The notes under the pieces were generated by a model. It saw only the letters and a program-made list of their open reading frames with translations, ran no database searches and was not told the origin of the DNA. A stretch of DNA of 64,000 bases from Promethearchaeota archaeon (lineage in GTDB: Archaea; Asgardarchaeota; Lokiarchaeia; Sigyniarchaeales; SOKP01): positions 1 through 64,000 of the forward strand of contig JAUWGH010000003.1 in assembly GCA_030606485.1 (NCBI GenBank), in the 5' to 3' direction. Below are positions 1-64,000 of this stretch, piece after piece. Made by a program: the position numbers and the translations under genes. How positions within the stretch are numbered: position 1 is the stretch's first letter; every line of letters begins with the position of its first letter.

Positions 1-15
1 TTTTAGTTGATTTAA

Positions 16-372
16 ATGAAAAAAATTGGGGAAGGACGTTCTTGTTCGTCTAATTCAGAAGCACTAGGGGAATTTGTATATATCCAATCTGTTGAAGACG
101 TTATAAACATATTTGATGATGCCAACGGGAAAATATGTATAGTTGATGATGCTGGTACTACTACTCTTGGTCCAATTTTATCGGATTTAGCAGGAGTTTT
201 ATGTCCATTCGGTTCTGCGGGCTCACATCTTGCCATAGTTTCAAGAGAATTCGAAATACCTTGTGTAATGAGTGTAGAATTTCTAGTAGACGATTGGTCA
301 TCACTGAACGGGAAAAAGGGAAAAATAGTTACGGAAAGTGAAGACAAGGGTATTGTTTATTTACTTGAGTAA
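16..372 (+). CDS. Stand-alone PEP-utilising enzyme mobile (phosphohistidine) domain protein
   Basis: A 118-residue protein that matches only the swivelling phosphohistidine domain of PEP synthase/PPDK-type enzymes. The motif GSAGSHLAIVSRE around residues 67-79 corresponds to the family G-x-T/S-H-x-A-I-V-x-R-E signature, so the His there is the expected phosphocarrier, and it is followed by the usual IPCV strand. Full enzymes carry this domain between an ATP-grasp and a PEP-binding part; neither is present here. An in-frame TAA at 13-15 sits directly before the ATG, so the start is real. The gene upstream lies outside the window and could supply the ATP-grasp half, as in split phenylphosphate-synthase-like systems (inference). 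The domain call is firm; the substrate is unknown. Confidence 0.8.
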   Translation: MKKIGEGRSCSSNSEALGEFVYIQSVEDVINIFDDANGKICIVDDAGTTTLGPILSDLAGVLCPFGSAGSHLAIVSREFEIPCVMSVEFLVDDWSSLNGKKGKIVTESEDKGIVYLLE

Positions 373-430
373 TTATCGAAATTATTTTCAATTAAAATTA
401 CAAATTATAAAATTATAAGGAGTTGTCTAT

Positions 431-1798
431 ATGTTAGGTGATATTAGCGATGAAGAAGTTAATGAAATAATCGTGATGTTTTCTCAAAGCGTTCTAGAAA
501 ATTTTCAAACGCGAGGAGTAGTGGAAAGTAAAATATTTCCTGTAAACCATTACATTCACGTTGCTTGTTATATTTTATACGATCAATCTTATCAATATAA
601 TATCTTAAAAGAAGTTGCAAGTAAGATATCGCCTGAGGAGCTCGCCAGAAGATCGAAATCCTTGGGCCCAGGATTAAACCAATTGGGATTTTATTCTACA
701 TGTATGTTGTATTTGCATGGTCGAGCTCAAGTTATTCATGATAACCTTAGTAAAAAAAAAGCTGGCGAAACTAATATCGTTGTTGAGCCTGAAAAGAAGA
801 AAAAAGAAACAAAATTCATTCTTGACTTTTGGAAAAGATTGAGTCCCAATTATCTCAATGACGAGACACTAATATTGAAAAATAAAAAAAATATGTGCCT
901 TTCCGACGATTATATTAAAAAATTAAAAGATAATATGATCCCTATAAATAATAATAAAGAGATAACCAAGCGTTTAAAGCAAACCATCGCCCATTTAACC
1001 ATCTATAGTTTCCTTTCCCGAGCCGAGTGTAGAATGAGCATATCTGAGCATGGACCATATTATTTTGAAGACAACACTGAACCTTTAATATTCAAAGAAT
1101 TCCTAGAACTACATACTGGGGATGTAATGTTTGAAATAGATATGACTGGAAATATGCCATATAAAATCACCAAAATTGCGCCGTTTTCAAATGTGATATT
1201 TGGAATGACGCTGAAAGATATGAACAAAATCGAGTTTAATGATTGGAACACTTTATTTGCCGATCCAACCGATTTTTCTTCAAACATAACATCAATAGGG
1301 ATTTGGACAAGAGAATTATCGCACCCAAAAGATCTTAGATATCCTGATTATTTAGGTGAATTAAAACCCCTCTCGCTTAATATCTTAGAGGAACTGTCGA
1401 AATTTGCAAAAAGTGCCACGAAAGAATTATATATTGATATATCGAAATGGAACTTTACTAAAAGATTGCTTTTTGGGAGTCACATTTATGTTAATAGCCT
1501 TTTAAGTGTGTGTACCCAATACGCAGGTATAGAAGATAACTTTAACTGGACTTGGCCTTGTGACTATGCCTTGGGTAAAAAATTGAAAACCGACTTAGTG
1601 GACAAAGAAAAAATAAAGTTCTATATTGATAAATTAAGTAAAAGAGTAAAGACTACCCAAGACGAAAAAGAAGCAGAGAAAGTGCAAATCGCAGCTTTAG
1701 AAAAATACGAAGGTGTACATCCATTTATGACGCGAATTTTTAGGAGGAGAAGAGCCGCAAAATTAGACCCATTTTATTATAAATTACAAGATGAATAG
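431..1798 (+). CDS. Uncharacterised protein following the phosphohistidine-domain gene
   Basis: A 455-residue soluble protein that I do not recognise. It follows the phosphohistidine-domain gene on the same strand with a 58-base gap and has a good ribosome binding site (aaggag, about 8 bases before the ATG), so the two are probably co-transcribed. It has no signal peptide or membrane segment. Residues about 110-130 are Lys/Glu-rich and look like a linker between a helical N-terminal part and a larger C-terminal part. The C-terminus is basic (RRRR near residue 438). Its position suggests a partner or substrate protein of a PEP-synthase-like complex, but no catalytic motif supports that. Confidence 0.6.
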   Translation: MLGDISDEEVNEIIVMFSQSVLENFQTRGVVESKIFPVNHYIHVACYILYDQSYQYNILKEVASKISPEELARRSKSLGPGLNQLGFYSTCMLYLHGRAQVIHDNLSKKKAGETNIVVEPEKKKKETKFILDFWKRLSPNYLNDETLILKNKKNMCLSDDYIKKLKDNMIPINNNKEITKRLKQTIAHLTIYSFLSRAECRMSISEHGPYYFEDNTEPLIFKEFLELHTGDVMFEIDMTGNMPYKITKIAPFSNVIFGMTLKDMNKIEFNDWNTLFADPTDFSSNITSIGIWTRELSHPKDLRYPDYLGELKPLSLNILEELSKFAKSATKELYIDISKWNFTKRLLFGSHIYVNSLLSVCTQYAGIEDNFNWTWPCDYALGKKLKTDLVDKEKIKFYIDKLSKRVKTTQDEKEAEKVQIAALEKYEGVHPFMTRIFRRRRAAKLDPFYYKLQDE

Positions 1799-1860
1799 TC
1801 AATTGTGGTTTAATAATAATAAAAAGTAAAATAAAATAGTTCAAACTTCGGTTCTTAGTG

Positions 1861-2847
1861 TTAATCCCGCGTTGTGGATAAATACTCCGAAATGCCATCA
1901 CCTTCTTTACCATTGAAAGTGAATATTGCTACTTGCTCGTAAATTTCAGTTAATCCTTTCTCGGATGGAAGAGGTAAATATTGCGAAAATATTGTTTTTG
2001 ATTCTATGGTTATTTTTTTTCCATTTTCATCCGTTAAGATAAATGTTGATGAAACAGGTATTTTTTCGTTTTCTTTCATTTTTGTGGTCACTTCTATGTT
2101 TTTTATTCTAATACTATCAGCGCCTTTAGAATAAATTATTCCATCTTGTTTTACTTCACCAAGGGCTTCAGCTTTGTAAAAATTAATTGTCTCATCTTCA
2201 AACTGGGCAACAACCCAATTCCACGAATCAATCCCGCCCCAATCTCTAATGCCCCAGCTGTGATCGCGTTGACTGAAACCTTTAATGATTCGCGTTTCAA
2301 TTACTTCCCCCTTTTCCTTCAGAATCAAAGTACCTGTAGCTACCATAGGTTGCTCATAATGCATCTGAGCAAATACTAGCTCTGTCTTACTATAATCCTC
2401 CTTAAGAAATGCTAAGGGATCCGTACCCTCAGCTGAATTAAATATTGGAAATCTCCTCTCAAAGTTAACATCTAAATCAACTCTACTATTTTTGAATTTA
2501 ACTCTCCATTGTTTCATTGGTTTGATGCAATAATACTTAACTTTCGCATCGAATTCCCAATTATCAGGCATTTTTTCAAAGGGAATTCCCTTAAAATAAG
2601 ATATCACCTTACCATCAATCACTAAAAATAATAAGACTAGAGATCTCTTTTTACCCATTTCGAACGCTAGTCTAGTAATAAAAAAGACCTTATTTGGGCG
2701 ATCAATAAAATTAAAGTACCAACTCTCGTTGTGGAATGGAGGGAACTTTCCCCAATCATGCATATATTCATCCTTTTCGGAGATATCAAAACCTTTATTA
2801 ATCTGGTTTTTTAGTTCTTTCTCTTTTGTCATAATATTTCCATTCAC
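1861..2847 (-). CDS. CrtC/AttH-like lipocalin-fold protein (DUF7064-type)
   Basis: A 328-residue protein with the hallmark central segment RDHSWGIRDWGG near residues 195-206, shared by the hydroxyneurosporene synthase (CrtC)/AttH/DUF7064 families, which are double-lipocalin proteins acting on lipids or isoprenoids. There is no signal peptide or membrane segment. It lies 105 bases downstream of the HgdB-like gene on the same strand and may be the last gene of that operon. The family includes hydratases and proteins of unknown activity, so a role on an acyl or isoprenoid substrate is inference. The alternative start at the second Met (residue 6) cannot be excluded. Confidence 0.65.
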   Translation of the reverse strand: MNGNIMTKEKELKNQINKGFDISEKDEYMHDWGKFPPFHNESWYFNFIDRPNKVFFITRLAFEMGKKRSLVLLFLVIDGKVISYFKGIPFEKMPDNWEFDAKVKYYCIKPMKQWRVKFKNSRVDLDVNFERRFPIFNSAEGTDPLAFLKEDYSKTELVFAQMHYEQPMVATGTLILKEKGEVIETRIIKGFSQRDHSWGIRDWGGIDSWNWVVAQFEDETINFYKAEALGEVKQDGIIYSKGADSIRIKNIEVTTKMKENEKIPVSSTFILTDENGKKITIESKTIFSQYLPLPSEKGLTEIYEQVAIFTFNGKEGDGISEYLSTTRD

Positions 2848-2952
2848 TAATTTTCTTTTAATAAAAATTAAATATATATATCTAAAATTATTTAAAAATC
2901 TTCTTTACTCGATCTTCCATTTTTGTCCTATCAACCATTTCTATAACTACTT

Positions 2953-4215
2953 TTACAATAATGTTTTTGTAAACATTCTAATCTTATCCTTCACAGTTTT
3001 AATAGAGGCAAAGCGTTTGTCACCTACATCTATATCTATAATTAATAGAGGAATTCCTAATTCATCTCTTAAGGCTTCCCTAAGAAGTTGAGGAATGGAC
3101 CCGAACTGCTTACAACCTAAATGAGAAGTAAATATTCCACAATCAGCTTTAAATTCTTTTGTAATATTTATAAATTCTGGAATGAAATCATCATAAAATT
3201 CAATAGATTGCTTAATCATTGGAAAATTCATTGCTTTTCGTGCCATATCATTAAACATTTTATCTTCCGAACTTGTATCTACAGGATTATATAAATTGTA
3301 AGTAAAAATATCTAATAAAACTGACATCTTAATTTCTCGATCCAACCATTCGCATAAAGCTAAATCAAAGAAGATGGTCATATAAGGCCAGATTGAACGA
3401 ATCTGTTCTTCTATTGGACTTTCTTTCTTTTTATATCTTTTTTTTGCTAGAGCTAGCATATTTTCATAAAAATCTACTTTCTCTGGACGTCCTGCCATAA
3501 ATACTGCAGCAGCAGCAGACATTGGGTTTATCATGCTCTCAAGTGGGCAAGGAATAGCTTTTTTTAATTCAAATAATTCTAATTCTAGTTTTAATGATTG
3601 GTTTTCAATTTCTAAAGATTTCTTCATTTTATCGAAGTCTGGTTCTTGACCAATTATTTTGCCAATTTCACTTAATCCTATTTTGATTTGCTCAGCATAA
3701 AATTCATAACTTTTCTCTTCATGGATAAAGGGCATGTCTGTGATAACCAAAGGAATATCTTTATATTTAAAGAAAGGGTATGAGGCATATGTATTATCGC
3801 AGGGAGCAGTTGGAGTGGTTATTACATCAAATTTAAATAAATCATCCAATACCATGCCCATTACTCCCTTCTGGGAAGAGCATGTGTGATAGGGGTGTCC
3901 CCAGTGAGTAATTAAGTCATAATATTTTTCTGAACCGTTAGGAAGTAATGCCGCCAATAGATATGATGTTCCTTCAATACAAATAGGAACACAATCAAAA
4001 CAATGTAAAAATTCTGCTGGACATGCAAAATGATAACCGATTATTGGCAATCCTTCTTCTGCTTTTTGTATATTGTCAATTAAGCATTTTTCTAAATTTT
4101 TTAATCCCATTTTTAAAACTTGCATTTCATGTTCTGGAACAATTCTCCATACTAACTCATATGAATTCGAAACAACTTCTAATAACATTTTATAAGGGAT
4201 AACTCTTTCTTTCAT
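2953..4215 (-). CDS. 2-hydroxyacyl-CoA dehydratase / benzoyl-CoA reductase-type subunit (HgdB/BzdO-like)
   Basis: A 420-residue member of the 2-hydroxyacyl-CoA dehydratase D-component family (HgdB, FldB, BcrC/B, BzdN/O). Three Cys placed as expected for the [4Fe-4S] cluster are visible: YHTCSSQKG, TAPCDN and LGCKQFG near the C-terminus. Enzymes of this family catalyse ATP-driven one-electron chemistry on acyl-CoA thioesters in anaerobes and need a BadF/HgdC-type ATPase activator; none is encoded in this window. The gene follows its partner subunit by 28 bases, forming a heterodimer-type pair, with an SCP2-like gene upstream. Substrate cannot be read from sequence. Confidence 0.85.
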   Translation of the reverse strand: MKERVIPYKMLLEVVSNSYELVWRIVPEHEMQVLKMGLKNLEKCLIDNIQKAEEGLPIIGYHFACPAEFLHCFDCVPICIEGTSYLLAALLPNGSEKYYDLITHWGHPYHTCSSQKGVMGMVLDDLFKFDVITTPTAPCDNTYASYPFFKYKDIPLVITDMPFIHEEKSYEFYAEQIKIGLSEIGKIIGQEPDFDKMKKSLEIENQSLKLELELFELKKAIPCPLESMINPMSAAAAVFMAGRPEKVDFYENMLALAKKRYKKKESPIEEQIRSIWPYMTIFFDLALCEWLDREIKMSVLLDIFTYNLYNPVDTSSEDKMFNDMARKAMNFPMIKQSIEFYDDFIPEFINITKEFKADCGIFTSHLGCKQFGSIPQLLREALRDELGIPLLIIDIDVGDKRFASIKTVKDKIRMFTKTLL

Positions 4216-4243
4216 TTTTTATATCCTAATTATATTTTTACTA

Positions 4244-5392
4244 TTATTTTATCATTTCTAAAAAAGCTTCAATACGGGTTTGGAGTCGTGTTGTATCGGC
4301 TTGTATATATTCCCTATCAATATTCAATACTGGAATCTCTAATTCTTTTAGTTCATGCTCGAACAACATATTATCACATCCATGAAGATCACAATTATTT
4401 ATCCTCTGGAGTATGACACCATCAATTTTTGCTGTTTTAATCTCATCCTTTAAAAATTTTAATCTTCGCTCATGATCATCCATCATGCGTGGACAGGATA
4501 ATCTATGATACACACGTTTTGAAATTTGTTCTAAGGGATTACCCCCAATTTGTACATCATCTAAAAAATTACGGGTTCCAAAACACAAAAAATCTGACAC
4601 AATTAACGCTCCAGAATTCTCAATCAAATTAACAAACTTTAAATCATCTATAATGCTTCCAACTAACATAATTCTTTTTCGGAGATCTTTTATCCCTTCA
4701 CTTTCTTTTAATTTATAATTAATTCGATGTAATTCTTGATTAATAATATCTTTAGGAATAGAACTATTTGCAACTGAAATCTGTAATGCTTCAGCACCAG
4801 AAAGTTTTGGGTTTTCTAAAATTCGTAGTCTATGAATCTCTCTTAATAGTTTACGATTTTCATTATGAACCTTAATTGAATTTTCAAGGCTATTATCAGT
4901 TATATCTACATTATAAACCGTTTCTAATTCTTCCTTTAATTCTATAATTTCTTGCCAATACCAACTAAATCCTTCTTCTGATATAATATGGGGTACAGAA
5001 AAATAAAACCTCGGAACTTTCTTATTAAAGCCCTCTCGATTAAAAACTTTCATATTAAAAATTTCAAACATCCTACGAGTATGATCACAGCTGTTACATA
5101 TAAGGTATCCATCAAGAAAATCAAAGCCACCTCGTAACGCTAAATCGAGTGATGCTCTTACAAAACTACATGTGAATCTCACCATCAATATATCTCCAAG
5201 TTCAGTTTTTTCATGTCCAGTCGCTCTTATTCTAAAAGGCAATAAATTAGCTGCATACAGTAATTCTTCAGGGATGTAAGTACAATAATAACCAATAACT
5301 TTTTTTTTACTTGCTTGCCATTCTTTAATGTATTGATTATTAATCGAATTAGAAATATTCAGAAATGGGTCATTTTGTAGACTCATCTTCAT
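4244..5392 (-). CDS. 2-hydroxyacyl-CoA dehydratase / benzoyl-CoA reductase-type subunit (BzdN/HgdB family, partner)
   Basis: A 382-residue second subunit of the same superfamily. Cluster-ligand candidates are VRFTCSFVR, ICNSCDHTRR and NNCDLHGCD, and the C-terminus RLQTRIEAFLEM is typical of the BzdN/HgdC side of the family. The ATG overlaps the stop of the upstream SCP2-like gene by four bases (ATGA), so translation is coupled. It is a paralogue of the gene at 36124-37260, which has the same architecture and the same ending. Together with the next gene it should form the catalytic dimer; the activator ATPase must be elsewhere. Confidence 0.85.
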   Translation of the reverse strand: MKMSLQNDPFLNISNSINNQYIKEWQASKKKVIGYYCTYIPEELLYAANLLPFRIRATGHEKTELGDILMVRFTCSFVRASLDLALRGGFDFLDGYLICNSCDHTRRMFEIFNMKVFNREGFNKKVPRFYFSVPHIISEEGFSWYWQEIIELKEELETVYNVDITDNSLENSIKVHNENRKLLREIHRLRILENPKLSGAEALQISVANSSIPKDIINQELHRINYKLKESEGIKDLRKRIMLVGSIIDDLKFVNLIENSGALIVSDFLCFGTRNFLDDVQIGGNPLEQISKRVYHRLSCPRMMDDHERRLKFLKDEIKTAKIDGVILQRINNCDLHGCDNMLFEHELKELEIPVLNIDREYIQADTTRLQTRIEAFLEMIK

Positions 5393-5877
5393 TCTCCTTT
5401 ATCTTTGATTTTATACATTTTACGCTTTCCTATTGCAATACATCTCAATAGTTTTACATTAGCTCTTAAAGAACCACTCATTTTAATTTTTCCGGTAAAG
5501 ACATACTTAATAAAAAATTTTAATATTCCAAAAATATTATTTTTTCTTCGCACTATAGCACTTACTACACGAACCACTTCATCTCTTTTTACATTTAAAG
5601 TCACGCACGAAATAGGATTTATAGATCTCCCCTTTCGAGGGTCAAAATTATCTTTATTTTTTACAAGTACAAAAGTTAGATAACCATTTAAAGAGGGAAA
5701 ATAGAATTCAACTTCTTGTCCCCATCTTTTGCCAATTTTCTTAAAAGGCTTTTCGAATCCATATATTTCAATTAAAAGCTTAGCCAATCTTGCAATATTG
5801 AGTAATTTAGTTTCATTTATTAAGTCATGGGCTTTTTTTTCCCGATTTAAAATGTGGGTATCATTTTTTTCAATCAT
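5389..5877 (-). CDS. SCP2-like (sterol carrier protein fold) small protein
   Basis: A 162-residue protein whose C-terminal half resembles the SCP2 lipid/acyl-CoA binding domain. A charged strand region is followed by the spaced G-K-I-K-M-S-G-S-L segment around residues 132-140, where SCP2 proteins have the conserved G-K-x-K-x-x-G-D turn. It is the first gene of a three- or four-gene minus-strand operon and overlaps the BzdN-like gene by four bases. That coupling suggests it binds or presents the acyl-CoA substrate of the dehydratase-like enzyme (inference). Similarity is at the level of one motif, so the fold call is moderate. Confidence 0.5.
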   Translation of the reverse strand: MIEKNDTHILNREKKAHDLINETKLLNIARLAKLLIEIYGFEKPFKKIGKRWGQEVEFYFPSLNGYLTFVLVKNKDNFDPRKGRSINPISCVTLNVKRDEVVRVVSAIVRRKNNIFGILKFFIKYVFTGKIKMSGSLRANVKLLRCIAIGKRKMYKIKDKGE

Positions 5878-6143
5878 TTAAACAGCACGATATGGGTTTA
5901 ATAATATCTTTATAAATTTGGTTTGTGATCGTTTATTTTAATTTGTTCTTTTTTTATAAAAAATTAATTAATGAAGTAAAATGTTTTCGATTTTAATTAA
6001 TTTTTACAATTCAATAATCTATTTTAAAAAAGAATGGAAAAAATTTTTAAAATATTGTCACTTATTGATCAGAAAAGGTTATATCATTTCATGAGTAAAG
6101 TTAAAAAAGTAAGAAATAAAAAGAGTAAGGAGTAAAGATAATA

Positions 6144-6557
6144 ATGATAAAACAAATTTCTATATTTTTGCCAAACCACCCTGGTGTTTTAGTGGATTTA
6201 ACAAAACTATTAACGGATAATGCTATTAATTTGAGAGCTCTTACGATCTCAGAAACTACGGATTACGGTATTTTAAAGATAATAGTAGACAAAACAAGTG
6301 AATGTATTCAGATTTTGGAAAGGGAAAGTTATTTAACAGCAGTGACAGAAGTTATTGCTATAGAGATCCCAGATAAACCAGGTTCTTTACATGAAGTCAT
6401 AAAATTATTAGGAGAAAATGAGGTAAATATCGATTATTTATATTCTACAATTGTTAAAAATGGTGCAATTATAATTCTTAGAGTTTCTGATAATAAAAAA
6501 GTAATTGATTTACTAAAGAGTAAAAATATTAGAGTACTCGATAAAACTGATTTTTGA
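6144..6557 (+). CDS. Tandem ACT-domain protein
   Basis: A 137-residue protein made of two ACT domains and nothing else. The first begins ISIFLPNHPGVLVDLTKLL (residues 4-22) and the second IEIPDKPGSLHEVIKLL (about 73-89); both show the N-x-P-G / D-x-P-G ligand-binding turn of the family. Stand-alone tandem ACT proteins bind amino acids and act as sensors or regulators. A ribosome binding site (aaggag, 6127-6132) lies 11 bases upstream. A degenerate copy of its last 18 codons lies at 6637-6690. The ligand is unknown. Confidence 0.85.
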   Translation: MIKQISIFLPNHPGVLVDLTKLLTDNAINLRALTISETTDYGILKIIVDKTSECIQILERESYLTAVTEVIAIEIPDKPGSLHEVIKLLGENEVNIDYLYSTIVKNGAIIILRVSDNKKVIDLLKSKNIRVLDKTDF

Positions 6558-6562
6558 ATATT

Positions 6563-6637
6563 TTAGTTTATAACAACATTATTTCCTTTCTTCTTGAGAT
6601 AACCTAAATAACATGCATTATTAGAAAATTTATAAAA
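6563..6637 (-). pseudogene. Remnant of the 3' end of a hef-like helicase gene
   Basis: On the minus strand these 75 bases encode 24 codons plus TAA. They read F-Y-K-F-S-N-N-A-C-Y-L-G-Y-L and end V-V-I-N, closely matching the last 24 residues of the helicase at 13427-15589 (F-Y-Q-F-F-N-N-A-C-Y-L-G-Y-I ... V-V-L-N), including the position of the stop. The reading frame is lost beyond the first codon of the match. Silent and conservative differences suggest an old copy or the end of a second paralogue. It lies between the ACT gene and a degenerate copy of that gene's 3' end. Confidence 0.7.
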
Positions 6638-6690
6638 TTGATTTGCTAAAGAGTAAAAATATTAAAAATATAGATAAAAGCGATATTTAA
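6637..6690 (+). pseudogene. Degenerate copy of the 3' end of the ACT-domain gene
   Basis: These 54 bases align without gaps to the last 54 bases of the ACT gene (6504-6557), with 43 of 54 identical by my count. They encode IDLLKSKNIKNIDKSDI plus stop against IDLLKSKNIRVLDKTDF plus stop. No start codon or body of the gene remains. The fragment directly abuts the hef remnant. Confidence 0.7.
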
Positions 6691-6720
6691 ATTTTTAATT
6701 TGCATTTTTGAAATATAAGA

Positions 6721-7191
6721 TTAATATTTAAAACTATTTCTATTTAGATCTCTAAGTTTATTCTTATTTTCTCTCTCCTTATGTGATATATAAAATCCCA
6801 TCATTCCACCAACCATTATACCAATAATTGTAGCCACAATAAAGATTTCGAAAAATAAACTAAGAGTTAAATAAAGGTCGAAGCCAGCGTTCGGTAAAAC
6901 AAATACAAAAAAATGAAATATTATAATTGAAATTGCAGATAAAAATGCTCCAAAAAATCCTACAATGAGCCCTATATGAATGGGATTATCACCTACTTTT
7001 CGAGCTTTTAATGCTAAAAACACCCCAACGATAGCTCCAAATAAAACATGGAGGTCTCCTAAAAAAAAAAAAGAAATTGGATTTATTAGATAAGCAATAA
7101 AAGCAATCAAATCGAAAATGATAATTCCCGAAAAGGAATTGTGTTCTTTAGATTTTTCATATAGATCTTGAATAAATGGAATTTTTGGCAC
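6721..7191 (-). CDS. Small polytopic membrane protein at the end of the sugar ABC operon
   Basis: A 156-residue protein with about four hydrophobic segments (residues roughly 20-42, 45-60, 70-100 and 112-138) and a basic, charged C-terminus. It is the last gene of the minus-strand run of binding protein, permease and ATPase, 28 bases after the ATPase gene, so it is probably co-transcribed. I do not recognise the family. A role linked to the importer is inferred from position only. Confidence 0.6.
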   Translation of the reverse strand: MPKIPFIQDLYEKSKEHNSFSGIIIFDLIAFIAYLINPISFFFLGDLHVLFGAIVGVFLALKARKVGDNPIHIGLIVGFFGAFLSAISIIIFHFFVFVLPNAGFDLYLTLSLFFEIFIVATIIGIMVGGMMGFYISHKERENKNKLRDLNRNSFKY

Positions 7192-7219
7192 CTATCTTGA
7201 ATAATTACTTTTAATCGCT

Positions 7220-8323
7220 TTATGATGGAAAGTGAATAAGATTCATTTCCGTTTCACTGTCAAAAACATGAATTTGGTCTGGAGAGAAAGATATATATGC
7301 AATATCACCCATTCGTCCAGGATAAAATCCAGGTGTAACCGCCATAGCGGAAATTTTATCAGGAAATTCGAAAGTAATAATCGTTTCTGCACCAAGATAT
7401 TCAATAACAGTAATTTCAACTTCGTATGAATCTTGATGAGTTTGAGTTGTAACCTTTATGTGTTCAGGACGAATACCTAAAATTAAATTTTCAAAACTTG
7501 CTTTAACTAGCTTATTAGCAATATCTTCAGGTAATGGATACTTCTGTTCCCCAAAAATGAGCATATTCCTATTTTTTTGATCAAACTTTGTATCAATGAA
7601 ATTCATAGTGGGAGAACCAATAAACCCAGCAACAAAGAGGTTAGTAGGACAATTATATACTTCAGAAGGTGTCCCTAGTTGTTGAATACGACCATCAAAA
7701 AGGATAGCAATTCGATCTGCCATTGACATAGCCTCAACTTGATCATGAGTCACATAAACTAGAGTTATTCCAAGTCTTTTTTGAAGTTTGATTATCTCGC
7801 CCCGCATTTGAGTTCGTAATTTAGCATCAAGATTACTCAAAGGCTCATCAAAAAGAAACGCGGTTGGGTTACGCACCATACATCTTCCTAGAGCAACTCG
7901 TTGTCGTTGGCCCCCACTTAGCTCTTTAGGTTTACGATCCAATAATTCCGAGATTCCAAGGATTTCTGCTGCTACCTTTACCCTCTTGTCAATGATACGT
8001 TTATCAGTTTTAGATAATTTTAAAGAAAAACTCATATTATCTCTGACATTCATGTGGGGGTATAATGCATAACTTTGAAATACCATCGCAACCTTTCTCT
8101 CTTTGGGTGGTAGATAAGATACGTCAATATTATTAAACAAAATTCGACCATCAGTTACATATTCTAATCCAGCAATGATATTCAAGCATGTTGATTTACC
8201 ACAACCCGAAGGTCCTACTAGAACTAAAAATTCTTTGTCCTGAATTTCAAGATCAATATCCTTTAAAACGTGGACATCTGGACTAAAAATTTTATTTACT
8301 TTTTCTAAAATTATATTAACCAT
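7220..8323 (-). CDS. Carbohydrate ABC transporter ATP-binding protein (MalK/UgpC type)
   Basis: A 367-residue nucleotide-binding subunit that powers sugar import from the cytoplasmic face. Visible motifs are Walker A GPSGCGKST (37-45), the Q-loop in VFQSYALYPH (81-90), the signature LSGGQRQR (135-142), Walker B AFLFDE (155-160), the D-loop SNLDAKLR and the switch His in VTHD (191-194). The C-terminal 130 residues fit the regulatory TOBE domains of the MalK/UgpC/TreV subgroup, including ILGIRPEH. Length is normal. It follows the permease by 23 bases. Confidence 0.93.
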   Translation of the reverse strand: MVNIILEKVNKIFSPDVHVLKDIDLEIQDKEFLVLVGPSGCGKSTCLNIIAGLEYVTDGRILFNNIDVSYLPPKERKVAMVFQSYALYPHMNVRDNMSFSLKLSKTDKRIIDKRVKVAAEILGISELLDRKPKELSGGQRQRVALGRCMVRNPTAFLFDEPLSNLDAKLRTQMRGEIIKLQKRLGITLVYVTHDQVEAMSMADRIAILFDGRIQQLGTPSEVYNCPTNLFVAGFIGSPTMNFIDTKFDQKNRNMLIFGEQKYPLPEDIANKLVKASFENLILGIRPEHIKVTTQTHQDSYEVEITVIEYLGAETIITFEFPDKISAMAVTPGFYPGRMGDIAYISFSPDQIHVFDSETEMNLIHFPS

Positions 8324-8346
8324 TTTTATAACCTCTTTTATTTTGT

Positions 8347-10365
8347 TTATCCTTTAACAGCACCACTTGTAATTCCACTTATTATTTTATTTTGGAATAT
8401 TAATACAATAATTACTAGAGGAACAGTAGCGATAGAAGTTGCAGCCATAAGAGCTAAATCAGTATTCCAATCAGCTTGAAGGCTAAGGGGGCTTCGAACA
8501 AAACGTAAAATCGCTCTTGTTACTGTATGATTAATATCTGACGTAAGCCATATTTGAGCAAAAAGAAGCTCATTCCAAGAAGCAATAAACACTAAAATTG
8601 AGCATGTAAAAATCCCTGGAACAGTTAGTGGAAGAATAACTTTGCGTAAAATTTGAAAATTTGATGCTCCATCAACTTTTGCTGCATGCCATAAATCTTC
8701 AGGTATTTCCTTAAAGAAAGCTTGTAGGACAAAAACAGCTAAGGGTAAATTAAATGCAGCATATGGTAGCACAAGGCCCAAAATATTATCTCGAAAATCT
8801 AAAAACGGGAAAATTCTTGCAATAACTGCCATTTGAATAAAAAAGGGGATGGCTATCATTAAAGGTGGCAGACTTGTCATAAAAAAAATGAAAGAACCTA
8901 ACGTTGGTTTTAGTCGGAAATTAAACTTCGCTAAAGCATAAGCTATAAAGGAACCAATAAAAATAACTACCAACACAGTTAAACCTGAAAGAATGAAACT
9001 ATTAAGTAATGCTCGATCAAAAGAGACTCCAGTAAATTCAGAAGTTTGAAAAACAACTTCATATGATCTTAAATTAAAAATTTTGGGGAAAAATTCAAAT
9101 CCCGTTTGAGTAATATATGGGTCTCTAAATGATCGTAATACTATCCATATAAAGGGAGATGCACAAAAAAGACACATCATAATGGCTATTAAATAAAAAA
9201 CACCTTTTTTTAAGAGAAGCTTCCTTTTAAACCACGCCATTTTCGATTCAGAGAGTTCTAAAATGCTCGATTCTGATTCAATTTCTATATCCTCTATGAC
9301 TAATTCCGTAAGATCTTCCTTCCTTTTGAATAATTTTTGAAATCTTGATTTAGACTTAATAGAAATAGATTTTTCTCTCCCAGTAAGTTTTAATATAATT
9401 ACTGCAAATAATAAAATGAATAAGAATAACATAATGGTAACTGCTGCAGATAACCCCCATCTACTTGCAAACCATAAATTAACAGCTTGGGAAGTCATTG
9501 AATCAACACTTTTATCATTAAAAACTACGTTTAGATCATAAACCCTAAAAGCATCCATCATTCGAAAGATTAAAGCAACTCCAACGCCTGGTTTAATCAA
9601 AGGCCAGGTTATATACCTGAATTTTTGCCAAGCAGTTGCCCCTTCAACATCCGCAGCTTTATAAAGGTCTTCTGAAACGATTTGTAATGCTGCAAGTATC
9701 AAGAGTGTAAAAAAAGGGGTCGTTTTCCACACATCAATTGCAATTATTGTTAACATGGTCATTTTTATAGGAAGAAAATCGATAAATGGTTCAAATGGAA
9801 TAAGGATTGGCAATTCGAATAGAATTAACGCATCAGGTCCATAAAAATCAATCGGACGAAGTGAAAGTAGTCCAATAATATTATTAATTAACCCATATGT
9901 AGCGGCTGGTGAGACTATTTCAAAACGAAAAATAGTTGCTGAGGCAACAGTTGGAAGTGCCCAAGGGATCAAAAGTGTTGCTCTAGCTATTCCTCGACCT
10001 CGGAATTGCTTGTTCAAGAGTTGAGCAAAAATTAAACCTAAAATAAATTCAATAACTAATGATACAACTGAAAAGAAAAGCGTTTGATAAGTGAATTGCC
10101 AAAAATCACGTGTATTATAATTGCCATATGTTAAAAGTTCATAATAATTTGTAATAGAAACAGTTGAACCGAAATATCCTGTCGTTCCACTACTATCAGT
10201 GAAACTAATAAAAACCCCAATAATAATGGGGATAAAAATAGCTATACAAAATACAAGTAATGCAGGTATAATTAATGTGATAATAAATTTTGTATCAGTT
10301 GGAGGTTTCTCTTCAATCTTTGAAGAATTAAGGATTATAGAATCTTCTTGAAAATTCTTTTCCAT
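8347..10365 (-). CDS. Fused MalF-MalG-type carbohydrate ABC permease
   Basis: A 672-residue polypeptide that contains both permease halves normally made as separate MalF-like and MalG-like proteins. The first half (about 1-330) has six or so membrane segments and an EAA loop at 222-250 (EDLYKAADVEGATAWQKF...). A charged linker of about 55 residues (331-388) is rich in Ser, Glu and Lys. The second half (about 389-672) has its own EAA loop at 556-584 (EDLWHAAKVDGASNFQIL...). Both EAA loops keep the Gly that contacts the ATPase. The fusion should give a one-chain channel docking on two copies of the MalK-type subunit. There is no stop or frameshift at the junction. Confidence 0.92.
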   Translation of the reverse strand: MEKNFQEDSIILNSSKIEEKPPTDTKFIITLIIPALLVFCIAIFIPIIIGVFISFTDSSGTTGYFGSTVSITNYYELLTYGNYNTRDFWQFTYQTLFFSVVSLVIEFILGLIFAQLLNKQFRGRGIARATLLIPWALPTVASATIFRFEIVSPAATYGLINNIIGLLSLRPIDFYGPDALILFELPILIPFEPFIDFLPIKMTMLTIIAIDVWKTTPFFTLLILAALQIVSEDLYKAADVEGATAWQKFRYITWPLIKPGVGVALIFRMMDAFRVYDLNVVFNDKSVDSMTSQAVNLWFASRWGLSAAVTIMLFLFILLFAVIILKLTGREKSISIKSKSRFQKLFKRKEDLTELVIEDIEIESESSILELSESKMAWFKRKLLLKKGVFYLIAIMMCLFCASPFIWIVLRSFRDPYITQTGFEFFPKIFNLRSYEVVFQTSEFTGVSFDRALLNSFILSGLTVLVVIFIGSFIAYALAKFNFRLKPTLGSFIFFMTSLPPLMIAIPFFIQMAVIARIFPFLDFRDNILGLVLPYAAFNLPLAVFVLQAFFKEIPEDLWHAAKVDGASNFQILRKVILPLTVPGIFTCSILVFIASWNELLFAQIWLTSDINHTVTRAILRFVRSPLSLQADWNTDLALMAATSIATVPLVIIVLIFQNKIISGITSGAVKG

Positions 10366-10417
10366 TAATAACCTTCCTTATAAGAATGATTTTTTTTAAT
10401 AATATCAAATTATAATG

Positions 10418-10433
10418 AAAAAAAAAAAAAAAA
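10418..10433 (-). terminator. Poly-T tract between binding-protein and permease genes
   Basis: A run of 16 A on the plus strand, T on the transcribed sense, lies 23 bases after the binding-protein stop codon and before the permease start. Archaeal RNA polymerase terminates at T-tracts. A partial terminator here would let the abundant binding protein be made in excess over the membrane subunits. The tract is seen; the function is inferred. Confidence 0.4.
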
Positions 10434-10455
10434 TTATTTTATTTCCTTATACTTC

Positions 10456-11868
10456 TTATTTTTGCTTCTTCTTCTTATAAATTGCAATAGTTGCGAGTGT
10501 TCCTGTTATAGTTAGTATTAAAATAGCAATATTAAATCCAGGGATAATAGGAGGTCCTGCAAGTACCTCATTTACATCTTGTTCCATTTCTGCTAAACCT
10601 ACCGAGGCATTTTTAACGCAGCCAATTATATCAGCAAATTTATCTGCAATTTGCACGGCCATCAATGAATATTTTGGATGAACTGGTCTCGTTAGCGTTC
10701 TAGGTAATTGGTCTTTCACATCCGTTATCCAAGCCCAACCACTTGGAGGATTATCAAAAACGGATTCTAATGCTGGAAAATTGGAACATTCTGTAAGCTC
10801 AAATTCCTGAGCAAGTTCATCACCAAGGAATTTTATCAGATTAAGTGCCTCTGTTTGATGTGTACTAAATGTTGGAATGGATAAAATCGCACCACCCACA
10901 ACTGATGATTTTTCACTAGCAGCACCTGTAAATGTTGGGAGCGGACAAACACCAAAATTCAAACCTGCGTCTTCTGCGCCTCCATATGCGAATGTCCATT
11001 GTCGCATGAAAATCGCGTTCCCACCCCAAAATGCACCTACAGAGGAGCCTTCATCGTGGACAAGTCCAGCACGAGGTATTATATACTCATTATCAAAAAC
11101 ACCAGTATATCTGGGAGCGAATAAACCCTTTAAGTAAGTCATAGCTGCTTCAATTTTGGGATCAGTTAGATCAACACTAGTTCCATCAACCATAATATCG
11201 CTTACACCATTGCTACCAATCCATTCGAAGAAATTACAAACACCACCTTCATATGCATCAAATTGTCCTACATATCCTACTAAATCTGGATTTAATGCTT
11301 CTTCGGTTGGATTTAAAATTGTATTAGCCACCGTCTTTAATTCCGCCCAAGTATCAAAATCAGCCTCAGTAAAACCATATTTGGTTATAAGGTCATTCCT
11401 ATACCATAACAAACCTAAATTCATAAAATATGGATAAGCCCATACTTTTCCATTATAAGTACATGCAGCAACCATACCATCGACATAATCGTCTAATTCA
11501 TTTGTACCCAGAACAGGTCCAAGCTCAACAACCCAATTATTTTCAGCAAATTGAGCCATCCATGGAGGATCTATTCCAATCACATCAAATTCAGTACTTT
11601 CTGCAGTCATTTGAGCTACTAAATAAACGAGTTGGTCATCAGCTCGGGTTCCGGAAGCGATTACTTCCACGTCATCTACACCTGTTCCAAGAGGAGATGC
11701 AAGAAAATCCGCAATTACACCATCAACGCCTGGTTTTTGTTGATCGGATACGATAATTTTTAAAGTCACACCTTGTGCCTTGACAGGCATCGGTATAAAG
11801 GCAAACAAGAAGATCGAAAGAAACGCAACTAATATAATAATTGCTTTTGCATTTTTATGTATTTTCAT
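10456..11868 (-). CDS. Extracellular sugar-binding protein with N-terminal signal and C-terminal membrane anchor
   Basis: A 470-residue solute-binding protein of the MalE/UgpB family. Residues 1-32 form a signal peptide (basic start, hydrophobic core, cleavage near VKAQG). The body contains the family features GVDGV, DVIGIDPPWMAQFAENNW, and the WAYPYFMNLGLLWYRND segment lining the sugar site. Unlike bacterial homologues it ends in IPGFN, one transmembrane helix and KKKKQK (about 442-470), an archaeal sorting/anchor pattern that would tether it to the outer face. It is the first gene of the importer operon and lies divergent from the TreT-like gene, so trehalose, maltose or another glucoside is the likely ligand (inference). 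Confidence 0.9.
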   Translation of the reverse strand: MKIHKNAKAIIILVAFLSIFLFAFIPMPVKAQGVTLKIIVSDQQKPGVDGVIADFLASPLGTGVDDVEVIASGTRADDQLVYLVAQMTAESTEFDVIGIDPPWMAQFAENNWVVELGPVLGTNELDDYVDGMVAACTYNGKVWAYPYFMNLGLLWYRNDLITKYGFTEADFDTWAELKTVANTILNPTEEALNPDLVGYVGQFDAYEGGVCNFFEWIGSNGVSDIMVDGTSVDLTDPKIEAAMTYLKGLFAPRYTGVFDNEYIIPRAGLVHDEGSSVGAFWGGNAIFMRQWTFAYGGAEDAGLNFGVCPLPTFTGAASEKSSVVGGAILSIPTFSTHQTEALNLIKFLGDELAQEFELTECSNFPALESVFDNPPSGWAWITDVKDQLPRTLTRPVHPKYSLMAVQIADKFADIIGCVKNASVGLAEMEQDVNEVLAGPPIIPGFNIAILILTITGTLATIAIYKKKKQK

Positions 11869-12119
11869 AATTTTTTAATCACTTTTTTTAGAGATTGTTG
11901 TAAAAATTGAATTTTTCTAATTACGTGAGTAAAAATAGAAAAATTATTAAACATTATGATAAACTTATTTAAAAGTTTTTGCACAGTTTTTGATTTTTAT
12001 ATAAAAGTACATATTAATTTAATGCTTAAATCACAAAATATAAATTACAAACAAACAAATTATACAAAATTATCATAAAAAAAAATGTAGTAATAAGTAA
12101 TAAACAGTGATCTAATTAA
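11869..12119. promoter_or_regulatory. Divergent promoter region of the sugar importer and treT-like genes
   Basis: This 251-base AT-rich spacer separates the two divergent transcripts. A TATA-like TTTATATAA at about 11996-12004 faces the glycosyltransferase, and a TTTTAAATA-like element around 11966-11976, read on the minus strand, faces the importer operon. No clear operator for a TrmB-type sugar regulator was seen. Assignments are by resemblance to archaeal TATA boxes only. Confidence 0.35.
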
Positions 12120-13340
12120 ATGGAAAAAAAAAATAATTTAATATTAGAAGCATATCAACGCCTTCTAGGAAAACAAACCATAAATTCGCTACGAAAAAAA
12201 GCAATAAAATTCGAACAAAAAACAGTTTTACATATTAATTCGACTAAGTTTGGTGGCGGAGTCGCAGAAATTTTGAATAACATGATCCCAATGATGAGAG
12301 AACTCAAGATAGATGCTGAATGGAAAGTATTTACTGCACCTAAAAGTTTCTTTGAAATTTCAAAGAAGATGCATAATGCGTTACAAGGAAATATGTCTAT
12401 TAATTTCTCGGAAGATGAAATTTCTGCCTTTCTTGAACAAGCTAAATCAACATATGAACAAATTCACCCAAATAGCGATTTTGTAATTATACACGATCCT
12501 CAGCCATCTCCAGTGATAGAATTCGCTCATGAGAGGAGAGGTAAATGGATTTGGCGCTGTCATATCGATACTTCTGATCCGAATCCACAGGCTTGGAATT
12601 TGGTTTCTCGGTATTTTCCCAATTATGATGCACTTATTTTTACTAAAGTGGAGTATGCTAAACCAGGAATAAATAATCTAATTTATCCGATACCACCTTC
12701 AATTGATCCATTTTCAGAAAAAAATAAAAAACTTGATAAAGAAACTGCAAACGAAATTGTGAAAAAATTTGTTCCACTTGACCGTCCTCTAATAACTCAA
12801 GTTTCTCGGTTTGATCCTTGGAAAGATCCCTTGGGTGTCATTGACGTATTTCGAAAGGTAAGAGAAAAAATCCCAGTTCGATTAGCTTTAATTGGGAGTT
12901 TAGCTCATGATGATCCTGAGGGAATTGAATTTTTAGAAAAAGTTAAGAATTATGCATCCAATGACCCCGAAATCCATATTCTGACTAATCTTGATGGTGT
13001 AGCTGACCTTGAAGTAAATGCATTCCAGCAAGTATCAGATATTATTCTTCAAAAATCGCTCCGAGAAGGATTTGGATTAACTATAGCTGAAGCTCTATGG
13101 AAAAATACTCCAGTTATTGGTGGTAATGTAGGAGGGATTAAATTACAGATTGAAAATGGTGTAAATGGGTTCTTAGTTAATTCTATAGATGAAACTGTAG
13201 ATAGAATTTTGTATATTCTTGCAAACCCGAAAATAGCGAAGGAAATGGGTAAAAAAGGGCGTGAGAAGATAAAAAATGAATTTCTATTAATACATCATCT
13301 CGAGAAATATTTAGATTTGTTTAGAATCTTATCTAATTAA
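12120..13340 (+). CDS. treT: Trehalose glycosyltransferring synthase-like GT4 enzyme (TreT-like)
   Basis: A 406-residue retaining GT-B glycosyltransferase. The N-terminal HINSTKFGGGVAEILNNMIP (residues 37-56) and the following EWKVF...FFEISKKMHNALQG are characteristic of TreT/trehalose phosphorylase-type GT4 proteins, and the C-terminal half has QVSRFDPWKDPLGVIDVF and the nucleotide-sugar E-x7-E region SLREGFGLTIAEALWK. TreT makes or cleaves trehalose using an NDP-glucose and glucose. In Thermococcales treT sits in the trehalose/maltose importer operon; here it is divergent from a sugar importer, consistent with use of an imported disaccharide. Trehalose phosphorylase activity is the main alternative. 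Confidence 0.8.
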   Translation: MEKKNNLILEAYQRLLGKQTINSLRKKAIKFEQKTVLHINSTKFGGGVAEILNNMIPMMRELKIDAEWKVFTAPKSFFEISKKMHNALQGNMSINFSEDEISAFLEQAKSTYEQIHPNSDFVIIHDPQPSPVIEFAHERRGKWIWRCHIDTSDPNPQAWNLVSRYFPNYDALIFTKVEYAKPGINNLIYPIPPSIDPFSEKNKKLDKETANEIVKKFVPLDRPLITQVSRFDPWKDPLGVIDVFRKVREKIPVRLALIGSLAHDDPEGIEFLEKVKNYASNDPEIHILTNLDGVADLEVNAFQQVSDIILQKSLREGFGLTIAEALWKNTPVIGGNVGGIKLQIENGVNGFLVNSIDETVDRILYILANPKIAKEMGKKGREKIKNEFLLIHHLEKYLDLFRILSN

Positions 13341-13388
13341 AGCAAATCTCCAAAATTTCTCCTTTTTTAATCAAATATAAAAATTTTC

Positions 13389-13411
13389 AATCCAAAATTG
13401 TTATTTGGATT
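13389..13411. terminator. Inverted repeat between convergent treT-like and hef genes
   Basis: A perfect 8-base stem, AATCCAAA at 13389-13396 paired with TTTGGATT at 13404-13411, encloses a 7-base loop and is followed on the plus strand by a T-rich run (13417-13428). Its place between two convergent genes fits a shared terminator. Confidence 0.4.
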
Positions 13412-13426
13412 AAAAGTTTATTTTTT

Positions 13427-15589
13427 TTAATTTAAAACAACTTTATTCCCTTGCTTTTTAATATATCCCAAATAGCATGCATTATTAAAGAACTGATAAA
13501 ATTTTTTTCCAGTAATTTCTTCATTCTCTGCGTATTTATTAAATTCATCAAATTTAATTATTCCTTTTTCGTCACCGTAAGTTTTAACAATATTAATTAG
13601 AGTTTTCACGTTTTTATTAACATATTTCTTTTTTTCTTTTACCTTCTTTTTATGTAGTCGAGATTTTATTTTTTCGATATCTATCGTTAATTGTTCTATG
13701 GATTTTTGATAAATGTCTGAATACAATGTTACTCCAAGTTCTCTAAATTTATTTGAATCTACGGAATTTGATAAAGAGTCAATCTCGTCAATTATTTGAT
13801 CAATAGACCTTTTTGCTAAAATTTTATATTCTTGATTTTTCTTTTCACGGTATTCTCTCAATAAATCATGGAAATTTATAATGTTAGTTCCGTTTAATGG
13901 TCTACAGATATTATTTCTACTTGATTGTGGAGTTAAATGTAAATCTTCTGAAGAAATTAAAGTTTTTAGCATAGTATTTTCTTTTTTTAACGAGATATAA
14001 TTATAAGGTTCATCTACAGTGTATTTAGTTATTAGTATGTAACAACGTCCGGGAGCTTTTCTACCCGTTCTACCTCTTCGTTGAATTAAACGAATTTCAG
14101 ACGGAACAGGTTCATAAAAGATAACTGAATCTACATTTGGTATATCAAGACCTTCTTCTGCGACACTTGTGGCAATTAAAACATTAATATCTCCATTTCT
14201 AAATTGATTTAAAATCTCAATCTGTTTTTTCTGGCTGTAACCAAGTTCCTTTTTACTCATTGCTTGTCCAATAAATTTTTCAGCACGTAATTTACCTTCA
14301 AATTTTTCATCAAAAAATCTTTTAATTAGGGAGACCATTTCTCTGTATTGAGAAAAGATAATGACTTTTTGACAATCTAATTCAAAAAACTCTTTTGTAA
14401 TTATACTTAATGTTTTTTCAATTTTTGGGTGATTTATTCGCTTATTCTTATTTCTACATTGTTGAATATATGAAAAGATATACTGGAAATTTTCAGAATT
14501 TAAAATACGTTTAGCAGACAAAATATCATTATCAGCCTTTCTAACTAATGTTTCTAAAAATGATTCGTATAAAGTAATATCTTGAGTTTCTAATAGATCT
14601 TTTCCATGCAAAAGAGAGATACAACTTGAAGCCATTGAATATACCAAATGAATGTCTATTTTGTTTTTTCTAACGATCTCTATAATTCTAGGATTTTTAA
14701 AGAATAATAAGTCTCGAATATCAGAAATTTCACCAAATTTAGATGTATCTAAACATTCATTTTCGTATTTTAAACTAATAGTTAAATCTTTTGCGATACT
14801 AAGAAAGTCAATTTTAGTATAATAAGTTTTTGGCTTTAATAATTCATTATCCAGAAAAAAGGAGAGATATTTCTTGAATAAAGATTCCCATACTAAACTT
14901 AGTTCCATAAATTCTATAGGCAAATCGACATATTCAGTAAAGATTTCAATTGGAAATATGTATTCTTTTACATCCACATCCTCTTCAGTTCTATAAAGAA
15001 CATTTTCAATGAATAGTTTATCACACAGATGCTGTATTATTTCAAAGTTTTTTCCAGGAGATGCACTTAGAGCTAAAATTAAGGGATCTTTACAAATCCT
15101 AATATATTCTTCAGCTAAAAAGGTATAAGCATAATTATTGCGAGCTTTATGTGCCTCATCAAAAATTATTAATGAAACTTGAGATAAATCATATCGATTT
15201 CTTAAAATATCATTTTTTATTACTTGAGGTGTGCTAATAATTATTTGTGAATTTTGAAACTGTACCATCCTAATAGGAGGTTGAACTTTACCAGTCATTA
15301 GACAAAGTTTTTTCTCAGGTAAAGTTGTAAATTTTGAAAACATCTCATAATGTTGATGGACTAACGGGCGTGTTGGAGCCAAAACAAGAATTTTTGTCCA
15401 GTTATATTTTAATAATCTATTTGCTGCAATAATGAGCCCAATAATAGTCTTTCCTAAACCAGTAGGTATAACAACTAAAGAATTTCCAGAAAGACATCTA
15501 TTCGAAATATCAACTTGATATTGTCGGTATGAAATACAGTCTTTTCTCAAATATCTTACATTGAAATAAGTCGGGTGTATTTTATTCAT
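13427..15589 (-). CDS. hef: Hef/FANCM-family DEAH helicase without the nuclease domain
   Basis: A 720-residue superfamily 2 helicase for branched or stalled replication-fork DNA. Seen motifs: Q-motif region YRQYQVD, Walker A PTGLGKT (42-48), APTRPLV (motif Ia), DEAH (144-147), LSASPG (motif III), VATSVAEEGLDIPNVD (motif V) and QRRGRTGR (motif VI). This is the ERCC4-related helicase order. In Euryarchaeal Hef an ERCC4 nuclease and HhH domain follow; here the last 170 residues are Lys-rich and helical with no ERK nuclease motif, so it is helicase only, as in some other archaea. The C-terminal 24 residues recur as a relic at 6563-6637. Confidence 0.88.
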   Translation of the reverse strand: MNKIHPTYFNVRYLRKDCISYRQYQVDISNRCLSGNSLVVIPTGLGKTIIGLIIAANRLLKYNWTKILVLAPTRPLVHQHYEMFSKFTTLPEKKLCLMTGKVQPPIRMVQFQNSQIIISTPQVIKNDILRNRYDLSQVSLIIFDEAHKARNNYAYTFLAEEYIRICKDPLILALSASPGKNFEIIQHLCDKLFIENVLYRTEEDVDVKEYIFPIEIFTEYVDLPIEFMELSLVWESLFKKYLSFFLDNELLKPKTYYTKIDFLSIAKDLTISLKYENECLDTSKFGEISDIRDLLFFKNPRIIEIVRKNKIDIHLVYSMASSCISLLHGKDLLETQDITLYESFLETLVRKADNDILSAKRILNSENFQYIFSYIQQCRNKNKRINHPKIEKTLSIITKEFFELDCQKVIIFSQYREMVSLIKRFFDEKFEGKLRAEKFIGQAMSKKELGYSQKKQIEILNQFRNGDINVLIATSVAEEGLDIPNVDSVIFYEPVPSEIRLIQRRGRTGRKAPGRCYILITKYTVDEPYNYISLKKENTMLKTLISSEDLHLTPQSSRNNICRPLNGTNIINFHDLLREYREKKNQEYKILAKRSIDQIIDEIDSLSNSVDSNKFRELGVTLYSDIYQKSIEQLTIDIEKIKSRLHKKKVKEKKKYVNKNVKTLINIVKTYGDEKGIIKFDEFNKYAENEEITGKKFYQFFNNACYLGYIKKQGNKVVLN

Positions 15590-15833
15590 TCGTTATTTTT
15601 TATGATTCTATTGAGAAATTAAAAGAAAATAGACTGTAGATTTAGTATTTATTTATATTCTACAATTTTAAATTTTATAATCTTATATTTAAAGATCAAT
15701 AACTAAATATATTGAATAGTATGAAAAGATGAGATTTGTTAATTTGGAAAAAACATTTTAAACACAAAGTAAAAATATTAATCATTTTTCTATTACTATG
15801 AACAAGCAATTATATTAGTAGTAAATTGGGAAA

Positions 15834-16088
15834 ATGAAGGAAATACCAATTAGTCAATATCGCAAACTACAAAGAGATTTCAAAAAACGAGTTGAATTAA
15901 TGAAAAATATTCCCTTAGAGCATTTAGAGAAAATGTTTATAGAATTATACGACATAGGATTGAAGGAGTATATTGACAATGAAAAAAAGAGATTTCCCAA
16001 TAAATCAACAAAAGATATAATTATAGACATGCATATGTTTCATGAGAAAATGAAAGGGCGAAGAAATAAATGGAAATATCGTTTTTAA
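15834..16088 (+). CDS. Small protein coupled to a nucleotidyltransferase
   Basis: An 84-residue, charged, helical protein of unknown family. It overlaps the next gene by 19 bases, so the two are probably translated together. Small genes of this kind next to an AbiEii/MNT-like nucleotidyltransferase are often the partner of a toxin-antitoxin pair, but no motif in the protein itself supports that. It follows a 244-base spacer in which I see nothing else. Confidence 0.5.
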   Translation: MKEIPISQYRKLQRDFKKRVELMKNIPLEHLEKMFIELYDIGLKEYIDNEKKRFPNKSTKDIIIDMHMFHEKMKGRRNKWKYRF

Positions 16089-16696
16089 GCGCTTTTAAGC
16101 AATTAATTAATTTTCTTGAAGATTTAGAAAGAAAAAAAAAAGTTAAATATTTTATAGTTGGTGGTATTTTAACCAATATATACTCTGATTTTAGGATCAC
16201 TCGAGATATTGACTTTGTAGTAGATATCGACTCTGTAAATATCTCAATAGATGAATATGTAAATTTTTTAAAAAATAAAGAATTTCAACCCATTCAAGAT
16301 TGGAAAACAGCGATTTTTTTAGCCAACGAATCTAATTTTATTCAATTTTTAGATAAACAAGGGATGATAAAATTTGATAATTACTTCCTTGATAAATTTA
16401 GTAAAAGTAAATATAAAAGAATAGGAGTTTTTTCACTAAAACATAGAGTAAGAGAAACACTTTTTGATACCGAATGTTGGATTATATCAAAAGAAGATTT
16501 TATTATTAGTAAATTAGTATATGGAGGATGGCAGGATTATACAGATGCTTTAGGATGTTGGATAAGAAACCAAGGTAACTTAAAGATTCCTTATATGGAG
16601 CAAACATGTCGTGAACTAGAAATTAAAAGGGAGTTAGAATTATTGATATCTGGGATTGATGATCCTGATGAATTTTTCAATAAAATGAATCAATAA
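16070..16696 (+). CDS. Nucleotidyltransferase-fold protein (AbiEii/MNT-like)
   Basis: A 208-residue protein with the polymerase-beta-type nucleotidyltransferase motif: VGGILTN (residues about 29-35) followed by ITRDIDFVVDID (about 42-53), where the two Asp of D-I-D would bind metal. This arrangement is found in AbiEii-like toxins and DUF6036-type proteins. It overlaps a small upstream gene by 19 bases. It may be a toxin-antitoxin partner or a nucleic acid modifying enzyme; the fold is clear, the role is not. Confidence 0.7.
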   Translation: MEISFLSAFKQLINFLEDLERKKKVKYFIVGGILTNIYSDFRITRDIDFVVDIDSVNISIDEYVNFLKNKEFQPIQDWKTAIFLANESNFIQFLDKQGMIKFDNYFLDKFSKSKYKRIGVFSLKHRVRETLFDTECWIISKEDFIISKLVYGGWQDYTDALGCWIRNQGNLKIPYMEQTCRELEIKRELELLISGIDDPDEFFNKMNQ

Positions 16697-16823
16697 TCAA
16701 ATTTTTTATTAGGAAAGGATTTTAAATCTTTCTATTTTTTCCATTTATAGTTGTTAACAAACAGAGATCTACTAAAGATGTCTATAATTATGATTTTTAA
16801 GGTCTAAATACTTATCTAATAAA

Positions 16824-17435
16824 ATGAATTTAAAAGAAAAGATTAAAAAAATCGCTCTAACAATATCAGCTTTTTTGATTCCCATCTTCCAGTATGTTCC
16901 TTGCGCTTCTATATGGCGTGGAATAATGAGTATACCACTAATCACCTACCTTATTTTTTTTATTTCACAACCAGATATGATAATTTGTGATTTTCAAATT
17001 TTCTTCACTGGATCTTTTCCTGTAATAGGTGGATTAATCCTATTTCTCTATTCTCTTATCTATCTTTATAGACATAATAATAGTATTATTGAAACAGGAC
17101 CTTACAAATATTTAAGACACCCACAGTATTTAGGAATAATAGTTATGACTTTTGGTCTTACCTTATTAAGTCTCGGCACATCCCCCGTTATGCCAATAAC
17201 GTTAAATGAACAAATAGCTCATATAATTATCATATTCATATGGTTCGGTGAAGTATTAGCATATATAATACTCGCTAAAATTGAGGAATTATCACTAAAA
17301 TCAAAATTTGGAGATATATACTTAAAATACACTAATAATGTACCTTTTATGATACCGTTCTTAAAATTGAAGAGACATAAAAATATTAAAGAGATTAAAG
17401 ACAAAAATCATAAAGAGTCAAATATACAATTGTAG
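16824..17435 (+). CDS. Isoprenylcysteine carboxyl methyltransferase (ICMT/PEMT)-like membrane enzyme
   Basis: A 203-residue integral membrane protein with about five hydrophobic segments. The family signature GPYKYLRHPQYLG (about residues 92-104) and, after the last helix, EELSLKSKFGDIYLKY...VP (about 154-176) are the SAM-binding and C-terminal elements of the ICMT/PEMT/NnrU superfamily. Members methylate prenylated cysteines, phospholipids or small lipophilic molecules. None of the small GTPases in this window ends in a CaaX-like cysteine, so a lipid substrate is at least as likely. It is a single-gene unit ending in a hairpin. Confidence 0.75.
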   Translation: MNLKEKIKKIALTISAFLIPIFQYVPCASIWRGIMSIPLITYLIFFISQPDMIICDFQIFFTGSFPVIGGLILFLYSLIYLYRHNNSIIETGPYKYLRHPQYLGIIVMTFGLTLLSLGTSPVMPITLNEQIAHIIIIFIWFGEVLAYIILAKIEELSLKSKFGDIYLKYTNNVPFMIPFLKLKRHKNIKEIKDKNHKESNIQL

Positions 17436-17463
17436 AAAAGTAAAAAGAATAAATAAAATAATA

Positions 17464-17486
17464 ATTGAAATTGTAGAAATTTCAAT
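17464..17486. terminator. Hairpin between convergent genes
   Basis: ATTGAAATT (17464-17472) and AATTTCAAT (17478-17486) form a perfect 9-base stem with a 5-base loop, in the 95-base space between the ends of the ICMT-like gene and the corrinoid/UroD gene. It could serve as a bidirectional terminator. Confidence 0.4.
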
Positions 17487-17530
17487 ATATTAAATTAAAT
17501 AGGAGAAAAAAATAAAAAGTGAAATTATAA

Positions 17531-19042
17531 TTATTCTTTAATTGGATATTTTCCTACACTTTTTGCAGCTCTAACCATTGCCCTGATATTTTCTGGTGGC
17601 ATATCTCGTGGTATTTCACACCCAAAAGCCAACCAATAACCGCCACCCTTACCGGCAATCTTTAAATGTTTGGCACAATCTTCATACATCTGTTTTGGGC
17701 TTGCATTAATAAGTTTGTTGTAATTAAGATTTCCCATAATGGTAACTTTATCTCCAATAAGATTTTTAGCCCATTGCAAATCTACTTGATAATCAAACTG
17801 AATTGCTCCACCAGGATTTGTTTCCATTACATATTTAATACATTGAGGGACATAACCACAGCAATGGATAAGAACGGGCAACCCCATCTTGGTTATTTTA
17901 CTACAAGCTTTTTTCTCTGGTTCTAGTGCAAACCTCTCAAAAAATTTTGGCGACATAAAATATGCAGCGGATTCTCCTGCACCTATTATATCTGCACCTG
18001 CCTCATACATAGCGCGTGCAATTTCAATTTGCCAATCTGCATACCAATCTAAAATTTCTTTAAACTCATCTGGATGGTCCATTATAAAAAAGATTTGCAT
18101 AGGGTCTGCCCCTGCTAAAAGAGATACTCCTTGAAAGGGGCCTTCCGTCCATCCAATAACGGGTACATCCTCTCCAACTTTCTTTTTTGCGATTTCTATA
18201 CCCTTTATAGTTTCAGTTAACCGACCTGCATTCATAGGATCTGGCATGTCAAGATTCTTAAAATCTTCATACATAGATCCATGTTTAAGGACAGGTTCTG
18301 CAATGCGTGGAATATCATCGTGAGGAAAATCAATTTTTGCTCCACATGCTCCAGCATATAGCCCAGCATCTGTTGAGAAGCAGAGTGCATCCCAACCAAA
18401 CGTATTATATACTTTTAATTGACCTTCAGCAATTTTTTCCGCTTTACTGCAATAAACAGAGAATGGAATTCCAGAAAATTTTGCGGAAAAAGATTGAGCG
18501 AAGGGCATTACTGGAACTCTATCCGGTTCTTTGTGCTTAAGTGAAGTCATAACACGATCATATGATGTCATTTCTGATTTAAGTTCTTCCGAAAATTCTT
18601 TAACTTTAGGTATCAACTCTATAACATCTTTTACATAAGCGTCTATGTGTAATTTTTCTGCTAATCCAGGTGATCCAGCTGGACCGCTCAGAATAGTTCT
18701 AATTTTATGGCGTATACCTAATTTCCATAATTCTTCTTCCAATTTGGCTTCTTCTTCTGCTGAATGTGTTAAATAAATTGCCGAAGCTATAATTCTAGCA
18801 TTTGAATCTAATGCTGTTTTTGCAATTTTTTCTGGGGGGATATCTGAACCTGCATCAATAACCTCAAAACCGTGAGCTTTCAAATTTGCTGATACAATAG
18901 ATGTGCCAATAGTCCAAGGACCCCCCATAACACCCAGTACAACTCGTTCTTCAGGTTTTTTGGATTCTTCTGTGGAAACTGGGAGTGATCGAACACCTAA
19001 TTCGAAGGCTCCAGCGGCTAAAACAATATCATCAAGATACAT
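17531..19042 (-). CDS. Corrinoid-protein / uroporphyrinogen-decarboxylase-like methyltransferase fusion
   Basis: A 503-residue (or 562, see 19043-19219) protein. An N-terminal B12-binding fold like MtbC/MttC is followed by a UROD/MtaA-like domain (about 160-503). In the first part the usual D-x-H-x-x-G cobalamin motif is replaced by GGPWTIG, so the axial His is missing. The second part keeps the metal ligands expected in MtaA-type methylcobamide:thiol methyltransferases: LIHCCG and the Cys in FGCEIPRDMPPENI. Together this points to methyl transfer between a corrinoid and another acceptor, or to a protein that has lost direct cobalt ligation. No mtaB/mttB-type substrate methyltransferase is adjacent. 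Confidence 0.82.
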   Translation of the reverse strand: MYLDDIVLAAGAFELGVRSLPVSTEESKKPEERVVLGVMGGPWTIGTSIVSANLKAHGFEVIDAGSDIPPEKIAKTALDSNARIIASAIYLTHSAEEEAKLEEELWKLGIRHKIRTILSGPAGSPGLAEKLHIDAYVKDVIELIPKVKEFSEELKSEMTSYDRVMTSLKHKEPDRVPVMPFAQSFSAKFSGIPFSVYCSKAEKIAEGQLKVYNTFGWDALCFSTDAGLYAGACGAKIDFPHDDIPRIAEPVLKHGSMYEDFKNLDMPDPMNAGRLTETIKGIEIAKKKVGEDVPVIGWTEGPFQGVSLLAGADPMQIFFIMDHPDEFKEILDWYADWQIEIARAMYEAGADIIGAGESAAYFMSPKFFERFALEPEKKACSKITKMGLPVLIHCCGYVPQCIKYVMETNPGGAIQFDYQVDLQWAKNLIGDKVTIMGNLNYNKLINASPKQMYEDCAKHLKIAGKGGGYWLAFGCEIPRDMPPENIRAMVRAAKSVGKYPIKE

Positions 19043-19219
19043 TCCCTTATTTTGATACTCTTTACTTGCAGAAGTTATACCATCTGATAGAGCTTGTATA
19101 ATTTCTTGAGGTGTGAATCCTTTTCTTTTAGCTTTTCTTACTATACTTCCTATACGTTTATATTCTCCATTACTTGTTGCTTGAGTAATTTCTTCAAGAA
19201 GATTATCTGACGTTTTTAT
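19043..19219 (-). other. In-frame N-terminal extension of the corrinoid protein lacking ATG/GTG/TTG
   Basis: Upstream of the first ATG the same frame stays open for 59 codons back to a TGA at 19220-19222. It encodes a helical segment (TSDNLLEEITQATSNGEYK ... GFTPQEIIQALSDGI ... KEYQNKG) that matches the conserved N-terminal helical cap of MtbC/MttC corrinoid proteins. Without it the domain would lack its cap. The only start-like codon at the expected position is ATA (19217-19219), directly before AAA-ACG-TCA. Either AUA is the start, or an ATG has mutated or been misread. Confidence 0.65.
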
Positions 19220-19358
19220 TCAACTCTTTTCTTACAATTAATTGTCTATAAGTTGTAATTTAATAAACTTATTAATTTTATTTAAACAATTTTAAAAAAT
19301 TTGTTATAAATGACAATTGTAAAACAAATTAAAAGAATAAATATAAATCTAAAATATA

Positions 19359-19853
19359 CTATAAGAACAACTCCATGAAGATTTCATCATCATATTGCCC
19401 ATCAATTTTGACCTGCCGCGTCAATACCCCTTTAGGGATAAATCCAAGGCTGCAGTAGAAAGCTTGGGCTCCATCATTACCCGCACGTACATAGATGATG
19501 ATCTTTTCATAGGATTTAGTGCGAGCAAAATTAAGGGTATATTTCATCAAGTATCTTCCAATGCCCTTCCGACGCCATTCTGGGAGAATAATGGTGCCCA
19601 ACACCCCAATGTGGTCAAATGAATCAGTGCATTTGCCCCATAGATCTAGGGATTGGAAACCCACGATATTATCATTCACCTCTGCCAGGAAGATACCTTC
19701 ACGATCAGAGAGGAACGCAATGTAATTTCGCTCCTGTTGAGGAGTGAAAGGGTAATTCACTGCGGTGTAAATCCGTTCCGCGCAGACGACACCCCATATA
19801 GCAGAAATGGCTTCTGCATCTTTAATTTCGGCTTTATGGATATTAATTTGCAT
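19359..19853 (-). CDS. GNAT-family N-acetyltransferase
   Basis: A 164-residue acetyltransferase with the acetyl-CoA binding motif A LPEWRRKGIGRYLMKY (about 95-110) preceded by the GVLGTIIL strand, and the C-terminal AQAFYCSLGFIPKG element typical of the family. Its acceptor is unknown; it may be an amine, amino acid or protein N-terminus. Base composition is clearly different from the neighbourhood (31 of 60 bases G or C in 19741-19800, against roughly 30% around it), suggesting recent acquisition. Confidence 0.88.
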   Translation of the reverse strand: MQINIHKAEIKDAEAISAIWGVVCAERIYTAVNYPFTPQQERNYIAFLSDREGIFLAEVNDNIVGFQSLDLWGKCTDSFDHIGVLGTIILPEWRRKGIGRYLMKYTLNFARTKSYEKIIIYVRAGNDGAQAFYCSLGFIPKGVLTRQVKIDGQYDDEIFMELFL

Positions 19854-19876
19854 TTTAAATAACCCTTTAAATTAGT

Positions 19877-20428
19877 TTAAATTAATGAGATCTTTTCAAT
19901 AACTTTAAAAGGATCTCTTGGATTTTCTTTATTTCGCCAAATTAAAGCGATATCTTGAACAATAAATGATATAGGTATCCAATTTTGTTCTAGTTCTTTT
20001 TTTATTGAATTTAAGTTTAATTTTCCTTTAATTTGTCCTAAACTCAAGTGTGGAGTAAATCCGGTTTTAAATTTACTAACATCATCACATTCTGGTACAT
20101 ACTCTAATAACTTTTTTTGAAGTTCTATTATTTTATCTGGAGGTTCGGGTTTTAGCCAAAGTGTGTAATTTTCCTTTTTATGATGAAAAAAATCCATTTT
20201 TTCAAACTTAATCTCAAATGAGCCATGAATTCTTTTTATATCATTAAATTTTTTAATTATCCAGGAAAATTCACTTTGGGGGTAAAAAGGATATATTATT
20301 GTGATATGAGGCATCCAACGGTCTATATGTCTATCGTATTTTCTGCGAATTTTTTGAATTGAACCCCAAATATTTTCTGGTGGAATAATTACTACAGCAG
20401 TATTATATACCTTTTTCATATTATTCAA
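19877..20428 (-). CDS. 2H phosphoesterase (ThpR/LigT, 2'-5' RNA ligase-like)
   Basis: A 183-residue protein with the two H-x-T/S-x motifs of the 2H superfamily: PHITIIYPF (about residues 41-49) and PHLSLGQ (about 127-133). These His are the catalytic pair acting on 2',3'-cyclic phosphates or 2'-5' linkages in RNA. Length fits the ThpR group. It lies in the same direction as the acetyltransferase with only 23 bases between, but the very different base composition makes a long-standing operon unlikely. Confidence 0.82.
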   Translation of the reverse strand: MNNMKKVYNTAVVIIPPENIWGSIQKIRRKYDRHIDRWMPHITIIYPFYPQSEFSWIIKKFNDIKRIHGSFEIKFEKMDFFHHKKENYTLWLKPEPPDKIIELQKKLLEYVPECDDVSKFKTGFTPHLSLGQIKGKLNLNSIKKELEQNWIPISFIVQDIALIWRNKENPRDPFKVIEKISLI

Positions 20429-20575
20429 ATTATTTTTTCTGTAGAATTAAATTTTTTTATCTAAAAAGATTCTTAATCTTAAATTGCAAATAATCTATTT
20501 TTTCATAAAATAAATATCTTCAGCTAGCATTTTATTTAATACAATAATTATTATTAAAAAATAAAGGAATTAAGT

Positions 20576-21688
20576 ATGTCCAATAATAAAGTTTATAATG
20601 ATTTGATTGATCACCTTCGGAATTGGATATTTGGGCTACCAGAATCCAAATATCTTTTACCATTGTTTGAACTGCGTTTCACTCCTGAGGAGGCAGAATT
20701 TCTTTCAAAAATTCCTTTTCTACCTCATACTGCTGAAGATCTTTCCGATAGGTTAGAAACTCCTGTTGTTGAACTTACAAAAAAAATAGACGATTTAGCC
20801 CAAAAAGGAATGATTTATCGAGTAGAAGGGAGAAGTGCTATTCGCTACTCTTTACCAGATTCATTATTTTTATTTTACAGAAGCATAGGCTGGGCTGGAC
20901 TTGATGATGAATTTAATCGCGAAATTAGTCCATTATTGAATCAATATTATATTGAAGCTTATGCTACGGATTACTTGGGACATCCCACTCAAGGACTTCG
21001 CACAATTCCAATAAATGAAACTATTCAAGATACTCGTAAGGTAATGCCTTATGAGGATATTTTAAAGGTAATAGATCATGTAGAATATTACACGGTATCG
21101 ACATGCCCATGTAGTCATCGACATAATATTGACCCTGATATAGAAAATTGTAAGTATGATACATTAAAATGCTTACATTTTGATCGGCTCGGTAGATATA
21201 TTGTCCAGAATGGATTGGGTAAAGAGATCACGAAAGAAGAGACATTAGAAATATTAAAAAAAGCAGCTGACGCGGGTTTAGTTCATGGCATTTCTACAAC
21301 AAAAGAACGCATAGATACGATCTGTAACTGCTGTACATGTTGCTGTATTTTCCTAGAATCAGCTGTCAAGATACCTGGTATAATTCCAAGAGGACATCAA
21401 CCATCGAATTATATTCGGGAAATAGAGGAAGAAAAGTGTGTAGCCTGCGGTATTTGCGTTACATTCTGTCCAATGAAAGCATTAGAACTTAATGATAAAA
21501 AGGTGATATTTGACCCTGAACGATGCCTTGGATGTGGTGTTTGCGTGCATAAATGTCCACAGGAAGCTTGTTACTTAATACACAGTGACGAAGAACAGGA
21601 TTTTCCAAAAGATCCTAGGGAGCAGAGTTCTCGATTTCTTAGAGAGAGAGGGCTTGATCCTTTAGAAATATTTAAAAAAAACTCCTAG
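20576..21688 (+). CDS. wHTH-linked dicluster ferredoxin-like protein
   Basis: A 370-residue protein in three parts. Residues about 35-105 form a winged-helix-like region (FTPEEAEFLSKI ... GMIYRVEGRSAIRYSL). A middle region has unusual Cys clusters (STCPCSHRH, CKYDTLKCLHFD, and ICNCCTCCC). The C-terminal part holds two complete [4Fe-4S] motifs, CVACGICVTFCP and CLGCGVCVHKCP. It could sense or carry electrons for an anaerobic enzyme, and the neighbouring DUF169 gene 29 bases downstream is probably in the same operon. Proteins of this layout are common in anaerobes, but their function is not established. Confidence 0.75.
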   Translation: MSNNKVYNDLIDHLRNWIFGLPESKYLLPLFELRFTPEEAEFLSKIPFLPHTAEDLSDRLETPVVELTKKIDDLAQKGMIYRVEGRSAIRYSLPDSLFLFYRSIGWAGLDDEFNREISPLLNQYYIEAYATDYLGHPTQGLRTIPINETIQDTRKVMPYEDILKVIDHVEYYTVSTCPCSHRHNIDPDIENCKYDTLKCLHFDRLGRYIVQNGLGKEITKEETLEILKKAADAGLVHGISTTKERIDTICNCCTCCCIFLESAVKIPGIIPRGHQPSNYIREIEEEKCVACGICVTFCPMKALELNDKKVIFDPERCLGCGVCVHKCPQEACYLIHSDEEQDFPKDPREQSSRFLRERGLDPLEIFKKNS

Positions 21689-21717
21689 TAAAGAAAAATC
21701 AAAAAGTGAGGATTTTT

Positions 21718-22485
21718 ATGGGTAAATGGAATGAATTGGATAAAAAATTAAATAAATTTCTTAGGTTAGCTACATTTCCGATAGCAGTAAAATTACTTAA
21801 GGATAAAGAAGAATTAAAAGCGATAAAATTTTTAAAAAAATTAGATAAGAAAATCGCCCTATGTCAAATATTCAGTTATTCAAGATATTATGGATGGACA
21901 ATGGGATGCACTATGGAGGATAATTTATGTCCTCTCGCAAATATAGCACTTGGTTTTGAAGAACCATACAAGCTTTTTTTAGAAGGTGCCTTTTTTGTTG
22001 GTAGATATAATGAAACTAAAGAAGCAGCGAAAAAAACAACATCAACAATGCCTAAAATACCTTATGGAAAGTTCTCCGCAATTGTTTCGGGAGCTTTAAA
22101 TCGTGTAGAATTTGAACCAGATTTTATTATGATTTGGGGAAATTCTGCTCAGATAATGAGAATAATTCAGGGTTCTTTATGGAAAGAAGGGGGAAGAATC
22201 ACAATGTCAACCTTTTGTGATGGGGTTTGTGCAGATACCATCGCAAAAGCATATCTTGCGGGAGAATTGCAAATCGCATTCCCTTGTCTCGGTGATCGCC
22301 GGTTTGGAATGGCAAAAGATACAGATTTAATAGCATCCATACCATTTGGAGTTGTTGATTCAATAATAGAAGGAATGGAGAAGACTCATAAAGCTGGCAC
22401 AAGATATCCAATACCTTATGAACTGAGCACACCTGAGTTCTTTGTCAAATTAAAGAAACAATTAGATAAAGCCAAAAAAGATTAA
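21718..22485 (+). CDS. DUF169 family protein
   Basis: About 255 residues. Recognised as DUF169 from the order KLLKDKEEL, LCQIFSYSRYYGWT, C-T-M-E-D-N-L-C-P-L-A, PDFIMIWGNSAQIMR and PCLGDRRFGMAKDTD. The conserved Cys suggest a metal or cofactor site, but the family has no established activity. A GTG at 21706 is also in frame, but GTGAGG there looks like the ribosome binding site for the ATG at 21718, which I take as the start. It is probably co-transcribed with the ferredoxin-like gene. Confidence 0.8.
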   Translation: MGKWNELDKKLNKFLRLATFPIAVKLLKDKEELKAIKFLKKLDKKIALCQIFSYSRYYGWTMGCTMEDNLCPLANIALGFEEPYKLFLEGAFFVGRYNETKEAAKKTTSTMPKIPYGKFSAIVSGALNRVEFEPDFIMIWGNSAQIMRIIQGSLWKEGGRITMSTFCDGVCADTIAKAYLAGELQIAFPCLGDRRFGMAKDTDLIASIPFGVVDSIIEGMEKTHKAGTRYPIPYELSTPEFFVKLKKQLDKAKKD

Positions 22486-22530
22486 TTCTTTTTTCATTAT
22501 CCATAAGATGTAAAATAATTAAATATTAAA

Positions 22531-23646
22531 ATGAATATGATAAGAATTCGAGCACCTGGGAGGATTTGTTTATTTGGGGAGCATCAAGATTATTTAGGAT
22601 TTCCAGTTATTTCGATGGCATTTTCTAAATACATATATTTAGAAGCCGAACCAATAATTGATCCCAAATTCATAATAGAATTACCGGATATGGAATGGCA
22701 CGACGAATTTTTACTCAATAACAAGGAAATTGATTATTTATCAAATAGAGATTATTTAAGGAGCGGTTATAATCATTTTATACGTATAGGGGCGAAAATA
22801 AATAAGGGGTATAAAGTTAAAATAACTGGAGATATTCCAATTAATGCTGGGTGCGGAAGTTCTTCTGCTTTAATTATTGCTTGGCTCTTTTTTTTATCAC
22901 AGGTTTCTAATCATTATCTAAACTTAGAAGATCTAGCAAAACTCGGATATTCGGCGGAAGTTCGAGAATTTGGAGAGGCAGGAGGTATGATGGATCATTA
23001 TACATCTACATTAGGTAAATTAATTTATTTAGAGACATATCCGGAATTTATACCAATAAAATTTAATATAGATATTGATCATTTTATTCTCGCTAATTCT
23101 AAAGAGTCCAAAGATACGGTTGAAGATTTACGTAAAGTTAAAAAACGTGCAATAAAAACATTTAAGATATTAAAGGAAATTATGAAAGAATTTGATCCTA
23201 ATAGAACGAGTCTTAATGAAATTGAACAATTTTTCCCCAATCTTAATAAGGATCTCCGAAATATATTAATTGGAAACATAATAAACCGAGATATTACCCA
23301 AAAAGCTAAATATCTTATTACTAATTACATCCAAAAAAGTTCCAAGATTATAATAGAAAAAAATCATAACATTGAGTTAGAATTTTACAGAGCATTGGGA
23401 AATTTATTAACTGAACACCATCGGCAATTGGTTGACAATATAGGCGTTTCTACTCCAAAAATTGAGAAAATGATATCAATTGCTCTTGAAAATGGTGCTT
23501 TTGGAGCAAAAATTAACGGTTCAGGATTTGGAGGATGTATGTTTGCGTTAGCTTCTGAAAATAAAAAAGAAATAATGGATAACATTGCAGAGGTTGGGGG
23601 GATAGGTTATACAGTTAAAACAAGTGAAGGAGTTGAGCTTTATTGA
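22531..23646 (+). CDS. GHMP-family sugar kinase (galactokinase-like)
   Basis: A 371-residue GHMP kinase. Motif 1 is RAPGRICLFGEHQDYLG (8-24), close to galactokinase, motif 2 is the ATP-binding INAGCGSSSAL (about 105-115), and motif 3 is INGSGFGGCMFA near residue 333. The catalytic region around GGMMDHYTS matches the galactokinase D-Q/H-x-x-S context. It would phosphorylate C1 of a sugar. Its stop overlaps the TTG start of a nucleotidyltransferase by four bases, so the pair should make an NDP-sugar for glycan or glycolipid synthesis by kinase then pyrophosphorylase. The sugar is unknown. Confidence 0.85.
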   Translation: MNMIRIRAPGRICLFGEHQDYLGFPVISMAFSKYIYLEAEPIIDPKFIIELPDMEWHDEFLLNNKEIDYLSNRDYLRSGYNHFIRIGAKINKGYKVKITGDIPINAGCGSSSALIIAWLFFLSQVSNHYLNLEDLAKLGYSAEVREFGEAGGMMDHYTSTLGKLIYLETYPEFIPIKFNIDIDHFILANSKESKDTVEDLRKVKKRAIKTFKILKEIMKEFDPNRTSLNEIEQFFPNLNKDLRNILIGNIINRDITQKAKYLITNYIQKSSKIIIEKNHNIELEFYRALGNLLTEHHRQLVDNIGVSTPKIEKMISIALENGAFGAKINGSGFGGCMFALASENKKEIMDNIAEVGGIGYTVKTSEGVELY

Positions 23647-24386
23647 AAGCTGTTATTTTGGCAGCCGGTAAAGGTTTAAGAATGCGTCCTTTAACAGAAA
23701 GATTACCTAAAACAATGCTGGAACTGCATGGAAAACCAATTTTACAATACATTATTGAGGGTTTAAGAATCGCCAATTTTAATGAAATTACGTTAATTGT
23801 TGGATATAAAAATGAAATCATTAGAAAATATTTTAGAAATGGAGATAATTTGGGTGTCCGGATAAATTATATTTTACAAGCAGACCAAAAGGGAACCGGA
23901 CATGCAACTTTATTAGCCGAACAGTTTTGCGGAGATGAACAATTTCTTCTAACTTATTCAGATGTATTAATATCATATAGTATCTATCAAGAATTATATA
24001 AATCATACAAAGAACAAAACGAAAGGTTTGTATTGGTAGCAAATCCAACCAACGACCCATATAGAGGTGCTGCAATTTATTATGAAAATGATTATGTTAC
24101 AGAAATTATCGAAAAACCCCCAAAAGGGACATCTAAATCAAAATTAAACAATTCAGGTATATTTATCTTATCTCCAGAAATTTTTCAAATTTTAAGAAAT
24201 ACTCCTGAATCTATAAGAGGAGAAATTGAATTGACTGAAGCAATTAAATTGGGAATATTACATCAAAATTTAAAATTTAGGCTGATAATAGTGAAAGAAC
24301 ATCAAATTAGGAAAGATCTTGGAGATATTAAAGATTATGAAGATTTAATGAATACTACAAAATGGTTAGAAAAACTTAAACAATGA
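23643..24386 (+). CDS. Sugar-phosphate nucleotidyltransferase
   Basis: A 247-residue NTP-transferase domain protein with the signature LKAVILAAGKGLRMRPLT at its N-terminus, the metal/ligand region LTYSDVLI, and EIIEKPPKG later on. It lacks the left-handed beta-helix found in bifunctional GlmU-like proteins. The start is a TTG overlapping the preceding stop (TTGA). It should couple the sugar-1-phosphate made by the upstream GHMP kinase to a nucleotide. Confidence 0.88.
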   Translation: MKAVILAAGKGLRMRPLTERLPKTMLELHGKPILQYIIEGLRIANFNEITLIVGYKNEIIRKYFRNGDNLGVRINYILQADQKGTGHATLLAEQFCGDEQFLLTYSDVLISYSIYQELYKSYKEQNERFVLVANPTNDPYRGAAIYYENDYVTEIIEKPPKGTSKSKLNNSGIFILSPEIFQILRNTPESIRGEIELTEAIKLGILHQNLKFRLIIVKEHQIRKDLGDIKDYEDLMNTTKWLEKLKQ

Positions 24387-24456
24387 AAAATTTATAGATT
24401 CCTTAATTCTTAGAAATATTATTCACGATTTTTAATAGTAATTTGAGGTTATAAAT

Positions 24457-24870
24457 ATACCTAACTGGCTCATCCATTTGAAATGGACAGAAAAGGCAGG
24501 AATTCCGGAAGGTATAGCTAATATTACAAATCAAGTTATTGATTATGGCTTCAATTGGGTATATTCTGCTAAAAGTGACATTAAAAATAATGATGATCCT
24601 AGGTTCCTTCATTTAACCTATTTTTATGAAATGGACCCAAAAAATAAGAATTACATAAAAGCTTATTATCTCCATCGTGTTCTGGACCATCTTAAGGAAA
24701 CAAGGCACAAAGAATTAGATAAAGCATTAAAGGAATTTGAAACAGAAAAATGTTTAATTGAAATCGAGAGACCGAATGGTCAAATTATTAATTTTAGGAA
24801 AGAAATAGATGATATTCTTTCCCTTCTAAGAGATAATGAAAATAAAGTTTTAGCAGATATTCGTAAATAA
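24457..24870 (+). CDS. Uncharacterised 130-140 residue protein with unclear start
   Basis: A soluble helical protein with no family I recognise. The first conventional start is TTG at 24478, but the frame is open back to a TAA at 24439-24441 and the upstream codons encode a plausible continuation (PNWLIHLKW). A GAGGT ribosome binding site at 24445-24449 is 7 bases before an ATA codon at 24457 and far too distant from the TTG. I give the ATA as the likelier start. It follows the sugar-nucleotide genes by 70 bases on the same strand. Confidence 0.5.
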   Translation: MPNWLIHLKWTEKAGIPEGIANITNQVIDYGFNWVYSAKSDIKNNDDPRFLHLTYFYEMDPKNKNYIKAYYLHRVLDHLKETRHKELDKALKEFETEKCLIEIERPNGQIINFRKEIDDILSLLRDNENKVLADIRK

Positions 24871-24990
24871 TATTTGACTTAAAAAATTGCAACCAAATAA
24901 TCATTTTCATTATTATTATTTTTCCAATTTTTATTAATAATATTTAGTTATTTACTCTATTATTCATAGAAAGCAGAGATTACTCTTCTC

Positions 24991-25395
24991 TTATATTAAA
25001 TTAAATTCTTTAATTAATTGTTTTGATTTTATAATCTTTGTATTTTCAACTTGTTTAAGTGTTAAAAGATCCTTATCTCCAGTGATTAAGTATTTACATT
25101 TTGCAGACAATGCACTTTTAAGAATATCCGTATCTTTATCATCTCTTACAATAAGGTTCAAGTTATAATTTGGCTTAGATAGTGTAAATTTAACATATAA
25201 TTTTGATATAAAATCAAAAACGATTTTTTTTTCAACTTGAAATTTGTTCATTAAAACAAATTCGATCTCATTTATGACTTGTTGAGATGTATAGTACCTA
25301 GTATTTGTAGGAGGATTAGAAAGAATTTTTCTTTCGTTCCCATCAAAAAAGAAAGCGGAAATGAAAATATTAGTATCAATAAAAATACTGATCAA
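24991..25395 (-). CDS. PIN-domain RNase toxin (VapC-like)
   Basis: A 134-residue PIN protein. Acidic active-site positions are visible: IDTNIFISA at the start, the Glu in INEIEFVLMN, RDDKDTDIL and TGDKDLL. VapC toxins cut tRNA or rRNA and are held inactive by a co-expressed antitoxin. Its start overlaps the stop of the AbrB-like gene by four bases, the usual antitoxin-first order. Confidence 0.85.
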   Translation of the reverse strand: MISIFIDTNIFISAFFFDGNERKILSNPPTNTRYYTSQQVINEIEFVLMNKFQVEKKIVFDFISKLYVKFTLSKPNYNLNLIVRDDKDTDILKSALSAKCKYLITGDKDLLTLKQVENTKIIKSKQLIKEFNLI

Positions 25396-25643
25396 TAAGC
25401 ATGCCTCGCTTCTCTACATGCATTTATAACATCTTCTTGGGTAATATGCTTTTCTTTAGCAATTCTTTTTCCTTCTGAAAAAATATCTTTTAAACTTGGC
25501 AATTTAACTTTTTTAATAAGAATATAATCGTTTTCAGTAGTTATAGCTAAGAAATCACCTTGTTTTATTTTTAAGTTTTTTCTTATCTCAATTGGAATAG
25601 TGATCTGTCCTTTTTTTGTAATTTTAGATAGACTTACTTTCAT
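25392..25643 (-). CDS. AbrB/SpoVT-type antitoxin (VapB-like)
   Basis: An 83-residue protein whose first 45 residues are a swapped-hairpin AbrB domain (KITKKGQITIPIEIRKNLKI...GDFLAI). The C-terminal tail is helical and would wrap the PIN toxin. Such antitoxins bind their own promoter, so the pair is probably autoregulated. The ATG is followed by an ATGA overlap with the toxin gene at its other end. Confidence 0.87.
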   Translation of the reverse strand: MKVSLSKITKKGQITIPIEIRKNLKIKQGDFLAITTENDYILIKKVKLPSLKDIFSEGKRIAKEKHITQEDVINACREARHAY

Positions 25644-25705
25644 ACTATATCACTTTTATATAGAAGTAATACATCCTTACTAAAAAATTTTATTTTTTTA
25701 AGAAA

Positions 25706-26323
25706 TCAAATTTTCTTATATAAGATATAAATCGAATTTTCAAGAACCCAAATAACTATCACAAAAAATACAATCCATTCTGATATCGTCCATCCAGTAA
25801 ATATAAAAAATATAAATACTCCAGAGACGGCAAATCCAATTATGGATTGCATTTTGGAAAATCTTGAATCAAACCAAATTAAGATACTGTAAATGACGCA
25901 AAAGAATAATTCACAAAAAAAGAAAATAGTTGCAAAAAAGATATGAATAATGCCAAGTAAAAGAGTGTAATGTGGAAAACACCCAACAAGAGATATGGAC
26001 ACTGCCCCAATTATTGATATTTTAATGGTTATTTTTTTTATTTTTTCATTAATTTTCTCTTGGGTTAAAGAATTACCAAGATAAACTAAAAATGGGATTA
26101 CCGAAATACCGGTTAGAATCAAACCAAGATTAAATAATGGAGCTGCCAATCCGGGAGATATACCCAAAACACTAATAAAACTTTCAAACATACTATATCC
26201 TGGAACTAATAAGTATGATAAAAAAGTAAAGATAATTCCAATACTCATTGATAAAAGCCCATAATATCCTCCAGGTGCTAATTTAAGCAGTTTATTAATT
26301 ACATTATTAATTTTTTCTATCAA
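25706..26323 (-). CDS. DUF998 family membrane protein
   Basis: A 205-residue protein with six hydrophobic segments. The features SYLLVPGYSMFESFISVLG and LVGCFPHY are typical of DUF998. The family is found widely in archaea; its function is not known. It is a tandem paralogue of the next gene, with the same order of motifs, and the two are 50 bases apart on the same strand. Confidence 0.8.
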   Translation of the reverse strand: MIEKINNVINKLLKLAPGGYYGLLSMSIGIIFTFLSYLLVPGYSMFESFISVLGISPGLAAPLFNLGLILTGISVIPFLVYLGNSLTQEKINEKIKKITIKISIIGAVSISLVGCFPHYTLLLGIIHIFFATIFFFCELFFCVIYSILIWFDSRFSKMQSIIGFAVSGVFIFFIFTGWTISEWIVFFVIVIWVLENSIYILYKKI

Positions 26324-26373
26324 TTATCATATTATCCTTTAGTTTTTCTTTATTTGATTTCTGTAATTTGGAT

Positions 26374-27021
26374 TCATAAGATCCATAAATTTTTTTTTAA
26401 AACCGTATAAATCGAAATTTGAAAAACCCAAAAGAAACATGCAAAAAGTATAGACCATTCTGCTATTGGCCATCCAGTTAAAATATAAAAGCTAAATATT
26501 CCAGTAATTAGTATGCCAATCCAAGATTGAAATTTTGAAAATTTAGGATCTGACCAAATTAATAGGTTAAGCAGGATACTTAAAATTAAGGCACCGAAAA
26601 AAAATATCCCCGAAATAATTCCGTGAATAATTCCAATTAAATTATTATAGGCAGGAAAACAACCAATAAGAGATACAGAAATACTAACAATTATGGATAA
26701 AGGTAATGATATTTTTCTAATTATTTCCTTAGACCCTTCCGTTTGTATAGATCTCCCAAGATCTAAGAAAAGTGGAAGAACAAATATGCCAGTTAGAATT
26801 AATCCAGTATTTAAGAAAATACCAGTTTCTCCAGGGATAACACCTAAAGAACTAATAGTATTTTTAAGCATACTAAATCCCGGAACTCTAAAATACGCGA
26901 AAAAAATAAAACCAGCTCCAAATATTAAAGATAAAAGGCCAAAATACTCCCCAGGAACAACTTTAAGCGATTTCCCGATTAAAATATTTATTTTTTCCAT
27001 ATATATTTCATACGAATTCAC
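26374..27021 (-). CDS. DUF998 family membrane protein (tandem paralogue)
   Basis: A 215-residue six-helix membrane protein, clearly related along its length to the neighbour (FRVPGFSMLKNTISSLG, LIGCFPAYNN, ILTGWPIAEW). The pair arose by tandem duplication. Function unknown. Its start lies 70 bases from the divergent alpha/beta hydrolase gene. Confidence 0.8.
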   Translation of the reverse strand: MNSYEIYMEKINILIGKSLKVVPGEYFGLLSLIFGAGFIFFAYFRVPGFSMLKNTISSLGVIPGETGIFLNTGLILTGIFVLPLFLDLGRSIQTEGSKEIIRKISLPLSIIVSISVSLIGCFPAYNNLIGIIHGIISGIFFFGALILSILLNLLIWSDPKFSKFQSWIGILITGIFSFYILTGWPIAEWSILFACFFWVFQISIYTVLKKNLWIL

Positions 27022-27091
27022 TACTTTAAATGTATTTAAAAAAAATAAATTCGAAAAGATTATTACAATTGAAAAGAAAAATTAAATTATT

Positions 27092-27922
27092 ATGAATTTT
27101 GCAGAAGTAAATGGGATAAAAATTTGTTATGAGATGCATGGCGATGGATATCCAGTTATTTTAGTTGAAGGATATGGCGCAAAAAAAGAAGAGTGGATTG
27201 CACAAATTGGTCCATTATCAGAACATTTCAAAGTTATTACTTTGGATAACCGTGGATCTGGCAAATCAGATCGCCCAAACTATCCTTATACAATGGAAAT
27301 GTTTGCAGATGATATTAAAGGTTTAATGGATTTTCCTGGTCTAAAAAAGGCGCATATTGTAGGAAAATCCCTAGGTGGGATGATCGTCCAAATATTTGCA
27401 TTAAAATATTCGCAATATGTAAATAAATTGGTATTATTGAATACATCTACTGGTTATCCAAGTGATCAAGGCCCAGAAATGTATAAACAAGGAAAAATTG
27501 ATAATTATTACGCAAAACTTAAAGATCCTTTTAAGACTTTTTTCGAAAGTGCAAGAGGAGGATACTCTCGGAAATTTAGAAAATTAATGCAGGAAGATCC
27601 AAAAAGAAAATTCCATGGACTTTGGTCAGCTGAAGATCTTATAAAAGAAAGTACAATTGACCCTACAACCCCGCAAGATATTGAAAATCAAGCAAATAGA
27701 CTTAAAGGATTTCATTCTCTTGAAAAATTACGAGAAATTAAGAGTGAGACTTTAATTCTAGGAGCTGAAAAAGATAGAGTTATGTCGGTATATAATCAAC
27801 AACAAATGCATGAAAGAATTCCTAATAGCACAATAAAAATAATTAAGGATGTAGGGCATGGTTCTAATTTAGAAAAAGCACCAGAAGTAAATCAAATTCT
27901 TATAGACTTTTTAAGAAATTAA
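27092..27922 (+). CDS. Alpha/beta hydrolase
   Basis: A 276-residue alpha/beta hydrolase. The oxyanion strand is ILVEGYGAKKEEW, in which the usual HG is EG. The nucleophile elbow is GKSLGGM (about 91-97), the acid is in LGAEKDRVMS, and the catalytic His is in VGHGSNLEKAPE. It may be an esterase or a C-C hydrolase; the substrate is unknown. A second copy of this gene once followed it; its two ends survive at 27966-28100 and 29017-29103. Confidence 0.85.
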   Translation: MNFAEVNGIKICYEMHGDGYPVILVEGYGAKKEEWIAQIGPLSEHFKVITLDNRGSGKSDRPNYPYTMEMFADDIKGLMDFPGLKKAHIVGKSLGGMIVQIFALKYSQYVNKLVLLNTSTGYPSDQGPEMYKQGKIDNYYAKLKDPFKTFFESARGGYSRKFRKLMQEDPKRKFHGLWSAEDLIKESTIDPTTPQDIENQANRLKGFHSLEKLREIKSETLILGAEKDRVMSVYNQQQMHERIPNSTIKIIKDVGHGSNLEKAPEVNQILIDFLRN

Positions 27923-27965
27923 ATTATGTCTTATTATTATGGCTAAATAAAATAGAGGGATTATT

Positions 27966-28100
27966 ATGAGTTTTGCAGATGTAAATGGAATAAATATTTG
28001 TTATGAGATACATGGTGATGGTTATCCAGTAATATTGATTCATGGATTTGGTGGAAAAAAAGAGAATAGTTCAGTCATAACTATTAAAAAAGTAGAATGA
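27966..28100 (+). pseudogene. 5' fragment of a second alpha/beta hydrolase paralogue
   Basis: An ATG-initiated frame of 44 codons. The first 33 residues (SFADVNGINICYEIHGDGYP ... GFGGKKE) match residues 1-33 of the hydrolase at 27092, with the oxyanion HG intact. Similarity stops there, and the frame ends after 11 unrelated codons. The matching 3' end lies at 29017-29103, beyond an unrelated gene. Confidence 0.8.
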
Positions 28101-28184
28101 AAATAAGTTTAATTATAAATTGATTTTAAGAATTATAATATCTTTAATTAACGACTTGTAATATATGGTATTTAGGGAAAGCTT

Positions 28185-28949
28185 TTGATAGAAAAAAGAG
28201 TGTTAATTCAAAGTACCACTGGAAGTGATCTTCATGGGATCCATTATTTGCACAGTAAAGAATCAAAAAAAACATCAATTTTAATAATGTGCCATGGTTT
28301 TACAGGGGATAAATATGAATATGGCCGTTTTCCTGAATTAACTAAAACTTGTAATAAAGAGGGAATCGATGGACTGATTTTTGATTTTACGGGTTCTGGA
28401 GAAAATGAGAGAGTTCCCATAACTTTATTCAAACAAATTGAGGATTTAGAATCAGTATATAAATGGGTGCAAAATCAAGGTTATGGAAACATTGCTGTAT
28501 TGGGATTATCATTCGGAGGTCTCACTGCACTAGGATCTAATTTACCCGGAATCAAAACATATATTTTTTGGGCACCAGTTTTATTTCTTCATACTACTGA
28601 CGATCAAACCGATTGGTTTAAGGATTTAAACAAAGGTCCCGTAGAAATTCCATCAACTATAGAGGGAAGGCCTGTAATCATCGATTTAAGTTTTATGACA
28701 GATTTTGCAAAGCTTCGAGTAAAATCTCATTTAAAAAAGTTGGATTACCCCGTATTAATTGTACAAGGAACTTCCGATGAAATAGTGCCTTATGAATTAA
28801 CAAGAAAAGCATTCAATTTTATACCAAATAATAATAAAAATAAGCTTGTAGAAATAGAAAATGCTCCTCATGACTTCGAAGGGGAACATCTAAAAGAATT
28901 CATAAAGCACACAATTGATTGGTTGAAATTTTATTTAGGTGGAAATTGA
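28185..28949 (+). CDS. Alpha/beta hydrolase (S33/cinnamoyl-esterase-like)
   Basis: A 254-residue hydrolase of a different subfamily from its neighbour. It has the oxyanion turn MCHGFTGDKYEYGRF, the nucleophile elbow GLSFGGL (about 98-104), the acid in QGTSDEIVP, and the His in NAPHDFEGEH. This order is typical of cinnamoyl/feruloyl esterase-like and S33 peptidase-like proteins. The start is a TTG at 28185 with AGGGA about 8 bases upstream. It sits between the two ends of a broken hydrolase paralogue. Confidence 0.83.
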   Translation: MIEKRVLIQSTTGSDLHGIHYLHSKESKKTSILIMCHGFTGDKYEYGRFPELTKTCNKEGIDGLIFDFTGSGENERVPITLFKQIEDLESVYKWVQNQGYGNIAVLGLSFGGLTALGSNLPGIKTYIFWAPVLFLHTTDDQTDWFKDLNKGPVEIPSTIEGRPVIIDLSFMTDFAKLRVKSHLKKLDYPVLIVQGTSDEIVPYELTRKAFNFIPNNNKNKLVEIENAPHDFEGEHLKEFIKHTIDWLKFYLGGN

Positions 28950-29016
28950 TTAATTATATTTCGCTTTCAATGATTTTTGGTGTTTTCAATAATAATATTT
29001 CACAAATAGTACTTTA

Positions 29017-29103
29017 ATTATATTAGAAAATGTTGGATATGATTCCCCCTTTGAAAAAGCACCGGAAGTTAATTAACATATAATAGATCTTCTAAAAGAA
29101 TAG
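29017..29103 (+). pseudogene. 3' fragment of the second alpha/beta hydrolase paralogue
   Basis: The frame reads ENVGYDSPFEKAPEVN, stop, HIIDLLKE, stop, against KDVGHGSNLEKAPEVN-Q-ILIDFLRN in the intact gene at 27092. The CAA (Gln) codon has become TAA and the catalytic His is Tyr. No coding body precedes it. Together with 27966-28100 it marks one paralogue whose middle has been replaced by about 0.9 kb. Confidence 0.75.
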
Positions 29104-29115
29104 ATTTAATTAAAA

Positions 29116-30153
29116 GTGGAAATGAATAATATGCAAAACGAAATTATAAAACCATCTGATTTGTTAGATGAGAATGGGAAATTAATTCAAAAAGGCTGGG
29201 CTCGAAAATTAATTTTAAATTATAATAGAGAGAATATAAAAGCCGGCTGGCACAGAATAAAAGAGTGGGATTATTATGCGATTTTACATCCTGATTTCGG
29301 CATTTCATTAGTTATTGCAGATGTAGGATATCTTGGTTTAACTACTGTCGCTTGGCTCGATTTTATAGAAAAAACATATACATCAGAAGACCAGTTAAAA
29401 TTATTTACTAGGGGAAAATTAGATTTGCCAAGAACTTCTGAATCTGGAGATATCAACTTCTCAAGTAAAAAAATAAATGTAAATTTTGAAAAGAGAGGTA
29501 GTAATCGCATTTTGTCAGTCGATTATCCAGGATTTATGAAGGGTAAAGGAATTAAGGGTGAAATAACACTTTTTCAAGACCCAAATATGGATACAATGGT
29601 AATTGCAACACCCTTTAAAGAAAAAGAGACTAGGTTTTATTACAACCAAAAAATAAATTGCATGTCTGCAAAGGGAACAATACAACTGGGGGAGGATACT
29701 TATGAATTTACAGAAGATAAATGTTTTAGTGTTCTGGATTGGGGTCGAGGGGTCTGGACGTATAAAAATAGATGGTATTGGGGTTCTGCTTCGGGGTTAT
29801 TGGAAGGAGTCCCGATTGGATGGAATATTGGATATGGATTTGGTGATACATCAGCTGCAAGTGAAAATTTAATATTCTATGATGGAAAAGGGCATAAATT
29901 TGATCAAGTTACTTTCCATATTGACTCAAATGATTATTTAAAACCATGGAAATTTACGAGCAATGATGGACGTTTTGAGATGGATTTTGAACCAATATTT
30001 GATCGAACTAATAAAATGAATCTTTTAATTTTAAAGACAGAGCCACATCAAATTTTTGGTTATTATACGGGGGACATAGTTCTTGATGATGGAAAAAAAC
30101 TTCATATCGATCGAATGTTAGGGTTTGCAGAAGAAGTGTTTAATAAATGGTAA
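29116..30153 (+). CDS. DUF2804 family protein
   Basis: A 345-residue protein with the DUF2804 signature: KAGWHRIKEWDYY near residue 37, FSVLDWGRGVWTYKN and NRWYWGSASGL in the middle, then GWNIGYGFGD. It has a beta-rich lipocalin-like pattern, no signal peptide and no membrane segment. It resembles the CrtC/AttH-like protein at 1861-2847 in its D-W-G-R-G motif region and may act on lipids, but no activity is established. GTG (29116), ATG (29122) and ATG (29131) are all possible starts. Confidence 0.82.
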   Translation: MEMNNMQNEIIKPSDLLDENGKLIQKGWARKLILNYNRENIKAGWHRIKEWDYYAILHPDFGISLVIADVGYLGLTTVAWLDFIEKTYTSEDQLKLFTRGKLDLPRTSESGDINFSSKKINVNFEKRGSNRILSVDYPGFMKGKGIKGEITLFQDPNMDTMVIATPFKEKETRFYYNQKINCMSAKGTIQLGEDTYEFTEDKCFSVLDWGRGVWTYKNRWYWGSASGLLEGVPIGWNIGYGFGDTSAASENLIFYDGKGHKFDQVTFHIDSNDYLKPWKFTSNDGRFEMDFEPIFDRTNKMNLLILKTEPHQIFGYYTGDIVLDDGKKLHIDRMLGFAEEVFNKW

Positions 30154-30263
30154 AGGAGATTAATTAAAATCTAATTTTTTAGAGGTTTTTTGCTACTTTT
30201 ATTCCTTTTTATATTTCCTTCTTTGATTTCTCCCTTAAATATAATCTTCTTATTAGTAAAATT

Positions 30264-31451
30264 TCATACATATTCTATAGTAGCAGGAGGTTTTGGGGTT
30301 ATATCATAATAAATGTATTTTGTTTCAGGGAATTCAAGCAATTCATTTTTAATTTGATTTATTAAATCTATTGGCAGATTAGTAACGCTTGCTGTCCTTG
30401 CGTCTTTACTATTAATACTTCGGATTATTAAATCATATCGTCCTTTTTGATTGCAGTCAAGTTCAAAAAACATTCTAGCATATCCTTTAATTTGCGCGGC
30501 GATCTTTGTAAGTTTTTCGTAATCCCAATTACCCTTCACACATAATGGAACTTCGTAAGATCTTTTACCATCAACTATCCCAGTGACTTTTTTATTAAGA
30601 ACATCTTCACTAATTGCTGCAAACGCTTGAAACGGTTCTTGTTCTCCAGTTTCGTTAATTATCATTGATTTCCCATATTTTTCTTTATAATAATCATCAA
30701 CACGAGTTTCTACAATGTCATGAACTTTTTTTTCAAAATCTAAATTATCAAGAGTTACTGACCCTATAATTCTTGCCGAGAGAGCAGGTCCAGGAAATGC
30801 TTTTCTATAAACTAATTCTTGAGGCATATTAAAATATTCAAGAACCTTTCGAACTTCTGGTTTCATTAGACTGGCTACGGGCTGAATAGTCGCATCAACA
30901 TCGTATTCAATTTCCACATTATGCTGACTTTTTACAAATCCTTTGATATATTTTTTTTTCAATACATTCTCTTCTTCTAAAGACATTGTTTCTTTTAAGT
31001 CTGTGATTTTTACTCCAAAACTTTCTTCAATATCTGGAAGAATAGTGCCATCTGCGAGTAAATCACAATTCTCCTCATCTATAACTCTACCTATAGTTTC
31101 TGAGTAGGCATCTTTGAAAAGTTTTCTCTTTACTTCTGCATCTCCCTTACCTATAATTTTAGGGAGAAATTTCTCCCGAATATCTAAAATAATGGTATCA
31201 GGAAAAGTTTTCTTAATATACTCTCTTTCTTCTACGCCTTTAATTATTCTCATTAGTCCATGATCAATAAATACTGGAATCACATTGATTTTCGCTTTTT
31301 TAAGTAGAAGATATGTGGCGGAACTATCCACCCCTCCAGATAGTGCGCAAAAAACTTTTTTTTCCTTTGCATGTTTTTGTAAAAATTGAACAGCAGCATC
31401 TACAAACTTCTTAGGTTCGTGAGGTGCATTTATTAAGCGATGGTTTAACAT
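30264..31451 (-). CDS. guaAB: GMP synthase ATP-pyrophosphatase subunit-like protein
   Basis: A 395-residue protein related to the ATP-pyrophosphatase plus dimerisation part of GMP synthase. The P-loop SGGVDSS (about 39-45) adenylates XMP, the FPGPALSARIIG segment is the conserved XMP-site region, and the C-terminus YDITPKPPATIEY is the family ending. There is no glutaminase domain, as in archaea, where it is a separate subunit; no such gene is next to it. It is longer than the usual roughly 310 residues, with an insert near residues 130-185. It would make GMP from XMP, ATP and ammonia. Confidence 0.82.
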   Translation of the reverse strand: MLNHRLINAPHEPKKFVDAAVQFLQKHAKEKKVFCALSGGVDSSATYLLLKKAKINVIPVFIDHGLMRIIKGVEEREYIKKTFPDTIILDIREKFLPKIIGKGDAEVKRKLFKDAYSETIGRVIDEENCDLLADGTILPDIEESFGVKITDLKETMSLEEENVLKKKYIKGFVKSQHNVEIEYDVDATIQPVASLMKPEVRKVLEYFNMPQELVYRKAFPGPALSARIIGSVTLDNLDFEKKVHDIVETRVDDYYKEKYGKSMIINETGEQEPFQAFAAISEDVLNKKVTGIVDGKRSYEVPLCVKGNWDYEKLTKIAAQIKGYARMFFELDCNQKGRYDLIIRSINSKDARTASVTNLPIDLINQIKNELLEFPETKYIYYDITPKPPATIEYV

Positions 31452-31553
31452 AGCGTATTTAATGATGTAAGATTTAATTAACTTTTTGGTTATTATTAAA
31501 AAATTAGTAAAATTATATGAGAATCTGGGCTAATCAAACAATTTTATATTAAA

Positions 31554-31991
31554 TTAATCGATTAACATTGAATCGGGTAAGATCCATACTGGTGGATCTT
31601 TTCGAAGTCCTTTTTTTTTTAAAGATTCAATTTTTCTCTTATAATTTTTATAAAAATCCTGTCCTAATAAGCAAATTCCTTCATCTATTGCATCTAGGAT
31701 CGATACAATGCCTTGAATAAACATTGTATCGAACTCTTTAGGAGTATAACAAAAAGCGTCTAAACCAAGTTTACGGTTATGTTTCTCGTAAATTATACTA
31801 GAACGATTAATAAATTTCTCTTTAAAATCTCCTATAAATATTAAATCTATGTCGCTATGAGGTAGAAAATCCTCTCTAACTCGAGATCCAAATAAGATTA
31901 CACAATCTAAGGAGATACATTTCTTAATTTCTTTAATAAAATTGCTAAGATAATTAATTACATCTTCATTTTTTTGAATTTTTTTTGAAAT
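31554..31991 (-). CDS. Minimal nucleotidyltransferase (MntA-type) of a HEPN/MNT pair
   Basis: About 145 residues in a frame with no ATG, GTG or TTG at its beginning. The core is ILFGSRVREDFLPHSDIDLIF, which is the G-S-x-x-R-x(n)-S-D-I-D catalytic motif of minimal nucleotidyltransferases. In HEPN/MNT systems this protein neutralises the HEPN RNase, in known cases by AMPylation. The frame overlaps the end of the HEPN gene and begins after a TGA at 31995-31997. The best start is an ATT (31994 or 31991), 4 or 7 bases after GAGGAG at 31999-32004. A pseudogene that lost its start is the alternative. Confidence 0.7.
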   Translation of the reverse strand: MSKKIQKNEDVINYLSNFIKEIKKCISLDCVILFGSRVREDFLPHSDIDLIFIGDFKEKFINRSSIIYEKHNRKLGLDAFCYTPKEFDTMFIQGIVSILDAIDEGICLLGQDFYKNYKRKIESLKKKGLRKDPPVWILPDSMLID

Positions 31992-32382
31992 AATTCATCT
32001 CCTCTTCTACATAATTAATAATTCTTTCTGCTTGTTTTATGTAATGTTGAGCTTCTTCCTTATTATATGCTTTATGAGGTGCGATTCCTGGTAATGAATC
32101 AGGATATCTTGTTGTAATATATTGTTTATCAAGACTGAGTGCTTCCTTTTCTACGCTACTAATTTGGCGATTTTTTATTTCCTTATATTTTTCCAATAAA
32201 GTAGTTATTGAGTGCCCCCATCCATTTAAATTACAAGAAAATAATAATGCTTTTACTGCCTTTTCTGATGCTTGTTGAGAATGAAACACAGCGGTACTAT
32301 ATCTTTGATTTTTCAACAATATTTTTGCATTCTCAAGATCCCAATACGCCTCATTAAGCCAATTTTCTACTATTTTCTTCAT
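31966..32382 (-). CDS. HEPN-domain protein (HepT-like toxin)
   Basis: A 138-residue helical HEPN protein with the typical opening WLNEAYWDLENAKILLKN and RYSTAVFHSQQASEKAVKALL. The R-x6-H spacing there fits the HEPN ribonuclease active-site motif. HEPN toxins of this type dimerise and cut RNA. The partner nucleotidyltransferase frame overlaps its 3' end, the standard order of the pair. Confidence 0.85.
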   Translation of the reverse strand: MKKIVENWLNEAYWDLENAKILLKNQRYSTAVFHSQQASEKAVKALLFSCNLNGWGHSITTLLEKYKEIKNRQISSVEKEALSLDKQYITTRYPDSLPGIAPHKAYNKEEAQHYIKQAERIINYVEEEMNYFKKNSKK

Positions 32383-32533
32383 GAAATCTCTTTTTATTTT
32401 GATCTGGTTCCTTTTAAACTAAATAATAATAATCGCATATATAATATAACTTTATTATATAAGTAAAGATAAAAAAAGAATGAATTAAAGTTCTGATTAT
32501 AAGGGTAGATTATTTAATCTTTTATTCAAATCT

Positions 32534-34699
32534 TTAAATTATTTCAAATTTCCCTTCTACAATATTAATATTTGTATCACTATATCCAGGTTGGCACCCA
32601 CCTACAGTTATAAATATTTCACCTGGCTGAATAATCTGTTCTCCATTCTCATTAAATATTGAAAACTGCTCTGGTAAAAGTATAAATGAAACCGTTTTTC
32701 TCTCTCCTTTTTTGAGTGTAATTCTTTTAAAACTTTGAAGTTCTCGAATTGGAGCTTCAGATGAGATCGATCCTTTATTCAAGTAGAGTTGTACAACTTC
32801 ATCACCTAATCGGTCTCCAATATTTTCAATATCTGCACTAATAGTGATTTTTTCATCAATTTTCACTTTACTTGGAGAAATCTGGAGATTGCTATATTTG
32901 AATTTCGTATAACTAAGACCAAAACCGAAAGAAAATAATGGTTCATCTTTAAAATATCGATATGTTCTCCCTACCATACTATAATCGCGAAAATCAGGTA
33001 TTTGGTTGATTGATTTATAAAAAGTCACGGGTAACCTTCCTGCGGGGTTATAGTCTCCAAAAATCACATCAGCTAACGCTGTACCACCTTCTTCGCCAGG
33101 GTACCATGTTTCTATAATGGCAGGAATGTTTCCTTTTGCAAAATTCACAGATAATGCACTACCACTGGTTAGTATTAGGATAATTGGTTTGCCGATATTG
33201 TGTATTTCCTTTAAAAGTTTTTCTTGAATTTCTGGTAAATCTAAATAAATACGATCTCCTTTTAAATCTGATTCTGCTGCCTGGCCTTCTTCACTTTCAA
33301 TGCGTAATGATATGCCCAATACCATAATAATTACATCGGATTTTTTAGAAATCTCAATTGCTTCATTAAAATCATCTGTAGATTTTTCTTTAAGAGGACA
33401 TCCTTTTGCATAATAGACTTCAGTCTCAGGTGACGCAACATTTTTAATTCCTTGGAGAGGTGTCGTGTATTTAGATGGAATACCATTATAATTCCCAAGG
33501 AGTACATCTAAATTATCAGCATTAGGTCCAATTATGGCTATTGATTTAATATTTTTGTTTAAGGGAAGTATATTATTTTCATTTTTCAATAACACAATCG
33601 ATTCTCTTGCCGCTTTTCGAGCAAGATCCCTATGTTTTTCACAGTCATTCACTTCGAAAGGTATTCGTGCATATGGAACAATCTCTGGTGGATCAAACAT
33701 GCCAAGCCTAAATCGCGCGCTAAAAAGGCGTTTAATTGATTTATCAATGATATCTTCTGTAAGTAAATCTTTCTCTACCGCTCCCTTTATCCAGTCCCAT
33801 ACAATCCTTTTAATCCTTTTGGTTCCAATCACAATGCAACAAAAAAGGTCACAACCCGCATTAAGTGCCATTGCCACCGCTTCCTCGGGAAAGTCGACAA
33901 CTTTATGAAACTTAAAAATATCTGAAATTGCACCACAATCAGAAACAATATATCCATCAAAACCCCATTTCTTACGTAAAATATCCTCTAATAATATTTT
34001 ACTTCCACAACATGGTTCTCCATTGACTCTATTATAGGCTCCCATAATAGAAAAAGCCTTACTTTCTTGAATACAAGCTTTAAAAGCGGGGAGATATGTT
34101 CCGTAAAGATCCTTCTGACTAACTCTTGCGTCAAAATGATGACGCTCCGATTCCAACCCACTATAAGCCACATAATGTTTCGGAGTTGCAACTATTTTTA
34201 AATATTTGGGATCATCTCCTTGGAGTCCTTTAACAAATGTTACTCCCATCCTTGATGTGAGATAAGGATCTTCGCCATATGTCTCCTGCCCTCTACCCCA
34301 ACGGGGGTCTCTGAAAATATTTATATTCGGACTCCAAAAAGTAAGACCTTGAAATATTTTTCTTTGATTTTTTCTTATTGCCTCATGATGTTTGGCTCTA
34401 GCTTCATCAGATATAGCTGTTGCCACCTCACCCATTAACTGAGTGTTCCAAGTAGCTGCTAAACCAATTGCCTGAGGAAACACAGTTGCAGTCCCAGAAA
34501 AACCAACCCCATGCAGACATTCATTCCACCAGTTATATTTAGGTATTTTCAGCCGATCAATTTTTGGGGCATCGTTCAATAATTGTGAAATCTTTTCATC
34601 AAGGGTCATTCTTGAAACTAAATCTTCCACTCTTTTTTCAATAGGTTGAGTATAATCAAGATAAAGTGGTTTATTCTTTCTTTCCATAAATTTTTTCAC
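32534..34699 (-). CDS. Glycoside hydrolase family 3 (beta-glucosidase/beta-xylosidase)
   Basis: A 721-residue GH3 enzyme. Residues about 15-300 form the TIM-barrel with WWNECLHGV, SPNINIFRDPRWGRGQETYGEDPYL, ATPKHYVAYSG and the nucleophile Asp254 in GYIVSDCGAISD. A C-terminal sandwich domain (about 375-590) contains NADNLDVLLGNYNG, and a fibronectin III-like domain ends the protein. It has no signal peptide, so it acts inside the cell on glucosides or xylosides. That fits with an oligosaccharide importer elsewhere in the window. Substrate unspecified. Confidence 0.92.
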   Translation of the reverse strand: MKKFMERKNKPLYLDYTQPIEKRVEDLVSRMTLDEKISQLLNDAPKIDRLKIPKYNWWNECLHGVGFSGTATVFPQAIGLAATWNTQLMGEVATAISDEARAKHHEAIRKNQRKIFQGLTFWSPNINIFRDPRWGRGQETYGEDPYLTSRMGVTFVKGLQGDDPKYLKIVATPKHYVAYSGLESERHHFDARVSQKDLYGTYLPAFKACIQESKAFSIMGAYNRVNGEPCCGSKILLEDILRKKWGFDGYIVSDCGAISDIFKFHKVVDFPEEAVAMALNAGCDLFCCIVIGTKRIKRIVWDWIKGAVEKDLLTEDIIDKSIKRLFSARFRLGMFDPPEIVPYARIPFEVNDCEKHRDLARKAARESIVLLKNENNILPLNKNIKSIAIIGPNADNLDVLLGNYNGIPSKYTTPLQGIKNVASPETEVYYAKGCPLKEKSTDDFNEAIEISKKSDVIIMVLGISLRIESEEGQAAESDLKGDRIYLDLPEIQEKLLKEIHNIGKPIILILTSGSALSVNFAKGNIPAIIETWYPGEEGGTALADVIFGDYNPAGRLPVTFYKSINQIPDFRDYSMVGRTYRYFKDEPLFSFGFGLSYTKFKYSNLQISPSKVKIDEKITISADIENIGDRLGDEVVQLYLNKGSISSEAPIRELQSFKRITLKKGERKTVSFILLPEQFSIFNENGEQIIQPGEIFITVGGCQPGYSDTNINIVEGKFEII

Positions 34700-34782
34700 T
34701 AAAAATATTTGTTTAAATATGCGATCTAATGAAATTTATTATTAATTTTAGTTTAGAAGTAAAATTTGTGATTTTTTATATA

Positions 34783-36123
34783 TTAATTAAACATTTCCAT
34801 GAAAGCTCCGAGTCTTGTTTTCACTTGTTCGATGTTTTCTCCAATTTTATTAAATGTTAGAGCAGTTGTGGGAATTTCAAGCTCCTTTCTAACTTTTTGA
34901 CGAAGCATTGTATAACAATTTGATATTGAATGACAACCAAATAGTTCGATGAATATTAAGCCGTCAACATCCATTTTCCTTGCAACCCGAATATAAGAAT
35001 CGGTTAGGGCATTATTATCACAACCAACGCCTTTTGTTGTAATATCCATTAGAAACTTCGCGTAAGCTTCTATTGGATCAGAATAAGCATAAACCTCAAT
35101 ATTTTCTAAAGCCCCTAATATTTCCCAATCAGCATAAAGAAGTCGACCTCCCATTTTATATATTAAATTGTGAGATTCTGGTTCCCAACCTCCAAACCGA
35201 GGTGTTAAAAGAATACGAGGTCGATTAGATACATCCATCCCTATTTTCTTCCTAATCCTTTCTTTCATTTCTTTGACAAGATTTCTAAAATTTTTCAAAT
35301 ATGTCTCAGCATTAGAATTAAAATCCTGAAATGATATGCTCAAAAGGGCGAGGATTTCAGAAAAGGTGGCAGGGTTACAAGGGTAAAAATTAGAATTACT
35401 TATTTCATAAATAATTTCTTTATACAATTCTCTACATTCATTACTAATTCTAAACTGTTTTCTTAGGTCATTATCAGTAATGGAATTTCCAGTTAATTTT
35501 TCTAATTGGGAAATAGTTTCTTTTACATTTCCGGTGCAAATTTCCAAAGCATTGCCAATATTTCTCGGCGGGATGTCCAACCAGATTAAATTATCACTAA
35601 ATCGCTTTAAAGATTCATAATATTTGTTAAAGGCACTACACCTTATTATAACATTTAAGTTTGCGTCCAAATTATTATGTCTTGATGAATGCATGCCATA
35701 AAGCGCCTTAATTCCATAACAAAAGTCATTGGAAACCCCTTCTTCAATCCCTAAATCATACATATTATTATATTTATAGTTTAGTGAATTAATCACGTCA
35801 TCTATTATTCCATCAAAGACTTTAAGAAAATCAAATTTTCTTATAAATCCTAAAAAATTTGACACTGCCTTCCAACCAAAAAGACCTGAGGCCGAATTTA
35901 ATGCCTCTAAGTATGTATTAACTTTAAATTTTTCTAATCTTATCGGGAAAATAGGAATCGCTTTTGCTGCAAATACTAAGTCACTAAAGGGGAACACAAC
36001 TGAAATTAATTTCTTTCCTTTTCTATTAGATTTAATGTTGAATTTTCGTCCGGAATGCAAAAAATCATAGGACATTCTTAACATTGAAGTAAAATTTATA
36101 ACATCATCCGTCATTAAACTCAT
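34783..36123 (-). CDS. 2-hydroxyacyl-CoA dehydratase-family subunit (HgdB-like, second pair)
   Basis: A 446-residue diverged HgdB/BzdO-family protein. Cys counterparts to the cluster ligands of the 2953-4215 protein are present at FCYGIKALYGM, VIIRCSAFNK and LFGCHSISNC, and the ending VKTRLGAFMEMF is typical. Its ATG follows directly on the TAA of the upstream partner gene, so the two are translated in tandem. Overall similarity to the first pair is low, which suggests a different substrate. Confidence 0.75.
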   Translation of the reverse strand: MSLMTDDVINFTSMLRMSYDFLHSGRKFNIKSNRKGKKLISVVFPFSDLVFAAKAIPIFPIRLEKFKVNTYLEALNSASGLFGWKAVSNFLGFIRKFDFLKVFDGIIDDVINSLNYKYNNMYDLGIEEGVSNDFCYGIKALYGMHSSRHNNLDANLNVIIRCSAFNKYYESLKRFSDNLIWLDIPPRNIGNALEICTGNVKETISQLEKLTGNSITDNDLRKQFRISNECRELYKEIIYEISNSNFYPCNPATFSEILALLSISFQDFNSNAETYLKNFRNLVKEMKERIRKKIGMDVSNRPRILLTPRFGGWEPESHNLIYKMGGRLLYADWEILGALENIEVYAYSDPIEAYAKFLMDITTKGVGCDNNALTDSYIRVARKMDVDGLIFIELFGCHSISNCYTMLRQKVRKELEIPTTALTFNKIGENIEQVKTRLGAFMEMFN

Positions 36124-37260
36124 TTAAATCATCTCCAAAAATGCTTCAATTCTTGTGGATAATTGTCCATGTGAGGCTCTTGAGTAATCCCTCTCAATAT
36201 TTAGCACAAAATAATTTTTTGCTTGTAATTTCTCTTTTAATTGCTCTCTTGGTAAGCTCATATGGTCGCAGAATTTAATTATATGATTAATTACACCGAT
36301 ATTACTTATTCCCAATTTTTCTTTAAGGTTATTTATGATTGAAACGATTTTTTTAATTTTGTATTCTATAAAATTTGGGACTACATGATCAGTATAAGTA
36401 TTTCTCTTAAACATCTCTGTTAAAATGTCAAATGGATTGTTTTTTTTTTGTTGATCTAACCAATTATCCTCTAATGTTTGTGAGAAATAAACATCTCCAA
36501 CCCATGTATCTAGAAATATGACATTACCGCCTCCTTTCTCTATAATCTCTATTAAATCATCACCGAGAAATATCGAACATCCCGTTAAAATAACGTTTTT
36601 CTTATTATTGATATTGATTTGGCCAGCGTTATTAACATTAAAATTTCTCAATTCCAAAATTTTTGGACCATATAATAATGCTTTTTGGTATAATTCCAAC
36701 TTATCTGAGCCGGAAATATCATAATATTTTATTTTTGATATATTTCTACGAAATCTGTTATATTTTTCAATACTATTGATGATATCTTCATTTGAAATGG
36801 AAGATCCTCTAATTTCTTCCAACTTTTTCTTAAATTCTATTAACTCTATTCTATAATATTTCAGCCCGTTTTCTGATAAAATATAAGGAACATAAAAATC
36901 AATTCTTGGAATATCAAAATATTTACAAATTATTTCTGAAGAACAAATATCAGAAACGCAGTGATTGGATACAATAAAATAATCGATTAAATCAAGAAAT
37001 CGATATTTATTCGGCTTTACTGAAAATAAGCCAATAGTACTAAGAGCAAAACTACAAGTTGAAGTCGGCAAATAATCCGCGCCTTTATCCATTAATTCGT
37101 CGTTTCCCGAAAAAATCAATCTCAATGGAATAAATCCAGCAGCGTCGATAAGTTCCTCAGGAATATTGTCATGAGACATATATGCAATTATTTTTTTACC
37201 TTTTTCCTTCTCTTGTTTCAAGAATTCATAGTACTCAAGAAAAAATTCTAAATCTACCAT
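36124..37260 (-). CDS. 2-hydroxyacyl-CoA dehydratase-family subunit (BzdN-like, second pair)
   Basis: A 378-residue protein opening EKGKKIIAYMSHDNIPEEL and ending LNIERDYSRASHGQLSTRIE, matching the family pattern of the 4244-5392 protein. Cluster-ligand candidates are TSTCSFAL, NHCVSDICSS and IKFCDHMS. It leads a two-gene unit, with a broken DUF6485 gene 71 bases upstream on the same strand. No activator ATPase lies nearby. Confidence 0.78.
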   Translation of the reverse strand: MVDLEFFLEYYEFLKQEKEKGKKIIAYMSHDNIPEELIDAAGFIPLRLIFSGNDELMDKGADYLPTSTCSFALSTIGLFSVKPNKYRFLDLIDYFIVSNHCVSDICSSEIICKYFDIPRIDFYVPYILSENGLKYYRIELIEFKKKLEEIRGSSISNEDIINSIEKYNRFRRNISKIKYYDISGSDKLELYQKALLYGPKILELRNFNVNNAGQININNKKNVILTGCSIFLGDDLIEIIEKGGGNVIFLDTWVGDVYFSQTLEDNWLDQQKKNNPFDILTEMFKRNTYTDHVVPNFIEYKIKKIVSIINNLKEKLGISNIGVINHIIKFCDHMSLPREQLKEKLQAKNYFVLNIERDYSRASHGQLSTRIEAFLEMI

Positions 37261-37331
37261 TTGAATTAGAAAATTAAATTCAATAAAAAAGGTTTTTGAA
37301 AATAAAATGAATATGAAAAGTATGGAATTAA

Positions 37332-37541
37332 TTATTTTAATTTAAGAACTAATTCTGCAAAATATTCAAAATCTCGATTATATGTCTTTTCTGCTTCTAG
37401 TGAAATTTTGGCAAACACACAGCCCGGTAATTGATTATATTTGAGATGATATTCTATGCATTCACAACATCGACCTCGGTGTGAGCAATTATATGTGCAA
37501 GCACAAGATTACTTCCTTTCTTCTTGATTACATTCAACCAT
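37332..37541 (-). pseudogene. DUF6485-type Cys-rich protein with an internal stop
   Basis: Sixty-nine codons starting at ATG 37541. The reading is M-V-E-C-N-Q-E-E-R-K, then TAA, then SCACTYNCSHRGRCCECIEY and H-L-K-Y ... LPGCVFAKI ... EKTYNRDFEYF. This is the complete pattern of DUF6485, a small protein of anaerobes with a CxC...CCEC cysteine set. The single in-frame TAA at codon 11 breaks it, with no alternative start before the Cys cluster. It lies upstream of the second dehydratase-like pair on the same strand. Confidence 0.75.
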
Positions 37542-37644
37542 TATTATATCATAATCACTAATTTTTCTTTTAAAAAAAAATTTTTGATGGAACATTTTTA
37601 TTTTCGAATTTTTATGAGATTAATAAGACAAGATTAGTGATATT

Positions 37645-39054
37645 ATGTCAGACTCAGCTAAAAATATAATTAAATTTCTTTGTGACAGGTTTTTTGAATT
37701 AGATTATTATCCAACCAGTTTAAGTGGACTATTAGATTTACCAATAGATAAGTTGAGGGATTTTACGCAAAAGGATATTTCAAAATTTAATAAAATCGAT
37801 ATCAAAATATTACGTGATTTAACCACAATTAGTGAAGAAGAGTTTTTAGAACTTGCAACGCTAACAAACATGGATTTAAATATATTAAATAATGCAAAAG
37901 TTGCCGCTACTTTAATAGCAAATGCCTGGACTAAAAGAAAAGAATATATAAAAAAATCTCAGAGCAAAATCGTTGTAGCAGGGCTTGATTATGCAGGAAA
38001 AACATCTCTTATTAATAGATTAATGCATGATCATACTTATGGGGATTTGATTAATCTAGAGCCTACAATAGGCGCAAATATCCAAGAATTTGAATCGGAT
38101 AATTTAAACTTGATAATATGGGATCTTGGAGGGCAAAAAAGTAATTTAGAGGAATATATCCAAGAACCAGAGAAATTTTTTATCCAACTAGATGTTTTAT
38201 TTTTTGTATTTGATGCTCAAGATGATGTTCGCTATGAAGCTGCTCTTAAATATTTAAATGATATCTTAGAAATTCTTGAATTTTTAAAAGAAATTCCTTA
38301 TATCTTAATTCTTATAAATAAAGTAGATCCTGACATCGAAAAAGATCCCGATTTTCAAATCAAACTTGAATATTTATCTGATAAAATTACAAGAATCTTT
38401 CTTAAGAAACCAAAAAACGTAAACTATGAAATAATACAAACAAGTATTTATAATATTTATTCCCATGAGCCTGAAATCGTAAAAACCATAAAAAATGTTT
38501 TTTCAAAAGATATTATTGCGAAGAAAGAAAAAAGAGAAATGGAAATTGATGAAAAACTTCAGAGGATATTGGATATTAATTTTAAATTAATGGATAAAGT
38601 TGTTTCTGAACTCTCTGACATAAAAAGAGTTTTATATAAATTAACACCATCAGATCTAAAACAATCAATCTACGCCGTTCCTTTCGATAAAGTTCCTTCT
38701 GATTTTGTATCAACTCCCAAAAAAATTGCTAAAAAACCAATAACTGCAAAAATTGAAAAGAAAAAACCTAAAAAAAAGAAAAAATCTAAAAAATCCGCAG
38801 TTCCTACTAAAATTCCTAAACCTATAAAATTATCTCCGCAACCATCCAAAATTGGAGAAGCAATGGATAAATTAAGTCAAAAATTTGAAGAAAGCGAACA
38901 GATAATGGCATTGGAAAATTTAACACCACCCAAACCTCCTCCAAAACCACCGTCAATTCCCCCACAAAACATTATTAATCCTCGTAGCCAAATAATGTTA
39001 GAATTAAAAGATATCTTCAAAAAAAAGGGAATCGTGAAAAAAGACATTCCTTAA
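37645..39054 (+). CDS. Arf-like GTPase with HhH-like N-terminus and Lys/Pro-rich tail
   Basis: A 469-residue protein. Residues about 20-95 resemble tandem helix-hairpin-helix units (KIDIKILRDLTTISEEEFLEL). An Arf/Sar-like GTPase follows: G1 GLDYAGKTS (113-121), T141 in EPTIGAN, G3 WDLGGQ (159-164), and G4 NKVD (225-228). A coiled region (about 290-335) leads to a Lys-rich stretch (361-389), a proline run at 428-440, and a short helical end (446-465) spaced like an actin-binding WH2 motif. Known Arf proteins are about 180 residues, so the additions are notable. The WH2 idea is speculative. It is a single-gene unit. Confidence 0.82.
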   Translation: MSDSAKNIIKFLCDRFFELDYYPTSLSGLLDLPIDKLRDFTQKDISKFNKIDIKILRDLTTISEEEFLELATLTNMDLNILNNAKVAATLIANAWTKRKEYIKKSQSKIVVAGLDYAGKTSLINRLMHDHTYGDLINLEPTIGANIQEFESDNLNLIIWDLGGQKSNLEEYIQEPEKFFIQLDVLFFVFDAQDDVRYEAALKYLNDILEILEFLKEIPYILILINKVDPDIEKDPDFQIKLEYLSDKITRIFLKKPKNVNYEIIQTSIYNIYSHEPEIVKTIKNVFSKDIIAKKEKREMEIDEKLQRILDINFKLMDKVVSELSDIKRVLYKLTPSDLKQSIYAVPFDKVPSDFVSTPKKIAKKPITAKIEKKKPKKKKKSKKSAVPTKIPKPIKLSPQPSKIGEAMDKLSQKFEESEQIMALENLTPPKPPPKPPSIPPQNIINPRSQIMLELKDIFKKKGIVKKDIP

Positions 39055-39292
39055 AAGAAGATTCTGTTTTGTTAATACTTCTAAGGATATTAATTAAACA
39101 AAAATAAAAGCTTTTAATTAACCCTAAAGTTTTAATAGCTGACTATTTATTTTTAGATTTCTTAGATGATAAGGGAACAAAACAAAATTAAATAGCTGTG
39201 ATCTTATTATTATTTTATAGCAACAATCCTCAAAAAAATAAATTTTCAATTATATTTTATCAAATATTAAGTAAATACAATGTGTATAAAAT

Positions 39293-39844
39293 TTGAAAGA
39301 TGCCACGTTTAAAATATGCATTTTTGGAGACGGAGGTGTAGGAAAAACATCTTTAACCAAAAAATTTGTAACTGGCTTATTTGATCCGGATTTGAAATTT
39401 ACAATTGGACTGGATTTTTTCGTTAAAAATTTGGAGATCAATGAAAAGTTAATATCCTTACAAATCTGGGATTTTGCTGGTGAATCTCGATTTAGATTTC
39501 TTTTACCAGACTATGTAAAAGGAGCATCTGGAGCAATTTTTATGTATGATATTACTCGATTTTCATCCATAAAAAATATGGAGGATTGGTTACTTGTTTT
39601 TAATCAAGGTTTAATTAAAACTGAAAAGCGATTTCCTATTATTATGGTCGGAGGAAAAGCAGATCTCATTCAGAAACGGGCAATTCAGAGCGAAGACGCT
39701 ATTGAGATAGCAAAAAAACAAAAATTTATTGGGTTTATTGAATGTTCCTCTAAAACAGGAGAAAATGTAGGAAAAATATTTATCACATTGGCTAAAACAA
39801 TGATAAAAGAAGCAGGTTTAATCCAAGATAATGTTTTGTTATAA
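39293..39844 (+). CDS. Ras/Rab-like small GTPase
   Basis: A 183-residue small GTPase. G1 GDGGVGKTS (12-20), switch-I Thr37, G3 DFAGES (60-65), where Rab proteins have D-T-A-G-Q-E, and G5 CSSKTG (151-156). G4 reads GGKAD (120-124) in place of N-K-x-D, so guanine specificity rests on Lys and Asp only. Glu64 takes the place of the catalytic Gln, suggesting slow hydrolysis. The C-terminus ends VLL without Cys, so it is not prenylated. The start is TTG at 39293. Confidence 0.88.
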   Translation: MKDATFKICIFGDGGVGKTSLTKKFVTGLFDPDLKFTIGLDFFVKNLEINEKLISLQIWDFAGESRFRFLLPDYVKGASGAIFMYDITRFSSIKNMEDWLLVFNQGLIKTEKRFPIIMVGGKADLIQKRAIQSEDAIEIAKKQKFIGFIECSSKTGENVGKIFITLAKTMIKEAGLIQDNVLL

Positions 39845-40020
39845 ATTCTTTTCTAAATCAGAAAAATTAAACTAATAATAGGATGTTATTCGTATTATTA
39901 AGATTTATTCCATCGATAATAAAAAAAAGAAAAAAAATTGGTTATTATTTATTCCTCCGCTTGAAAGAAAGATATCATAAAAGAGACATTCACTGGAAGC
40001 ATACGCGTGAAAGAGCTTTA

Positions 40021-40230
40021 CTAAAAGTACTTAATCGCTAAAAGTATGTCTTCTTTTGTAATTTTCTTCCTCTTCGAATGTTTTGTTAACTTCAAAGCGG
40101 TTGTAGTTATTGCTTTACTGGCAACACCCAACCAATCGATTAATTCATCAACAGCGTCGCGTGCAACGATTGTAGCACCAACGTTTTTCATTAATCGGCG
40201 GATGGGGCTCCATGAAAAGTATTCTGCCAT
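40021..40230 (-). CDS. Archaeal histone (single histone fold)
   Basis: A 69-residue histone-fold protein of the HMf type. It has the opening P-I-R-R-L-M-K-N-V-G-A region, ARDAVDELIDWLG, the long central helix, the KHSKRKKITKEDI loop 2 that binds the minor groove, and DILLAIKYF. There is no tail. It should dimerise and wrap DNA. A single-gene unit convergent with the Rab-like gene. Confidence 0.93.
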   Translation of the reverse strand: MAEYFSWSPIRRLMKNVGATIVARDAVDELIDWLGVASKAITTTALKLTKHSKRKKITKEDILLAIKYF

Positions 40231-40616
40231 AATTTTTTTACACTTTTTTGGTTTTTTATTAATTTTTTATTTTATATTAAAATTTGTGTTTGAATTAATA
40301 TATTCTCTTCAAATATTTAAAGATTTTGGTGCGTATTGAAAAATAGTAAAAAAAAAGTGAGAAAAATTGAAATATTTTTGTCGAGTAATGGAATTTGTTA
40401 ATCTGGTAAGAGATAATTTTTTTAATAAAATTTCATCAGCTGACCAAAATTTGTAACCAATTAATAATATTTGTAATGATTTTTATATATTTTTTATTAA
40501 TGGGATTAAATTTTAGAATTAAAGTAGGTTTTTATAAAAATGTGAGAAAGAATATAGTGCAAGGAATTAATAGAAATAAAAAAAGAAATTTAAAAATATT
40601 ATATTAATAATCTGAA
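40231..40616. other. 386-base intergenic stretch
   Basis: AT-rich spacer between the histone and the flavodoxin gene, both on the minus strand. Apart from the TATA-like box at 40314-40321, I see no coding frame with family features, no tRNA and no strong repeat. Confidence 0.5.
40314..40321 (-). promoter_or_regulatory. Candidate TATA box of the histone gene
   Basis: On the minus strand TTTAAATA, preceded by the purine-rich-to-C sequence AAAATC as a possible BRE, lies 84 bases upstream of the histone ATG. This would give a 5' leader of about 55-60 bases. Resemblance only. Confidence 0.3.
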
Positions 40617-41045
40617 TTAAAACATATCTTTTTGAATAGAATTTTCAATTTCTTTATTAATATCATCAGTTGGTTTTGTGACACATCCTATTTCTGCTAT
40701 TACCTGAAGTCCTGTTGGACTTACCATTTCCTTTATATCGTTGCAAATCTTTGGTGGACTATTTGGATCAGCACCTGTCCCAAATACGATAAGTTTTTTG
40801 CCTTGTAAATTCAATTGGTTTACTTTTTTTAAGAATTTTTTAAAAGTCCTCGCCATTTGACCAGCATGAGTTGGAGTACCCAATCCTATGATTTCAAAAT
40901 CTTTAATAGAATCAATTGATTTGAATTCTTTATCCCGATAAATCTCCACCGAAACCTCCAGATCTTCCAATCTTTTCATAATTTTTTCTGCTAATAATTT
41001 TGTGTTCCCAGATCGTGTATCATAAATAATGATTGCATTTGACAT
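40617..41045 (-). CDS. Flavodoxin
   Basis: A 142-residue flavodoxin. The FMN phosphate-binding loop is YDTRSGNTKLLAE (about 8-20), and the later GLGTPTHAGQMAR and FGTGADPNSPP segments form the isoalloxazine loops. It is a small electron carrier and could serve the low-potential Fe-S enzymes in the region. Single-gene unit. Confidence 0.9.
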   Translation of the reverse strand: MSNAIIIYDTRSGNTKLLAEKIMKRLEDLEVSVEIYRDKEFKSIDSIKDFEIIGLGTPTHAGQMARTFKKFLKKVNQLNLQGKKLIVFGTGADPNSPPKICNDIKEMVSPTGLQVIAEIGCVTKPTDDINKEIENSIQKDMF

Positions 41046-41200
41046 TTTTTATCACTCTCTTAAAATAATGTAATATAATATCTGGAAGAACTTAAATAAC
41101 TTTTTTATTATTTAAAAAGGGAATTAAAAAATACTTAAAATTTCTTAAGTTCCATAACAAATAATCTTTTATTTTTAATGATTCCGGAATTTCTATAGGT

Positions 41201-41572
41201 TTAAGATAAAAATTCTTTTATAACTTCTTTGAATTCCTTGAGGTTTAATGGTTTTGAGAGCGATTTATTAAAACCAGCCCTAGCAAATATGGATTCCCTA
41301 TTACCTTCAACTGGAGAAGAAGAGGCGGCAATAATTGGAATCCCTTTAAATTTATCCATTTTGCGGAGTTCTTTACAAATCCCAATTCCTTTTAATTTTG
41401 GAAGGTTATTATCTAAAATAATAAGATCGGGATTCCCAGATTTTATCATTTCTAAGCCTTTATCTCCCCGAGTTTCATAGAAGACTTCAATATTTGGGAT
41501 TTTCTTGAAGATAGCTTTATATAATTTGATATTGGCTTCGTTATCTTCGATAATAAAAACTTTTTTTTTCAA
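41201..41572 (-). CDS. Single-domain response regulator (receiver)
   Basis: A 123-residue CheY/DivK-like receiver: acidic pair in IIEDNEANIKL, phosphoacceptor Asp in LIILDNNLPKLKG (about residue 54), the Thr/Ser switch in AASSSP, and Lys in LSKPLNL. No output domain, so it passes signals to other proteins. It is related to the receiver at 51656-52024. It is the lower edge of the signalling island. Confidence 0.88.
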   Translation of the reverse strand: MKKKVFIIEDNEANIKLYKAIFKKIPNIEVFYETRGDKGLEMIKSGNPDLIILDNNLPKLKGIGICKELRKMDKFKGIPIIAASSSPVEGNRESIFARAGFNKSLSKPLNLKEFKEVIKEFLS

Positions 41573-41670
41573 TGATTTACCCCCATATGCTAAATTATAA
41601 ACTTTTTGTCAAATAATAACATAATAATAATAAATTATTTCTATTTAAATTAAATGGAGAAATTCTTTAT

Positions 41671-42597
41671 TTGAAATATATTTTTGGACCAGTTCCATCT
41701 CGACGGTTGGGAAATTCATTAGGAGTTGATCCAATCCCTTCTAAAACTTGCAATTTTTCATGTATTTATTGTCAATTAGGAAGAACAACAAACTTAACAA
41801 ATACAAGAAAAAATTTTTTTCCAAAAGAAGATATAATTCAAGAAATGAAACTATCATTAAAAATTCACGAAAAAACGATGGATTTTTTAACTTTTGTAGG
41901 AAGTGGAGAACCAACATTATATAAGGATTTGAAAGACCTTATTTTAGCGGCAAAACGATTAACAAATAAACCAGTTTGTGTAATAACCAATGGAGCATTA
42001 TTGTATAACCGGGAAGTGCAAAATTCTTTAATGGAAGCAGATGTCATTATGCCAAGTTTAGATGCAGGAGATGAAGAAATGTTTAGAAGGATTAATCGAC
42101 CTCATCCTGATATAAAATTTGATAAGATGGTTGAAGGAATGATTGAATTTAGAGAAAAATTTCCCGGTAAAATCTGGATGGAGATAATGTTAATGAAGAA
42201 CATTAATGACGGAATCGAATCACTTAAAGTGATTAAAAAAATCCTAAATCAGATTAATCCAGACCGTACATATATTAATGTACCTATAAGACCTCCTGCA
42301 GAATCTTGGGTAATAAAGCCAAGTAAAGAATCAATTGAAAGATGCAAAGAAATATTAGGTGAAATCTATAATATCTCTTTTCCTGAAGAAGGGCAATTTT
42401 TTAGTCCGAGTTCTGACTTGGAAAATGAAATTTTATTATTAATAGAAAGACATCCGATGAGGCATGAACAAATTCTTAAAACATTCCCAAATTTCTCTGA
42501 AAAGAAAATATTAACAATCCTATATAAATTAGAAAAGAAAGGAAAAGTAATAAAAAAGAAATATGATGAGGTAATATTCTGGAATTTTATTCCGTAA
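41671..42597 (+). CDS. Radical SAM protein with C-terminal winged helix
   Basis: A 308-residue radical SAM enzyme. The [4Fe-4S] motif is C27-x3-C31-x2-C34 in TCNFSCIYC, preceded by the characteristic FGPVPSRRLGNSLGVD opening, and GSGEPTLY binds SAM. Residues about 245-308 form a winged helix (HPMRHEQILKTFPNFSEKKI). Proteins with this opening are widespread in archaea and their substrates are unknown. The start is TTG. Its end overlaps the convergent kinase gene by 11 bases. Confidence 0.88.
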   Translation: MKYIFGPVPSRRLGNSLGVDPIPSKTCNFSCIYCQLGRTTNLTNTRKNFFPKEDIIQEMKLSLKIHEKTMDFLTFVGSGEPTLYKDLKDLILAAKRLTNKPVCVITNGALLYNREVQNSLMEADVIMPSLDAGDEEMFRRINRPHPDIKFDKMVEGMIEFREKFPGKIWMEIMLMKNINDGIESLKVIKKILNQINPDRTYINVPIRPPAESWVIKPSKESIERCKEILGEIYNISFPEEGQFFSPSSDLENEILLLIERHPMRHEQILKTFPNFSEKKILTILYKLEKKGKVIKKKYDEVIFWNFIP

Positions 42598-45439
42598 TTA
42601 TTGAATCTGGTTTTATTGCGACTTTACCTAAATTTTTAGGTATTGAAAATTTAAATGTAGTCCCTCTTCCCAACTCGCTGGTAAAAGAGATATTTCCTCC
42701 ATGCATATTGATTAATTTCTTAGTTAAGGGTAATCCCAATCCGGTACCTGGAATTGAATCAACAAAAAATGAACTTACTCTTTGAAATTCCTTAAATATT
42801 AGATCATAATCTTCCTTTGCAATCCCTATTCCAGTATCAATAATATAAAATTCAAATTGATTTTCATTTTCCATAATTTTCAGCTTAATTCCCCCATCAT
42901 TGGTAAATTTAATTGCATTACTTAACAAATTGTAAAGTATTTCCTTTAATCTTATCTGATCTGCTTCAATAAATTTTTCCGTTTCTAATCCAATTACCTC
43001 AAATTTCAACTTTTTTTCATCAAGTAAGGGCTTAACTGTTGATCTAATCTGATTTATTAAATTATTTAAAGGAAATTTTTTAATATTTAATCTCATTTCA
43101 CCCGATTCTATTTTGGATATATCCAAAATTTGATTTATCATGTTTAATAAATGCTCACCAGAGGATCGAACGTCTTTAATAAAATCTTTTTGTTCTTTAT
43201 TTAAGCTCCCGTAAATTTCTTCCGCTAATAAATCTGAAAATCCAATAATTGCATTTAAAGGTGTTCTTAACTCATGAGACATGGTGGCCATAAATTCACT
43301 TTTAAATTGAGAAGATTTTAGAACTTCATTAACATAAAGATCTTTTTGTTTTATAGTTTCATTTAATTTTGTTATAGCATCATCCAATTCTATAGTTCTA
43401 ATTTTTACTTTTTCCTCTAATTCTTCAGCAAATTTTTTTATTAACGCCTCTGCTTTCTTTTTCTCTGTAATATCCCGAACTATACCATAAAATCCACACT
43501 TCTTATTTTGTGAATCATACTTTAAAGAAATAGAGAGTTCAATATTACTTTTTATTTCGTTCTTTTTAATGAGCTCAAAATCATAGATTTTAGCTATTGT
43601 TTCAGTTTTATAAACTTCATTAAAAGATTTAAAAACGCTTTCTGCAGTTTCTTCTGTTAAGAATTGCCGATAATTCAAACCCATTAATTCATCTTTTGGA
43701 TATCCAGTAATTTCGCACCAACTATCATTAAAAAATGTAAAATTTCCTTCAAGATCACTTTCATAATATCCTTCTTTAATATTTTCAAGAATAGTCCTAT
43801 GTTTTTCTTCAGATTCTCTTATTTTCCTTTGCGTTTCCTTTATTGTCGAAATGTCTTGAATTACAAAATAGAATAGTTTTTTTCCACTAATTTGTACTAT
43901 TGAAGAATAGAGCATAACAGAAATCAAACTTCCATCCTTTTTAGACAATGGAATTTCCAGTGGTTTTGGAGTGTTTCCCTTTATTATAGTTTTAAAATTT
44001 TTCATAATTTTTGAATAAGAATTTAAAGGAAATTTTCCAATATTTTTAAAATGCTTACCAATTATTTCATCTCTCTTATATCCAAACAAATTTTCAGCGC
44101 TAGGATTACAATCAAGAAATTTTCCTTGTGTATCCATTAGCGCTATAGATAAGGGAGTATTTTCGAATAGATGTCTAAATTTTTGTTCAGATTCTTTTAC
44201 TTTTTGTTCTGCCTTCTTGCGTTCTTCCTCAAGATCTATCATATTTAAACCAAAAGCAATATCTTGAGCAACCTCCTTAAATAAATTTTGTTCATCCAAA
44301 TCATTAACTAAATCTCGAGGAATAGATGCAGATAACCAACCGAAAATTTTTTCTCTGTGTTCCAATCGAATAGTCATCGCTGCTCTACCCTCATATACTT
44401 TCGATAAAGGACAATCTGTGCAAGTTAAATTAGGATTTTCATTGATAATTAAATCTGATTGCACTATTGCCTTTCTGCTGCATTCAGTCATTTCACCTTT
44501 CTTTAATAATTCAATCATGGATGAAAAATTTTCACCCAAACCTGCTTCAGCGGTTAATATAACATTATTTGAACTGTTTAAGAAGGCAATCCAAGCGTTA
44601 AAATAGCTTCGAGTTTCTATAAGATTATTACAGGCGCCTTGAAGCAATCTCTTACGATCTTTTTCTTTAATTATAAGCTGATTTACATTGCTAATGACTC
44701 GTAATACAGAAGAGATATGTTTTATTTTCTCCTCAGCCTTCTTACGCTGAGTATTATCTCTCAGTACTGCAATATAAAAATCTCCCTTATCATCTTTTAA
44801 TAATTGCCCATTGACAGAAACAGGAACATAATACCCATCTTTATGTCGAACTCTAAATTCAGTAGAGATTTTTTCTCCGGTAGCATTTGCTTTTTTCAAT
44901 GCTTCTGCAACATTTAATAAATCATCTGGATGGATATAATTTAAACTACTTAAGCCAATCATTTCCTCTTGTTTATACCCAAATATATCAAAACATTGAG
45001 GACTTATATAAGTTATCTTCGTTTTTAAAGTAGTCTCTAATATAATATCAGAAATGTTATTAATAAATCCACGATATCTTTTTTCGGATTCCTTTATTTT
45101 TTGTTCTGCCTTTGAGATCTGCTTACTTAAAAAACCAACAAAATAACCAGTAAATATAAATATAATCCCTCGAATTAAGTTATCGATTATTGTATTCAAT
45201 CCAATAAAAAATGAAAAGAAAATTAATGAACTAGTCAAAAATATAGGCACAATTAAACCTCTTTTTTTCCACCAAAGACATGCTAAAATAGTGGGAATAT
45301 AAAAAAAATGAGTAAATATCGTGCTAATTTTAAGTATGAAGAGAAAATAATATTCTAAAAAGCATAAAGCAGATAAGACTGCAATTATAATAAGAATTTC
45401 AAATTTTTCTTCAGGGTTTTTAATTTTTAATCCAATCAT
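42587..45439 (-). CDS. Membrane sensor histidine kinase with PAS and GAF domains
   Basis: A 950-residue kinase. Residues about 10-105 contain four hydrophobic segments. Then PAS (about 120-235), GAF (about 250-415, with CTDCPL), PAS (about 425-540) and PAS (about 550-665). A coiled helix leads to HisKA with MSHELRTPLNAIIGFS, in which His is the phosphorylation site, and a HATPase with NLLSNAIKFT, DTGIGIAKED and GTGLGLPLTKKL. All kinase motifs are intact. It has no attached receiver. It is the third gene of a minus-strand unit, 25 bases after the longin-like gene. Confidence 0.92.
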   Translation of the reverse strand: MIGLKIKNPEEKFEILIIIAVLSALCFLEYYFLFILKISTIFTHFFYIPTILACLWWKKRGLIVPIFLTSSLIFFSFFIGLNTIIDNLIRGIIFIFTGYFVGFLSKQISKAEQKIKESEKRYRGFINNISDIILETTLKTKITYISPQCFDIFGYKQEEMIGLSSLNYIHPDDLLNVAEALKKANATGEKISTEFRVRHKDGYYVPVSVNGQLLKDDKGDFYIAVLRDNTQRKKAEEKIKHISSVLRVISNVNQLIIKEKDRKRLLQGACNNLIETRSYFNAWIAFLNSSNNVILTAEAGLGENFSSMIELLKKGEMTECSRKAIVQSDLIINENPNLTCTDCPLSKVYEGRAAMTIRLEHREKIFGWLSASIPRDLVNDLDEQNLFKEVAQDIAFGLNMIDLEEERKKAEQKVKESEQKFRHLFENTPLSIALMDTQGKFLDCNPSAENLFGYKRDEIIGKHFKNIGKFPLNSYSKIMKNFKTIIKGNTPKPLEIPLSKKDGSLISVMLYSSIVQISGKKLFYFVIQDISTIKETQRKIRESEEKHRTILENIKEGYYESDLEGNFTFFNDSWCEITGYPKDELMGLNYRQFLTEETAESVFKSFNEVYKTETIAKIYDFELIKKNEIKSNIELSISLKYDSQNKKCGFYGIVRDITEKKKAEALIKKFAEELEEKVKIRTIELDDAITKLNETIKQKDLYVNEVLKSSQFKSEFMATMSHELRTPLNAIIGFSDLLAEEIYGSLNKEQKDFIKDVRSSGEHLLNMINQILDISKIESGEMRLNIKKFPLNNLINQIRSTVKPLLDEKKLKFEVIGLETEKFIEADQIRLKEILYNLLSNAIKFTNDGGIKLKIMENENQFEFYIIDTGIGIAKEDYDLIFKEFQRVSSFFVDSIPGTGLGLPLTKKLINMHGGNISFTSELGRGTTFKFSIPKNLGKVAIKPDSIITE

Positions 45440-45464
45440 GATGTTGCATCAGTTATTACCATAT

Positions 45465-46103
45465 TTATTTTATTGAGTTTGTTGAAAGCATCTCATCAAT
45501 AGATTTAGTTATTTCTTTACATGATTCAAGCATCATTTCTGTGTAATTCACAACTGTTTGCTCAGACAGATTTCCTTGTTCTTTCCCTTCTAAAATTAAT
45601 TCGCAAAATCCTTGAATAGTATTAATTCCACTTCTAATTTGCATAGTAAATGACTCTAATGGTAAAACTTCATCTTTTTTCATATATATTTCATTTATTT
45701 CACTAAAAAATTTTTCAAATGATTTTTTATCATCTGACAAAATTTGCTTGTTTCCTAATTTTAGGAATTCCATTTCAATTCTTCGGAAATGAATTATTGG
45801 GATTAGAGGATATGCTACATCCCGAAGAATTATCAGTGAATATAATTGTTTCCCTCCTCGAGCACTAGGATCTTCAATTTCAATTTTACAGATCTGGGAA
45901 TAAAATTGACTAAAATCCAAAATGACAAATTTATTTTTAGTATTTAATGCATCTCTCAAAAGATTTTTAATGAATTGCTCTTCCTTAAGTGGAAAAGATG
46001 AATATAAAGTTCTGGGACCTAAGATTTGATCATATTTTCCAATAATTAAAATAAATTGATATTTATCCAGCCCTTCTTTAAAATTTAGGTAAGGATCTGA
46101 CAC
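45465..46103 (-). CDS. Longin-like domain fused to a His-less kinase dimerisation domain
   Basis: A 212-residue protein. The first 120 residues have a longin/roadblock-like opening (YQFILIIGKYDQILGPRTLY) and alternating strands. Residues 150-207 align with a HisKA four-helix domain: SFTMQIRSGINTIQGFCELI against MSHELRTPLNAIIGFSELL. The phosphoacceptor His corresponds to Met154, and no ATPase domain follows. It cannot act as a kinase; it may dimerise with, or inhibit, the kinases encoded on either side (gaps 53 and 25 bases). The longin call is structural inference from strand pattern. Confidence 0.6.
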   Translation of the reverse strand: MSDPYLNFKEGLDKYQFILIIGKYDQILGPRTLYSSFPLKEEQFIKNLLRDALNTKNKFVILDFSQFYSQICKIEIEDPSARGGKQLYSLIILRDVAYPLIPIIHFRRIEMEFLKLGNKQILSDDKKSFEKFFSEINEIYMKKDEVLPLESFTMQIRSGINTIQGFCELILEGKEQGNLSEQTVVNYTEMMLESCKEITKSIDEMLSTNSIK

Positions 46104-46156
46104 TTTTTCTCTCCATTTTCATATTAAAATTATTTTTATTTCAAATTTATTACCTT

Positions 46157-48463
46157 TTATTTAATTGTAGATATTTTTTGCAACTTTTCTTCAGTTAATG
46201 TGATTTTAGGAATTGTAAAAAAGAATGTGGTTCCTTTATCTAATTTACTTTCAAACCAAATTTCCCCTCCATGAAGATTTACTAGTCTTTTCGTTAATGC
46301 TAAACCCAACCCTGTCCCCTGAACCTGTTTTATCTTATCACCTTCTACTCTTCCAAATTCTCTAAAAACTACATCATAATCCTTCTTTGCGATACCAACA
46401 CCAGTATCTTTAATTTGAAATTCCCAATGATCGATTCTCTGAATACCACGAAGTGAAACATTTCCTTTCTCTGTAAATTTAAATGCATTACTTAAAATAT
46501 TATATATTATTTGTTTGAAACGTACAGGATCAGCAATTAAACAATCTTGTTCATTTATACCTTTAACTTTAAATTCCAAATTTTTGTTTGAATATAATGG
46601 TTTTATTACTGCATTAATTTCTACAATTAATTCATTTAAATCAAATTTCTGCATATCTAATTTTAATTTTCCAGCTTCAATTTTTGAGATATCTAAAATA
46701 GAATTTATTAAACTCAGTAAATGATCTCCCGCAGAATTGATATCATTTATGAAATCTTGTTGATCTACATTTAAATCCCCATATGATCCATCTAATAACA
46801 ACTGTGAAAAACCTAATATTGCATTCAACGGTGTTCTTAATTCATGAGACATTGTAGCCATAAATCGTGATTTAATATCCAAGGAAGCAAGTAATTGATC
46901 AAATAACATTTCTCGATTCTTTTCAAAATTCTTTCTATCAGAAATATCGGAAAAAAAAGATTGAATGATTATTTGATCTTCAATTCTTAATATGGTTGAC
47001 GAAACTTCTATATACAATAGGTTTCCATGCTTTTCTTTTATCAATGCTTCGACTTTATTTAAAATTGATAGATCATAAATATCTTCTTCGTAATGTTTTT
47101 TAACTAAATCCATAAATTCTGGGTCAAATAACTCGTATATATTGTGTGTTAATAATTCTTCTCTATTATAGTTAAATAAATTCTCGGTTTCTCTATTAGC
47201 TTTTAAAATTTCACCCTTTTGATTTAATAGAAAAATCCCCAATGGAGCTGTTTCATTAAGCGCATGGATTTCTTGGAGTGATTTTTCCAATTCCATTATT
47301 TCTTCTTCTGATTTTTTTCGGGCTGAAATATCTTGTATAATAAGTTGTATTAATTTTTTTTTACCTATTTTAAATAAAGCAAATTGCATATTCACCCATA
47401 TAAGGCTTCCATCCTTCTTATTTACTTGAATATCAATAGGCTCTGGAACCTCTCCTTTATTAATTTCTTTAGATTTATTTTTTATTTCTGGAAGATATTT
47501 TGGAGGAATAATAGAATTTTGACTATAAAATTTATTGATTAACTCTTCCTTTTTATATCCAAATATTTTTTCTGTAGTATTATTGCAATCAATAATCACA
47601 CCTTCCAAATTTAGTAGGATTATAGAATTTGGAGAATTTTCGAATAGATATCTGAATTTTTCTTCTGACTCTTTTTTCTTTTTTTCCGTCTTCTTGCGTT
47701 CCGTAATATCTTCGCAATTCGTTAGGAGTACAGTTTTACCACCCAACTCTATTAAGTCTATATTCATTAGAGCTGTATAAATTGTGCCGTCTTTTTTTTT
47801 CAATTTTACTTCAAAATTATGGACCTTATCAGTTTCATGCAATTTATTAAGTAATTTTTTACGTTCATTTGGATCAACATAAGTAGAAATAAGTCTTTGA
47901 GTGTTTAACTCATCTAAGGTAAAACCTGTTATTTCTTGCATTTTTTTGTTTATAGCAAGAATATTACCCTCAAGGTCAGCAATCCCAATCCCTATTGGAG
48001 AAGAATTAAATAAAAATTGATATTTTTCCTCAGATTTTTGTATTTGGCTAGTTAATTTTTCCATTTTAATCCATGTTCGATTTCTTTCAATAGCATGTTG
48101 GATTGAACGTAATAATATATTGCTACTAACCTCATTTTTAATCAAGTAATCTTGAGTTCCTGCTTTAACCGCTTCTACGCCTATTTGAAAATCATCATTT
48201 ACAGTTAGAACAATAATTGGAATATTTTGAACCTTTTCACAAGTCTTAAATACAGTATTAAGTCCAGAGCTATCTGGAAGGTTTAAATCTAAGAGAATTA
48301 CGTCATAATTTTTATTATCAATACGTTTAAATCCATCCTTAAGGGTTTCAACCCAAACTAAACTAAATTTTAAATTTTTAATCTCTTTTAGCATTTCTTC
48401 TATTAATCGAGCATCACCTGGATTATCTTCGATTAACAGAATATTAATTAAATTATCTAACAT
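46157..48463 (-). CDS. Hybrid receiver-PAS-histidine kinase
   Basis: A 768-residue cytoplasmic kinase. An N-terminal receiver (about 1-125, phosphoacceptor in VILLDLNLPDSSG, Lys in LIKNEV) is followed by three PAS domains (about 145-255, 270-380, 400-510), HisKA (MSHELRTPLNAILGFS) and a complete HATPase (NILSNAFKFT, DTGVGIAKKD, GTGLGLALTKRL). The receiver in front suggests input from an upstream phosphodonor. First gene of the unit that also encodes the longin-like protein and the membrane kinase. Confidence 0.92.
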   Translation of the reverse strand: MLDNLINILLIEDNPGDARLIEEMLKEIKNLKFSLVWVETLKDGFKRIDNKNYDVILLDLNLPDSSGLNTVFKTCEKVQNIPIIVLTVNDDFQIGVEAVKAGTQDYLIKNEVSSNILLRSIQHAIERNRTWIKMEKLTSQIQKSEEKYQFLFNSSPIGIGIADLEGNILAINKKMQEITGFTLDELNTQRLISTYVDPNERKKLLNKLHETDKVHNFEVKLKKKDGTIYTALMNIDLIELGGKTVLLTNCEDITERKKTEKKKKESEEKFRYLFENSPNSIILLNLEGVIIDCNNTTEKIFGYKKEELINKFYSQNSIIPPKYLPEIKNKSKEINKGEVPEPIDIQVNKKDGSLIWVNMQFALFKIGKKKLIQLIIQDISARKKSEEEIMELEKSLQEIHALNETAPLGIFLLNQKGEILKANRETENLFNYNREELLTHNIYELFDPEFMDLVKKHYEEDIYDLSILNKVEALIKEKHGNLLYIEVSSTILRIEDQIIIQSFFSDISDRKNFEKNREMLFDQLLASLDIKSRFMATMSHELRTPLNAILGFSQLLLDGSYGDLNVDQQDFINDINSAGDHLLSLINSILDISKIEAGKLKLDMQKFDLNELIVEINAVIKPLYSNKNLEFKVKGINEQDCLIADPVRFKQIIYNILSNAFKFTEKGNVSLRGIQRIDHWEFQIKDTGVGIAKKDYDVVFREFGRVEGDKIKQVQGTGLGLALTKRLVNLHGGEIWFESKLDKGTTFFFTIPKITLTEEKLQKISTIK

Positions 48464-48662
48464 ATTTTTATTATTTTATGTTATTTAGTTTAATAAGTAA
48501 TTACGATAATACGAAAAATGATAATTTTTAATGATATAGAAATATTGGATGAGAGAGAGACACATAGATTATTCCTCTTTTTACCTCATTAGTTATATAA
48601 GAATTTCTAGAATTAATCGTGTTAAATTCATTAGCATTTTCTTTCAATTAAAATTTATCAAA

Positions 48663-49121
48663 TTAAGTTATTTCTGGCCCATCAGGTGGTAATTTAACAA
48701 TCGTAAACCAGAAATCTCCAATAGATTTCACCACTTTTATAAATTGCTCCATATCTATAGGTTTGGAGATATAACAATTCGCATGTAAATTGTATGTTTT
48801 TATGACATCCTCTTCAGATTTCGAAGTTGTTAAAATTACGACCGGAATTCGCCTTAAATCTTTATCTTGCTTAATTTCAGCTAAAACCTCACGTCCATCT
48901 TTCTTAGGTAAATTTAAATCAAGAAGAATTACATCTGGTCGTGGTGAATTTTTAAATTTTTCTTTTTTAAATAAAAAATCCATTGCCTCTATACCATCCA
49001 ATGCTATGTGTAATTTATTAGCAATTTTACATTCTTTAAGAGCTTCTTTTGTCAAACGCACATCTCCTGGATTATCTTCAATTAACAAAATTTCTACCAT
49101 TTTATGTTTTTGTTTTGTCAA
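48663..49121 (-). CDS. Response regulator (Rcp1-like receiver)
   Basis: A 152-residue receiver of the phytochrome-response-regulator type. Acidic pair in LIEDNPGDVRLT, phosphoacceptor in VILLDLNLPKKDG, TTSKSEED switch and YISKPID Lys. It follows the kinase at 49144-51084 by 22 bases on the same strand, so that kinase is its likely phosphodonor. No output domain. Confidence 0.9.
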   Translation of the reverse strand: MTKQKHKMVEILLIEDNPGDVRLTKEALKECKIANKLHIALDGIEAMDFLFKKEKFKNSPRPDVILLDLNLPKKDGREVLAEIKQDKDLRRIPVVILTTSKSEEDVIKTYNLHANCYISKPIDMEQFIKVVKSIGDFWFTIVKLPPDGPEIT

Positions 49122-49143
49122 AACTTTTACCTCATTTTTTTCT

Positions 49144-51084
49144 TTAAATTGCTTCTTTTTTCATATAATTATTTTTTTTTATTGGAATAATAAAATGAAA
49201 TGTTGAACCCTTTCCAACTTCTGATTCAACCCAAATTTTTCCATTATGTCTTTCTATAATTCTTTTACATAGGGCTAGACCTATTCCAGTTCCAAGATAT
49301 TCAGACTTTCTGTGTAAACGTTGGAATATAATAAAAATACGATCAAAATATTCTGGATCTATGCCGATCCCGTTATCTTTTACTGAGAATTGCCAGTTAT
49401 TTTTTTTTTTTTTTGCTGAAATATGTATTCTCACGGGATCTTTACTGCGGAATTTTAATGCATTATCAATCAAGTTTTGAAACACTTGTATTAATTGTGT
49501 TTTATCAGCCAATATGTTTGGTAAATAGTCATGGGTTATCTCTACATCATTTTCTTTTATAGTTTCATGTAAATTGAAAAGAACATCTTTTAAAACCTCT
49601 TCACAGTTAATAACTTCAAAAGGATTACCACGAGTCTGAATTCTTGAATATTCTAACAAATCTTCAATAAGAATTTTCATATTATTTGCTCCATCCACAG
49701 CAAATTTAATGAACTCATTTGCATCCTCATCCAGCTTATCTTTATAACGCTTTGCTAGGAGTTGGGTATAACTTGTCACCATTCTTAATGGCTGTTGTAA
49801 ATCATGAGATGCAACATAAGCAAATTGTTGTAGTTCTTCATTGGAACGTTTTAAAGCATTTAATGTATCTTTCATTGCATTTTCTGCTATTATACGCTCG
49901 GTGATGTCCCGGAATATAAGAACAACACCAATAATATTTCCTTTATCGTCTTTTATCGGAGCACCACTATCGGCAATCGGTATTTCCTTTCCTTCTTTAG
50001 ATATTAAAACAGTATGATTCGCCAGACCAACAACAACGTCCTCTCGAATTACTCTCGATACGGGACTTTCGATTTGCTTGCGAGTTTTCTCGTTAACGAT
50101 GTTAAAAATATCTCCTACGGGTTTTCCCGTGGCTTCTTCTTGCTTCCAACCAGTTAAAGACTCGGCAACAGGATTTAAAAACGATATCTTACCTTTTGTG
50201 TCGGTAGCAATTACCGCATCGCCAATACTATTAAGTGTCGTAGAAAGCCATTCTTCGGATTCTTGGAGCTTTTTTGTGCGCTCTTCCACCAATTCTTCAA
50301 GATGCTCGCGATATTTCCTTAATTCCTCCTCCGCTTTCTTTCGCTCCGTAATATCTTGTCCAACTCCTTGAATCCCAATTGCCTTTCCATCAGTATCTTT
50401 TACCGCAGTAACATTCCAAGAAATCAATACCCTTTCTTTTTTTCCCTTTTTCCAAAAATATTGCTCAAAACCTTCTTGACTCATATTTGGATCTATTCTA
50501 ACCTTCTGCCTTACGGGTTCAGCCCTTTCTAATTCATTTTTCTCAAGCATTGATCTTATATCCTTACCAATCATCTCCCCTTCTTCATATCCTAATACTT
50601 TACAGGTGTATGGATTCATTAACGTTACTCTCCACTCATCATCGTGTGCCAAAACGATGGCATTGGAATTATTTATTAACATTTGGTATCTATGCAATTC
50701 TGCCTCTATCTTCTTACTCTCAGTAATATCTCTGAAAACCTCAATAACTGCTGGATTACCATAAAAATCTTCTACGAAAAAAGCGTCAATTCCAAAATAT
50801 TTTGTTTCTTTGGTTGAAGGAAGTGTTGAAATTTTTTCGAATCTCATCCTACGTTGTTCTATTGTTAAAGATTTTTCAATAGGACAAGATTCACAAGGTT
50901 TTGAGCGCTTAAATAAAGTTTCATAGCAGTTTTTTCCAACCAAATTCTTTCCGAATTCTTTGAGAGCATTTTCATTTGCAAATAATATCTTATTCTTCTG
51001 AGAAATAACCAAAATTGGATCTTTCATATTTGAAAAGATTAACCCTATTTTTTCCAGAGATTTTTTTAACTCTTGTGTTGCCAT
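49144..51084 (-). CDS. Soluble PAS-histidine kinase
   Basis: A 646-residue kinase without membrane segments. Three PAS-like domains (about 10-125, 135-250, 280-395) precede a HisKA of the phytochrome-like group (YVASHDLQQPLRMVTSYTQL) and a HATPase (NLIDNALKFR, DNGIGIDPEY, GTGIGLALCKRI). The first PAS has a Cys cluster (CYETLFKRSKPCESCPIE), a possible redox or metal sensing site. Its partner receiver is the next gene. Confidence 0.92.
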   Translation of the reverse strand: MATQELKKSLEKIGLIFSNMKDPILVISQKNKILFANENALKEFGKNLVGKNCYETLFKRSKPCESCPIEKSLTIEQRRMRFEKISTLPSTKETKYFGIDAFFVEDFYGNPAVIEVFRDITESKKIEAELHRYQMLINNSNAIVLAHDDEWRVTLMNPYTCKVLGYEEGEMIGKDIRSMLEKNELERAEPVRQKVRIDPNMSQEGFEQYFWKKGKKERVLISWNVTAVKDTDGKAIGIQGVGQDITERKKAEEELRKYREHLEELVEERTKKLQESEEWLSTTLNSIGDAVIATDTKGKISFLNPVAESLTGWKQEEATGKPVGDIFNIVNEKTRKQIESPVSRVIREDVVVGLANHTVLISKEGKEIPIADSGAPIKDDKGNIIGVVLIFRDITERIIAENAMKDTLNALKRSNEELQQFAYVASHDLQQPLRMVTSYTQLLAKRYKDKLDEDANEFIKFAVDGANNMKILIEDLLEYSRIQTRGNPFEVINCEEVLKDVLFNLHETIKENDVEITHDYLPNILADKTQLIQVFQNLIDNALKFRSKDPVRIHISAKKKKNNWQFSVKDNGIGIDPEYFDRIFIIFQRLHRKSEYLGTGIGLALCKRIIERHNGKIWVESEVGKGSTFHFIIPIKKNNYMKKEAI

Positions 51085-51133
51085 TTTTTATTTCACCTTT
51101 TTTTAGAACCAATAATTTTTATTAAAAAATTTA

Positions 51134-51337
51134 TTAAATGTTATTTTGAACAATTTGTCTAAATTCATTAATATTAATGAGTTTTGAAATATATTCATTA
51201 AAACTTGCTTGTAATATACGCTCCTTATCTCCTTTCATCGCAAAAGAGGTAACAGCAACGATGGGAATATCTTTAAATTTTTCGATTTTACGGAGTTCTT
51301 TACAAATATCAATTCCGCTCATATCTGGCAATTGTAT
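51134..51337 (-). pseudogene. Truncated response regulator
   Basis: Only the second half of a receiver remains, starting at IQLPDMSG, close in sequence to the intact gene at 51656-52024. The acidic pocket and the phosphoacceptor Asp are missing, the family Lys-Pro is Lys-Leu (ISKLIN), and a TAA precedes the fragment in frame. It is a decayed paralogue. Confidence 0.8.
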
Positions 51338-51423
51338 TAGTTATTCCGACATATTCTAACGAATTTTCATCTTATTTTTATGTGGTTGAATAAAATTGAC
51401 AAATTTTAATTTAACAATATCTG

Positions 51424-51439
51424 ATAACAAATTTGTTAT
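51424..51439. promoter_or_regulatory. 16-base perfect palindrome ATAACAAATTTGTTAT
   Basis: A perfect palindrome in the 318-base space between the truncated and the intact receiver genes. Its half-site ATAACAAAT recurs at 52112-52120 and in the long inverted repeat at 52151-52233. The rest of the spacer shows no coding features. A DNA-binding protein site is plausible. Confidence 0.45.
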
Positions 51440-51655
51440 AAGGTATTAATAATTGTATCACTATATAAATATACTTGTTGTAATTCTTACATCATAATAT
51501 CAATTTTTTAAAAGATTTTTTATAACGATTAAAAAGTAATAATTTAATTTTTCATAAAAAAAGTTAATTCATTAAAAAATAGTGTAAAAAATTTCCTTTA
51601 AAAAGAAATATAATCTTAAAAATTGTAATATCAGAATTTTTATATTAAAATAAGA

Positions 51656-52024
51656 TTAGACAATAACATTTTTGACTGTTTTCCTAAAATCGTTAATATT
51701 TATTGGTTTTGCAATGTAAGTATCGAAACCTGCTTTCAATATACGTTCTTTATCACCTTTCATCGCGAAAGACGTGACAGCAATAATTGGAATGTTTTTA
51801 TATTTTTCAAGTTTACGAAGTTCTTTACAAATATCGATTCCACTCATATCTGGTAGTTGAATGTCTAAAATTATTAGGTCTGGATTATCTGACTTTAGAG
51901 ATTCAAAAGCTCGACCACCATGGGTCTCTGCTATAATTTCAATATCAGGCATTGTATTTAGGACTGCTTTAAATAATTTCATGTTTTTTTCATTATCTTC
52001 CACAAGAAATACTCGTTTTTTCAT
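51656..52024 (-). CDS. Single-domain response regulator (receiver)
   Basis: A 122-residue receiver: FLVEDNEKNMKLF acidic pair, LIILDIQLPDMSG phosphoacceptor, VTSFAMKGD switch, IAKPINI Lys. It is divergent from the RHH-like gene at 52460 across a 435-base region with repeats. The truncated copy at 51134 is its closest relative here. No output domain. Confidence 0.9.
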   Translation of the reverse strand: MKKRVFLVEDNEKNMKLFKAVLNTMPDIEIIAETHGGRAFESLKSDNPDLIILDIQLPDMSGIDICKELRKLEKYKNIPIIAVTSFAMKGDKERILKAGFDTYIAKPININDFRKTVKNVIV

Positions 52025-52150
52025 AAAACCTTAACTCTATATTATTGTAATGATGAAATACGCATCTCCTCATCATCAAATGTTTGTATATTACTATAAC
52101 AACACTCTTTGATAACAAATTGATACAAAATATTAGTGATAAACATTGTA

Positions 52151-52233
52151 TTTAAATATTTGTTATAATAATGTGTTTATTAATATTAAATTCTTCATTT
52201 TAAATATTTACTCTATTATAACAAATATTTAAA
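52151..52233. repeat. Long inverted repeat, 20-base perfect arms
   Basis: Arms at 52151-52170 (TTTAAATATTTGTTATAATA) and 52214-52233 (its exact reverse complement), 43 bases apart. Both contain the ATTTGTTAT/ATAACAAAT core; a further single core is at 52112-52120. It lies in the 435-base space (52025-52459) between a receiver gene and the first RHH-like regulator, and could be that regulator's operator. I see no other content in the spacer. Confidence 0.6.
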
Positions 52234-52459
52234 AATTAAAAAGATTATGTAGTAATTACAAATATATAGTTTTTTGTGTGTAAAACCCGATATATAAAAA
52301 GACAAAATAAAATTGAATAATGCGTGTTTATTAATGCATTGAATTAGTAGGGCAGTATGGAATTTGGTTTCTTGTAAAAAAATGATTTTAATTATTAAAT
52401 TGATTTCTTTGATTCTGATACAATATTGAAATCCTCATACTTAAAATTTTTGAGAAAGA

Positions 52460-53320
52460 ATGAATGAAAAAAAAACTGAAGAAATGGAAAAATATGAAAA
52501 AATGACTGGCAAACACGCAATTTGGCGTGGAGTAATAACCGAAGGATTTAAAAAATGGCAACGAGGAGAAAAGATATACGATAGATTTAAGGAGAGAATA
52601 GCTCTTTATGTATCTAAAGAAACTAAAGAAGATTGGCAGAATTTCGTAAGAGATTCAAAATACACTTCAATTTCTAAACTAATAAGGGATGCTGTAAACA
52701 ATTTCATTGAAAAAAAAATAAAAGTAATAGAGCATGAGAATTATAATAAAGGTGATCAACTTAGAAATCTTTCAGATATCTCTTATGTTTTAAAAGAAGC
52801 ATTAACTTCAATAAAAGGATTTTCCCAATTATTAATTGAAAATTATAAGGAAGAACTCAATGAGGAAATCATTTTAAAAATAAAAGAAATTTTTGATAAA
52901 AGCATCTTTCTTGAAAACAAGATTAATGAATCGTTAGAATACTCTTATATTAGTAAATCACAATATGACATTTTACTAATTGAAGATGATATATCAACAA
53001 TAAAGTTATTAAAATCATTTTTTGAAAGGAAGGGTTATAGTTGTAAAGGTGTCATTAGTGGTTCTAAAGGATTGAATGAATTAAAGAGAAATATTCCTAG
53101 AATTATTTTATTGGATATTATTTTACCTGATATTAATGGATTTGATGTTTGCAAAATAATAAAATCTAATAAAATATATCAAAATATTCCCATCTTTCTA
53201 TTAACTGCTGTATCAAGTCTAAAAGTTGAGCATTTTATTAAAAAAGCAAAAGTAGAAGGTTATATCTCAAAACCTTTTGATTTTTCGGATTTTAATTCAA
53301 TATTTAAATATTTAAATTAA
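52460..53320 (+). CDS. RHH-like / His-less DHp / receiver protein
   Basis: A 286-residue protein with an unusual order. Residues 18-45 (AIWRGVITEGFKKWQRGEKI) form a conserved block shared with the paralogue at 53799. Residues about 46-85 look like a ribbon-helix-helix (IALYVSKETKEDWQNF ... SISKLIRDAV). Residues about 103-158 resemble a HisKA dimerisation domain (YVLKEALTSIKGFSQLL), but the phosphoacceptor is Tyr109. A receiver follows with EDD, Asp219 in LLDIILPDING and Lys271. No kinase ATPase domain. It may be a DNA-binding output of the kinases encoded nearby. The RHH call is by pattern. Confidence 0.65.
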   Translation: MNEKKTEEMEKYEKMTGKHAIWRGVITEGFKKWQRGEKIYDRFKERIALYVSKETKEDWQNFVRDSKYTSISKLIRDAVNNFIEKKIKVIEHENYNKGDQLRNLSDISYVLKEALTSIKGFSQLLIENYKEELNEEIILKIKEIFDKSIFLENKINESLEYSYISKSQYDILLIEDDISTIKLLKSFFERKGYSCKGVISGSKGLNELKRNIPRIILLDIILPDINGFDVCKIIKSNKIYQNIPIFLLTAVSSLKVEHFIKKAKVEGYISKPFDFSDFNSIFKYLN

Positions 53321-53333
53321 TTTTTAATAATTT

Positions 53334-53663
53334 TTAATCTCTTAAAATGGGAATAGAAAAAGAAAATTTACTTCCTCTATTTCTTCCTGCTGATTCCATC
53401 CAGATATTTCCCCCGTGTAATTCAATAATCTTTTTCGCAATATATAGACCGAGCCCTGTACCCTCAATTCCAACATCCCAACCTTGACCATATCTTTCAA
53501 TTTTTCCAAATTGTTTAAATAATTGATTCTTTTCCTCAGCGGAAAACCCAATTCCATTATCTTCTATTGAGATTATAAAAAAGTTAGATTTTACTTCAGA
53601 AAAGATTTTAATTTCTCCTCCAAGAGATGTGTAGTTAATTGCGTTTATTAATATAAGCATCAT
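53334..53663 (-). CDS. Stand-alone kinase-type HATPase domain
   Basis: A 109-residue open frame that is just the ATPase part of a histidine kinase. It has an N-box remnant (LINAINYTSLGGEI) with the Mg-binding Asn kept, G1 DNGIGFSAEE, F-box LFKQFGKI, G2 GTGLGLYIAKKI, and HGGNIWMES. There is no dimerisation domain, and the first part of the N-box helix is missing; the frame stops 9 codons upstream of the ATG. It is either the end of a lost kinase or an ATPase that serves DHp-only proteins in trans. It lies between the two RHH-like genes, on the opposite strand. Confidence 0.6.
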   Translation of the reverse strand: MMLILINAINYTSLGGEIKIFSEVKSNFFIISIEDNGIGFSAEEKNQLFKQFGKIERYGQGWDVGIEGTGLGLYIAKKIIELHGGNIWMESAGRNRGSKFSFSIPILRD

Positions 53664-53798
53664 AAAATTAAAATTGGAAAAATTAAATTAAATTTTGTGT
53701 TAATAATTGAAAAAACTTATATTATACTTTGTGATAATAATAATCTAGAAATGTAATAAAAATAGTGAATCTTTCCTTTTTTATTGGTGATTTCAATT

Positions 53799-54659
53799 TT
53801 GAGTAATGAAAAAAAAAGTAGTGAAATGGAACAATATGAAAAAGAGACAAGGAAATATGCTATTTGGCGTGGTATTATAACTGAAGGATTTAAAAAGTGG
53901 CAACGAGGAGAAAAAATTTATGATAGAGATAAAGAGAGAATATCACTCTATATTGCAGAAGAAACTAAAGATAAATGGCAGAATTTTATTGAAAGTAGTA
54001 AATATTCTTCTATTTCAAAATTGATAAGAGATGCTGTTGATTTTTTTATTAATGAGAAATTAAGAGTAGGTGTTGATGAAAAACTTAAAAAACTAGGACC
54101 TTTAAAATCAATTACAAATCTTTCTCATGATTTAAAAGAGGCTTTAACTTCGATAAAAGGATATTCACAGTTATTGCTTGAAAATTATAAAGATAATTTG
54201 ACAGAAGATGTATTATCAAAAATTAAGGAGATTTTTAATAAAAGTATATTTCTTGAAAATAAAATAAAGGAAGTTTTGGAAAAAGGAGAAATTGGAAAGA
54301 GACAATATGACCTTCTATTAATCGAAGATGATCCATCGACTATAAAATTATTAACAACTTTTTTTGAAAGTAAAGGTTATTCTAGTAGAGGGGTAATTAG
54401 TGGTTCTAAGGGAATAGATGAATTAAAAGCAAACATTCCAAAATTAATATTGTTAGATATAATATTGCCAGATATAAATGGATATGATGTTTGTAAAATG
54501 ATAAAATCTGAAGAGAAGCTTAAAAATATACCAATTTTCTTCTTAACAGCTATTCCAAGTTCGGAAGTTGAGAAAAGAATTAAAGATGCTGGTGCTGATG
54601 GTTATATTTTAAAACCATTTGATTTTAGTGATTTTGAAATTTTATATACATATCTATAA
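53799..54659 (+). CDS. RHH-like / DHp / receiver protein (paralogue with His)
   Basis: About 286 residues, paralogous to the protein at 52460 along the whole length, including the AIWRG...FKKWQRGEKIYDR block and the RHH-like segment (ISLYIAEETKDKWQNF). Here the DHp-like region keeps a His (NLSHDLKEALTSIKGYSQLL), followed by a receiver with EDD, a phosphoacceptor in LLDIILPDING and Lys in ILKPFDF. No ATPase domain. A TTG at 53784 is also open, but TTG at 53799 gives SNEKKSSEMEQYEK, which lines up with the start of the paralogue. A TTTGTGATAATAAT similar to the repeat core lies about 70 bases upstream. Confidence 0.65.
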   Translation: MSNEKKSSEMEQYEKETRKYAIWRGIITEGFKKWQRGEKIYDRDKERISLYIAEETKDKWQNFIESSKYSSISKLIRDAVDFFINEKLRVGVDEKLKKLGPLKSITNLSHDLKEALTSIKGYSQLLLENYKDNLTEDVLSKIKEIFNKSIFLENKIKEVLEKGEIGKRQYDLLLIEDDPSTIKLLTTFFESKGYSSRGVISGSKGIDELKANIPKLILLDIILPDINGYDVCKMIKSEEKLKNIPIFFLTAIPSSEVEKRIKDAGADGYILKPFDFSDFEILYTYL

Positions 54660-54806
54660 ATTTTAAAATTCTCTTTTCTTAGTTACAGAAAGCATTTCTT
54701 TTACATAATCCATAATCTATTTAGTAATAATCAAATTAAACAACTAAGAAATAAAGTATATATTCAATTTATTTGACAAAATTAATTTAAAAATTTGGTT
54801 TAATTA

Positions 54807-56114
54807 ATGGTTATAGGCATAGCATTATTTAGTTGGGATAAGAAGGTGGGTGCGGTTTTAGAGATTAAACATCCTGAAAATCTTGATTTATCACAAAATT
54901 TAATTAACAAAATATATATGACTCATGCTTATAGGCAGGAAAATCAAAAAGAAGAGTTAATGGAAATTAATCTGGAGAATCAAATTATTCTTAGTTACTG
55001 TGATATGTCTAAAGTTGTAAAACTTGGGTATGAAATAATAATCCTTATTGTTCATGAGAAGGAGAAAATACATCTTAAAAATTTAAAATCTGAATTATTT
55101 GAATTTGCGAGAGAAGTGTTAAATAAACCTAAAATTGAGAGAAAGAAGTATTTTTTTGAAAATCTCGATTTGTTTTTTAAAGAAACAGTAAAGAAAAAGA
55201 TATTATTAGTTGGACGAGCAGCTACAGGAAAATCTAGTATTAAGCAAGTTATTTTTGAAGGAAAGATGCCACAGGAGTTATTATCTAATCCCCTTGAGCC
55301 AACTCGTGGTTTAACACCCTCTGTTTATTCATGGTTAGATCTAGATTTGGGTATTTTCGATTCAGCTGGTCAAGAACTGGATTATTTATTAGATGATAAA
55401 AATGAACAAACCTTAGCATTCGAAAATACTGATATTGTAATATATATGTTTGATTACTTAACGTGGATTGAAAATAACGAAATAATAATAAAAGATATAA
55501 AAAAAGTTTCAAGAATTATTAAACAAGAGTCTTATAATGCTAAAATTATATTATTTCTACATAAAATTGACTTAATTAAGGAAGAAAACAGAGAACAAAA
55601 CATAAAAAATATCCAGCGAGAAATAAAAGAACAATTGAATTTGCAGATTTATTTTACAAGTCTTTATCCAAATTTAATTTATAATATTTATAATGCCTTT
55701 TATGAGATTTTAAGTAATTTTTCCAAGGAGACTATTTATTTTAAAGAGGTTTTGGATGAAAAAATTAAAGATAATTCAAAATCTATGTGTTTTATAACTA
55801 ATCAAAATAGTAGTATAGTTGTTCAGACAATGTCTAATGATTTCAATTTTAAATTAATTAACCAAATTCATAGATTAATTGCTCAATTTGACCAATCATT
55901 TGAAGACATGAGCATTAATGATAATATCGATTATATGATACTTTCAAGTTTGAAAAATTTTAATATTATTATGAAATTTCTTAATCTCTCGAATTATGAT
56001 CTCAAAAATTTAATTTTAATCTCTGAAACAATTAGTATCATTCAATTAATAGAATTTTGTGAGGAAATTAAAAATACTTTGAATAGATATTTTTATAAAG
56101 ACATTCAAAAATGA
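54807..56114 (+). CDS. Rag/Gtr-like GTPase with longin-like N-terminus
   Basis: A 435-residue protein. Residues 1-105 form a longin/roadblock-like domain (GIALFSWDKKVGAVLEI). A Rag-type GTPase follows: G1 GRAATGKSS (136-144), switch Thr166 in LEPTRG, G3 DSAGQE (185-190) with the catalytic Gln position filled, and G4 HKID (242-245), the Rag variant of N-K-x-D. The last 120 residues may be a second longin/roadblock-like domain. In eukaryotes Rag heterodimers sense nutrients at membranes. The next gene encodes another GTPase of the same type, 9 bases downstream. Confidence 0.78.
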   Translation: MVIGIALFSWDKKVGAVLEIKHPENLDLSQNLINKIYMTHAYRQENQKEELMEINLENQIILSYCDMSKVVKLGYEIIILIVHEKEKIHLKNLKSELFEFAREVLNKPKIERKKYFFENLDLFFKETVKKKILLVGRAATGKSSIKQVIFEGKMPQELLSNPLEPTRGLTPSVYSWLDLDLGIFDSAGQELDYLLDDKNEQTLAFENTDIVIYMFDYLTWIENNEIIIKDIKKVSRIIKQESYNAKIILFLHKIDLIKEENREQNIKNIQREIKEQLNLQIYFTSLYPNLIYNIYNAFYEILSNFSKETIYFKEVLDEKIKDNSKSMCFITNQNSSIVVQTMSNDFNFKLINQIHRLIAQFDQSFEDMSINDNIDYMILSSLKNFNIIMKFLNLSNYDLKNLILISETISIIQLIEFCEEIKNTLNRYFYKDIQK

Positions 56115-56123
56115 GAATCTAAA

Positions 56124-57629
56124 ATGGGTAAAAAGATAATTTTCGTTGGACCGCCTGGAGCGGGAAAAACTACCTTAAGAAAAGTCTTTTTTGAGGGAGA
56201 ATCTTCTTCAAGATTATTAGACTATGCATTGGAGCCTACGCATGGTAAAGAATCAGTTATTCTTCAGTTAAGTGAGGATGTTGGAGTGTTTGATCTAGCA
56301 GGTCAGGAAAATACAAGGTGGTTCGAAACAGATGACAAAGAAATTTTCTATGAATCAAAAATTCTTATAGTAGTTATTGATATTACAACGGACCATGAGA
56401 AAATTTTAGAGTTTATCGGAAAGGTTATTAAAACTCGAAATGAATTAATACCAACTGCAATCATTTATATATTAATTCATAAAATTGATTTGGTAGCACA
56501 AAAAACAATTAAAGCATTAAAATATAAAATTTCTGATGCTATTGGTAAGGAAAAGTTAGTTAAAATTGCATTTACAAGTATTCAGAAAGTGTATTTCCCC
56601 TCAACTTTTTCATTATTTATGGATATCTTAGATACATGTATAAGTGAAAGAGAAACTCCTGAAAGAATTGATTTGAATCTACTTCAAAATACTATTGATT
56701 TTTTATATGAATTACAAAAGAGTGTTTTAATTACGAAAAATGATTTACAGATAAGATTGAAAGCTCCTGATGAAATGATTGATTCTATAAGCAAACTATT
56801 GAGTAATAAAGGACATATTGATGTTTCAAAAATAAATGATAGAACAATTTTTAGTTTAACTGATAAAGGTAAAAATTATTTTAAAGAAATTTTAGATAAA
56901 TTTTCTCTGCAAAAATTGATTAAATTTGAGAAAGAACATTATAAGACAGAAGCCGCTTTAGGGCCAAAAGTTCCTCCATATTTAGGTTTTTTAGTGGCTG
57001 ATAAAGATGGAAAATCAATAATAAATGTAGAAGTATTTGACGGAGCTTTTGATTTATTCTTAAATACTGAAGAGGGAGCGATGAAAACTGATTTTGAGTT
57101 AATTCCTATGTTTATTAGTGCTTTAGAAAAATTCTCGGAAGAAATAAATATAAAGGACTTAGCAGGTTTTCAATTAAAGGGAACAAATATAGAAATGCAG
57201 ACTTTATCTTTTGAATTATATACGGTTACTCTTTTTATAAATCCAGAAACAAATGTTAAATTTTTTGAAGATCTAATCAGAGAATGGTTTGAAAATCTTT
57301 TTGAAGTACATAAAAAAGAAATTGAGTCTGCTATTGAGACAGGTTATATGACTAAAATTTCTAATTTAAATAAGGAAGGGAAAGAATGGTTGGAAAATCT
57401 TAACGAAAAATATAAAAACATGGCTATGAATCTAGAGATTTTTGATTTTGATCAAGCTAAAGTACTTTATCATCATATAGATGATATATCCGCAGATATT
57501 AATTTTAAATTTTCATTAATTTTAGAAAAAATTAAAAAATTAAAAATAGATTTGATGAAGGCGATATTAGTAGAAGACTTTCAAGAAGTAAAGGAAATTG
57601 CTAACAAAATCCGAGGAATCAAAGTTTAA
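56124..57629 (+). CDS. Rag/Gtr-like GTPase with winged helix and longin-like domain
   Basis: A 501-residue protein. The GTPase is at the N-terminus: G1 GPPGAGKTT (9-17), switch Thr39 in LEPTHG, G3 DLAGQE (57-62), G4 HKID (119-122). Residues about 185-265 look like a winged helix (VLITKNDLQIRLKAPDEMI ... FSLTDKGKNYF). Residues about 284-400 form a longin-like domain (YLGFLVADKDGKSIINVEV), and the C-terminus is helical. It is coupled to the preceding Rag-like gene and likely forms a heterodimer with its product (inference from the Rag family). Confidence 0.78.
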   Translation: MGKKIIFVGPPGAGKTTLRKVFFEGESSSRLLDYALEPTHGKESVILQLSEDVGVFDLAGQENTRWFETDDKEIFYESKILIVVIDITTDHEKILEFIGKVIKTRNELIPTAIIYILIHKIDLVAQKTIKALKYKISDAIGKEKLVKIAFTSIQKVYFPSTFSLFMDILDTCISERETPERIDLNLLQNTIDFLYELQKSVLITKNDLQIRLKAPDEMIDSISKLLSNKGHIDVSKINDRTIFSLTDKGKNYFKEILDKFSLQKLIKFEKEHYKTEAALGPKVPPYLGFLVADKDGKSIINVEVFDGAFDLFLNTEEGAMKTDFELIPMFISALEKFSEEINIKDLAGFQLKGTNIEMQTLSFELYTVTLFINPETNVKFFEDLIREWFENLFEVHKKEIESAIETGYMTKISNLNKEGKEWLENLNEKYKNMAMNLEIFDFDQAKVLYHHIDDISADINFKFSLILEKIKKLKIDLMKAILVEDFQEVKEIANKIRGIKV

Positions 57630-57761
57630 ATAAAAATCTTTACTTTTAAACAATAATTTTTATTATATTCTACCGAAATTCATTTAGTAGTAAAATATTT
57701 TATATTATTAAATTAATTTATTAAATATAAATTCCCCAAAAATGCCGTTTGATCTAAAAAT

Positions 57762-59651
57762 TTGATTGATTTTAGAAATAATGATTTAGATTTCCCGATC
57801 ATTGTTAGCCCGAATCTAGGGATTCCTTGTTTTTTAAAATATAGTAAAAATAAAGATTATTATTTCAATTTATTGGTAATTACAAAAAAAATTGAATCAA
57901 GTAATTCCTTAAAAACACGTCTAGAAGATGCAATAAAAATTATTCCTCTTAAAAGATTGAAAATCGAGAAAGAATCTAAAGATAATTCCATTAAAAATAA
58001 TGCTATTAGAGGCATTCCAATTGATTTAAAAATTGATAAAATCGAGAACACTGATATCTTATCAATAAATCGGGTAGCTTTTCTTGAAGAACAATATTAT
58101 TTGTCTCCTCAGGATTACCTTCTTAAATTTAAGACATTTGGAAATTTAAATCAATTTTTTAAAGTATCTGTATCATTTGCGGATAATTCTGAGATAAATA
58201 CTATCCTAAAACATCAAAACTTTATAATATTTGATATCATTCATAAAATCTCAGATAAATTAAAACGAATAAATTATCATTCACTTGTGTTAACTAAACA
58301 GGATTGGAAAAATTTTACGTTTGTTCAAGTAACGGATATTCATCTTGCCAAAAGAAATGACTTAATTTTAGAAAAATTAAAGGAAGATTCATCAAAAAAA
58401 GTTTCGACCAAAATTAGAGATCTGATTAATAAATTTAAAACAAAAGAGATTACACCAATAGAAAATAGATTAATAAATCCAAATAATCAACTTAGAAAAC
58501 TTATAAAAATAATAAATGAAAAAGTCCAAAAAAACCAAATTGACTTTTTAGTTCTTACAGGAGATATTATAGACTTCTGTTTAATTAGTGCAATTGAAAA
58601 ATTAGAAGATATGATGGATTTTAACTTTCCAAACACAAACTGGAAAATTTTCCAAGATATAATTTTAAACCGAATAGATTATAATAAACCTGGAATGATA
58701 ACTGGTGAAGAATTACTCTGTCCTATCTTCACTATTCCTGGAAATCATGATTACCGCTTAGGGCATTATGATTTAAGATGGGGATTTATGTATAGAAAAT
58801 TAGGGTTAATATTATCAGAAGCAATAATGTTATATGATGAATGGGTTGCAGACCCAATACGAGCACTAACTCCCTTAAGAAAATGCTTGATTAATTATTG
58901 GCAAGAGATTAATCCGGCTTTAGATTATATCATAACTTTAGGTAATAACCACTTTATTTTTATGAACTCAGGGTATGACTCTGGTAAAGATTTTCGAGAT
59001 TTTATTACGGGATTTCCATCATCAACTGGTATGACAGATGCTCAAATAAAGCTTTTGGAGAATTTTATAAATTATAAATTTAAAGGAAAAGAAAATATAT
59101 TTCTTTTCACACATGGACCAATAATTAACCCTATAAAAAAGATAAAATTTATTCAAAAGCTGAAAAAAAAGATAAATGCAGATACCTTTCTTAATTTTGA
59201 GGAATTAAAAGAATCAAATTTGGCCAAAAAGGGAATCTCAGAAGATAAAAGAAATATTGATGATAAAATAAATCTCAAGTATGGAACTATTACTAATAAC
59301 TGGCAAGAAATGATAAATTTTTGTAAAGATTTCTGTTTATTAGCGTTATGTGGGCATACACATGCTTTAAGAGAGTTTAGATTAAAAACTCCTATTAAAA
59401 AAAGCAAAGTATTCAAATCTGTTCCATTCAATTTGATAAAAATTGAAAACCCTGCAGCAGTATTTTTTGATAATTATTCCGAGTTATTAAAAAATCAAAA
59501 AGATATTTTGGATAAGAAACCTTTTTTATTTCAAACACCCGCTTTGGGATTAGGTTCGTACGAGCATCCTACTGCAGGTGGAGCATATAGAGAAATAAAA
59601 ATAAAAAAAGGAAAAATAGAATCTTTTAATGTAAAATTTTTACCAAAATGA
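57762..59651 (+). CDS. Calcineurin-like metallophosphoesterase
   Basis: A 629-residue protein. The dinuclear-metal motifs are in the second half: QVTDIHLAKR (D-x-H, about residue 190), LVLTGDIIDF (G-D), TIPGNHDYRLGHYD (G-N-H-D), FTHGPI and CGHTHALREF (G-H-x-H). Residues 1-180 show no recognised domain. It has no signal peptide or membrane helix. Substrate could be a nucleotide, nucleic acid or phosphoprotein. The start used is TTG; an ATG at 57742 in another frame gives a short peptide that ends after 7 codons. Confidence 0.85.
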   Translation: MIDFRNNDLDFPIIVSPNLGIPCFLKYSKNKDYYFNLLVITKKIESSNSLKTRLEDAIKIIPLKRLKIEKESKDNSIKNNAIRGIPIDLKIDKIENTDILSINRVAFLEEQYYLSPQDYLLKFKTFGNLNQFFKVSVSFADNSEINTILKHQNFIIFDIIHKISDKLKRINYHSLVLTKQDWKNFTFVQVTDIHLAKRNDLILEKLKEDSSKKVSTKIRDLINKFKTKEITPIENRLINPNNQLRKLIKIINEKVQKNQIDFLVLTGDIIDFCLISAIEKLEDMMDFNFPNTNWKIFQDIILNRIDYNKPGMITGEELLCPIFTIPGNHDYRLGHYDLRWGFMYRKLGLILSEAIMLYDEWVADPIRALTPLRKCLINYWQEINPALDYIITLGNNHFIFMNSGYDSGKDFRDFITGFPSSTGMTDAQIKLLENFINYKFKGKENIFLFTHGPIINPIKKIKFIQKLKKKINADTFLNFEELKESNLAKKGISEDKRNIDDKINLKYGTITNNWQEMINFCKDFCLLALCGHTHALREFRLKTPIKKSKVFKSVPFNLIKIENPAAVFFDNYSELLKNQKDILDKKPFLFQTPALGLGSYEHPTAGGAYREIKIKKGKIESFNVKFLPK

Positions 59652-59737
59652 ATTAAATGAATTTATTAACCTAATAAGGAGTTCATGACAATAAATTCAA
59701 ATATTTAGAAAAAGAATAATATAAATGGATTTGAAAC

Positions 59738-60988
59738 ATGGAATTCGATATTTCTAATTATTTGATTAATTTTTCACTTAAAAAAAATTTAGATAGTTTT
59801 CTTGATGATTCCCAGGAAACTCAAGTTGATGCTTTCAAAATAAAAAATAAATCGATAAAAAAGTATATTAATGAATTTTGGACGTCAAAACAGAGACAAG
59901 CATCATCCATTCATGAAATTTCATATAGAGCATGCTTTAAAGCACAATTGCCAAGATTTTTTCTAAAATTATTAACAAAACCAGACGATGTTATATATGA
60001 TCCATTTAGTGGGCGGGGTACAACCATAATTGAAGCGGGTTTATTAAAGAGAAAAGTAATTTCCAATGATATTAATCCTTTGAGTGAAATTTTGGCAAGA
60101 CCGAGATTAAATATTCCCTCTATTAATGATGTTAAAGATAAATTGGATAGAATTCCGTTAAATTTGAAATTCGAAAATGAAATTGACTTGTCTATGTTTT
60201 ATCACGAAAAAACAGAGAGGGAAATACTTTCTCTGAAAAATTATCTTTATGAAAGAAAAGAAAGTAGAGAAGAAGATGATATTGATAGATGGATCCGGAT
60301 GGTTGCTTCGAATAGATTGACTGGACATTCAATAGGTTTTTTTTCCGTTTATACGCTACCACCAAATCAAGCAGTTTCACCAAAACGTCAAATTAAAATA
60401 AATAGAAAACGTCGTCAAAAACCAGAGTATAGAGGTGTGAAGGATAGAATTATAAAAAAATCAATCTCTTTACTACGAAACCTAACTATGCAACAAAAAA
60501 ATTACTTAAAAGAAATTTCTAAATCTGCAATATTTTTAACGAAAGATGCAAGAAATACACCAGAAATTAATGAGAATTTGGTTCAATTAACAGTAACATC
60601 TCCCCCCTTTTTAAAAGTAGTTCAATATTCAAAGGATAATTGGCTAAGATGTTGGTTCAATTCCATTAATGCAGAAGTTATTTCTAAAAAAATTACAATG
60701 GAATCTGATGTAAATAGATGGTCAAAGATGATGGGTAGCGTTTTTAAAGAATTATATAGAATAACCAAAATAAATGGATGGGTAGCATTTGAGGTGGGAG
60801 AGATTCAAAAAGGAAAAATAAAATTAGATGATTATATTGTTCCTGAAGGATTAAATGCAGGATTTGTCTGTAAAGGAATTGTAATCAATGAACAAGATTT
60901 TACTAAAACATCTAATATTTGGGGTATAAAAAATAAGGAATCGGGTACCAATACAAATCGTATTGTATTATTTAGAAAGGAGGTTTGA
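59738..60988 (+). CDS. DNA methyltransferase (amino-methylating, N4/N6 type)
   Basis: A 416-residue SAM-dependent enzyme. Motif I is YDPFSGRGTTIIEAG (about 88-102), which follows the usual D-P-F-x-G-x-G-T of beta-class DNA amino-methyltransferases, and the catalytic motif IV TSPPFLKVVQY (about 287-297) has the S-P-P-F core typical of N4-cytosine or N6-adenine enzymes. No restriction endonuclease gene lies nearby, so it is an orphan. The target sequence cannot be read. A nucleic acid other than DNA as substrate is possible. Confidence 0.82.
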   Translation: MEFDISNYLINFSLKKNLDSFLDDSQETQVDAFKIKNKSIKKYINEFWTSKQRQASSIHEISYRACFKAQLPRFFLKLLTKPDDVIYDPFSGRGTTIIEAGLLKRKVISNDINPLSEILARPRLNIPSINDVKDKLDRIPLNLKFENEIDLSMFYHEKTEREILSLKNYLYERKESREEDDIDRWIRMVASNRLTGHSIGFFSVYTLPPNQAVSPKRQIKINRKRRQKPEYRGVKDRIIKKSISLLRNLTMQQKNYLKEISKSAIFLTKDARNTPEINENLVQLTVTSPPFLKVVQYSKDNWLRCWFNSINAEVISKKITMESDVNRWSKMMGSVFKELYRITKINGWVAFEVGEIQKGKIKLDDYIVPEGLNAGFVCKGIVINEQDFTKTSNIWGIKNKESGTNTNRIVLFRKEV

Positions 60989-61025
60989 ATGAAGGTTTTT
61001 TTTTTGTAATAAATTATTTTATAAG

Positions 61026-62510
61026 TTATTCTATTTCCTCTTCATTAGAATTTTCCTTTATTTGTTCTTTTTCTAAAGAGTCTTTTTCTTTATCTCTTGT
61101 TTCTATTTCTGCTTCTCCCTCTTTTTGAGAGGTCATCTCCTCCTCTTTGTCTTTTTTAAGTTCAGTTTCTATTAGTCTGATTCCTTTAATTTCCAATTTT
61201 TTCATTTGTAAAAAATCCTGAAATTCTTTATCTCCGATCTTATTTGTATCAAGCGCTTCATTATTCTTTAGATATTCTTTAAAATCAGTTATAATTGTAA
61301 TTACCTCTTCTTGGTTATAATGCTTTCTCATTATGAGCCCTTTCCTTTCTAAAACATATTCAGAATACCATAGATAGAAGAAAACGGTAATAATTAACAT
61401 TAGAAAATTACTTATTAAATTAATTTGATTACGATCAGTAAAAAATCCCGGGAGAGAACCAGCTCCGGTAATCATTATAATTTGCCCTTCGATGTATAAA
61501 AAAGTAAAAGCGAAAAGGAAGAAAGGCATATTATTAGCATTAAATATTCGAGAACTATACGCTTTATCACCCAATCCTCTTAGAACTAAAATAGCTGTAG
61601 CAACCATTAATAAAACATCAAGAATTGCCGTAATAATATCCGTACCTGTCGTTTGGGTTGCACCACGTAATGCATTTGTGAAACTGAATACTCTATACCA
61701 AATAATTATCCAAATGAAAATATAGAACATAGAAGAAAATACATTAGATGTTTCATTCTTTTTGCTTTTTAGATAAAGACTAATTAAACGCCATGATGTT
61801 ATACCAATTATAATAAAGACGACAGCATTCCAACCAATATACAAATAGAGATTATCAAGAGGACCTCCTTCAATTTCTGGCGCAAAATATGACCAAAATC
61901 CATATAAAGTACCAATTTGCATTAAAATAGGTACAACAAGTCCTAAAATTAAAAAAGTTATTGTGATATATTCTTTTGTTTCAGATAATTCAGATTTTGG
62001 AAGAACTTTATTATTTATCTTAACAGATAAATCTTCAAATCCTCCTTTGAGAAAAAATATTTGAATAAGATTCCATCCAAAATAAATTATTATGAAAATA
62101 GTTGGTAGAATTAAATCCCAACCCAAGAATTGTATGGTTAATTGGGTAGAATGACCTAATAAAAAGTATACTAATATAATAACAAAACTTATTCCAAATG
62201 CGATTAAGAAACCAATGATTTTATTCCTATCAATTATTTTATCTGTAGAAAATAAAAATTCATTCAATTTGGGTATTAATCCAAAAAACATTAAAAATAT
62301 AAAAGTTAATGAAATTGTTGTTGCTAAAAATAAAATTAAATCCCCCAAATCTGGAATTAAGCTTATTAAAGCAATCAAAATTGCACAAATGAAAAATATT
62401 ATTGTATATAATAAATGGCTTTCATTAAAGATTCTATAAAAATATTTATCTAATAGTTCTTGAATTTTAATAATAGATTTACTTTTAGGTTTTGGTTTTT
62501 CTTCTTCCAA
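61026..62510 (-). CDS. Polytopic membrane protein with acidic tail
   Basis: A 494-residue protein with about ten hydrophobic segments between residues 35 and 375, and a cytoplasmic tail of about 110 residues that ends in a Glu/Lys-rich stretch. I recognise no transporter or enzyme family. It is a single-gene unit convergent with the methyltransferase gene. Confidence 0.65.
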   Translation of the reverse strand: MEEEKPKPKSKSIIKIQELLDKYFYRIFNESHLLYTIIFFICAILIALISLIPDLGDLILFLATTISLTFIFLMFFGLIPKLNEFLFSTDKIIDRNKIIGFLIAFGISFVIILVYFLLGHSTQLTIQFLGWDLILPTIFIIIYFGWNLIQIFFLKGGFEDLSVKINNKVLPKSELSETKEYITITFLILGLVVPILMQIGTLYGFWSYFAPEIEGGPLDNLYLYIGWNAVVFIIIGITSWRLISLYLKSKKNETSNVFSSMFYIFIWIIIWYRVFSFTNALRGATQTTGTDIITAILDVLLMVATAILVLRGLGDKAYSSRIFNANNMPFFLFAFTFLYIEGQIIMITGAGSLPGFFTDRNQINLISNFLMLIITVFFYLWYSEYVLERKGLIMRKHYNQEEVITIITDFKEYLKNNEALDTNKIGDKEFQDFLQMKKLEIKGIRLIETELKKDKEEEMTSQKEGEAEIETRDKEKDSLEKEQIKENSNEEEIE

Positions 62511-62618
62511 AATTAACCATCTTCTTTTTATTTATTTAAATTAATATAATAAATTCAAAATATTATATAAAAATAGTTATATAATATTAATATAAAAATC
62601 AATGAGATTTCCAAAGAA

Positions 62619-64000
62619 ATGTTCATAAAAAATAGAGATATCCTACTGAATGAGAATATTCCTCAGAAAAATCTAGAATTAAGAAGGATACTTATTGACG
62701 TTTTAGAAAGAGCTTTAGATGCAGTAAAGCCAAAAATTTTAATTGAGAGAGCCGTAATTATTGATAAAAATCAACTCAAAATTCATAATTTATCTTTAGA
62801 TTTAACACAATTTAGGAGATGTATCATAATTGGTGGCGGAAAAGCATCTGGTGCTATGGCAGCAGAGTTGGAAAATATTTTAATTTCATATGGAAAAATT
62901 CCATTTAATGGAATCATTAATATCCCCAAAGGATTAGAAATTGATGACAAAGATTTCTCTGGTAGGATAAAATTTAATTTTGCATCTCATCCCATTCCTG
63001 ATGATGATGGTATAAATGGAGTTAAAAGCATGATGGATTTGATCCGAAATACTTCCAATAATGATTTAATTTTCTGTCTAATTTCCGGTGGAGGTTCAGC
63101 ATTATTACCTTTCCCAATGAAAGGTTTAACTTTAGGAGATTTAAGAGATGTAAACTCATTATTATTAGCTTCTGGTGCAAATATTAAAGAAATTAATGCA
63201 ATAAGAAAGCATCTCTCTGCTTTTAAGGGCGGTCGCTTAGCTAAAGCTGCATTTAAAAATGGGGAACCAACAATAATTTCATTGATAATTTCAGATGTTG
63301 TAGGTGATAATTTAGATACTATTGCTTCAGGGCCCACAGTTCCAGATCAAACCACTTATGAGGAAGCAATAAATTATTTGAAAAAATATAAAATATTTGA
63401 TAAGATCCCAGAAAATGCACAAAAAATTTTAATCTCAGGATATAAGGAGGAGATTCCTGAGACTCCTAAAAAAGAAGACCCCTGTTTTTTTAAAGTTCAT
63501 AATTACATAATAGGAAGTGTAGAGAATGCTGCAAAAGCCGCAGAAAGTTATTTGAAGCAAAATAATATAGAGGTTAAATATATTCAAGAAAAAATTAAAG
63601 GAGAAGCCAGAGAATATGGTTTAGTTTTTTTAAATAAATTTAAGGAATGTATAAATAAAAAAGATACATATGGTTCTAAGAAAATAGCTTTAATAGGAAG
63701 TGGAGAATTGACAGTTACGATAAAAGGAAAAGGAATTGGCGGACGAAATCAAGAAATGCTTTTGAGCTTTCTTAATTCAATTAAAAATGAAGAAATTATT
63801 TATAATTTTTTAATCTTGGCAGTAAATCTTGATGGTATAGAAGGAAATAGCAAAGCTATGGGAGCTATTATTGATAATTATACGATAAAGAAATATAAGG
63901 ACATGAATTTAAACCCTTCAGTATTCCTAAAAAATAATAACTCAAATACATTTTTCAAAATGTTAAAGGATGAAATTATTACAGGTTATATTGGCATAAA
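62619..64000 (+). CDS. Glycerate 2-kinase (DUF4147/MOFRL), cut by the window edge
   Basis: At least 460 residues, open at the right end of the window. The frame from ATG 62619 contains IIGGGKASGAMAAELE, SHPIPDDDGINGV, LISGGGSALLPFP, RKHLSAFKGGRLAKAA, SDVVGDNLDTIASGP and, in the MOFRL part, ELTVTIKGKGIGGRNQEM and NLDGIEGNSKAMGA. These are the features of the glycerate 2-kinase family, which makes 2-phosphoglycerate for modified Entner-Doudoroff or serine pathways. The 3' end of the gene is missing only because the window stops. Confidence 0.88.
   Translation, partial: MFIKNRDILLNENIPQKNLELRRILIDVLERALDAVKPKILIERAVIIDKNQLKIHNLSLDLTQFRRCIIIGGGKASGAMAAELENILISYGKIPFNGIINIPKGLEIDDKDFSGRIKFNFASHPIPDDDGINGVKSMMDLIRNTSNNDLIFCLISGGGSALLPFPMKGLTLGDLRDVNSLLLASGANIKEINAIRKHLSAFKGGRLAKAAFKNGEPTIISLIISDVVGDNLDTIASGPTVPDQTTYEEAINYLKKYKIFDKIPENAQKILISGYKEEIPETPKKEDPCFFKVHNYIIGSVENAAKAAESYLKQNNIEVKYIQEKIKGEAREYGLVFLNKFKECINKKDTYGSKKIALIGSGELTVTIKGKGIGGRNQEMLLSFLNSIKNEEIIYNFLILAVNLDGIEGNSKAMGAIIDNYTIKKYKDMNLNPSVFLKNNNSNTFFKMLKDEIITGYIGI

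Follow-up and report, generated by a model that had tools for sequence, protein, structure and literature searches.

Lokiarchaeia are the closest prokaryotic relatives of eukaryotes, and Rag-like GTPases and longins belong to the eukaryotic signature proteins that Asgard archaea carry. In eukaryotic cells, Rag switches control growth, and the Rag GTPases pair via a roadblock C-terminal domain (CTD) located right behind the G domain. The Lokiarchaeote MK-D1 has been reported to encode longin-GTPase-roadblock proteins as well as one Rag pair in an operon (Tran et al. 2024, PMC10933270); according to that paper, Asgard GTPase genes are generally not found in operons with longin or roadblock genes, and the regulators of Asgard Rag-like GTPases and longins are not known. 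Solved Lokiarchaeal Rag-like structures are LokiRagM (9m28) and LokiRagO (8yl2). Longin arginines of FLCN and NPRL2 were proposed or shown to act as GAP fingers (PMC8213707, PMC8534245), and NPRL2-like longins are already known in Asgards (PMC9834061). In Myxococcus, the small GTPase of the MglA/MglB/RomR-RomX module has a roadblock regulator and takes input from a response regulator below a kinase system (PMC9481161). Proteins of RHH-HisKA-REC architecture have been found in Lokiarchaeum (PMC5847659).

The window, a stretch of 64,000 nucleotides of Lokiarchaeal DNA, contains two neighbouring GTPase genes, P1 and P2 (Table 1). Like the eukaryotic Rag/Gtr proteins (RagA/B-RagC/D, Gtr1-Gtr2), both possess a Rag-type G domain, with PF04670 above cut-off, HKxD as G4 and TS[IL] as G5, and P1 joins the GTPase to a roadblock CTD. 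In contrast to them, P1 has an extra N-terminal longin, P2 has a winged helix and a longin-like domain instead of the roadblock CTD, and the P1/P2 clade is separate from RagA/RagC; a link to TOR is known for the eukaryotic proteins. With the Asgard Rag-like GTPases of MK-D1 they share GTPase class, longin-GTPase-roadblock architecture and paired Rag genes (PMC10933270). The passages of that paper examined here make no mention of a winged-helix fusion or of the longin protein described below as LgD, and its text gave no match for "histidine kinase". The two RHH-HisKA-REC proteins of the window (52460-53320 and 53784-54659) have the architecture of those in Lokiarchaeum, which were described there without a link to Rag GTPases. 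The Myxococcus module may be regarded as a functional analogue only: its GTPase MglA is not Rag-type, its regulator is a roadblock (the GAP MglB) and not an NPRL2/FLCN-type longin, and it lacks a longin-DHp fusion. A search of the open-licence literature found no Rag-like GTPases tied to histidine kinases, no longin-pseudo-DHp architecture and no longin-HisKA link in Asgards. What is new is the setting of P1 and P2 in a kinase-rich module; Rag-like GTPases as a class, their longin-GTPase-roadblock fusions and a Rag pair in one operon had been described before.

Table 1. Genes of the P1/P2 neighbourhood in the window, and domains of P1 and P2 (in residues)
Feature	Position	Strand	Length	Description and evidence
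ArfN	37645..39054	+	469 aa	N-terminal helical domain, Arf/Rag-like GTPase, Pro-rich tail; PF00025/PF04670
Stand-alone response regulator	41201..41572	-	123 aa	PF00072
PAS histidine kinase, hydrophobic N-terminus	42587..45439	-	950 aa	Pfam; 25 bp downstream of LgD, same strand
LgD	45465..46103	-	212 aa	NPRL2/FLCN-type longin 18-141, pseudo-DHp hairpin 146-210
REC-PAS-HisKA-HATPase hybrid kinase	46157..48463	-	768 aa	Pfam; 53 bp upstream of LgD, same strand
Stand-alone response regulator	48663..49121	-	152 aa	PF00072
PAS histidine kinase	49144..51084	-	646 aa	HisKA+HATPase_c
Stand-alone response regulator, no output domain	51656..52024	-	122 aa	PF00072; family Pfam E=1.4e-23
RHH-like - HisKA-like - REC protein	52460..53320	+	286 aa	Pfam; HisKA His replaced by Tyr
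Histidine kinase remnant	53334..53663	-		Intact 668-aa version in relative G096 (L071:4488-6494)
RHH-like - HisKA - REC protein	53784..54659	+	291 aa	Pfam; His retained; directly upstream of P1, same strand
P1	54807..56114	+	435 aa	Longin - Rag-type GTPase - roadblock-like CTD
P1 longin	residues 1-125			AlphaFold2 order b-b-a-b-b-b-a-a at residues 2-118
P1 Rag-type GTPase	residues 126-305			PF04670 E=2e-24; RagA/Gtr1 profile match E=4e-24
P1 roadblock-like CTD	residues 307-431			AlphaFold2 order a-b-b-a-b-b-b-a
P2	56124..57629	+	501 aa	Rag-type GTPase - MarR-like winged helix - longin-like domain - helical tail
P2 Rag-type GTPase	residues 1-182			PF04670 E=2e-15; RagA profile match E=2e-16
P2 winged helix, MarR-like	residues 184-260			AlphaFold2 order aaa-bb-a; MarR-family profile matches
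P2 longin-like domain	residues 286-395			AlphaFold2 order bb-a-bbb-a, moderate confidence
P2 helical tail	residues 409-500			Long helices in AlphaFold2 model

Exactly 9 bases (56115-56123) separate the P1 stop from the P2 ATG. The GTPase motifs are GRAATGKS (G1), DSAGQE (G3), HKID (G4) and TSL (G5) in P1, and GPPGAGKT, DLAGQE, HKID and TSI in P2, and the H-K-x-D motif was invariant across 21 aligned homologues of each protein. For both, Gtr1_RagA (PF04670) was the best Pfam family, and PDB profile searches placed Rag/Gtr chains as the closest solved relatives, with Rho, Arf and Rab far behind. The best 41 Foldseek matches of a joined P1+P2 model were all Rag/Gtr-type GTPases, including the solved Lokiarchaeal 8yl2, and nearly all of the matches spanned about 300-330 aligned columns. 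A roadblock-like CTD follows straight after the G domain of P1, as indicated by the profile match (the yeast Gtr1 alignment covers P1 residues 127 to 395), the AlphaFold2 model and the Foldseek matches to full-length Rag/Gtr. These data confirmed what a preliminary description had claimed from the sequence, namely two adjacent Rag/Gtr-like GTPases whose G1 and G3 are intact and whose G4 reads HKID, a longin-like N-terminus in P1, with which the AlphaFold2 topology agrees, a winged helix and a longin-like C-terminus in P2, and longin/roadblock parts fused within the pair. The C-terminal roadblock of P1 was absent from that description.

In order to place the two proteins, a G-domain tree was built from 84 sequences and 182 columns, rooted on Rab-like GTPases and holding only three eukaryotic sequences. 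P1 formed one group, and P2 together with GTPase-winged-helix proteins its sister, both within a single Lokiarchaeal clade (SH-aLRT/UFBoot 96.9/98). A second Rag-like clade united eukaryotic RagA, Gtr1 and RagC with Loki Rag proteins of about 310 aa and ArfN; in this tree, with its three eukaryotic sequences, P1 and P2 did not group with RagA/Gtr1 and RagC/Gtr2. Since they form their own clade beside the eukaryotic Rags, we class them as Rag-like and not as RagA/RagC orthologues. The Rag/Gtr kinship proposed in the preliminary description stood, and P1/P2 are, as judged against three eukaryotic sequences, not the RagA/RagC split itself. Their clade being separate from that of RagA, Gtr1 and RagC, they are best read as the product of a duplication within Asgards, in parallel to RagA/RagC; with 182 columns and three eukaryotic sequences, this reading is provisional.

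P1 and P2 sit at the end of a two-component island located at 41-55 kb, a neighbourhood that the preliminary description had overlooked entirely, longin included. Of the receiver domains (PF00072) in the 3.75-Mb genome, 7 of 13 lie beside P1 (C8:41219-54632), and 4 of its 16 HATPase_c domains (PF02518) fall within 42635-53654. Between 37.6 and 54.7 kb we found three PAS histidine kinases (HK), three stand-alone response regulators (RR), a receiver fragment, two RHH-HisKA-REC proteins, a kinase remnant and LgD, together with two GTPases, ArfN and a Rab-like one. The neighbour of P1 of about 122 aa was also considered as a roadblock protein, which was ruled out; it is a response regulator.

The gene order in relatives was recurrent, running ArfN-LgD-GTPase/winged helix-HK-HK-P2/P1-response regulator, with inversions. 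ArfN is there a conserved neighbour of LgD, and a response regulator of 121-124 aa, of the same family as the one at 51656..52024, lies next to P1 in divergent orientation at 11 loci. In about 16 of the family's genomes P1 and P2 still lie side by side (42-57% identity), separated or overlapping by a few bases, and because of this conservation their adjacency is not due to chance. The block extends over several genera and three families of Lokiarchaeales, and occurs outside the window's own family in G091, G092 and G162. HK/RR genes made up 41 of the 145 ORFs at pair loci versus 0 of 124 at 15 other stretches of the window's own genome, which were chosen at GTPase hits and are mostly GTPase loci. 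Likewise, no HK/RR was present at five loci of Rag paralogues of about 310 aa in genomes without the module. Across 65 genomes of the family, scored from search tables with fixed cut-offs, P1 and LgD were both present in 20 and both missing in 41, with P1 alone in 1 and LgD alone in 3 (Fisher p=1.2e-12, shared ancestry not fully corrected). Within-genus tables, which control shared ancestry partly, gave 3/0/0/16 (both/P1 only/LgD only/neither) in genus g7 and 7/0/1/16 in genus g8. Taken together, the block is patchy and inherited together across Lokiarchaeales; it is patchy also within genera, and partly eroded in the window's own genus.

These observations bear on a rival reading, in which P1 and P2 would be a stand-alone Rag-type heterodimer that pairs via its roadblock/longin parts and signals like eukaryotic Rags, with the kinases as mere neighbours. 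We consider this unlikely. It would account for the conserved adjacency within a few bases and for the Rag fold seen by Foldseek, and an AlphaFold2 heterodimer was reported for the operonic MK-D1 pair (PMC10933270). However, the kinase synteny is far over background, and P1 occurs without an adjacent P2 in three genomes (G101, G102 and G140), where it is still close to response regulators. Moreover, the roadblock CTD is missing after the G domain of P2. When P1 and P2 were co-folded with AlphaFold2 as a single chain, read through the single TGA stop, the domains were good but their joint arrangement was not confident (pTM 0.38); the shallow alignment, A6, and the four-residue junction keep this from being a negative result. 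The preliminary description had called the pair self-contained, which is probably incorrect given the larger conserved module around it.

LgD provides a candidate for the link between the kinases and the GTPases. Its AlphaFold2 model (pLDDT 85) consists of a longin followed by a hairpin of two helices of about 30 residues each. The first Foldseek PDB matches were NPRL2 in GATOR1 complexes, yeast Npr2 and FLCN complexes, followed by LOV-histidine kinases, with modest TM-scores of 0.3-0.45 over the query; a PDB sequence search with LgD or its profile returned nothing relevant. Pfam Folliculin was detected in 23 of 27 LgD homologues, weakly and under the curated cut-off (E 2e-4 to 2e-3). LgD thus resembles FLCN-FNIP2 and GATOR1 (NPRL2-NPRL3) in its longin fold, with NPRL2/FLCN as nearest structural match, in its LGP-x-x-x[YF] start and in its finger arginine. 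This residue is R82, within the loop D..ARG..QLY; 27 of 27 homologues have arginine there, and it stands in HMM register with FLCN R164, NPRL2 R78 being one column off in the automatic alignment. In contrast to those proteins, LgD ends after the hairpin, with no DENN or other NPRL2/FLCN C-terminal domains, and its GAP activity is predicted. In an hhalign comparison, the hairpin proved homologous to the DHp domains of the histidine kinases at these loci (92%, E=7e-7), and HisKA Pfam was found in 3 of 27 homologues. The phospho-His position holds L in 15 homologues, M in 6, I in 3, V in 2 and a gap in 1, and since the phospho-accepting histidine is missing the hairpin is termed a pseudo-DHp. As judged from two-component biochemistry, it could provide a surface that binds receiver domains or kinase DHp helices. 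We infer that LgD is a candidate GAP with a Rag-GAP-like longin.

On this basis we see an even chance that P1 and P2 make up the GTPase core of a signalling module, conserved in Lokiarchaeales, that places Rag-type GTPases under a two-component phosphorelay with LgD as GAP. The model draws on domain anatomy, gene order, co-inheritance, the register of the LgD arginine with FLCN Arg164 and the loss of the phospho-His in LgD; GAP activity, docking, phospho-control, direction of control and P1-P2 assembly are its predicted parts. In it, the PAS histidine kinases would sense a signal and phosphorylate the stand-alone response regulators. A receiver that consists of a single domain lacks an output and has to act through binding. 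The phosphorylated regulator, or the kinase DHp itself, would dock on the pseudo-DHp hairpin and thereby switch the NPRL2/FLCN-like longin on or off, and the Arg82 finger would then speed GTP hydrolysis on P1, P2 or a related GTPase-winged-helix protein, its natural substrates on this view. The N-terminal longin of P1 may perhaps serve as partner longin to that of LgD, as FNIP2 or NPRL3 do in eukaryotes. The output would be the nucleotide state of the P1/P2 pair, as read by putative effectors. That kinases and regulators together act through the longin-pseudo-DHp protein on the Rag-like pair, as a phosphorelay-gated Rag switch of Lokiarchaeales, is a more tentative proposal, which we rate somewhat short of even.

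A different role for LgD is improbable in our estimation: it could be a scaffold or a GEF-like longin instead of a GAP, with phosphorylation altering localisation or exchange, as for RomR/RomX-MglA in Myxococcus. Longin/roadblock dimers are often GEFs (PMC10933270), and Myxococcus does have a response regulator-roadblock-GTPase circuit (PMC9481161), but the best structural matches of LgD are the GAP longins NPRL2/FLCN and not TRAPP or Mon1-Ccz1, and its finger arginine is invariant. Very unlikely is mere genomic convenience, with an island and GTPases of unrelated functions transferred or lost as one block, for although the block is patchy within genera and decaying in the window's genus, the same partners stay together in relatives where the order is reshuffled and inverted, and LgD itself joins a longin to a kinase-derived DHp hairpin.

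Returning to control of the Rag-type GTPases by a phosphorelay through LgD, the conserved gene cluster suggests a past in which Rag-type switches took direct input from sensor kinases. If true, the Rag/longin-GAP pairing of eukaryotic TOR nutrient control would be older than eukaryotes, and its early inputs would have been two-component sensors. The locus offers concrete partners for Rag-like GTPases, namely a candidate GAP whose arginine can be tested and, as candidate inputs, histidine kinases and response regulators. The role of Rag GTPases before TOR and lysosomes is now open to direct test with soluble recombinant proteins.

The winged helix of P2 was matched by MarR-family regulators in profile searches (3tgn, E=0.002), and had been proposed to link the pair either to DNA or to protein docking. 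In the homologue comparison its recognition helix was not basic, with a net charge of -3 to +3 that was not conserved. The DNA-binding half of the proposal is therefore unsupported, and protein docking appears more likely. Among the three longin-like domains (P1 N-terminus, P2 C-terminus and LgD), hhalign detected no significant similarity. At the position of the P1 N-terminal longin that matches the FLCN finger, 11 of 21 homologues have R, 7 have K and 3 another residue; P1 of the window has K.

In the window's genus, the gene pair P1/P2, which encodes two Rag-type GTPases with longin and roadblock or winged-helix fusions, is disrupted in two relatives. In a sister species (G094), residues 1-89 of P1 are joined straight to residues 442-501 of P2, the interior of the pair having been deleted. 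At locus L072 of G095, both homologues are interrupted by stops or frameshifts, with a TGA inside that of P1 and a TAG inside that of P2. Taken together, these findings suggest that the module is undergoing loss in this genus, or else reflect assembly error.

Within the island of the window, two two-component genes are in decay: a receiver fragment and a histidine kinase, truncated here and intact in G096 (668 aa). Two paralogous RHH-HisKA-REC proteins without an ATPase domain are also encoded, an architecture already recorded (PMC5847659).

Features and their coordinates, in the window unless a relative's genome is named
Feature	Coordinates
ArfN	37645-39054
Receiver fragment, 68 aa	51149-51337
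RHH-HisKA-REC, Tyr for phospho-His	52460-53320
Histidine kinase, truncated	53334-53663
RHH-HisKA-REC, phospho-His kept	53784-54659
Calcineurin-like phosphoesterase (Pfam)	57762-59651
Putative DNA methyltransferase (read from sequence)	59738-60988
P1-P2 remnant, G094	C216:52178-52608
Interrupted P1 and P2 homologues, G095	L072:5557-8377
Tandem Rag-like pair (L143), G110	C32:8000-22000

ArfN comprises a helical N-domain, an Arf/Rag-like GTPase and a Pro-rich tail, and in many relatives it adjoins, divergently oriented, the longin protein LgD. In the G-domain tree, ArfN and eukaryotic Rags group together. Conservation of the phosphoesterase and putative methyltransferase genes 3' of P2 is limited to the same genus.

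Judging from sequence matches, the longin-like C-terminal domain of P2 also occurs as separate paired proteins: tandem stand-alone ORFs (G139:C70, G145:C55 and G148:C318; about 170-230 aa each) match P2 residues ~260-445 only. At L143, near which no two-component genes were found, two Rag-like GTPases of ~300 aa each lie in tandem, possibly an operonic Rag pair of the kind described in MK-D1.
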